From Thiotrichaceae bacterium (GTDB lineage: Bacteria; Pseudomonadota; Gammaproteobacteria; Beggiatoales; Beggiatoaceae), in assembly GCA_016745055.1 (NCBI GenBank), contig JADGDF010000033.1:1-33136 (forward strand): a stretch of 33,136 nt of DNA. The letters are read 5' to 3'. Both the position numbers and the translations under genes were made by a program. Positions within the stretch are counted from its first letter, which is position 1. Each line of letters opens with the position of its first letter. Positions 1-33,136 of this stretch are shown one piece after another. Under the pieces are notes generated by a model. The model saw only the letters and a program-made list of their open reading frames with translations. It did no database searches and had not been told where the DNA came from.

Positions 1-278
1 ATTTACCACTTCTCATTAGCTTGTTTTCTATCTTTTGGATTGTCCTACATACATTGGATTCTGATAAGCCGTAATCTATCCCCAAATGATACTGAGTTCT
101 ATACTCTCTGAAATACGTGAGTGTCATACATAGTTGCTCTTCATAACTTAGCTTAGGTGTGTTACCCAGTCTGGTTCGAGCTCTACACATTCACCATCTC
201 TTCAAATAGTTCTTTACTTACTCCTAAATAGCGTTTAAACCTTTCATTTGATAAAACTTTCAGTTTTTCGTAATTCAT
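1..278 (-). pseudogene. IS5-family (ISL2-like) transposase, N-terminal fragment running off the left edge
   Basis: On the minus strand an ATG at 278 opens a frame reading MNYEKLKVLSNERFKRYLGV, then reaches a stop near 190. The adjacent frame continues with PKLSYEEQLCMTLTYFREYR and LGIDYGLSESNVCRTIQKIE to the window edge. This matches the helix-turn-helix N-terminus (HTH_Tnp_4) of IS5-family transposases that carry a DDE_Tnp_4 catalytic domain. The shift near 185–195 makes this copy defective unless it is a sequencing error. The catalytic DDE part is outside the window. The piece at the right edge is the C-terminal part of the same transposase type on the same strand. Confidence 0.72.
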
Positions 279-365
279 ATTGCTTTCTTATGGACTTGTT
301 TAGTTTCTATAACCACTAGTTTAACTTTTCTCCCCATTTTTTCAATACCTTATTTCGCAATAAGT

Positions 366-960
366 CTAATTTTTTGCCCGCTTTTCAAATCGGGAGAAAA
401 CTCGGCGAAACTGTTTAATCTTGTCTATAAAGCATTCAATCAGATGACGTTCTTTATAAACGTGCTTGTCATATTCACGAGGCTCTTTGCGATTAGCTTT
501 CGGTGGAATAACAGGAATAATCCCCTGTTTGCGTAATTGTTCAATCAATTTATCAGCATCATAAGCCTTATCCATCGACGCATACGTTGCTTTTAGGCCT
601 TCAATCAAAATATAGGCTTGAGTAATATCTGCGGCACCCGTAAGAATAAAGTCCAAAGGATTGCATAAAGCATCAACCATGACATGGTGTGTAGTAAACC
701 TACCTTTTGAACGACCTAATGCTTGCTCTTGAGGTTCATCCAGATGGCTTTGAGGCACACCGGCATTCGCACGTACAACTGTACCGTCTATCATAATGCT
801 TTCCATATCAGGGTCATTGGCGAGCATGCATCTGTGCCCAAATATCTTTGTCACCCCCTCTAATAAAGCCTCTGTAGACGCTGTTCCATTTACCTTTGTC
901 TTTTGGTAACAAACACCATTGAGCACCAACCACTACGGAGCTCCCACAAGGCAGCCTCTA
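366..960 (-). pseudogene. IS5-family (IS427-like) DDE transposase, degraded
   Basis: The frame 929–366 carries the DDE core of an IS5-family transposase: a first catalytic Asp in MESIMIDGTVVRAN, then QALGRSKGRFTT, a second Asp region (MDKAYDADKLIEQL) and the terminal signature PPKANRKEPREYDKHVYKER with the Glu in HLIECF. Upstream pieces are scattered over other frames: [19 protein letters not shown] just before the core, and AALWELRSG near 940–960. There are therefore at least two frameshifts. The protein also stops right after RFEKRAKN, about 20 residues short of the usual tail, and bases are missing around NAGVPQS. It is a dead element, truncated on the left beside the other IS remnant. Confidence 0.8.
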
Positions 961-1041
961 CAAAAGGCTGGCTTTTTCTGTTTTCACTATGCTTTACTCA
1001 ACCTACGTTCATTCGCAAAGCAAGAGTTCTGCTAGCATACA

Positions 1042-1163
1042 TTACCAAGCTATGAGGCTGTAAAAGAACTACCCAAATCGGTAATTTTTGGCTTGTAAGT
1101 CATTGATTTTACGTTCTCGAAAGTGCCAAAATTGGGTTCTTTTACAGCCTCATAGCTTGGTAA
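1042..1163. repeat. 122-bp palindromic repeat (MITE-like)
   Basis: The left arm (1042–1074) and right arm (1134–1163) are near-perfect inverted copies; the outer 28 bases are identical after reverse complementing. The pairing continues inward (CCCAA…TTTTTGGC against GCCAAAATTGGG) with a short indel, leaving a loop of about 30–40 bases. There is no coding capacity. The shape suggests a non-autonomous insertion element or the joined ends of a lost IS. No target-site duplication is evident. Confidence 0.75.
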
Positions 1164-1366
1164 CGAGAAAAACCTGGCTTTGTTGGGCTTCACGTTGTTC
1201 AGCCCAACCTACTGCTCAACCTAAACGTTTCACCAAACTCAAGTTTGTAGAGTTTGCGCTGCGTGTTTTTTCGGCGCGAACGCTACCTGGCTGGCTTTGG
1301 GGAGCAGCAAGTGACCCACATGTTAGCTTGTATTTAAAGATCGAGGCCCTCTTGTAACGAGAAAAT
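1164..1366. other. non-coding stretch with small hairpin
   Basis: No convincing gene is present. It holds a short perfect hairpin, GTTGGGCT (1182–1189) pairing with AGCCCAAC (1201–1208). The word GTAACGAGAAAA occurs at both ends (about 1160 and 1354). An open frame crosses it on the plus strand, but its composition is that of translated repeats rather than a protein. The 3' end of the metallo-hydrolase gene abuts it. Confidence 0.5.
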
Positions 1367-2452
1367 TTATTTTTCTTGTTCTGCTGGATACTCTATGGGC
1401 TTAGCTGTTGTCCAGCCATCTCTTTTTGGTGCGTTATATGAGGTCCTCAAATCCACCCCTTCTGTTGAAACAGCTCTTGCCCCTCTATGTATTACACTTC
1501 TAACAACTGCTTTTCGTGGATGATGTTCGTCTTGTTTTGCTGCACTAATAATTGCAGTAAACTTTTCTTCACCTTCTACTAACTGTTGTTCAAGTTGTGG
1601 CCCCAACCAAGTATCAAGAATCTCAGTAGATACGTTGCGGCGTGATCCATGATGGGGCACTTGAAATCTATCAATGCCAGGCAACTGCAAACTAATGAAT
1701 GGCGCATATTTTGCTGCCTCACTTAGCCCTGATCGCCCCGCATCTCCGGTAAGTAGAATTTTTATCTTGCAAATGCTTGCGAATTGAACCACGCTCATCT
1801 CGTTCTCAGCACTAGTATCTTCGTTAGAAAAATTTTCTTCGCCCCAAAGAGCTTTCCATAGATACATCGCTTTTTGAACGGCAGCTTCAAATATTGAATT
1901 CAATGCGGCACGTTCCTTTTCTTTGGAGACTTCTGGAGTTTTCTCCGACTCAACCACCAAATCTAAATATCGCGACTTTTTTGGTGCCATGACTGTAAAT
2001 TCTCCAATTAGTGCACCTTGAAATGGCTCATAAATTGGAATTCTTTTATCGTTTGCGATTTTTTCTAATACATCAATATTAGGATATATCTCACGTAAAC
2101 GTGTAGCTAGGTTTTCGACTGATTTAAATCGAGAAAACCGATCAATCAACTCATCAGCATACAACCATGGCCTTAACATCCATAATTCACCAACATCAAA
2201 TTCTTCGAGTACTTTCCGTAACCCGCCTGCGTGATCTCCATCAGGATGAGTTACAACAACGCGATCTACCTTGACCGGGCTGTTGTAATATTTATTTATG
2301 TGTTCAACAACAGAATCCCCTGTATATTGAAAACCGCCATCAACAGCATGGATTGCTGTTTTACCAGCCACTTGATATCGAATTGTGATTGCGTCTCCGC
2401 TTTTTGAAGACTTTATATCAAGAAAATCAATTTCAAAGTAATCACTCATCAT
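1367..2452 (-). CDS. ComEC/Rec2-like metallo-beta-lactamase-fold hydrolase
   Basis: A 361-residue soluble protein with the metal-binding signature of the MBL superfamily: HPDGDH at residues 69–74 (HxDxDH type), LLTGDAG at about 234–239 supplying the bridging Asp, and PHHGS at about 266–270. This arrangement is that of the ComEC C-terminal MBL domain and of stand-alone ComEC-like hydrolases, thought to be phosphodiesterases or nucleases. A long insert (about 150–225) separates the first and second metal motifs. There is no signal peptide, so it is probably cytoplasmic. The start overlaps the end of the membrane-protein gene upstream by 11 bases. AGGGA just before the tandem ATG ATG serves either start. 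The substrate is unknown. Coupling to a membrane protein beside mobile DNA suggests a defence or conflict role, which is inference. Confidence 0.85.
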   Translation of the reverse strand: MMSDYFEIDFLDIKSSKSGDAITIRYQVAGKTAIHAVDGGFQYTGDSVVEHINKYYNSPVKVDRVVVTHPDGDHAGGLRKVLEEFDVGELWMLRPWLYADELIDRFSRFKSVENLATRLREIYPNIDVLEKIANDKRIPIYEPFQGALIGEFTVMAPKKSRYLDLVVESEKTPEVSKEKERAALNSIFEAAVQKAMYLWKALWGEENFSNEDTSAENEMSVVQFASICKIKILLTGDAGRSGLSEAAKYAPFISLQLPGIDRFQVPHHGSRRNVSTEILDTWLGPQLEQQLVEGEEKFTAIISAAKQDEHHPRKAVVRSVIHRGARAVSTEGVDLRTSYNAPKRDGWTTAKPIEYPAEQEK

Positions 2453-2954
2453 TACTTCCCTGTGACGATTTGATAGCGTGCTTTATTCGACTTACCACGT
2501 AGGAATTTTGCTTCCTGTAAGAGTAGACAAACCCCGTAAACAACAAGATTACAATTATTAGAGTTATGTTTTCACCCATAACTGGGAATCGATCACTTAG
2601 TAACTCGGTTACTTTTACTAGCAAAAGGGAAAGAAATGTTGCGACAAATGTACGGTAGGAGTTGTTCACTTCGGAAAGTGTTTTAATCTTATCATCTTTT
2701 TTAGACGCATCTATAAAATCGGAGTAAGGTGCAGTTTCGAGAAACCTTGCTTTTCGTAATAATGGCTCGACAACTAACGAACCAATCCGGCTAACCACCA
2801 GTCCCATGAAATAGTATAAAAAAAGACCAACAACGATATCTGACTGAAGAAACCTATAATTTGTTATCTCATCTGCCAAGATGGCAAACACCACTCCTGG
2901 TAACAAGTAGTTAAAAATATTGTAAGATGAAAGCTTGCTCAAAAACTCACTCAT
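2442..2954 (-). CDS. four-helix membrane protein, partner of the MBL hydrolase
   Basis: A 170-residue protein with two hydrophobic segments near the N-terminus (about residues 14–27 and 39–60), a charged central section (about 65–100, ETAPYSDFIDASKKDDKIK) and two more membrane spans (about 103–120 and 128–146). It ends in a basic then acidic tail. I recognise no named family with certainty. The stop overlaps the start of the MBL hydrolase gene by 11 bases, so the two are very probably translationally coupled and work together. A membrane-bound sensor or effector holding the hydrolase at the inner membrane is a reasonable inference. The region upstream (2955–3110) would hold the operon promoter. 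Confidence 0.8.
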   Translation of the reverse strand: MSEFLSKLSSYNIFNYLLPGVVFAILADEITNYRFLQSDIVVGLFLYYFMGLVVSRIGSLVVEPLLRKARFLETAPYSDFIDASKKDDKIKTLSEVNNSYRTFVATFLSLLLVKVTELLSDRFPVMGENITLIIVILLFTGFVYSYRKQNSYVVSRIKHAIKSSQGSNDE

Positions 2955-3110
2955 TTGTTTCCGATTCCTTGCTTAACAAGTAGCTAACCTGTTTCTATAG
3001 TCACGGCACGTCATTTTTCGGTTATTGAAAATTGAACACTCATTTGTTGATAATGATTTTGGATAAAATAAAAACCGAATTTTGGATGGCGGTGACTATA
3101 AATGTTTAAC

Positions 3111-3189
3111 TCGTGACAACGCACCAGCGTTTTTAAAGGAGGACACCAGTGCGTCTTTTGGGCGTCACTACGCTGGTGCTTTGTCACGA
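3111..3189. repeat. 79-bp long inverted repeat between leuC and the MBL operon
   Basis: Bases 3111–3130 and 3170–3189 are inverted copies matching at 19 of 20 positions, TCGTGACAACGCACCAGCGT being the left arm. The 39-base centre has a weak inner stem (AGTGCG / CGTCACT). It lies downstream of leuC and upstream of the membrane-protein operon. It could terminate leuC transcription, but the arms are longer than an ordinary terminator and there is no clean T-run, so a REP/MITE-like element is as likely. Confidence 0.7.
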
Positions 3190-3207
3190 GGAATTTCTCG
3201 TTCCTTA

Positions 3208-4626
3208 CTAGATAACTTCTCTTACATCAACAAACTTACCAGCAATTGCCGCTGCCGCCGCCATGATAGGGCTGACTAAATGAGTTCGTCCACCTTGACC
3301 TTGACGGCCTTCAAAATTACGGTTAGACGTTGAAGCACAACGATCGCCTGGAGATAAACGATCATCATTCATGGCCAAACACATTGAACAACCCGCATTG
3401 CGCCATTCAAAACCTGCATCTTTGAAGATTTTGTCCAATCCTTCTTTTTCAGCTTGAGTTTTAACCAAACCTGAGCCTGGGACAACCATCGCTAATTTAA
3501 TATTTGCTGCAATTTTTTTCCCTTTAAGGATGCCAGCGGCTGCGCGTAAATCTTCGATACGTGAATTGGTGCAAGAACCAATAAAAATTTTGTCAACTTC
3601 AATATCTGTAATGGCTGTTCCAGCGTTAACGCCCATGTAATCTAAAGCACGTTGAATACTACCGGCTTTGGTGGAATCACTAAAATCACTAGGATTGGGC
3701 GTTTTATCCTTAACAGATAAGACCAATTCTGGGGAAGTGCCCCAGGTGATTTGAGGTTCTAATTGGCTGGCATCAATAGAAACTACGTTGTCGAATTGTG
3801 CACCCTCATCACTGTGTAAATTGCGCCAGGCTTCAACGGCTTTATCCCATATTTCATTTTTGGGGGCGTAAGTACGACCTTTGAGATAGTTGATGGTGGT
3901 ATCGTCAACGCCAATCATGCCTGCTCTAGCACCAGCTTCAATGGCCATATTACACACAGTCATTCGGCCTTCCATTGATAACGCTTGAATTGTACTGCCA
4001 CCAAATTCAATCGCACAGCCCGTACCCCCAGCAGTACCAATCTTTCCAATCACAGCTAAAATAACATCCTTCGCTGTAATGCCTTTACCCAATTCCCCGT
4101 CAACTTTAATCAACATATTTTTGGATTTTTTCTGAATTAAGCACTGAGTGGCCAAGACATGCTCAACTTCAGAAGTCCCAATGCCAAAAGCAAGTGCACC
4201 AAATGCACCATGCGTTGAAGTATGAGAGTCCCCACACACAACCGTCATGCCAGGCAAAATAGCCCCTTGTTCAGGACCGGCAACATGAACAATCCCTTGG
4301 CGAATGTCTTGAATTGGAAACTCAGTAATGCCATGTTCTTGGCAATTTTTATCCAAAGTTTCTACTTGTAAACGTGCCATAGTGTCTTCAATGTCGGCTA
4401 ACCCGTTATCTCGCGCAGTAGTGGGTACGTTATGATCGGGCACACCAAGGTTGGCATTAATTCGCCAAGGTTGGCGGTTCGCCAAACGCAATCCTTCAAA
4501 AGCCTGTGGTGACGTGACCTCGTGTAATAAATGCCGGTCAATGTATAATAACGCAGCACCACTTTGTTCATCCACATGCACAGTATGCGCATCCCATAAT
4601 TTGTCATATAAGGTTTTTGCTGACAT
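3208..4626 (-). CDS. leuC: 3-isopropylmalate dehydratase large subunit
   Basis: The 472-residue product is the large subunit of isopropylmalate isomerase, which converts 2-isopropylmalate to 3-isopropylmalate in leucine synthesis with LeuD. Family hallmarks are [20 protein letters not shown], the cluster-ligand motif [14 protein letters not shown], and [20 protein letters not shown] carrying the other two 4Fe-4S cysteines, followed by [19 protein letters not shown]. Length matches the family (about 466–472). The start [11 protein letters not shown] is chosen because it is the conserved LeuC N-terminus and has AGGA eight bases upstream; an upstream in-frame ATG at 4668 would add an unrelated leader. 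Unusually, leuD does not follow: a long inverted repeat and an accessory operon occupy that position, so the small subunit must be encoded elsewhere. Confidence 0.97.
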
Positions 4627-4667
4627 ATAAATTTTCCTAAAAAAATGATTATCCTTGTTTAGTTGCA

Positions 4668-4673
4668 ATTATA
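4668..4673 (-). promoter_or_regulatory. -10 element of the leuC promoter
   Basis: On the minus strand the sequence reads TATAAT, a perfect sigma-70 -10 box, ending about 41 bases before the leuC start codon and implying a leader of roughly 35 bases. No strong TTGACA box is seen at the right distance. The pdxA promoter must lie in the same 97-base divergent gap. Confidence 0.45.
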
Positions 4674-4723
4674 CCATTTTTAATATACATCATTGCTTAT
4701 CATCTTTGAATTTGAGAACATTA

Positions 4724-5716
4724 ATGTCGACTATTGTACCAAAAATAGCCCTTACAGCAGGAGAACCTGCAGGAATAGGGGCTGATATTATTTTGCAATT
4801 AGCGCAACAAGCCTTACCTGCTCACCTTGTTGTGTTTGCAGCACCCGAGTTGTTAGCACAACGTGCGGAACAATTGAATATTCCAATTACATTAGAAGTG
4901 GCTGAAACTCATCAGATCCAGTTACACCAAGCGGGTAAACTTAAAATCATTCCCATTTCACTTGTCCAACCTGTAAAAACTGGGCAGCTCAATGTTGAAA
5001 ATGCAACGCACGTATTAACTATGTTAAAACGCGCTTGTCAGGCTTGCTTGGACAAAAAATTTGATGCTTTAGTTACTACACCCATTCATAAAGGAATTAT
5101 CAATGACGCAGGTTATCCGTTTACAGGACATACCGAATTTTTAGCACAACAAACAAAAACATCTCAAGTTGTCATGATGCTAGCTACTTCAAAGTTACGA
5201 GTAGCGTTGGTAACAACTCATTTACCTTTATCTCAAGTCAGTGCAGCAATTACGTTTAGAAGGCTAAAAACAAGTTTAGAGATTTTACATCAGGCGTTAC
5301 GCAGCAAATTTAGTATTGATCAGCCACATATTGCCGTGTGTGGTTTAAATCCTCATGCGGGGGAAGATGGCCATTTAGGTACTGAAGAAATAATAACAAT
5401 CATCCCCGTGCTTGATGAGTTACGACGAGCAGGTATGCGTTTAATTGGTCCACTCCCTGCAGATACCGCGTTTACACCTCAGAACCTCGCTGGTATGGAT
5501 GCAGTGTTAACCATGTATCATGATCAAGGGCTACCTGTACTCAAATCACAAGGTTTTGGAGAAGCGGTCAATATTACGTTAGGGTTGCCCATTATTCGCA
5601 CGTCAGTCGATCATGGCACAGCTTTAACACTGGCAGGAACGGGCCAAGCTAATACACATAGCCTACAAGCTGCACTCAATATGGCAATTGATATAGTAAA
5701 ACATAAGAAAAATTAA
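4724..5716 (+). CDS. pdxA: 4-hydroxythreonine-4-phosphate dehydrogenase
   Basis: The 330-residue product has the full length of PdxA (E. coli 329). PdxA oxidises 4-phosphohydroxy-L-threonine with NAD(P) in the DXP-dependent route to pyridoxal 5'-phosphate. Visible signatures are the N-terminal PKIALTAGEPAGIGADI, TTPIHKGIINDAG followed by FTGHTEFLA (metal-ligand His), GLNPHAGEDGHLGTEE (second His), MYHDQGLPVLKSQGF (third His) and TSVDHGTALTLAGTG. The start MSTIVPKIALTAGEP is chosen because it begins right at the conserved N-terminus; an earlier in-frame ATG lies inside the leuC promoter. The gene is divergent from leuC with 97 bases between start codons. In many gammaproteobacteria pdxA is next to ksgA or surA; neither is here. 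Confidence 0.96.
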   Translation: MSTIVPKIALTAGEPAGIGADIILQLAQQALPAHLVVFAAPELLAQRAEQLNIPITLEVAETHQIQLHQAGKLKIIPISLVQPVKTGQLNVENATHVLTMLKRACQACLDKKFDALVTTPIHKGIINDAGYPFTGHTEFLAQQTKTSQVVMMLATSKLRVALVTTHLPLSQVSAAITFRRLKTSLEILHQALRSKFSIDQPHIAVCGLNPHAGEDGHLGTEEIITIIPVLDELRRAGMRLIGPLPADTAFTPQNLAGMDAVLTMYHDQGLPVLKSQGFGEAVNITLGLPIIRTSVDHGTALTLAGTGQANTHSLQAALNMAIDIVKHKKN

Positions 5717-6071
5717 TATTATAAATATTAAGTTGTGGATATTTTGTTCAGATTTAGAATTTAACCTGATGGTGATCATCCCAATGCTGCTGAGATTAGC
5801 ATTATTTATGGTATGCTTGTTACTATTCCGCTTGGGAAAATGAGTATTTGAAATATTCCTTCATTGGACTAATTTTTACTTCCTTATGTAGCAACTTTAA
5901 TTAGAAAGGTTTCAAATTAAAAAAGGTGTCTTACTATGGCTAATATTACCAGGTTCTTATTATTAAAGAATGCAAGCAATATTTATCTAAACAATTGCAC
6001 AAAGTTTTAATGTACCCCATAATAATAAGAGGTCATTTTGTCTTTCAGTCTCACAAAAAAGGATAACGATT
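5717..6071. other. AT-rich intergenic stretch, no supported gene
   Basis: I see no convincing gene between pdxA and the small protein. A 20-codon frame starting at 5936 has a fair ribosome site (AAAAAAGGTG) but nothing else supports it. Frames near 5750–5850 contain a stop-broken stretch (PDGDHPNAAEISIIYG) that might be a decayed small gene; the evidence is too thin to name it. The promoter of the 65-residue gene should lie in the last 100 bases. Confidence 0.4.
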
Positions 6072-6269
6072 ATGACTGACTTAGAAGCATCTGTACTTTC
6101 TATTTTAAAAGATTTTGGGGGAGAATCTTCTGCTTTTTTAATTACAAATCCTGATAGTCCTTGGGGTAAATTAGGTGATGCTGACACACTGATGGCTGCA
6201 ATCAAGTCGTTAAAAGACCAAGGTGCAATTAATTATAATGAAGCAGATGATATTGTAAGCGTTGCTTAA
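6072..6269 (+). CDS. small hypothetical protein, 65 aa
   Basis: A compact acidic protein beginning MTDLEASVLSILKDFGGESS and ending ADDIVSVA. It has a good ribosome site (AAGGA, nine bases before ATG) and a strong terminator-like hairpin downstream, so it is very likely expressed as a single gene. The pattern of a short helix (LEASVLSILKDFG), a second helix (ADTLMAAIKSLKDQG) and a terminal strand (AINYNEADDIVSVA) is compatible with a small winged-helix fold, but I do not recognise the family. No signal peptide or membrane span. Confidence 0.7.
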   Translation: MTDLEASVLSILKDFGGESSAFLITNPDSPWGKLGDADTLMAAIKSLKDQGAINYNEADDIVSVA

Positions 6270-6348
6270 GGAAGTATTGGACCGTTTTAAGAGTTATTGT
6301 GCTTCATAAAGAATAAAAAGTAGGTGGGGAACATTTTAGCCCTATATT

Positions 6349-6386
6349 TTTTCCGCCTAAAGCGTTTCAATACTTTAGACGGAAAA
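6349..6386. terminator. bidirectional terminator
   Basis: TTTTCCGCCTAAAG (6349–6362) pairs with CTTTAGACGGAAAA (6373–6386), 13 of 14 positions, with a 10-base loop. A-rich and T-rich flanks lie on both sides. It sits between two convergent genes ending at 6269 and 6404 and would serve both. Confidence 0.7.
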
Positions 6387-6403
6387 GTAAATCAGCGTCT
6401 GAA

Positions 6404-6967
6404 TTACTGGTAAGAAGGGTCTTTCCTTTGATTATAAGTTTTGTATTTCACAGAGTACACATCCACCAGGGTAAAAGCACCCACATTTTTGATGTATAAG
6501 CTACTTCCCGTCATGGAAGCAGCAGATAAAGCATCAGCCACAGCCTCAACAAAGCTGTCCAAATTAATGTCATTTGTAGAAACATCAGCTAGCATAGTTT
6601 GCAACTCTTCTTGAGTCACATGTTCCATACTATTTGGCACCTTACCAAATTTCAATTTGTACCCATCAATCGTGCACTTATAGGTCATTCTATTATAATT
6701 TGCTTCACAGTCAGTGAGTGAAGGATTAAGATAAAAACCCACGACGACATTGACAGGTGAACTTACTGGTAATTCGGTGGGAATAGCTGCTTTATCTTCA
6801 AGTGAAACTGTTTCAATAACTTCCATTAAGGTCGCAATAAAAATTTCATGTGCTTCTGTGTTTCCAAAGTAATCATCCAAAAAGTCCTGGGAACCAATGT
6901 CATCTGCGGTTGCATAAGCGGTCATCAGGCACAATCCAATACAGAAAGTGAATAGTTTGACGTTCAT
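6404..6967 (-). CDS. secreted hypothetical protein
   Basis: A 187-residue protein with a clear Sec signal peptide (hydrophobic LFTFCIGLCLMTAYATA followed by a likely cut before DD). The mature part is acidic and mixed helix/strand, with two cysteines (in SLTDCEAN and YKCTIDGY) close enough to form a disulfide in the periplasm. I recognise no domain. Two start codons are possible, 6973 and 6967. GGGGA is only one base from the first but seven from the second, so the second (MNVKLF) is preferred. It is a single gene convergent with the 65-residue gene through a shared terminator. Confidence 0.75.
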   Translation of the reverse strand: MNVKLFTFCIGLCLMTAYATADDIGSQDFLDDYFGNTEAHEIFIATLMEVIETVSLEDKAAIPTELPVSSPVNVVVGFYLNPSLTDCEANYNRMTYKCTIDGYKLKFGKVPNSMEHVTQEELQTMLADVSTNDINLDSFVEAVADALSAASMTGSSLYIKNVGAFTLVDVYSVKYKTYNQRKDPSYQ

Positions 6968-7129
6968 TTTCATATCCCCATGATTTTATTTTGTCAGTTA
7001 AAGTATAGCGAATACCATGCCTAACTGCTACGTTTTTTATCATTAAAAAACTTACTTATTTTAGAGAATATGATTGAAACCAAAACCACTATGTACGGAA
7101 TTGATAAGTATTAGCTCATCTCAGGTTGG

Positions 7130-7148
7130 ACGGGGTTTATAACCCCGT
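7130..7148. repeat. short perfect hairpin in the 6974–7241 intergenic region
   Basis: ACGGGGTT (7130–7137) pairs perfectly with AACCCCGT (7141–7148) around a three-base loop. No T-run follows on either strand, so this is not a standard terminator. The flanks include ACGAGAAATTCCTC (7185–7198), which recurs inverted at 3186–3201. The stretch looks like repeat debris and has no gene. Confidence 0.5.
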
Positions 7149-7241
7149 TCATAACGTTTGAAAGCGGGTTACAAGATTGTCTCCACGAGAAATTCCTCAT
7201 GTTTTACCCACTGTATACGATTAATATCCAGGTGTTTTTTC

Positions 7242-9251
7242 TTATTGTGCTGCCTGCAATTTAGTCGTTTTTTGTTTACTACGGCTATTTTGTTTTTCTG
7301 CTTCTGCTTGTTGTTCTCTCAAATTATTAAGGGCTTCCGTCATCTCTTCAACCCAACCTGAGAACTCACTTTGTAAAATACGCTCAGTTTGGCCAACCAA
7401 TAAATCAACATTAGACTGCTTAGCCTGTTCTGGAGTAGATAAGGCAATCCACCAACTTCGGACATTAGATAAATCAATCGCCGCTTGATTGTATTTTTGC
7501 AGTGTCATTTCAACCTGGCGATATTCCAAATAAGTGGCAGTGGCAGTCACAATGGCAGTGGTTAGCGCAATCCATAGTTCTAATCCCAGTGCTGCCAATA
7601 AAGTGCCTAAGCCGCCAATCAAGTAAATTGCCCACTGCAACATGATTAAACCTCTTTCCAACTTGCGTGTTTTGCGAAGATAATAATTCATCTGATCTTC
7701 TAAGCGGGTAAACATATATCTATCTGCAGAAAGCGTTGAAATTCCATCATCATTACGCCCTAATTTTGGAGGGATTTTACCTTTATAAGCATGTAAAGCC
7801 ATAATATTGGCTTCTGTTTGCATGAGTTGATGGCCAATAGTTTGTAGTTTCCTAGCTAACTTCACTTCAGCCGTGTCTTCAACCGTTGTTTTTTGTGAGC
7901 TATAGTCTTCTGCTCTAGTGCGGTAGCGGAATATTTCTCGTTTGACTCCCTCAGCACTGGCTCGTAGCAATATCCATTTATTGCCCGCATTAAAACGGTT
8001 CGCCGCAGCAAGTAAAATTGAGACCAAAATGGGCACACACATAATCACATAACTCAGCATATTAATCAGGCTTTCCATATAGGGTTCTAGCCAAGTTTGA
8101 AATCCTCTCCAACCTGCTTCAATCATGGATAAAAATTGATTTATATCTGTATCTGAAGTTTGCTCATCCATTTGTGATGCTTTGTTTTCAGATTGGAGCT
8201 GTTGATTTTCTGCTTCTAATTGCATTATTTTTGTTTGATCTAAATACTGAGAAAAGGTCGTTTGTAATAATGCTAAAGCGGTTCCGATAATGCCCAATAA
8301 TAAAATAAACATCTGTAAGTTTAAAAAAGAACGTTGTTGCCTTCTCGCATTGGCATCATAAGTAGAAAATTGTTGCCACGCGAGTTTTAATACATGATCA
8401 CCGCTAATTTGTCGCTCAACCAATTTTTTAAGCTCATTCACTGAGCCTTCGATAGAAAATAAGTGAATGTTTCCATCAGCGATAATTTCGGCTAACTCAG
8501 GGTCTTCAATAAAATCAGGTTGTTCGCGATGTAATTGAGCAAGTTCATCTGCTAAACGTCCACTACCTTCAACGATAATAATGGGAATACCAGAGCGTAC
8601 GTTACTTAAAATTTCTTTTCGACACAATTCACCACCATTCACGAGGACCGTGACAGTAGGTACTTTCTTTTTGGCTAAAAAAGACACAAGACCATACATA
8701 ACTTGTGTTTCCCCCCCCCATTCATCACTATCGACCATTACAAAATGTGTATGGTGTGGCTCAAGTGAAACTAAATGTGTTTTTTCTTCTGGAGATCGTC
8801 CTTTAGATTCATCTGGATAAGTAGTGAGATGATTGGGTGCAATGCCAATTAGCGTACATTCTCTGCTTTGTTCGTAAACACCTCGACCTAGTAAAGCCAT
8901 CGTGCCATCATCAGTCCCGCCACTAATCAAGGTGGAATTTAATTCTCTGGCAGCTCTGGCAATGCCTCGACTAAATAATTGCGTTAAACGAGGTTCTAAA
9001 CTGCTATCAAGTCCAGAGGCGGCACCAGAAAGGACGATTAGCGATTCAGGCAATGCTAATTGCAAGTTATTCCAAACTTCTTCAGGATTTTCATTGGGTG
9101 AAGCTTCTATGGTATAAGCCGTATTCCCATTAGGAAATTCAATAATTTTACGTGTTTCAGCAGTGTCAATCGGTAATTCGGGCGATACAGTTGTTGTCGT
9201 TGAGTCAGTTGAATTCACGGATTTTGTTCCTCTACCAAACTTTAAAAACAT
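7242..9251 (-). CDS. SLOG (TRPM-type, LSDAT)–SLATT membrane protein
   Basis: A 669-residue protein. Residues about 65–285 form a SLOG-superfamily Rossmann-like domain of the kind shared with the N-terminus of TRPM channels (LSDAT): SGAASGLDSSLEPRLTQLF, the ligand-loop motif SGGTDDGTM at 110–118, THFVMVD, and PIIIVEGSGRLADEL. Then come a membrane segment (about 313–331), a coiled coil (about 340–362), a span at about 397–417 followed by NRFNAGNKWILLRASAEGVKREIFRYRTR, and a last two-span unit (about 538–557, 560–575) ending in a helical SNVRSWWIALSTPEQ tail. The last two blocks resemble SLATT/DUF4231 modules. SLOG domains are predicted nucleotide-derivative sensors and SLATT domains predicted membrane-damaging effectors, so a sensor–effector in one chain is likely. 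It is divergent from a helical protein, 127 bases away. Role in this organism is inferred. Confidence 0.85.
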   Translation of the reverse strand: MFLKFGRGTKSVNSTDSTTTTVSPELPIDTAETRKIIEFPNGNTAYTIEASPNENPEEVWNNLQLALPESLIVLSGAASGLDSSLEPRLTQLFSRGIARAARELNSTLISGGTDDGTMALLGRGVYEQSRECTLIGIAPNHLTTYPDESKGRSPEEKTHLVSLEPHHTHFVMVDSDEWGGETQVMYGLVSFLAKKKVPTVTVLVNGGELCRKEILSNVRSGIPIIIVEGSGRLADELAQLHREQPDFIEDPELAEIIADGNIHLFSIEGSVNELKKLVERQISGDHVLKLAWQQFSTYDANARRQQRSFLNLQMFILLLGIIGTALALLQTTFSQYLDQTKIMQLEAENQQLQSENKASQMDEQTSDTDINQFLSMIEAGWRGFQTWLEPYMESLINMLSYVIMCVPILVSILLAAANRFNAGNKWILLRASAEGVKREIFRYRTRAEDYSSQKTTVEDTAEVKLARKLQTIGHQLMQTEANIMALHAYKGKIPPKLGRNDDGISTLSADRYMFTRLEDQMNYYLRKTRKLERGLIMLQWAIYLIGGLGTLLAALGLELWIALTTAIVTATATYLEYRQVEMTLQKYNQAAIDLSNVRSWWIALSTPEQAKQSNVDLLVGQTERILQSEFSGWVEEMTEALNNLREQQAEAEKQNSRSKQKTTKLQAAQ

Positions 9252-9378
9252 GATTATAACCTGAATGGTGTATAATTTTTTAAAGTGTTTTAACGAATTT
9301 TACATCAGTATTTATTGGTCACTTTGTTAAAACTATGTTTCCACCGTAGGCCCTGAATCCGCATAATGGGAGGTATAT

Positions 9379-10053
9379 ATGGTATTAAGTTTTAGTAAAC
9401 GGCCTGGGTGTTGGGAAAGACAGCTACAACGCAAATGTAATAATCCCTTATTTTTACACCAAGGTCGCAATATTACCCAACATCAGGTAGATGAGGCCAA
9501 ACGCAAAGATCAAAATGAAAATGTCCTATTTCAACACAATTTTCATAAACTACTTTCCGAAGTGGCAGCATTAAAAGCTGAAGTAGATGTTGAAGTCATT
9601 TTAGCGCTTAAATCACGTATTGATCGACTCTATGAAGAATGTGCCAGCTTGGGGGGAGACTTTTCTGAAGAGAAAGAAGGATTACGCAAATTAAATGAAT
9701 TGATTATGCAAGCCATTTGGGCCAGTGGTGGTATGAAAGACACTAAGGCACGTGAGGCGTTTGAAAAAGAAATTGAAATTAGAGCTTTGCATTTTACTTT
9801 ACTGGAATATCAGTTGGTTGCTCATATTGTCCGTCCAAAATCACCGATTGCAGAAGAAGAGATGGCCGCAACTTTGTTAAGCGAGGAAGAAATGCCTCTA
9901 CTAGCAGCAATGGCTTTTTTTAGCCGAGAACAACAAGAAAATTTGTGTCAGCAAGCAAGCCGTTTGCTAAACCAGCTCAAGAATACTGGTCATGAATTAT
10001 CAGAAACATGGAAAAAATTGGAAGCGATGAATACATTTTTAGGGCATGAATGA
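9379..10053 (+). CDS. all-helical hypothetical protein
   Basis: A 224-residue, mainly helical and highly charged protein without membrane spans or signal peptide. A basic N-terminus (FSKRPGCWERQLQRKCNNP) precedes heptad-like helices (FHKLLSEVAALKAEVDVEV, LKSRIDRLYEE, MKDTKAREAFEKEIEIRALH) and a C-terminal helical pair. GGAGG six bases before ATG is a strong ribosome site. I do not recognise the family. The position divergent from the SLOG–SLATT gene, with a 127-base shared gap, makes co-regulation or a functional pairing possible but unproven. Confidence 0.75.
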   Translation: MVLSFSKRPGCWERQLQRKCNNPLFLHQGRNITQHQVDEAKRKDQNENVLFQHNFHKLLSEVAALKAEVDVEVILALKSRIDRLYEECASLGGDFSEEKEGLRKLNELIMQAIWASGGMKDTKAREAFEKEIEIRALHFTLLEYQLVAHIVRPKSPIAEEEMAATLLSEEEMPLLAAMAFFSREQQENLCQQASRLLNQLKNTGHELSETWKKLEAMNTFLGHE

Positions 10054-10226
10054 ATATTTTTCTACCTAAAAAAAGTATTTCACGATTTTTGTTCGGTGCG
10101 ATAAAAAACTTAATCAAATTGCCAATGTATTGAGTTTTGCTATTTTCTCTTCGTCACTATAAGTTATCAATAGAGTACTACTTTAAGTTAAAGGTTGACA
10201 TGATGTGTCCTGAATATAGTTATTGA

Positions 10227-11138
10227 TTACTTAGCAAAACTGTAAAAATTTTCCTCCCCATTGGGTCTATCTTTAAAACGGCGATGTACCCATAAATATT
10301 GTTCAGGTGCAACTTTTGTCTGCATTTCAATGAGATGATTTACACAGGTGGCATCTTGGGTGGTATCCTGGGTTGGAAAATTTTCTAAGGCTGGCTGTAA
10401 AATAACGCGATAACCTTGATTATTTGGCAATCTTTGAGTAAAAAAAGGGACGACTGAAGCGCCACTCATTTTAGCAATACGGGCAGTGGCGGTATTTGTT
10501 GCGGCAGGCACCCCAAAAAATGGTGCGAATACGCTATTTTTATGGCCATAATTTTGATCAACCGCAAACCATAACAATTTATTAGTTTTTAAACTGCGTA
10601 ACATATCGCGCACTGCATCTCGAGCAATGGCTTTTTCAGCTCGCAGTTCTCGACTACGTTTCATAAAATATTCAATCAGTGGATTTTCATGTGGCCGATA
10701 CGTGGCATGAATTGGAAAATGCATGGTTAAAAAGCGCGTACCAATTTCTAAAGAAGTAAAATGGGCACTTAATAAAATTACCCCTTTTCCTTGAGCAAGG
10801 GCCGCTTGTAAATGTTCTAACCCTTCAATATGTCCTAACGTTTTTAAACGTTGATCGGGTAACCACCAAGCACTAAGCATTTCGAGTAAACCCATGCCTA
10901 AAGATTCAAAATGTTGATACAACAACTGCTGATATTCTGTGTATGATAAGTTTGGAAAGCAAAGTTTTAAATTTTTTAAAGCAATCTGTTTGCGCCGTTT
11001 AGCAAAGAAATAAACTAAGTGCCCTAGTTGCCTACCAACTGTTAAGCGCCATTGATGAGGTAATTGAATTAGGCTCCAAAATAAGCCAATACCTATCCAG
11101 AGTAACCAATAACGCGGATGTAAAAGAGAAATATTCAT
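10227..11138 (-). CDS. lpxL: lipid A biosynthesis acyltransferase (LpxL/HtrB family)
   Basis: A 303-residue inner-membrane enzyme that transfers an acyl chain from acyl-ACP onto a lipid A precursor. It has an N-terminal membrane segment (WLLWIGIGLFWSLIQL), the catalytic H(X)4E motif as HFTSLE (126–131), the conserved ATYRPHENPLIEYFMKRSR and FAVDQNYGHKNSVFAPFFGVP blocks, and a C-terminal QYLWVHRRFKDRP. Length agrees with LpxL/LpxM. The variant (LpxL, LpxM or LpxP) cannot be decided from sequence alone; the symbol is given for the family. It is divergent from the Wzt-like ATPase, 214 bases apart, both being envelope functions. Confidence 0.9.
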   Translation of the reverse strand: MNISLLHPRYWLLWIGIGLFWSLIQLPHQWRLTVGRQLGHLVYFFAKRRKQIALKNLKLCFPNLSYTEYQQLLYQHFESLGMGLLEMLSAWWLPDQRLKTLGHIEGLEHLQAALAQGKGVILLSAHFTSLEIGTRFLTMHFPIHATYRPHENPLIEYFMKRSRELRAEKAIARDAVRDMLRSLKTNKLLWFAVDQNYGHKNSVFAPFFGVPAATNTATARIAKMSGASVVPFFTQRLPNNQGYRVILQPALENFPTQDTTQDATCVNHLIEMQTKVAPEQYLWVHRRFKDRPNGEENFYSFAK

Positions 11139-11352
11139 TTTTATAGATCGTAGTTATTACAGCAATAAAAATTTTGTTCGAAAAACATTTATCAAGTGAA
11201 CGCAACAGGAAACATGTTATATTGTGTTCCTCTTAACACCTTTGTTACAATCAATATTTAATATATTCTTTGTACGTTAAAATCAGAATTTTAAAACCAC
11301 ATAATAACCTAAAATCAATTTCTGATAAATCTCACATAAAATTGTAATAACA

Positions 11353-12570
11353 ATGGACGTTATTTCCCTACAAGATGTCACCAAAGTTTACACCCACTAT
11401 GCGCATGGTGTCGACCGTTTATTAGAACTCATGACGCACCGCGCTAGGCATCAGTCATTTACCGCCCTACATCCTATTACACTGAATATTGCTCAAGGCC
11501 AAGTGGTCGGCATTGTCGGAAATAATGGCGCAGGTAAAAGTACTTTGCTTAAACTCGTTGCTAAAACATTACGTCCTGACGATGGTATTTGTGAAATTCG
11601 TGGCAGAGTGGCTGCACTATTAGAACTAGGTGCTGGCTTTCATCCTGAAATGACAGGTCATGAAAATGTTTATCTTTACAGTACCATGATGGGATTGAAG
11701 CCAGAAGAAATTGATCGGGTTTATGATGACATTGTCGCATTTTCAGGCATTGAAGATTTTATGGAACAATCAGTTAAAACTTATTCTTCAGGCATGTTTA
11801 TGCGTTTAGCATTTGCAGTGGCCACCTGTGTTGAACCAGATATATTAATTATTGACGAAGCCCTCTCTGTTGGTGATGGTGCATTTGCGCGTAAATCGTT
11901 TAAACGTATTATGGATTTTAAAGAATCGGGTAAAACGATTTTATTTTGCTCACATGCTTTATATCAAGTTGAAGCCATTTGTGACCGCGTGATTTGGTTA
12001 GATAACGGCCAAGTGAAGCAAGATGGCAATCCAGCAGAAGTCATTAGTGTTTATAATGAATTTATTGTCAGTGGTGGAGAACAAGTTAAAAAGTCTCAAC
12101 CGGCTTTGGCAGAGGTATCTACTAACATAACTTCAAAAGCAGTAGAATCAGGGACGGCTAGAATCACTGAAATTACAGTGACCGTAGATGGCGTTTTAGC
12201 GCCAGTATTAGATGCCGTGAGTTTACAAAGTGAATTATGTATTACGATGGCTTATGCCTCAGATTTGCAATTGCCTACGCCTACTTTTGGTTTATTAATC
12301 ACGGGGACCGATGGTCGTGTCATTAGCAGCGCTGGAACACGGCATGATGGTTTAAACATACAACGCCATGTGGATGGTGAAGCCAAAATGAGAGTAATGT
12401 TTACCCATTTACCTCTACTAAAAGGTGAATACTGGATTGATGTTTATTTGTTATGTGAAAACGCAATTCACGTATACGATAGCGCATTAGCCGTGGCCAC
12501 CTTAAAAGTGAAACAAAAAGGATTAGAACAAGGCATTGTCAGCTTGCCCAGACAGTGGGAACAAATTTAA
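11353..12570 (+). CDS. polysaccharide ABC transporter ATP-binding protein (Wzt-like)
   Basis: A 405-residue ATPase of the O-antigen/teichoic-acid exporter type. Walker A is GNNGAGKST (about 56–64), the signature is SSGMF (about 145–149) and Walker B is ILIIDEALSVGD. The GRVAALLELGAGFHPEMTGHENV stretch is typical of Wzt/KpsT/TagH. Residues about 255–395 form a beta-rich extension resembling the Wzt C-terminal carbohydrate-binding domain, which in characterised Wzt proteins recognises the chain-terminating cap. No Wzm-type permease or glycosyltransferase is adjacent, which is unusual because wzm normally precedes wzt directly. The ABC-2-like protein at 23970 is far away and of a different type. 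Ten bases upstream there is no strong Shine–Dalgarno. Confidence 0.9.
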   Translation: MDVISLQDVTKVYTHYAHGVDRLLELMTHRARHQSFTALHPITLNIAQGQVVGIVGNNGAGKSTLLKLVAKTLRPDDGICEIRGRVAALLELGAGFHPEMTGHENVYLYSTMMGLKPEEIDRVYDDIVAFSGIEDFMEQSVKTYSSGMFMRLAFAVATCVEPDILIIDEALSVGDGAFARKSFKRIMDFKESGKTILFCSHALYQVEAICDRVIWLDNGQVKQDGNPAEVISVYNEFIVSGGEQVKKSQPALAEVSTNITSKAVESGTARITEITVTVDGVLAPVLDAVSLQSELCITMAYASDLQLPTPTFGLLITGTDGRVISSAGTRHDGLNIQRHVDGEAKMRVMFTHLPLLKGEYWIDVYLLCENAIHVYDSALAVATLKVKQKGLEQGIVSLPRQWEQI

Positions 12571-12970
12571 GTTAGTTTGGAAACTAAGAAATTCACGTTA
12601 CGCAAAAAGAAGTGGAGTGTTACCACAAACCTCTCAAGCAAGATGCAGCATTGGAAACCTCCAAAACCAAGACTCGAACCATACAATCATTTCTTTGCAG
12701 TGCTCTATACGTACATAAGGCATGGAGTGCCTGAATATTTCTTCCAAAATGAATTAGTTTGCACTGAAGAACAAACTTTACCTCAAAGCTATTCAATAAA
12801 CTTTTAGCCAGTTACAAAATTATACTGAGTACATAACGTGGGTTGGTAATTGTGATGGGTACGCTAGATTTCTAAAAACATAAAAAGGTTATTTACATCC
12901 GATAGGAAAAATAATATGCTTATATTTATTGAATATCTAGATTAACCGTGGCATTATTAGGAAAATAAGC
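12571..12970. other. non-coding stretch after the Wzt-like gene
   Basis: No supported gene. A frame at 12577–12807 begins with TTG and is low-complexity-basic, without a ribosome site or recognisable similarity. The region contains the 16-base word shared with 20311–20326. The end carries the ribosome site (AGGAAAATAAGC) of the FRG gene. Confidence 0.5.
12593..12608 (+). repeat. 16-bp dispersed repeat, copy 1
   Basis: The word TCACGTTACGCAAAAA begins 23 bases after the stop of the Wzt-like gene. An identical copy in the same orientation begins 6 bases after the symporter gene at 20311. The surrounding sequence is not shared. Confidence 0.6.
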
Positions 12971-13813
12971 ATGAAAGAATCGTTAGAAGTGCCGATAAAA
13001 TGTTTTGAGGAACTCCATGCAAAGTTATCAGAATTTCCTTTGCACGAAGAAAATGGACGTTGGCTTTTCCGTGGCCAAAGTAACGCTGCTTGGAATTTAC
13101 GCCCCCGAGTTGGACGCCCCCCCTACGATAAACTTTTTCAGAGGAATGAAAGCTTTAATGACTTAAACCTCCTCAAAAGTTGGAAACGTTATGCAGCTCA
13201 GTACATTGATCTTAGGGATTATTCTGAATGGGATTGTCTAGCTATTGCTCAACATCACGGATTAGCCACGCGCCTATTGGATTGGACAACCAACCCCTTA
13301 GTTGCAGCTTATTTTGCCTGCCAACCTCTCCCTGCTGAAGAGATTAAGAAAGAGCACGGTTCAGAAGTAGATGTTAAGCCAGATGCAGTAATTTTGTGTT
13401 TTTTTATGCAAAACAAGGAATGTGAGGAAGAAGAATATCGTATTACCTCTGAAACCTTAAGCTCTGAAGAAAATGTACGCCAGTACATTGAAAAGAAGAT
13501 GGAAAAAGAATTAATGTTTTATCTTCCTACAATCAGAATTCCAAGGATAAAACAGCAACAAGCTGTTCTAAGTGTTCATAAGATACCAACTCAACCTATT
13601 GTTGACTCCGATGACTCAAAGAGTAACGAGTATGTATTAAAAAAAATAACTATTGATGGGTCATGCCGGATTAAATTACTTAAGGAACTATCTTTTTATG
13701 GTGTTAATACTGAAATAATGTGCGCAAATTTAGATGGGTTATCTGAACATATTAATTGGTTAGAGGAAATGAATACAAGATTACCAGGTTCCTCATTAAC
13801 TACCTTTATTTAG
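12971..13813 (+). CDS. FRG-domain protein
   Basis: A 280-residue soluble protein with the FRG domain in residues about 25–120. The eponymous motif is WLFRGQSNAAWNLRPRVG, followed by DCLAIAQHHGLATRLLDWTTNPLVAAYFA, the most conserved block of the family. The C-terminal half (VILCFFMQ, FYLPTIRIPRIKQQQAVLSVH) is the usual FRG continuation. The biochemical activity of FRG proteins is not established to my knowledge; they often occur in variable genomic regions. AGGA precedes the ATG at good spacing. The kinase gene starts 86 bases after its stop on the same strand, so an operon is likely. Confidence 0.9.
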   Translation: MKESLEVPIKCFEELHAKLSEFPLHEENGRWLFRGQSNAAWNLRPRVGRPPYDKLFQRNESFNDLNLLKSWKRYAAQYIDLRDYSEWDCLAIAQHHGLATRLLDWTTNPLVAAYFACQPLPAEEIKKEHGSEVDVKPDAVILCFFMQNKECEEEEYRITSETLSSEENVRQYIEKKMEKELMFYLPTIRIPRIKQQQAVLSVHKIPTQPIVDSDDSKSNEYVLKKITIDGSCRIKLLKELSFYGVNTEIMCANLDGLSEHINWLEEMNTRLPGSSLTTFI

Positions 13814-13899
13814 ATTTTTATGGCTTCCTGACCTTTTAAATTGGTAATGAGTGTGGGTAGAGGTGTTTATATTGAGTGAAAAAAACTTAAGGTTTGCTT

Positions 13900-15099
13900 A
13901 TGAATAGTGATAACCCATTAAATCTTGATGAGGAATTAAAAAAACATCTACATTTAACAGATATTGAAAGAAAAAATCTCAAATCTCAATTGGAAATTGT
14001 CTGTGATGCTTTAAAAGAACAAAAGCAGTATACTGTTGAGCAATTGTGGAAAGTAGGAGGAATGGCCTTTATCTTAAAAGCACAAGATAATATGGTTCGT
14101 TCAGTTGCCATTAAAGTTCCTCGCAAAGATTCAGTGAGTCAAAATGGACTAGATGAGGTAATTGAGCGTTTTAAGAGAGAAGCTCAAATTACAGCTTCCT
14201 TGGGTAACAATAGAAATGTTGTCATAGTTTATGCGCATGACACACAAATACCGTTTCTAGCAATGGAATTTGTTGAAGGTGATTCTTTGGAGTTCGTATT
14301 AGACAAAATCAGAGAGCAAAAGCATTCAAAATTTGGCTTGGAAGAAATTATGAATCTAATGCACACCTTGCTGGAAATATTACAATATGCACATATGCAT
14401 GGTGTTATACATCGCGATGTGAAACCTTCCAATATCATGTTAACCTCTGATAATATTCTGAAGTTGACAGATTGGGGCATTTCTACAGGAAATGCTTATG
14501 AAAAGATGACCAGACTTGACCAACGTTTGGGAACCATCCAATATGCTTCTCCTGAGCAATTAAGACTCTTTGATAATGATGAAATTACTGCTAAAAGTGA
14601 CATCTTTTCTGCTGGGATGATATTGTACGAATTGCTCACAGGTACTCAACCTTTTGGTTCCATCAACGATTTAGGACAATATGCTATTCGGATGTACACT
14701 CAGAACTTTGAACTACCTTCCGAAGTTAATCCAAATATCCATAAAGCTTTTGATTATATTGTAAAAAAGGCCATTAACATAAAGCCAGATGAACGGTTTA
14801 CAAGTGCTGCTGAGTTTTCTTCAGTGTTAAAGCAAGCTAATGCAAACCCAGATGAATATTTATTGAATATAAAGCTTGAACAAAATACTAAAGTAACATC
14901 TACAGAAGGTAGTAACCTTGGGGAGGTAGTTAAACCCCCAAACAACTCCAATCCTCCCAAAAATGAGGAATTACCTTTCAATCCACCTGTAGAAACTCCA
15001 ACTAAAGATGACAATTATCCACTAGTGTGGATTATAGGGCTAGTAGTCATCGTCGTTTTACTAATTATAGTTTTGTTTTCAATGCCTTCCTCCAATTGA
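13900..15099 (+). CDS. membrane-anchored Ser/Thr protein kinase
   Basis: A 399-residue Hanks-type kinase. The N-terminal 48 residues are helical and charged. The kinase domain (about 48–315) has a glycine loop KVGGMAF, ATP-binding Lys in SVAIKVP (about 72), MEFVEGDSLEFVL hinge, catalytic HRDVKPSN (171–178), DWG in place of DFG (191–193), GTIQYASPEQ activation segment and TAKSDIFSAGMILYELLTG. A Pro/Asn-rich linker leads to one C-terminal membrane span (about residues 374–393) with only a few residues beyond, so the kinase faces the cytoplasm without an external sensor domain. The ATG at 13900 with AAGG eight bases upstream is preferred over an upstream TTG. The next gene starts 14 bases after the stop, so both are co-transcribed. 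Confidence 0.92.
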   Translation: MNSDNPLNLDEELKKHLHLTDIERKNLKSQLEIVCDALKEQKQYTVEQLWKVGGMAFILKAQDNMVRSVAIKVPRKDSVSQNGLDEVIERFKREAQITASLGNNRNVVIVYAHDTQIPFLAMEFVEGDSLEFVLDKIREQKHSKFGLEEIMNLMHTLLEILQYAHMHGVIHRDVKPSNIMLTSDNILKLTDWGISTGNAYEKMTRLDQRLGTIQYASPEQLRLFDNDEITAKSDIFSAGMILYELLTGTQPFGSINDLGQYAIRMYTQNFELPSEVNPNIHKAFDYIVKKAINIKPDERFTSAAEFSSVLKQANANPDEYLLNIKLEQNTKVTSTEGSNLGEVVKPPNNSNPPKNEELPFNPPVETPTKDDNYPLVWIIGLVVIVVLLIIVLFSMPSSN

Positions 15100-15113
15100 A
15101 AAGGAAAATACTC

Positions 15114-15947
15114 ATGCTTGAAACTTCCATTGAGACAAAAAAATTTTCAGAGATTACTCCTGCCAACATAATTTTGTTGATGCTGATTATCGGATTACTG
15201 ATGTTTCTGTCATTATATTTTCTTTGGATTCAGCCAAGCAACTTATTAAGGGACGCTGAAAGATTATTAATTGATAAGGATAATAATCCCGCAACACTTC
15301 TTAAATCTGAGTCGATAAAAAAACTAGACAATATATTCTTAAAACACAGTAAGAAAACACACCAAATTTCGTCAGCCGCACGGGAAATTGAAGCTGCCCA
15401 CAATTGGCAAGTTAGTTTTGAGAGGCTGAAAAATGCAAATTCACCTGAAGAAATAAGAAATGCAAAAGCGACATTGGACGAACAGCAAGCAAAACAAGTA
15501 CGTTTTTCTGAGGATATTCAGTCAATACAAGAAGCCTTAAGAGAAGTAGATCAAGCAAATATCTTCAATATGACTCCTACAAAAGTGACAGAGATACTAT
15601 CCCATATTGAGACTGATTCTATAGCAGAAACGGAACAATCAATCATTAGTACTACAATGGAATTTGCAAGAAAAGCTTACATTGATAAAAAATGGACAAC
15701 ACCTAATAATAATAATGCTGTTTTATGGGCAGAAAAAGTATTGAAACTAAACCATAGTCATGAGGGTGCAAAAAATATGATAATTACAATCATTAGTGAT
15801 TATCTAAGTTATAAAAGCTCTTGTGATCATATGTTAGACCGGGCGGGAAATCTTATAGGCAAAGGACATGGAACTCCACAACAGAAAAGTGAGTTTAATA
15901 CTGCTCGCAAAAAATGCAATGTAAATGAGGAGGGAACTAATCCATAG
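15114..15947 (+). CDS. single-pass membrane protein downstream of the kinase
   Basis: A 277-residue protein with a short cytoplasmic N-terminus, one strong membrane span (about residues 20–44, IILLMLIIGLLMFLSLYFLW) and a helical domain of about 230 residues outside. That domain is rich in charged helices (RLKNANSPEEIRNAKATLDE, SIQEALREVDQANIF) and resembles no family I know. AAGGA precedes the start at 15114; a longer frame begins inside the kinase gene and is not used. It has two or three late cysteines (SSCDHML, KKCNVN), possibly a periplasmic disulfide. The immediate operon position suggests it is the sensor or substrate of the kinase. Its last 11 bases overlap the convergent gene. Confidence 0.8.
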   Translation: MLETSIETKKFSEITPANIILLMLIIGLLMFLSLYFLWIQPSNLLRDAERLLIDKDNNPATLLKSESIKKLDNIFLKHSKKTHQISSAAREIEAAHNWQVSFERLKNANSPEEIRNAKATLDEQQAKQVRFSEDIQSIQEALREVDQANIFNMTPTKVTEILSHIETDSIAETEQSIISTTMEFARKAYIDKKWTTPNNNNAVLWAEKVLKLNHSHEGAKNMIITIISDYLSYKSSCDHMLDRAGNLIGKGHGTPQQKSEFNTARKKCNVNEEGTNP

Positions 15948-16911
15948 ATATTTCGGGTATTTCCCAATCCAAGTTATATTTGGCAAAAATTTCTCTTACT
16001 TTTTTTGACTGGATTTTTCTGATTGCAGTATCTAATTTGTTAAGTATTTTTTGGACATCCTTTTTGGTTTTTCGAATACCTATATAATACTGAATTGGTT
16101 TATGCCGACCTGCATAACGAACATCTTTGTACCATCCCTTTTTTCTAAGCAAGGTTTCTCCAAGATGTTTATTAGCATAAACTGCAACTTTTTTTGAATC
16201 TATTTTCACAAGGCTTTTGAAAGCTTCTTCATTGTCACTGGTTTCACCAATAGTAATAGGTATCTCTCTATTATTTTTCTCTAATCCTTTTAAGGATGTA
16301 TAAGTTCCAGATGGCCCATAAGCAAAAACTTGATAGCCTTTAATATCTTTTGGCTCTTTATATAACAAATCATTATCATTCTTTACAAAAAAACCATACT
16401 CTGTAAGAAGAATAACTGTTGATTTATAAAGCCACTTTTCCCGTCCGTCATTCCATGATATGACAAAAAGTCCATCTTCAGTGTTATCTTTAACTCTCTC
16501 TTGAGCTTCTTTCCACTCTTCAAATATTTTTATAGCACAATCTATTTCAGCTTCTAAACAAGCGAGTTTCACCAATTTAACTGCTGACCCATCTGGTTTA
16601 TCTTCATAGAAAACATCTTTAAATTGAAACGAGCCAAACTCTTGAGTATTTAATTTCAAAACTGGCCCTGACAAAATACGTTTCGTCTTACCCTTCCATT
16701 GGCCAGTGAGAGGCAAGCCTGCATCCCTTTGAAATTTGAACAAAGCAACTTTCATATTGCTGTCTATAACACCAGTTAGGTCACTTTTAGAACCATAATA
16801 CCCTCTTTCCTCCAGCTTTAATTGAACATCAAATATGCTTAGATCATCTGATATGGCAATGTTAGATAGTGATAACAAAAAAACAATGATGAGTGTTCTA
16901 ATTTGTATCAT
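15937..16911 (-). CDS. exported peptidoglycan-binding / solute-binding-like protein
   Basis: A 324-residue protein with a signal peptide (TLIIVFLLSLSNIAIS before DD). Residues about 25–85 form a PG_binding_1 domain (FDVQLKLEERGYYGSKSDL, VIDSNMKVALFKFQRDAGLP, TGQWKGKTKRIL). Residues about 90–315 look like a type-3 extracellular solute-binding domain: SAVKLVKLACLEAEIDCAIK, DGLFVISWNDGREKWLYKS, YGFFVKNDNDLLYKEPKDIKGYQVFAYGPSGTYTS. Such a receptor could dock on the cell wall and sense a small periplasmic ligand; no transporter genes accompany it. Convergent with, and overlapping by 11 bases, the membrane protein of the kinase operon. An Rpn-nuclease remnant ends two bases before its start codon. 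Confidence 0.82.
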   Translation of the reverse strand: MIQIRTLIIVFLLSLSNIAISDDLSIFDVQLKLEERGYYGSKSDLTGVIDSNMKVALFKFQRDAGLPLTGQWKGKTKRILSGPVLKLNTQEFGSFQFKDVFYEDKPDGSAVKLVKLACLEAEIDCAIKIFEEWKEAQERVKDNTEDGLFVISWNDGREKWLYKSTVILLTEYGFFVKNDNDLLYKEPKDIKGYQVFAYGPSGTYTSLKGLEKNNREIPITIGETSDNEEAFKSLVKIDSKKVAVYANKHLGETLLRKKGWYKDVRYAGRHKPIQYYIGIRKTKKDVQKILNKLDTAIRKIQSKKVREIFAKYNLDWEIPEISMD

Positions 16912-16913
16912 GT

Positions 16914-17249
16914 CTTATATCCTTCGTCCAATGTAGGCAGTTTTCAAATATCGTCTAATCAGTACTCTTCCCCTAATGGCTTCCTCAAGCAAATGCATTT
17001 GGGTATTTTTTTCCATGAGCGCTTCAAGGCGACTTTGATAAGTGTGTAATTTTGTTCATTTTCTAAGAAGTGCCGCATAATTCCCATAAATTATTGTTCG
17101 TTATAGGGATTTTTGATCGTGGACTCTGTAATTTGTGCTTCAGGCTCCAATATTGCGTTGAGAAAATGAATCAGTAAATTTTTATTCTCATCACTACCAA
17201 GAATAGCTTTAAAAACGCAGTCGGCTGTGGGATTAATCTTGTGTGTCAT
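16914..17249 (-). pseudogene. Rpn / PD-(D/E)XK nuclease-family transposase remnant
   Basis: From an ATG at 17249 the frame reads MTHKINPTADCVFKAILG and SDENKNLLIHFLNAILEPEA, then stops after NPYNEQ. This is the N-terminal signature of the PDDEXK_2/Rpn family. A further piece in shifted frames (HFLENEQNYTL, then RLEALMEKNTQMHLLEEAIR up to a TAA at about 16916) is the typical C-terminal helix. The middle, some 200 residues, is deleted. The ATG lies inside the end of the upstream binding-protein gene (17-base overlap). Confidence 0.7.
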
Positions 17250-18240
17250 GCGAAAGAACAATCAGTAATCGGTGAATCCAGCCTTGTTTATCAGGATCAT
17301 CAAGTGATTGTACCCATAGCCAATCACCTTGCGGCTTAAATTTTTCATCATCCACGACTTTTTTAACTTTTTTGCCTCTTTCCAAAACACTTAAGATTTT
17401 GGTATAAGCAGAAGGTTGTTCCCGTAAAGGAGCAATTGATACACGTATTTCAAACGGATATTGTTTTTTTTCAGCCGATTGCGAAGTACTGAAGGATGGC
17501 AACTTTTCTTGCAACGATTCAACAACTTGTTTTTTGTCCTCATCTGCCAAGCTGTTAAATTTTTCTTCTATTGTATTCATTACATGGATAGCTTTAAATT
17601 GGTGTTTTAGATTTTCTGCTGATAAACCCTTGGTATGTGTAGCTACTTTCAGGATAATTTTCATAGCGTCGTATATCATGAGTGTAGAGGCATTTGGTTT
17701 TGAACCATAGCGATCTTTATAACGTTCTCTCAACTTGGGATCATCAGCGTGTTTTGGTATCGAAAGAAGTTGAAACCCTTCTACGGTTTGATGTCGTTTT
17801 TGCAAATCGGGAGAAGGTTCAGCGGACTCAGGAAAGGGTACAATATGTAAAATTTTTTTATCAGAATTAATTTTCTTACCAACTTCTTTAGTACAAGGAT
17901 CGCCTGCTAATGTAAAGATTATTTGAGGTTTCTTTTCCGTAATTAATTCACTAGTCAAGTTAGCTGCAGTTTCACAATTTGAACCATGATCCCTGCTATA
18001 ATATTCCACTTGCTTTCTTTGAACTTCATCTTGTTCATTCATAGCCAAAAAGATAGCGTTTTCTCCACTTTTTGCTAAATTATCATATGCACCCGTAAAA
18101 GGTAAAATGATTCCCAGCTTTAACTCTTCCGCCAAAGCTTGTAGAGGTAAACTGCTTGCCAATAAGTACACACTCACAGTTAGTAGTAACATCGTGGTGA
18201 AAAATCCATTTGACTTTTGACTTTTCTGTACTTTTTTCAT
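17233..18240 (-). CDS. exported ABC-type ligand-binding (PBP type 1) protein with SH3b domain
   Basis: A 335-residue exported protein. After a basic N-terminus and signal sequence (MLLLTVSVYLLASSLPLQALA) comes a leucine/branched-chain-type periplasmic binding fold: LKLGIILPFTGAYDNLAKSG, ETAANLTSELITEKKPQIIF, then RYKDRYGSKPNASTLMIYDAM. The usual central 100 or so residues between these parts are missing, so the ligand cleft is shortened. Residues about 255–325 form an SH3b-like domain (VSIAPLREQPSAYTKILSVLERGKKV, WLWVQSL, GWIHRLLI), which often binds peptidoglycan. The start at 18240 (MKKVQKSQ) gives a normal signal peptide; ATGs at 18258 and 18276 are alternatives. No permease is nearby. Together with the neighbour at 15937 it makes a second binding domain joined to a putative wall-binding module. 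Confidence 0.8.
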   Translation of the reverse strand: MKKVQKSQKSNGFFTTMLLLTVSVYLLASSLPLQALAEELKLGIILPFTGAYDNLAKSGENAIFLAMNEQDEVQRKQVEYYSRDHGSNCETAANLTSELITEKKPQIIFTLAGDPCTKEVGKKINSDKKILHIVPFPESAEPSPDLQKRHQTVEGFQLLSIPKHADDPKLRERYKDRYGSKPNASTLMIYDAMKIILKVATHTKGLSAENLKHQFKAIHVMNTIEEKFNSLADEDKKQVVESLQEKLPSFSTSQSAEKKQYPFEIRVSIAPLREQPSAYTKILSVLERGKKVKKVVDDEKFKPQGDWLWVQSLDDPDKQGWIHRLLIVLSHDTQD

Positions 18241-18370
18241 AAACACTTTCTCGCTCATTACTTTGAAAATTAACATCTTACGTCAGTTAGATTGTAACTA
18301 ATGACAAGAGAATAACATTAGTATATCATGATAATTTCTCTTACTTCAAAAACATTTTGGACAAAAGAAA

Positions 18371-20305
18371 ATGAATGCGACTTTGTGGTTAATTGTATTT
18401 GTTACCTTGTATTGGGGCTATTGTCTCTATTGGGGAATTCGTGGTAGTCGATTATCCCATACAGCAGAAGATTATTTTATCGCAAATCGCTCGTTACCCT
18501 TACTAGTTTTCATTTTGGCCGCTACCGCCACGTCTTTTTCTGCTTGGACATTTGTTGGGCATTCTGGTGGAGTCTATTCAGACGGCTTTCAATACGTATA
18601 CGCTTCCTTTTACGCCATTACCATTCCTTTTACTGGCATGCTCTTTCTAAAGCGCCAGTGGTTGTTAGGACAAAGATTTGGCTATGTGACCCCTGGCGAA
18701 ATGTTCGCTGACTATTTTAATTCTCCGATTATTATGCGGTTACTTGTGATATTAATTGCCCTGTGTTTCTCCGTACCCTACTTAGGACTTCAACTGCAAG
18801 CATCAGGTATATTATCTGAAGTCATTACTAGACATACCGACTACCCTATATCTGAGGAATTTGGTATGTGGTTACTTGCTTCCGTATTAATTACTTATGT
18901 TGTTATGGGAGGACTTCGTGCTATAGCTTATGTAGATAATATGCAAGCCGTGCTGCTAGCAGTAGGCCTTATAGTGTTAGGTACGATTGTTTTATTTTAC
19001 GTAGGTGGTTGGGAACAGTTGAACGAAGGCATTGCCGCATTAGCTCAGGTAGATTTAGTGGACTCTGCTAAACCAAGCCTAACGCCAGATGGCAACAGTC
19101 ACTATCTTGCAATTTCTGGGATGGTTCAACCTGTGTGGAGTGCAAAGGAGGCAGTAGGTGGTCAATGGACGGGTATAATGATACTCACCTTTATGCTTGC
19201 ATTGATGGGTATTCAATCTTCTCCTGCGTTTTCCATGTGGGCCTTTTCCAGTCAAAATGCTAATGCATTCGCGCCACAACAAGTTTGGGCTTCTTCGTTG
19301 ATTATTGGTTTTATCTTGATTATTTTTACTCCCATCATAGGTATGGGCGCCCATTTTTTGGGCAGTGATGCAGCAATGAACCAAGCTTACCCTGAGTATA
19401 TTACCAGCATCATGGTTCCCAATGATTTAGAAAATCCCCGCAACTTAGTGCCTCTATTGATTAAACTAACCACAGATATATCTCCTTGGCTCCCAGGATT
19501 ATTAGCTATTTGTGCTTTGGCCGCCATTCAATCAACAGGGGCTTCTTATATGTTTACGGCGGGAGGATTGATTAGTCGAGATTTCATTAAACCTTTGGCA
19601 ATGCCAAAGGCCAGTGATACTACTCAAATATTATTTGGACGTTTAAGTATTGTCATAGTTGCTTTGTTGGCTTTGATTTTTGTAACATCATATAAAGATG
19701 GTTTAGTACTAACAGGCGGTTTGGCAGTCGCTTATGGATTACAAATGTGGCCAGCTTTAGTTGCAATTTGTTGGTGGCCATTTCTGACACGACAAGGCAT
19801 TATTGTTGGGTTAATAGCAGGAATGATCGTTGTAACTTTAACAGATAAAATAGGACAAGACTTTTTTAACTTGCCATGGGGACGTTTTCCACTAACAGTC
19901 CATTCTGCGGGTTGGGGCATACTTTTTAATTTTACGTTAGCGATTCTGGTATCTTTGTTAACTCAAAATAAAGAAGAAACTCAACATCGGCAAAAATTCC
20001 ACCAAGTTTTTAAAAATCATGCCAGTTTATCTGAAAATAAGCGAGGTTGGATACTGCCAGCCTGGTTTATGGTGATTGGCTGGTTTTTATTTGCGGTGGG
20101 GCCATTAGCGGTGTTCGGCAATACTTTTTTTGGTGATCCCAAAGACCCAATAAGTTGGTTATTCGGTATTCCTTCTATCTGGGCATGGCAAATTATTTGG
20201 TGGGCATTGGGCGTTGGAATGATGTGGTTCCTAGCCTATAAAATGGAAATGTCCACAGCACCAACACCGAGTAAATCCGATAGTTTAGCGTCATTTGAGA
20301 AATGA
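18371..20305 (+). CDS. sodium:solute symporter family (SSS) transporter
   Basis: A 644-residue polytopic protein with about 13–14 membrane spans. Family features are the N-terminal span followed by HTAEDYFIANRSLPLLVFILAATATSFSAWTFVG, the GLQLQASGILSEVI and VVMGGLRAIAYVDNMQAVLL blocks, and an IQSTGASYMFTAGGLISRDF motif in the sodium-binding core. The C-terminal extension with two more spans (ILPAWFMVIGWFLFAVGPLAVFG, WAWQIIWWALGVGMMWFLAY) resembles the long SSS branch. The substrate cannot be read from sequence. It is divergent from the PBP–SH3b gene by 130 bases and is followed 6 bases after its stop by a dispersed repeat. Confidence 0.93.
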   Translation: MNATLWLIVFVTLYWGYCLYWGIRGSRLSHTAEDYFIANRSLPLLVFILAATATSFSAWTFVGHSGGVYSDGFQYVYASFYAITIPFTGMLFLKRQWLLGQRFGYVTPGEMFADYFNSPIIMRLLVILIALCFSVPYLGLQLQASGILSEVITRHTDYPISEEFGMWLLASVLITYVVMGGLRAIAYVDNMQAVLLAVGLIVLGTIVLFYVGGWEQLNEGIAALAQVDLVDSAKPSLTPDGNSHYLAISGMVQPVWSAKEAVGGQWTGIMILTFMLALMGIQSSPAFSMWAFSSQNANAFAPQQVWASSLIIGFILIIFTPIIGMGAHFLGSDAAMNQAYPEYITSIMVPNDLENPRNLVPLLIKLTTDISPWLPGLLAICALAAIQSTGASYMFTAGGLISRDFIKPLAMPKASDTTQILFGRLSIVIVALLALIFVTSYKDGLVLTGGLAVAYGLQMWPALVAICWWPFLTRQGIIVGLIAGMIVVTLTDKIGQDFFNLPWGRFPLTVHSAGWGILFNFTLAILVSLLTQNKEETQHRQKFHQVFKNHASLSENKRGWILPAWFMVIGWFLFAVGPLAVFGNTFFGDPKDPISWLFGIPSIWAWQIIWWALGVGMMWFLAYKMEMSTAPTPSKSDSLASFEK

Positions 20306-20310
20306 ACAAC

Positions 20311-20326
20311 TCACGTTACGCAAAAA
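20311..20326 (+). repeat. 16-bp dispersed repeat, copy 2
   Basis: TCACGTTACGCAAAAA, identical to 12593–12608 and again just behind a stop codon. It may be an insertion-sequence end or a repeat inserted at transcript 3' ends. Confidence 0.6.
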
Positions 20327-20654
20327 CTTGCTCGTTGAGTAAAATTGACAAATGCTTGGACACCCAAGGTAATGTTACGATGACAATTCGTAAGATGGAT
20401 AAGGTGCATCTTTTTTGCACTGTTATCCGTCATTTGGAACACAAAAAAATCTTGCCATCGTTGCAGTGACGATCTCAAACTTGCACTCTGCTTGGCATAA
20501 TCTCACTTTTTTTGAAAAATAGAAACATAACTGTTTCCATATTTATTCTAAAAAATTAAAGGGGAAATTCCCATCTAAAATTTGAACATCTGAAAAAGGC
20601 ATTTTTGGAAACGAGGTTACTTCTACAGATGCAGCAATAGTTAACTACATCAAT

Positions 20655-20675
20655 CCCTCCTTTGAGTAAGGAGGG
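20655..20675. terminator. GC-rich hairpin downstream of the RND remnant
   Basis: CCCTCCTT (20655–20662) pairs perfectly with AAGGAGGG (20668–20675) around a five-base loop. It could end transcription leaving the RND remnant on the minus strand, but there is no strong T-run, so it may instead be a dispersed repeat. Confidence 0.4.
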
Positions 20676-20701
20676 GAGTAGGAGTGGCTGGAAAAATTAT
20701 C

Positions 20702-21285
20702 TTATGCTGAAGAAGCTTTTTTCTTCCCAATAGCGATTAGCAAAGGTGGTAAAAGTAAAAAGTCCAAAATAAGTGCTAATGCGATTGTAATTGCGGTCAA
20801 TAATCTCATACCTGCGTTTATTTGGAAATGAGAAGTCGATAAAATTAAGAAACCTGCAATTAACACGACCGTGGTAATCCATAACGCGGTACCAACATTG
20901 TGAAAGGCATAGCGGACTGCTTCAATGGAATCAAAGCCATTTTCTCGTCTTGCACGTAAATACTTGCTGATAAAGTGAATCGTATCATCCACCACAATAC
21001 CCACTGTCATACCCGCTACAACTGAAAGTGCCATACCGACTTGGCCAACAAAAATGCCCCATACCCCAAAAGCCACAGCGGCAGGTAAAATATTTGGTGC
21101 TAAGCTAAGCATGCCGTATTTAAAGGATTTTAGAGCAAAAATGAGAATCATGGAAATTAGCACTAATGCAACACCAGCTCCAGTCAACATTGCTCGAATA
21201 TTAGAATAACCAATATGCGCAAACATGACTGATGTACCACTGCCAGGTGTGATCATTGAAGGTAAAGCATTTTCAGCCAGGTAGC
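20702..21285 (-). pseudogene. RND/MMPL-family transporter, C-terminal fragment
   Basis: From ENALPSMITPGSGTSVMFAH onward this is the last part of a hydrophobe-exporter-like RND protein: spans ALVLISMILIFAL, LAPNILPAAVAFGVWGIFVG, the proton-relay-type segment GMTVGIVVDDTIHFISKYLRARREN, and WITTVVLIAGFLIL and ITIALALILDFLLLPPLLIAIG. About 190 residues remain of a family of 750–900, so the N-terminal half and periplasmic domains are gone. The frame continues to 21361 through unrelated, repeat-derived codons (MARMWRNVRWFWFF). The break coincides with a tandem GCCAGGTA duplication (21276–21291) and a hairpin. A non-functional relic. Confidence 0.85.
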
Positions 21286-21293
21286 CAGGTAGG

Positions 21294-21319
21294 GTGCGCA
21301 CCGTCTTTTTGGTGCGCAC
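21294..21319. repeat. perfect hairpin at the RND break point
   Basis: GTGCGCACC (21294–21302) pairs perfectly with GGTGCGCAC (21311–21319) around the loop GTCTTTTT. It follows immediately after two tandem copies of GCCAGGTA, at the junction where RND coding similarity ends. Its role may be that of a REP element or an insertion-sequence end. Confidence 0.6.
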
Positions 21320-21396
21320 GAAAAACCAAAACCACCTGACATTCCTCCACATTCGCGCCACAAACTCTACTTAGCTCAATCGTTTAACCTCCTTAG

Positions 21397-21615
21397 AAAC
21401 CCGTCAAGCTAATAATAGCCAGTTATCAATACGCCCTAGCTCTGACTGGACAGCGAACACAGCTCAAAGAACACTCTGAGCGAGTAGCCACTTACCACTA
21501 CGATGATCTGTATCGTTTGACCGAAGAAAAGATCACAGATAATGATACGACACTGGACTTTAGTTATCAATATGATCGCTGCAAGACAAGGAAAGGCGAA
21601 GCCGGTGTCAAGTAG
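21397..21615 (+). pseudogene. RHS/YD-repeat protein fragment
   Basis: The open frame carries about 50 residues of RHS repeat: IASYQYALALTGQRTQL, then ATYHYDDLYRLTEEKI and TTLDFSYQYD, the typical spacing of YD motifs. It has no start codon. After SYQYDRC it runs into unrelated codons and stops. The genuine protein would be over 1000 residues, so this is a stray fragment of a toxin-delivery or wall-associated RHS gene, moved or left by rearrangement. Confidence 0.75.
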
Positions 21616-21975
21616 TAAGCGATTAGCTGAGGTTCAAAAATACGGGAAAACAAGATAGATAGAAGGGCGATAGTCCTTCTGTGCGTTTTTCGGGATTTTT
21701 GGACAAGCTCAACGTCAAGTCATGGAGGACTCGGGTGACGGAGAGCGGAGTGAAACGGAGTACGGAGTCGCTCGTATGGAGGCCGGACGGGTCGTCGGGG
21801 CAAGCCAACTAGCGTCTCGCTGACGTGAGTCGCTCTAAGGGATAGGACGTCCCATGAATGCCACGAAATCTCGGCGAGACTCAGGGGTATTAAAGCAAAA
21901 AATGTGTAGTAAATATTCGGTCTGGAGATACTCGTTGCTGAATAATATAAGCATTTATATCCATATTTTGAGCAA
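21616..21975. other. GC-richer structured region, possible IS200/IS605-type end
   Basis: Bases about 21700–21890 are visibly richer in G and C than anything nearby and contain repeated CGGAGT words and several stems: AGAAGG/CCTTCT (21661–21680) and AGCGTCTCGC/GTGAGTCGCT (21811–21834, one mismatch and a G·U). A short plus-strand frame (GDGERSETEYGVARMEAGRV) would fit the basic tail of a TnpB-like protein, but this is weak. A conserved 53-base repeat closes the region. Confidence 0.4.
21836..21888 (+). repeat. 53-bp dispersed repeat, copy 1
   Basis: Shares about 40 of 53 positions with the reverse complement of 32337–32389. Identical cores are GGGATAGGACGTCCC and CACGAAATCTC. It lies at the end of the GC-richer stretch. 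Confidence 0.7.
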
Positions 21976-23190
21976 TTAGTCTGAGTTTAATGGAACAATT
22001 GTATCCAAATTTAGTAAAAACTTAGGTAGCGTGGAAGAATTATCAATTGTTGCAAGGTCTAATTGTAATTCCAGTTGATACTTTTCTGATAATTGGTCGC
22101 CTGCATAAACAACAGGTAAGGATAAAACGCCCGTGCTGTTGTCAAAAGTCGGTATGTCGCCCAATGTTGCTACAAGCAAAGGAATTTCACTGTAGGTACT
22201 AATGGAATGATCTGTTGTATGTAATGCAAACCGTTCATCCGTTAAATCACGTAATAAACCCGTATTGAAAATAAATTCACTTGTTTCACCACTTTTGACT
22301 TTGACAATAGGTAAATGGAGACGTTCATCTGCATAACGAGGTTCCGCAACGGCTGCATAAAACATCAATGCAATTACAAAGTGACCTTGAGTACTTGGAT
22401 GTAAATCATCCCAATAAAAATGTTGCTCAGGGTTATTGCACACTGTTTCAGCTTCAATATCAACACAAGATTCTGTAAAGTTAGTAAAGCTCAACTCAGT
22501 AGAATTTGTCAGCGTTGTTTCGTCTTGTAATATGGCTAAACTTTCGGGAATATCCACCAAAATCACCTTTGAGTCTTGGAGATTTTCTGCTAACAGGTTG
22601 TTAAAAGAGAGAGTTAAATTAGCTAACATCGAACCCATGACACTTTGTGACATTCTTGGCGTTTTCGCTAGATCAGGTATGTTTGGTACCAAAATATGTT
22701 GAGCACCGTGCTGCTGAAGTTGTTCAACGGCATTTACAATATGATTAACGCCTTCATTTATGACCGTCTGGGCTTGAAAAATACTACTAATTTCCAGAAA
22801 ATCGTTGCTGCCTATCCAAATAATGTATAAAGCGTCAGGATCAGTCTGTTCTGTCGTCACTAAATAGTTGTCTATTTGCTGCTGCAAACCTGATAAATCG
22901 TTAAATCTATCATCTAAAGTGTTTGTCGTACCCGAAGTGGCACCAGCCCAAGCAAAGTTAGTTTCTGGGGTGTACGTTAAATTTAAAAGGGGTGCAAGCT
23001 GCTCTGGCCAAACAGGACCATTACTTATTCGGCCTTGGTAATAAGGTTCTGGCGGCAACTGCCCTTCTGAAGCTTCGAAAAGGCGCCCTGTATCAGAAAG
23101 ACTGTCTCCAAAGATATAGATATTACTGTATGGATAGCTCCAAACGGTGCTATAAAAGCTGATGGTCAATATGAACAATAATATTCGCAT
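21976..23190 (-). CDS. exported GDSL-family esterase/lipase
   Basis: A 404-residue protein with a signal peptide (MRILLFILTISFYSTVWS) and a GDSL hydrolase domain over residues about 22–285. Block I is YIFGDSLSDTG with the nucleophile Ser30, an oxyanion Gly is in WAGATSG, block III is IIWIGSNDF with the Asn, and block V is WDDLHPSTQGH with catalytic Asp261 and His264. The last 120 residues are beta-rich and lack an obvious autotransporter barrel. The start at 23190 gives a normal signal peptide with AGGG nine bases upstream; the frame is open further but that extension is not secretory. Probably periplasmic or secreted esterase; substrate unknown. A single gene. Confidence 0.9.
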   Translation of the reverse strand: MRILLFILTISFYSTVWSYPYSNIYIFGDSLSDTGRLFEASEGQLPPEPYYQGRISNGPVWPEQLAPLLNLTYTPETNFAWAGATSGTTNTLDDRFNDLSGLQQQIDNYLVTTEQTDPDALYIIWIGSNDFLEISSIFQAQTVINEGVNHIVNAVEQLQQHGAQHILVPNIPDLAKTPRMSQSVMGSMLANLTLSFNNLLAENLQDSKVILVDIPESLAILQDETTLTNSTELSFTNFTESCVDIEAETVCNNPEQHFYWDDLHPSTQGHFVIALMFYAAVAEPRYADERLHLPIVKVKSGETSEFIFNTGLLRDLTDERFALHTTDHSISTYSEIPLLVATLGDIPTFDNSTGVLSLPVVYAGDQLSEKYQLELQLDLATIDNSSTLPKFLLNLDTIVPLNSD

Positions 23191-23457
23191 TGCCTTAATC
23201 CCTATGAGTTTATACTGTTGCAACAACAAACTGATGATTAATGCTTTTTCATTTGCTGATTTTCCACCTATATTATAAACTTGTACGAGATTTTGAACAG
23301 GGTTTAAGCACAAACTAAACTCGCTGTGCTTAAAAAGTAACATAATCCACAAAAAGACTTTATCATATTCACCTAAATTATGCTGATAATTGACTGATTT
23401 ACGGATGAAATTAAATCTCTTATGATATGAGTTTATTTACTATTTGATATAGATAAA

Positions 23458-23805
23458 ATGACAGATATACCAATTTTGGATATTCGTGTATTTGAACGAA
23501 TGAAAAAAGAAATACGGGCGAGCGGGATGAATTGGCTTGTAGACCTTTATATACAAGAAGTTCCTAATTACTTAACTAATATTCGCCAAGCATTGGCCCA
23601 AAACGACAAAGAAGCTGTATACCTTGCAGCCCATAAGTTTAAAGGAGGGAGTGCTAATTTAGGGGCTAAATTAATCGTTAACCTCTGTAAACAAATTGAG
23701 GATACAACACGTAACGGCTCGTTTACAGAACTGCATGAACAATTTTCCCTGCTAGAAGAAGCTGTTCAAAAAACAACCACTGAATTACAAATATTAAAGG
23801 GATAA
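23458..23805 (+). CDS. stand-alone histidine phosphotransfer (HPt) protein
   Basis: A 115-residue four-helix-bundle protein whose phospho-acceptor motif is AAHKFKGGSANLGAKLI, with His59 and the typical following Lys and Gly-Gly-Ser. Such proteins relay phosphate between a hybrid kinase's receiver and a final response regulator. The neighbouring 1971-residue hybrid kinase ends with a receiver and no recognisable HPt, and the REC–GGDEF protein offers a terminal receiver, so this protein is a good candidate for the link, although it lies on the other strand with an ABC-2-like gene between. No Shine–Dalgarno is obvious. Confidence 0.9.
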   Translation: MTDIPILDIRVFERMKKEIRASGMNWLVDLYIQEVPNYLTNIRQALAQNDKEAVYLAAHKFKGGSANLGAKLIVNLCKQIEDTTRNGSFTELHEQFSLLEEAVQKTTTELQILKG

Positions 23806-23969
23806 ACATAACCATTATCCGCGACAACCTACTACAGTGATGCAAAAACGAAACAATGGATAATCATCCTGCCCAAAGTTTACCAAATATTTTTTAATGT
23901 AAATAGGCAACCTTTTTTATAGATCATGATTAAATCATTTTTTCTTACACAAAGTTAATTGAACCAACA

Positions 23970-24755
23970 ATGGGTAAGCATATCACCATTCAACAAACTT
24001 TAACGCTCGCCTCTTATGTTGTTGTAGAAGCACTACGCACCCGTTTTTTTACCATTATTATCAGCTTACTTTTAATTTGCATTGGCGTTGCGTTATTTTT
24101 AGGGCAAATTGCCATTATTGAAAGTCAAGGTACTCAAAGTAGCTTAATTGGGGCCTTTTTAAGGCTTAGTGCTGTATATATTATGAGCCTATTTGTAATT
24201 ACCAGTACGGTTAGAGAATTTCATGACCATACCATTTACTTATGGTTTTCTTTACCTATACCTCGTCATATCTACTTTTGGGGAAAATTACTGGGATTTG
24301 TATGTGTGGCATCAATAGTCACTATTTTATTTGGTTTACTTTTATTTGGTTATTCTCCATATTTTCAGGTAATGTTATGGACACTGTCGCTTTGGTGTGA
24401 GCTATTGATTATTGTGGTGGCCAGCCTATTGTGTGTATTTACCTTTCAACACACTATTCAAGCATTTAGTGCTGTTTTAGGATTTTACATCTTAGCGAGA
24501 AGTATTAGTGCTATTCAACTCATGGCAGATGGTCCATTACATGATGCAAGCTCGTTTGCAGATCAGTTTGTCAATTTATTTGTACAATTTATTGCAATGT
24601 TGTTACCCAAATTTGAAAATTTTACCCAATCGGCTTGGCTTGTTTATCACACAGGTACTTGGGGAGAATTATTTAATATTTTTGTCCAAACGGCTGTTTA
24701 TTTATTACTACTGATTGCTATGAGTTTATTTGACTTATACAGAAAGAATTTTTAG
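23970..24755 (+). CDS. ABC-2-type permease-like membrane protein
   Basis: A 261-residue protein with six membrane spans and the N-terminal pattern of ABC-2 permeases (ASYVVVEALRTRFFTIIISLLLICIGVALFLGQ), followed by VITSTVREFHDHTIYLWFSLPIPRHIYFWGKLLGF, the short cytoplasmic coupling stretch typical of the group. No ATPase gene adjoins it, so its partner must be elsewhere or it has another role. Its stop codon directly abuts the stop codon of the convergent REC–GGDEF gene, with no intervening base. Confidence 0.8.
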   Translation: MGKHITIQQTLTLASYVVVEALRTRFFTIIISLLLICIGVALFLGQIAIIESQGTQSSLIGAFLRLSAVYIMSLFVITSTVREFHDHTIYLWFSLPIPRHIYFWGKLLGFVCVASIVTILFGLLLFGYSPYFQVMLWTLSLWCELLIIVVASLLCVFTFQHTIQAFSAVLGFYILARSISAIQLMADGPLHDASSFADQFVNLFVQFIAMLLPKFENFTQSAWLVYHTGTWGELFNIFVQTAVYLLLLIAMSLFDLYRKNF

Positions 24756-25880
24756 CTAAGTTTTGAGTATTTCCATATTTTTGCTAACAACACAATTTCT
24801 ACCCAATGCCTTTGCTTGATACAAAGCATCGTCCGCCTGCGCAATTAATACTGTCGGAAAATGCTTTTGCTCAGGAATCGTAGTGGCAACACCTATGCTG
24901 AGCGAAATATACTGATTGGCACGAGAACGTTTATGGGTAATTTTTAATTCACCTATATGTTGTTTTATCGCATTTGCAATGTGTAAAGCTTCTTTTTTAT
25001 CTATATAGGGTAATACTATAATAAATTCTTCACCCCCATAACGCGCAATTAAATGCTCAGTTCGGTGATATGTGGTAACAGCATCTACAATTCCCTGCAC
25101 TACTTGCTTTAAACAATCATCACCTGCTTGATGCCCGTAACAGTCATTATAATTTTTAAAATAATCAATATCGCACAAAATAATAGACAGTGGATGATGT
25201 TCATTGACAAGTTGCTGCCATATGTTTGGCAAGTAAATGTCTAAACAACGCCGATTCGCAACTTGAGTTAAACCATCCAAATTTGCTAATCGTTTTAGCT
25301 CCTTATTTGCCCGACGTAATGCAATTTCCACTTGACGACGACTTTGAACTTCTTGCTGTAATTTTGCATTTAAAGATTCTAATTCATGCGTCCGTTGTTC
25401 TAATAAACTTGCAGATTTTTCTAAGGAATTTTGAGTATGCTTATGCTGCTCAACTTCAACTTGCAACTCTGCATTTTGTGATTCAAGTTTTAACTGCAAA
25501 CGACGTAAATTTAAATGCGTTTTAATACGCGCCAACACTTCCTCATGCTGAAAAGGTTTAGTGATATAATCAGCCGCTCCCAGACTAAATCCCTTAATCT
25601 TTTCTTCGGTATCAGCTAAGGCAGTCATAAAAATAACAGGAATATCTCTAGTTTCTGTCTCAGATTTTAAAATTTCACAAGTTTCAAAACCATTCATATC
25701 AGGCATCATAATGTCTAATAAAATAAGTTCAGGTTTACCATATTTTACCGTTTGAATGGCTTGCCGCCCTCCTTGAGCAATCAAAACCTTAAAACCTGAC
25801 ATACCCAAAAAATCAAGTAATACCATAATATTTTCGGGCATATCATCAACAATCAATAATGTGCCTGCCGTGGCTTTCAT
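24756..25880 (-). CDS. response regulator with diguanylate cyclase (REC–GGDEF)
   Basis: A 374-residue cytoplasmic protein. The receiver (about 6–122) has the acidic pair VDDMP and phospho-acceptor Asp in LILLDIMMPDMNGFE, and ends with the conserved Lys in DYITKPF. A coiled coil (about 125–200) leads to the GGDEF domain, which has DGLTQVANRR, DIDYFKNYNDCYGHQAGDD and the active site RYGGEEF, so it should make cyclic di-GMP. The inhibitory I-site position reads RTEH rather than RxxD, hinting at weak product inhibition. Its ATG overlaps the TGA of the hybrid kinase gene (ATGA), implying translational coupling and a shared pathway. Confidence 0.95.
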   Translation of the reverse strand: MKATAGTLLIVDDMPENIMVLLDFLGMSGFKVLIAQGGRQAIQTVKYGKPELILLDIMMPDMNGFETCEILKSETETRDIPVIFMTALADTEEKIKGFSLGAADYITKPFQHEEVLARIKTHLNLRRLQLKLESQNAELQVEVEQHKHTQNSLEKSASLLEQRTHELESLNAKLQQEVQSRRQVEIALRRANKELKRLANLDGLTQVANRRCLDIYLPNIWQQLVNEHHPLSIILCDIDYFKNYNDCYGHQAGDDCLKQVVQGIVDAVTTYHRTEHLIARYGGEEFIIVLPYIDKKEALHIANAIKQHIGELKITHKRSRANQYISLSIGVATTIPEQKHFPTVLIAQADDALYQAKALGRNCVVSKNMEILKT

Positions 25881-28800
25881 GACGAACTATCCATATAAGG
25901 TTTAACTAGATTAACTATATCATCCATACGCAACTCGTTGGCTAACTTATGAATTTTTTGGCAGAATGGCGCGGCTGTTGTTTCCTGTTGTTCAAATACT
26001 TCAATCGCTTCTAATATACCATTAATATCGCCTTGCATGGCTAAATCCCATAAGTTGGCTGCCATATCTGCAGGTAACTTCTCCCAGTCCTGTGATACCA
26101 ACTCCTGAGTAATAATTTCCTCTATTACCAAAGGTTGTTCGTAGGTCCACACTAAGCCTAATTGTTCTTCTAAACAACTCAAAAGGTGTGCTGTATTAAC
26201 GGGTTTAGACAAAAAACATAATTTATGTGTAGGTATATTATAAAAAATACTTTCAGATTCAAGTTTTGCACCATATTCTGAGAACTCACTGGCAGACATT
26301 GCAACAATGGGTATTGAATCTAACAGTGTTTGTTGACGTACTTGACGAATTGTTTCAAAACCATCCATCACTGGCATGACTAAATCTGTCAAAATCAAAT
26401 TTGGTTCATACTCCCGAGCTTTAATCACACCTTCTCGACCATCTATTGCTTCAATCACGTTGAAATCCAATGGCAAAAGTAAATTTCGCAAAATATCTCG
26501 CGTACCCTTTTCATCATCAATCACCAAAATCGTTTTAGGTTGACCTTCATAACCTATAATGACTTTGTCTTTTTCTTGAGTAGGTAAAAAATCGCTCATT
26601 ACTTGAACCAATTTCACAGAGACTTGAAAGGTACTGCCTTTACCAACGTCACTTTGCACATTAATATTTCCTTGCATTAGGTTAACGACATGTTGAACAA
26701 TTGATAAACCTAAACCAATGCCTTGAGAATACAGTCGCGTTTTTCCTGCTTGAGTAAAAGGCTCAAAAATTTTTTGTTGCACTATTTCAGACATACCAAT
26801 CCCAGTATCTTGCACTTCTAAATTCAGCGTACCTTCAGCATAGTGGGTTCTAAAAATAATACCGCCATGCTCAGTAAATTTAATGGCATTACTGAGTAAG
26901 TTGGTTACAACTTGACGCAGTCGTTTTTCATCACCATTGACCATCGTCGGCAGAACTGATAAATTTTGGTGGGTAAAACTTAATTTCTTTTCGTGGGCGC
27001 GAATGGTAAATAGTGCTGCCAACTCATCCATAAATTTTGGCAGACAAAAATCACTGGCATAAAGTTCGAGTTGTTCAGCTTCTAGCTTTGATAATTCCAA
27101 AATATCATTTAGTAAAGTTAATAAGTAATAGCCATTTTTTTCTATTGCCTGGGCATTTTTCTGATGTGTGGTTTGTAAGTTTTTGTCATGAGTCAGCATT
27201 TGTGTATACCCCAATATGCCATTTAGAGGCGTGCGTAATTCGTGACTCATGCTAGCTAGAAAGGTACTCTTGGCCCGATTTGCGGCTTCAGAAGCATGTC
27301 GAGCTTGTTCGTTATCAGCAAATAGATTGGCATTTTGTATTGAAATGGCCATTTGTGTTGAGAGTAAACGTAGTAAGGAGATATGTCTGTCTGTGAATGC
27401 ATCTGTTGTTAGGTTATTTTCTAAGTAGACAATGCCAACGACTTGTTGTTGGTATAACATGGGTAGGCAGCAGACTGATTTTGGTTGATGGGTAATTATA
27501 TAGGCATCATGGACAAAAGTATCTGCTTGACTGGCATCACTTAATACTAATTCTTGTTTGGTGATTGCAACGTAGTTAATCATGCTTGTGGGTACAGCAT
27601 TTTCATTTGTTTGATGAGTGTCTAGCGTGGTTTGATCAAGTAGTTGAATTTGCGCCCCTGCAGTTGTCATATTTGCTTCTGCGACGAGGGTGTAATTACC
27701 TGACTTTTCTAAAACGAGTAGGCCAGTTTCTGCCCCTGCATTTTCCATGACTGTCCACAGTAGTTTTTTTATCAGGTGCTCTAGCATAATTTCTTCTGAA
27801 ATTGCTTGAGAGGCTTTGAGTACGGAGGCTAAATCTAGTTCGTCACCATGATGTTGAATAGTTGCCTGCATATAAGTGGCATTGGAAGAAATGGTTTTTT
27901 GTATTGTTACATATTCATGGTACCGAGTTTCTAGGTCATTAATTTTCTGGGTAGCACCCCAAAGTTTATAGTGGTAGTCAGCTTCTTTGAAATAAATGGC
28001 TGCAATTTTTTCTTTACCCTGAGATAGCCAGCTTTGAGCTGCGAGTTCATTTGCTAAAGCAACATGTTGAGTAAAATTATGTTGTTTGGCTTCTTCAATG
28101 GCTTGATCGTATAAATTGAGTATGATGTCAAAAGACTGTTGAGTCAATTGTGCCATTTGTGCTTGGATTAGTACGTATTGATGACTAAAATTGGCAGGAC
28201 TGGCTTTGGCCCAAATAGCCATTTGGGTTTGGTTGCGCTCAAGTTGTTGCCAGAGTTCAGTTTGGTTTTTGGCGTCAGGATAGAGAGCTATGAGTACGAG
28301 TGAATGCGTAAAATTATATGCAGCAGCAGGGTATAGACCTTGAGTCGCTACGGCAATGAGGTTGGCATTCGCAGATTCAAGTGTATTTAAGGCTTGAGTG
28401 TATTGCCCATGTAGGTAATAGACGAAGCTAGAAAGTATGTGATAGATGCAAATGACTTGGGGATTTTTGTGTTGTTCGCAATCTGCTAGGTATTGTTTGA
28501 CTGCTTGTGCTTTATCTGCAAGTGGTTGTTGTAACTGGGTAATAATGAGTAATCCACCTTCTAGCAGGTCTATTGCCCATTGATTACCACGGCTACGACT
28601 GAAGGCTTGGGAGTGAGTGATTTCTTCTGTTAAGGTAGATAGAGGGATACCTTGGTAAAAGCGACAATACATGTTGTGACCAAAGGCATAGGCGGAATAT
28701 TGTAGGTTGCCGGATTCTAGTCCTACATGGTAGGCTTGTTGATAGTCTTGTGAGGCAACGCTTAGATGTTGTGACCAAGCTTGTACTGAACTGCCTATCA

Positions 28801-31792
28801 TGAGGTGATATACACTTTGTGCTGAAACATCAGTGCCAAACTTATGTTGCATGATACGTGTGGCAACTTCACCAAAAGCTTTTGTCATGTCATAGCGATT
28901 GTCAACGTAGCCCATAAGTCCACCAAAGGCAGTATAGGCATAGCCAATTTGTGGAACATTGCCGTAATGTAAGCAGAGATTGATGACTTTTGACACAATG
29001 ACTGCCCATAGGCGTTGGTGAGCACGATAACAAGGTGGACCCATGGTGATTAGCAGTTTGACCGCCATTTGTTTTTCAACATTAGACATAATAGGTAGAT
29101 CAAACAGAGACGCAATGCTGCGTTGCTTTAGTACTGCTATGATGGTAGCAATTTCTTCGTCACGCGCTGCTTCAAGATTTTGGCTATCTTCAGGCAATTG
29201 AATGTCAATTAGTGCCAGTGCTTGGCGGCCTGTATTGATGGCCGCTGTATAATTTGCTTGTAACGTGTATTGTACGATCAGCATGTGTAAAGCTTCTGCT
29301 TTTTCAAGCGTGGTATTGGCATGCGCGACAGTGGCAGTAATCACTTGTTGAGATTCAGCCAAATGTCCATTGAGATAGGCTAATTCTGCACGTTCAATGT
29401 GTAACTGATACATTAATTTATAATGTGTTTGCCATAATTGTTCCTCAGATTGATGAGGAAATTCACATAGGGTATGCAAATATTGTAAAGCCGCATAGTA
29501 GGCTAAGGATTGTTTAGCTTTTTGGGCAGCATTAAGATTGAGTTGCATCCATTGCATTTGTTGAGCAGGGTCGACAATAAGCGTGCGTCCAATATTGAGA
29601 TGATCAACTATTTCAAATAGCTTATCTTCTTGTTCTTCTGAGGTTAATTTAGTTAGTAATCGTTGTGCAATTTTAAGATGTAAGGCTTTTTTTTGCTCAG
29701 CATCAATCATTGCATAAGCGGCTTGTTGGATGCGATCATGCAGAAATTTGAACTTAGTGTTAGATAAATCAGTAGTTTGCGCAGATAAAAGTGTAATAAA
29801 AGAATCTTTAATCGCGGGCTGCAAATATTGATAGGTTTGTTCTATTGAATGTTCGTAAATAATAGCCAATGCACTTAAATTAAATTGATTACCTAAACAC
29901 GCCGCTAATGAGAGCACGTCTTGCATCGTCTGAGGTTGTACCATCAACCGGTTGAGTATGAGATCTACCACATTATCCGAAATATTTTTTTGATGAATCT
30001 GTTGTAAATCCCATTGCCAATGCATTGTTGTGGGTGAAAAAATCAGCAGCCCATCTTTACATAGATGATGCAATAATTGTTTAACGAAAAAAGGATTGCC
30101 TTTTGTTTTTTCCATCACCAATTCAGCTAACATCATCAATTTATGGATAAATTGTTCCTCATTTGGCTCAACTGTATTGGGATCAAGTGTATCTCTGAGT
30201 AATTGAATAACATCATTAAGTGCGAGGGGAGTCAGTGTGATATTGCGCATGGGCACATTTTGAGTGCGTAATACGCCTAGGCTAATTGTCAATGGGTGTG
30301 CTTCATCAACTTCATTATCCCGATAAGCGCCAATCAGTAGAAAATGGTTGAGTGTCGTGTCGGTCATGATAGTTTGAATTAAACGCAACGTTGCCATGTC
30401 CGCCCATTGTAAATCGTCCAAAAAGAGAATGAGAGGCTGTTCGGTTTGGCAAAACACTCGTAGCGCAGCCAACCATACTTCTTGAAAACGATTCATTGAT
30501 TCAGTCGGTAATAAAGCAGGAACAGGTGGTTGTTTGCCCAATATGAGTTCTAATTTAGGAATAATATCAATGAGTACTTGACCTTTGTTACCCAACGCTT
30601 TTAACAATTTTTCTTGCCAATGTGCCAAACTGGATTTGGACTCAGTCAATAATTGTTGCACCAAATCTTGAAAGGCACGACTCATTGCAGAATAAGGTTC
30701 TGTACGTTGCAATTGTTCAAATTTACCACGGATAAAATAACTATGGGCCATCTGTTGACGCACAGCTTGAATTAACGCTGATTTACCAATACCTGCATAA
30801 CCAGCTACGAGTAATAGTGCAGGGGTATTCATTTGCTGCATATTCTCAAAGTCAATCACTAAGGTCTCAATGACTTGTTCACGCCCATAAAGTTTTTCAG
30901 GAATAACCAATTTATCCGGTGTATCCATTTGCGCTAAAATAAAATTTTGCCAGTGATTATCAATCAGTTGTTGGCAAATTTTTTCCAAATCAGCATATAA
31001 CCCACGCGCAGTTTGATAGCGTTCTTCTGCTGTTTTAGCCATTAATTTCGTGACCAATTTTGATAACATGGGAGGCATTGTGTAAGGCAATGGTAATTTT
31101 TCTGGTGACATAGGCTGTTTTGCCAGATGACAATGCACTAACTCTGAATTATCCTGTGTGGTAAAAGGAAGTTGGCCTGTAAATAATTCATATAAAGTTA
31201 CGCCTAACGCATAAAAATCAGCCCTGTGATCTAAAATCCTATTCATACGTCCTGTTTGTTCGGGGGAAATATAGGCGAGCGTGCCTTCTAATTGTGTTGG
31301 TTTTCTTAATTGTGAGCTATCTGTCGGTAAAATTTCTGCGATCCCAAAATCAATGATTTTCACCTGTTTGCTTTTTGAATTAATAATAACATTGCTAATA
31401 TTAATATCTTTATGGATAATTTGTGCAAGATGAATGTCAATTAATCCTTTTGCAATTTGCAAAGCAATTTTTAACAAATCAACCAGTGAATTTTGGTGAT
31501 TATCAAGAAAATGTTGTAATGAATCAGCTTCAAAGTCCTCTAATACAATAGCTAAACTATTTTGATGATGAATCAATTGATAGGCTTGTATTGCATAAGA
31601 ACTATGTATTCTTTGAGTGATTTCGTACTCTTGATGGTAATGAGCCAACTCTTCAGGTGTGGGATAATCTTTTTGTAAAATCTTTAATACAACAGGTTTA
31701 TCTGTCTTTTTTTCAATTGCTCGTTGAACTAAAGTACGCTCACTTTCATATAAAGTTGTCAAAATCGTATAGTTTGCAAACGTTGTCATCAC
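25877..31792 (-). CDS. giant hybrid: Ser/Thr kinase – AAA-type ATPase – TPR-like – GAF – histidine kinase – receiver
   Basis: A 1971-residue cytoplasmic signalling protein. Residues about 7–275 are a Ser/Thr kinase (VVLKILQ Lys, HKDINISNV in place of HRD, IDFGIAEI, GTLAYISPEQTGRMNRILDHRADFYALGVTLYELF). Residues about 300–640 are a STAND-like ATPase with Walker A GYAGIGKS (about 330) and Walker B LILFLDDLQWAD. About 660–1300 is helical repeat. A GAF domain follows (about 1335–1495). HisKA has FLASMSHELRTPLNGI (His near 1516), and HATPase_c has NLLSNAIKF, DTGIGMS and GIGLGLSIV. A receiver (about 1755–1875) has Asp in LILTDLVMPVMDGFE, and a short helical tail lacks an HPt histidine. This architecture is common in filamentous cyanobacteria, Beggiatoa-type bacteria and myxobacteria. 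It overlaps the REC–GGDEF gene by four bases. Confidence 0.95.
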   Translation of the reverse strand: MMTTFANYTILTTLYESERTLVQRAIEKKTDKPVVLKILQKDYPTPEELAHYHQEYEITQRIHSSYAIQAYQLIHHQNSLAIVLEDFEADSLQHFLDNHQNSLVDLLKIALQIAKGLIDIHLAQIIHKDINISNVIINSKSKQVKIIDFGIAEILPTDSSQLRKPTQLEGTLAYISPEQTGRMNRILDHRADFYALGVTLYELFTGQLPFTTQDNSELVHCHLAKQPMSPEKLPLPYTMPPMLSKLVTKLMAKTAEERYQTARGLYADLEKICQQLIDNHWQNFILAQMDTPDKLVIPEKLYGREQVIETLVIDFENMQQMNTPALLLVAGYAGIGKSALIQAVRQQMAHSYFIRGKFEQLQRTEPYSAMSRAFQDLVQQLLTESKSSLAHWQEKLLKALGNKGQVLIDIIPKLELILGKQPPVPALLPTESMNRFQEVWLAALRVFCQTEQPLILFLDDLQWADMATLRLIQTIMTDTTLNHFLLIGAYRDNEVDEAHPLTISLGVLRTQNVPMRNITLTPLALNDVIQLLRDTLDPNTVEPNEEQFIHKLMMLAELVMEKTKGNPFFVKQLLHHLCKDGLLIFSPTTMHWQWDLQQIHQKNISDNVVDLILNRLMVQPQTMQDVLSLAACLGNQFNLSALAIIYEHSIEQTYQYLQPAIKDSFITLLSAQTTDLSNTKFKFLHDRIQQAAYAMIDAEQKKALHLKIAQRLLTKLTSEEQEDKLFEIVDHLNIGRTLIVDPAQQMQWMQLNLNAAQKAKQSLAYYAALQYLHTLCEFPHQSEEQLWQTHYKLMYQLHIERAELAYLNGHLAESQQVITATVAHANTTLEKAEALHMLIVQYTLQANYTAAINTGRQALALIDIQLPEDSQNLEAARDEEIATIIAVLKQRSIASLFDLPIMSNVEKQMAVKLLITMGPPCYRAHQRLWAVIVSKVINLCLHYGNVPQIGYAYTAFGGLMGYVDNRYDMTKAFGEVATRIMQHKFGTDVSAQSVYHLMIGSSVQAWSQHLSVASQDYQQAYHVGLESGNLQYSAYAFGHNMYCRFYQGIPLSTLTEEITHSQAFSRSRGNQWAIDLLEGGLLIITQLQQPLADKAQAVKQYLADCEQHKNPQVICIYHILSSFVYYLHGQYTQALNTLESANANLIAVATQGLYPAAAYNFTHSLVLIALYPDAKNQTELWQQLERNQTQMAIWAKASPANFSHQYVLIQAQMAQLTQQSFDIILNLYDQAIEEAKQHNFTQHVALANELAAQSWLSQGKEKIAAIYFKEADYHYKLWGATQKINDLETRYHEYVTIQKTISSNATYMQATIQHHGDELDLASVLKASQAISEEIMLEHLIKKLLWTVMENAGAETGLLVLEKSGNYTLVAEANMTTAGAQIQLLDQTTLDTHQTNENAVPTSMINYVAITKQELVLSDASQADTFVHDAYIITHQPKSVCCLPMLYQQQVVGIVYLENNLTTDAFTDRHISLLRLLSTQMAISIQNANLFADNEQARHASEAANRAKSTFLASMSHELRTPLNGILGYTQMLTHDKNLQTTHQKNAQAIEKNGYYLLTLLNDILELSKLEAEQLELYASDFCLPKFMDELAALFTIRAHEKKLSFTHQNLSVLPTMVNGDEKRLRQVVTNLLSNAIKFTEHGGIIFRTHYAEGTLNLEVQDTGIGMSEIVQQKIFEPFTQAGKTRLYSQGIGLGLSIVQHVVNLMQGNINVQSDVGKGSTFQVSVKLVQVMSDFLPTQEKDKVIIGYEGQPKTILVIDDEKGTRDILRNLLLPLDFNVIEAIDGREGVIKAREYEPNLILTDLVMPVMDGFETIRQVRQQTLLDSIPIVAMSASEFSEYGAKLESESIFYNIPTHKLCFLSKPVNTAHLLSCLEEQLGLVWTYEQPLVIEEIITQELVSQDWEKLPADMAANLWDLAMQGDINGILEAIEVFEQQETTAAPFCQKIHKLANELRMDDIVNLVKPYMDSSS

Positions 31793-32059
31793 GCTTTTCC
31801 TTGCTGGATAAAATAAATCTGTTTGGAATCAACATATAACTTATCGTTTTAGTTAACACAATATTTTAGCTAATTTTATACCTAATTTAACAAGGTTTCC
31901 ATGTGGATAATAACTATTGACTAATTTTGTTTTGAAAAACTAGCTTTGTTGACAGGAAGAGGTAAATCCTTAGCTTAATACAAAAAGAGGAAGTAAAAAA
32001 ACTATGTAGTGGCAAGAAGTGCGATAAGATTTAACACTAATTCCGTACTAAACAAGTAG

Positions 32060-32340
32060 CTTATATTTGTAACGTACATTCACAGCTCACACTATGATAA
32101 TAAGGCACCTAAAGACTGCCATGATCGTACTTATTTTACGGAAGCAATAGCAGATTATCCCATATCACGACAAATTTTAATTAGTCGCACAACAAGGTCA
32201 ACCTGCGATCGTATTTTCAACCCCCATTCGAAATAGATCAGGTAAAGTGATTGGTGTCGCTATGTTCGGCACTGAATTGACTGATGTTTCTAAAAAAGTA
32301 AAAGCAACGCAACAAGGAAAAACTGGTTATGCTTTTGTGC
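32060..32340 (+). pseudogene. Cache sensor-domain fragment
   Basis: In one frame bases 32060–32200 read HDRTYFTEAIADYPISRQ and ILISRTTR. After a one-base shift near 32197 the next frame continues QPAIVFSTPIRNRSGKVIGV and GTELTDVSKKVKATQQGKTG up to GYAFV. This is the ligand-binding dCache domain of chemoreceptors and sensor kinases. It has neither start nor downstream signalling domains and ends abruptly at the 53-base repeat. A dead remnant. Confidence 0.75.
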
Positions 32341-32389
32341 CGGTGTCACGCAGAGATTTCGTGCCGCTCACGGGACGTCCTATCCCTAA
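32337..32389 (-). repeat. 53-bp dispersed repeat, copy 2 (inverted)
   Basis: Reverse complement matches 21836–21888 at about 40 of 53 positions, including the cores GGGATAGGACGTCCC and CACGAAATCTC. It begins exactly where the Cache similarity ends. Confidence 0.7.
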
Positions 32390-32441
32390 GAACCTGTTTA
32401 AAGTCATTGAAAAAGTCAAAAGTTTGTCAGATAATGAAGTA

Positions 32442-32795
32442 ATGAGAAAAACATACCCAAGCGACCTAAGTGGCAAACAATTTGAACAAATCCAACCTTT
32501 TCTAGAAAGAGCCCGCAAACGCAGTAGTCCAAGGAAAGTGGAGCTTTATGAAATCTTTTGTGCAGTATTGTATGTACTCAAAAGTGGTTGTCAGTGGAGA
32601 ATGCTGCCTGAAAAAAACAGGTTGGCGTGGTCCGAAAGAGCCTTGGACGCAATGCCACTCCAAGTATGTTGATAGTTGACTCACAGAGTGTAAAGAATGT
32701 TGATTGTGCTGAGAAAAAAGGTGATGACGCAGGCAAGAAAGTATCTGGTATCAAGCGGCATCTAGCTGTAGATACACAAGGTTTTCCACACGCTT
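32442..32795 (+). pseudogene. IS5-family transposase (DUF4096 + DDE) remnant
   Basis: The frame from ATG 32442 gives MRKTYPSDLSGKQFEQIQPF and KVELYEIFCAVLYVLKSGCQ followed by WRMLPE, the DUF4096 N-terminal domain of IS5-family transposases. Then about 40 residues are lost and the frame shifts. The DDE start reappears as ATPSMLIVDSQSVKNVDCAE and GKKVSGIKRHLAVDTQGFPH. The C-terminal half is missing because the next IS piece begins at about 32796. Inactive. Confidence 0.8.
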
Positions 32796-32803
32796 TAACA
32801 AGC

Positions 32804-33136
32804 TTAAATAATTAGTTTATTATATATAGCAGCAATAAGGTTAAACCGTAGAGCAAAATGCTTACGACGATTTCGGTAACGAAAGGCAAGCATTTTGAAG
32901 ATTTTAAGTGCCCGTATAACGTGTTCGACAATAATACGGATTTTAGCCAGTTGGCGGTTAGCCTGTTTTTGTTCCTCAGTCAAAGGGCAAAGCTTAGTTT
33001 TTTTAAATGGGATTTGGCAACAAGCATGGTATCTTCTCATTCCTTGATAACCGCTATCAGCTAATACTTGTATAGAGACATCAAGTTGAGCTTTCTTGAG
33101 ACTTTGTTTGAATAAGGTAAAGTCATGAACACTGCC
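32804..33136 (-). CDS. IS5-family (ISL2-like) transposase, C-terminal part, running off the right edge
   Basis: The minus-strand frame is open from the window edge to the stop at 32804. It reads GSVHDFTLFKQSLKKAQL, then VLADSGYQGMRRYHAC with a catalytic Asp, LTEEQKQANRQLAKIRIIVE, then HVIRALKIFKMLAFRYRNRR and FALRFNLIAAIYN. This is the second half of the DDE_Tnp_4 catalytic domain, with the final Glu in RIIVEHVIR. It has inserted into, or replaced the end of, the plus-strand IS5 remnant. The fragment at 1–278 is the N-terminal part of the same transposase type on the same strand. Whether this copy is intact beyond the edge is unknown. Confidence 0.82.
   Translation of the reverse strand, partial: GSVHDFTLFKQSLKKAQLDVSIQVLADSGYQGMRRYHACCQIPFKKTKLCPLTEEQKQANRQLAKIRIIVEHVIRALKIFKMLAFRYRNRRKHFALRFNLIAAIYNKLII

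Follow-up and report, generated by a model that had tools for sequence, protein, structure and literature searches.

The Ser/Thr kinase gene at 13900-15099 (+) and the single-pass membrane protein gene that follows it at 15114-15947 (+) most probably specify a receptor kinase split over two proteins, a minor departure from an architecture that is widespread. With a probability of roughly 0.6, each of the two genes supplies one half of a single envelope-sensing receptor kinase, and the FRG-domain gene upstream of them (12971-13813, +) is an independent defence gene of the ADP-ribosyltransferase (ART)-like type.

Architecture of the locus

The window analysed here (33,136 bases) is the complete contig C27 from a draft genome of 4.65 Mb. 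The FRG, kinase and membrane protein ORFs are all co-oriented and together span 12971-15947, in agreement with the original prediction of three tightly spaced genes; its figure of 14 bases between the kinase gene and the membrane protein gene (hereafter the third gene) is also right, and an AAAGGA site precedes the third gene. The best start of the kinase is ATG 13900, with TTG 13894 as an alternative. In the gap of 86 bases between the FRG and kinase genes (13814-13899, +) no terminator-like site was found, and promoter-like sites there showed no excess over shuffled sequence. Judged by these signals, a single transcript for the co-oriented genes is possible. The last 11 bases of the third gene overlap with the stop of a convergent gene (15937-16911, -), and the co-oriented set therefore ends at the third gene. 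A search of the window against Rfam returned no match. Mobile DNA had also been noted nearby; the IS5-type pieces are real, but they are located at the two contig ends (366-929, 32247-32672 and 32804-33136).

A membrane-anchored kinase without an outer domain

The kinase (399 aa) matches PF00069 with 140 bits (E 1.2e-40), and its translation contains the catalytic motifs VAIK, HRDVKPSN and DWG; with a Pkinase domain and the catalytic Lys, HRD Asp and DxG Asp all present, it is a Hanks-type Ser/Thr kinase. Among solved structures it is closest to PknB-type kinase domains (3orm, E 3e-34), and it resembles the PknB/Stk1 kinases in its catalytic domain (residues ~41-315). Those kinases carry PASTA domains whereas the window kinase does not: it scores 240.7 bits where the PASTA receptor kinase model NF033483 requires 450, and no PASTA match was obtained. 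Instead, a Pro-rich linker connects the catalytic domain to a single hydrophobic helix at residues ~372-393, after which the ORF ends within six residues, leaving no outer domain. This is the C-terminal anchor lacking an external sensor that had been proposed from the first reading of the DNA.

The replacement of DFG by DWG, likewise proposed, is present in the translation and is uncommon, occurring in one of the 16 kinase motifs compared. DWG is also found in CK2 alpha and in the orthologues and paralogues known for it, which are constitutively active (PMC5374413), and by analogy with this active eukaryotic kinase, to which the window kinase has no closer kinship, DWG is compatible with activity. 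The PADLOC profile PD-T4-6 matches the window kinase with an E value of 2.8e-66; we rejected this match as evidence for a defence role because it is unspecific, the same profiles matching an ordinary TPR receptor kinase of the same genome (E 1e-47).

An outer repeat shared with receptor kinases

The third protein (277 aa, starting at ATG 15114) has one membrane helix at residues ~18-38 with lysines ahead of it, and these N-terminal positive charges predict an N-in/C-out topology. The outer region is helical and ends in a TPR-like repeat with the motif TTPxxNNA at residues ~175-252 (coding DNA 15639-15866, +). No Pfam family was found for the protein, matches to Phage_lysozyme2, PbeC and MAG1140 all being below threshold, and a sequence search against solved structures gave no useful relative. 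Its structure model is poor (pLDDT 63), and the weak helical-repeat and TPR matches that Foldseek returns derive from this poor model. No full-length homologue was identified in 57 relatives, in 369 genomes of the class or in plasmids; only the repeat is shared, with residues 173-235 giving weak matches to other proteins.

A profile built from an alignment of nine TTPxxNNA repeats matches the third protein with an E value of 1.3e-26, although this profile includes the third-protein sequence itself. We therefore relied on a non-circular test, in which only single-chain kinase receptors contributed to the repeat model and the window protein was left out. This model still matched the third protein (domain E 2.1e-4, 21.6 bits), whereas none of 5000 shuffled copies scored above 13.7 bits. 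Searched for with the nine-repeat alignment, TPR-like repeats of this kind are near-universal in the family (41 of 42 genomes) and occur in roughly one in four of the gammaproteobacterial genomes sampled (73 of 274). About 19-20 of the 62 repeat ORFs that were read have a kinase domain upstream of the repeat, and nearly all of these have a membrane helix between the two. Examples of such single-chain receptors have 480-510 aa, with the kinase at 14-248, the helix at ~302 and the repeat at ~373-451; one in genome G086 has a single copy after the kinase domain and helix. Searches of the genome that holds the window show two single-chain repeat kinases of its own: L350, which has 813 aa and four repeats, and L351, which has 991 aa. 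Pfam detects TPR in the repeats of L350.

TPR-like repeats are also present in proteins that have no kinase domain. One protein of the same genome has up to five tandem TTPxxNNA copies after a membrane helix, and proteins that cross the membrane once and bear three to five tandem copies are widespread in the family (L038/L341 on the own-genome contig C269, and L146-L171). Pfam barely detects them. The own-genome gene adjoins a nuoD-like gene, and others adjoin an rpoD-like gene.

Two genes in the order of one receptor

The order of parts in the single-chain TTPxxNNA receptor kinases (L127, L128 and L137, as well as the own-genome L350 and L351) is kinase, membrane helix, repeat, and the same order runs across the two adjacent window ORFs, indicating that the window holds a two-gene version of the usual receptor. 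The differences are that the single-chain receptors are one polypeptide with one helix and DFG, whereas the window pair comprises two genes with a helix in each, and DWG. The suggestion that the third gene could supply the missing sensor is thus borne out to the extent that its C-terminal TPR-like repeat is the outer repeat of single-chain receptor kinases.

We weighed this reading against two others. The kinase and third protein might be unrelated neighbours, so that the locus would comprise an FRG gene, a kinase that needs only its anchor and a stand-alone TPR-like envelope protein. Kinase-free TPR-like single-pass proteins are indeed common in the family, some of them next to house-keeping genes. 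We nevertheless consider this explanation unlikely, given the 14-base gap, the matching topology of the kinase and third protein, and the fact that kinase-helix-repeat is the standard order in other receptors, two of them in the same genome. A single receptor gene could also have been broken by a frame-shift, either real or derived from the assembly; the shared order of parts and the different reading frames of the two ORFs would agree with this. Against this, either half begins at a start codon of its own and comes with a separate ribosome-binding site and membrane helix, which makes an artefact unlikely. Moreover, joining the halves would produce tandem helices that return the repeat to the cytoplasm, unlike the single-helix homologues. 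A broken gene is therefore very improbable.

The split receptor kinase remains the reading that we favour. In tree tests of its ancestry, grouping of the window kinase domain with the single-repeat receptor kinases was not rejected (p-AU 0.264, on a long branch), and grouping with the multi-repeat kinases of the same genome was rejected (p-AU 3e-6). The domain does not fall among the repeat-bearing kinases, so that fission of a known receptor is at most a possible origin of the pair. Among 20 further repeat-ORF loci, most of them with short ORFs, there was no second two-gene kinase/repeat arrangement and no adjoining kinase gene.

Given this architecture, the kinase gene would produce a cytoplasmic PknB-like kinase with a membrane anchor, and the third gene a separately anchored outer part ending in the TPR-like repeat, with the two halves pairing through their membrane helices. 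Binding of a ligand or partner at the periplasmic TPR region could then bring kinases together, whereupon trans-phosphorylation would switch them on and lead to phosphorylation of cytoplasmic targets. If two membrane proteins do form one receptor in this manner, a TPR sensor and a kinase can act in trans, and the split receptor would provide a simple genetic handle on how outer TPR-like repeats switch a kinase.

An FRG protein with a proposed ART-like fold

The FRG protein (280 aa) matches PF08867 with 87 bits against a cut-off of 25 (E 1.6e-24) and the PADLOC candidate defence family PDC-S15 (1e-58), and conserves the FRG...QHHG..TRLLDW...R..Q motifs. It keeps R34, G35, H95, G97, T100, R101, D104, F115 and Q196, the invariant positions in 75 FRG proteins; since all of these residues are kept, the protein is probably active. 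The original prediction regarded the activity of FRG as unknown, a view overtaken by a published proposal (PMC9503650) that Frg belongs to the ADP-ribosyltransferase superfamily and may serve prokaryotic immunity as an NADase; our model agrees with this placement. This AlphaFold2 model, built with 74 homologues, has a pLDDT of 87 and a pTM of 0.87. In structural comparison, ART-superfamily enzymes account for nearly all of its top matches (best Z 5.8 over 119 residues, 3.2 A), including toxins of RES-type toxin-antitoxin pairs and PARP-type enzymes. Foldseek gave no significant match (none with E <= 0.001), and a sequence search against solved structures found no useful relative. With Z below 8 and Foldseek non-significant, the model supports an ART-like fold but falls short of proof. 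The window protein has in common with the FRG/PDC-S15 ART clade (PMC9503650) its Pfam and PADLOC matches, the invariant residues and an ART-like model, and when triggered it would probably modify a target with NAD+, or consume NAD+. The defence role suggested for the whole locus is plausible for FRG alone; for the kinase, the PADLOC match is unspecific.

FRG genes change their company

We examined 205 other FRG loci for the company of the FRG gene: 45 from gammaproteobacterial genomes and plasmids (38 from 369 gammaproteobacterial genomes, four from the family and three from plasmids), 80 on viral contigs, and 80 from genomes of many phyla, whose FRG proteins were the closest in a set of 84,980 species. 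Scanning genome contigs with a single FRG sequence as query gave no match, and an alignment query succeeded. A kinase lies within ~7 kb of FRG in four of the 205 loci, in four different architectures, and none of the 205 has a relative of the third gene. The gammaproteobacterial set contributes one kinase, at a locus of the same family (L040), and none in the 38-locus class sample; the 80 viral contigs have none. Among the 80 genomes of many phyla there are three, of which only that of Paraburkholderia (L266) is co-oriented and directly downstream of FRG, and this kinase has no membrane helix. By chance, at least 0.56 kinases would be expected in the class sample, where none was seen, and at least 1.1 in the 80-genome set, where three were seen; both expectations are lower bounds because the kinase densities behind them count no more than six kinases per genome. 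Co-occurrence of FRG with kinases is therefore about what kinase density predicts, and the link is not conserved. Directly beside no other FRG gene that we read is there a receptor-type kinase, as there is in the window.

The L040 locus (3588-8308, genome G032) has FRG directly behind a TerY-P-like cluster, whose genes encode a divergent kinase, a VWA protein and a PP2C phosphatase. It resembles the window in having FRG beside a kinase, and differs from it in the divergent kinase, VWA and phosphatase genes and in lacking the TPR membrane protein.

Other neighbours were found in these FRG loci. A small protein with PF18166, a predicted pPIWI-associating nuclease domain, accounts for six of 119 FRG neighbours, and there is one match each to the DarT, DarG, PtuB, ThsB, SoFic and MADS families; a Shewanella plasmid has type I restriction genes near FRG. 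FRG is thus a mobile defence-type gene with changing company, and in the window it is most likely independent of the kinase pair. Because FRG genes change neighbours, the strand that FRG shares with the kinase is no evidence for a joint system. Its upstream position could have arisen through gene shuffling, such that it may share a transcript with the kinase pair and not a pathway.

The first reading of this DNA had instead joined all three genes in one module, and we rejected such a module for want of conservation across the 205 other FRG loci, an outcome that the first reading had itself named as refuting it. In its fullest form, a split receptor would detect phage attack or another event at the envelope, and its kinase would activate FRG by phosphorylating it, leading to NAD+ loss or ADP-ribosylation and growth arrest. 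The same strand and the terminator-free 86-base gap fit this proposal, as do the defence-type, ART-like nature of the FRG family, the kinases near FRG in L266 (directly downstream) and L040 (FRG behind the TerY-P-like cluster), and the candidate defence genes PDC-M48A/B elsewhere in the window. The four kinase-bearing loci of 205, all of different architecture and without the third gene, and the chance expectations of at least ~0.6 (none seen) and at least 1.1 (three seen) tell against it, and we hold it to be quite improbable. Slightly less credible again is the idea of a defence or stress module, phospho-switched and NAD+-dependent, in which sensor, kinase and effector have separate genes and an ART-like FRG effector is under the control of a split envelope-receptor kinase from the same operon.

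Further arrangements were seen among FRG loci in passing. The PF18166 neighbour recurs with FRG more than any kinase does. A gene of ~110-135 aa often comes directly after FRG in alphaproteobacteria (FRG loci L294, L290, L287, L297, L301, L296, L308, L276 and L275). Two tandem FRG genes with overlapping ends occupy 6905-8601 of L106 (genome G057).

Other genes in the window

A candidate two-gene defence system, PDC-M48A/PDC-M48B, was identified by PADLOC at 1367-2954 (-); one gene encodes an MBL-fold protein (E 2.7e-166), the other a small membrane protein (1.1e-62). At 7242-9251 (-) lies a 669-aa protein with domain matches to a TRPM-like SLOG (LSDAT) domain and two SLATT-type membrane regions, an architecture proposed for nucleotide-signal-gated effectors. 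The convergent gene that overlaps the third gene (15937-16911, -) encodes a PG_binding_1 and SBP_bac_3 protein, and the next convergent gene (17233-18276, -) a Peripla_BP_6 and SH3 protein; from their periplasmic binding domains, both could be envelope sensors. A 1971-aa hybrid at 25877-31792 (-) has an N-terminal kinase domain, with histidine-kinase and receiver-like parts at its end, and is adjoined by a response regulator/GGDEF-like gene (24756-25880). Several very large kinase ORFs of the genome (~1740-1920 aa) resemble this hybrid.
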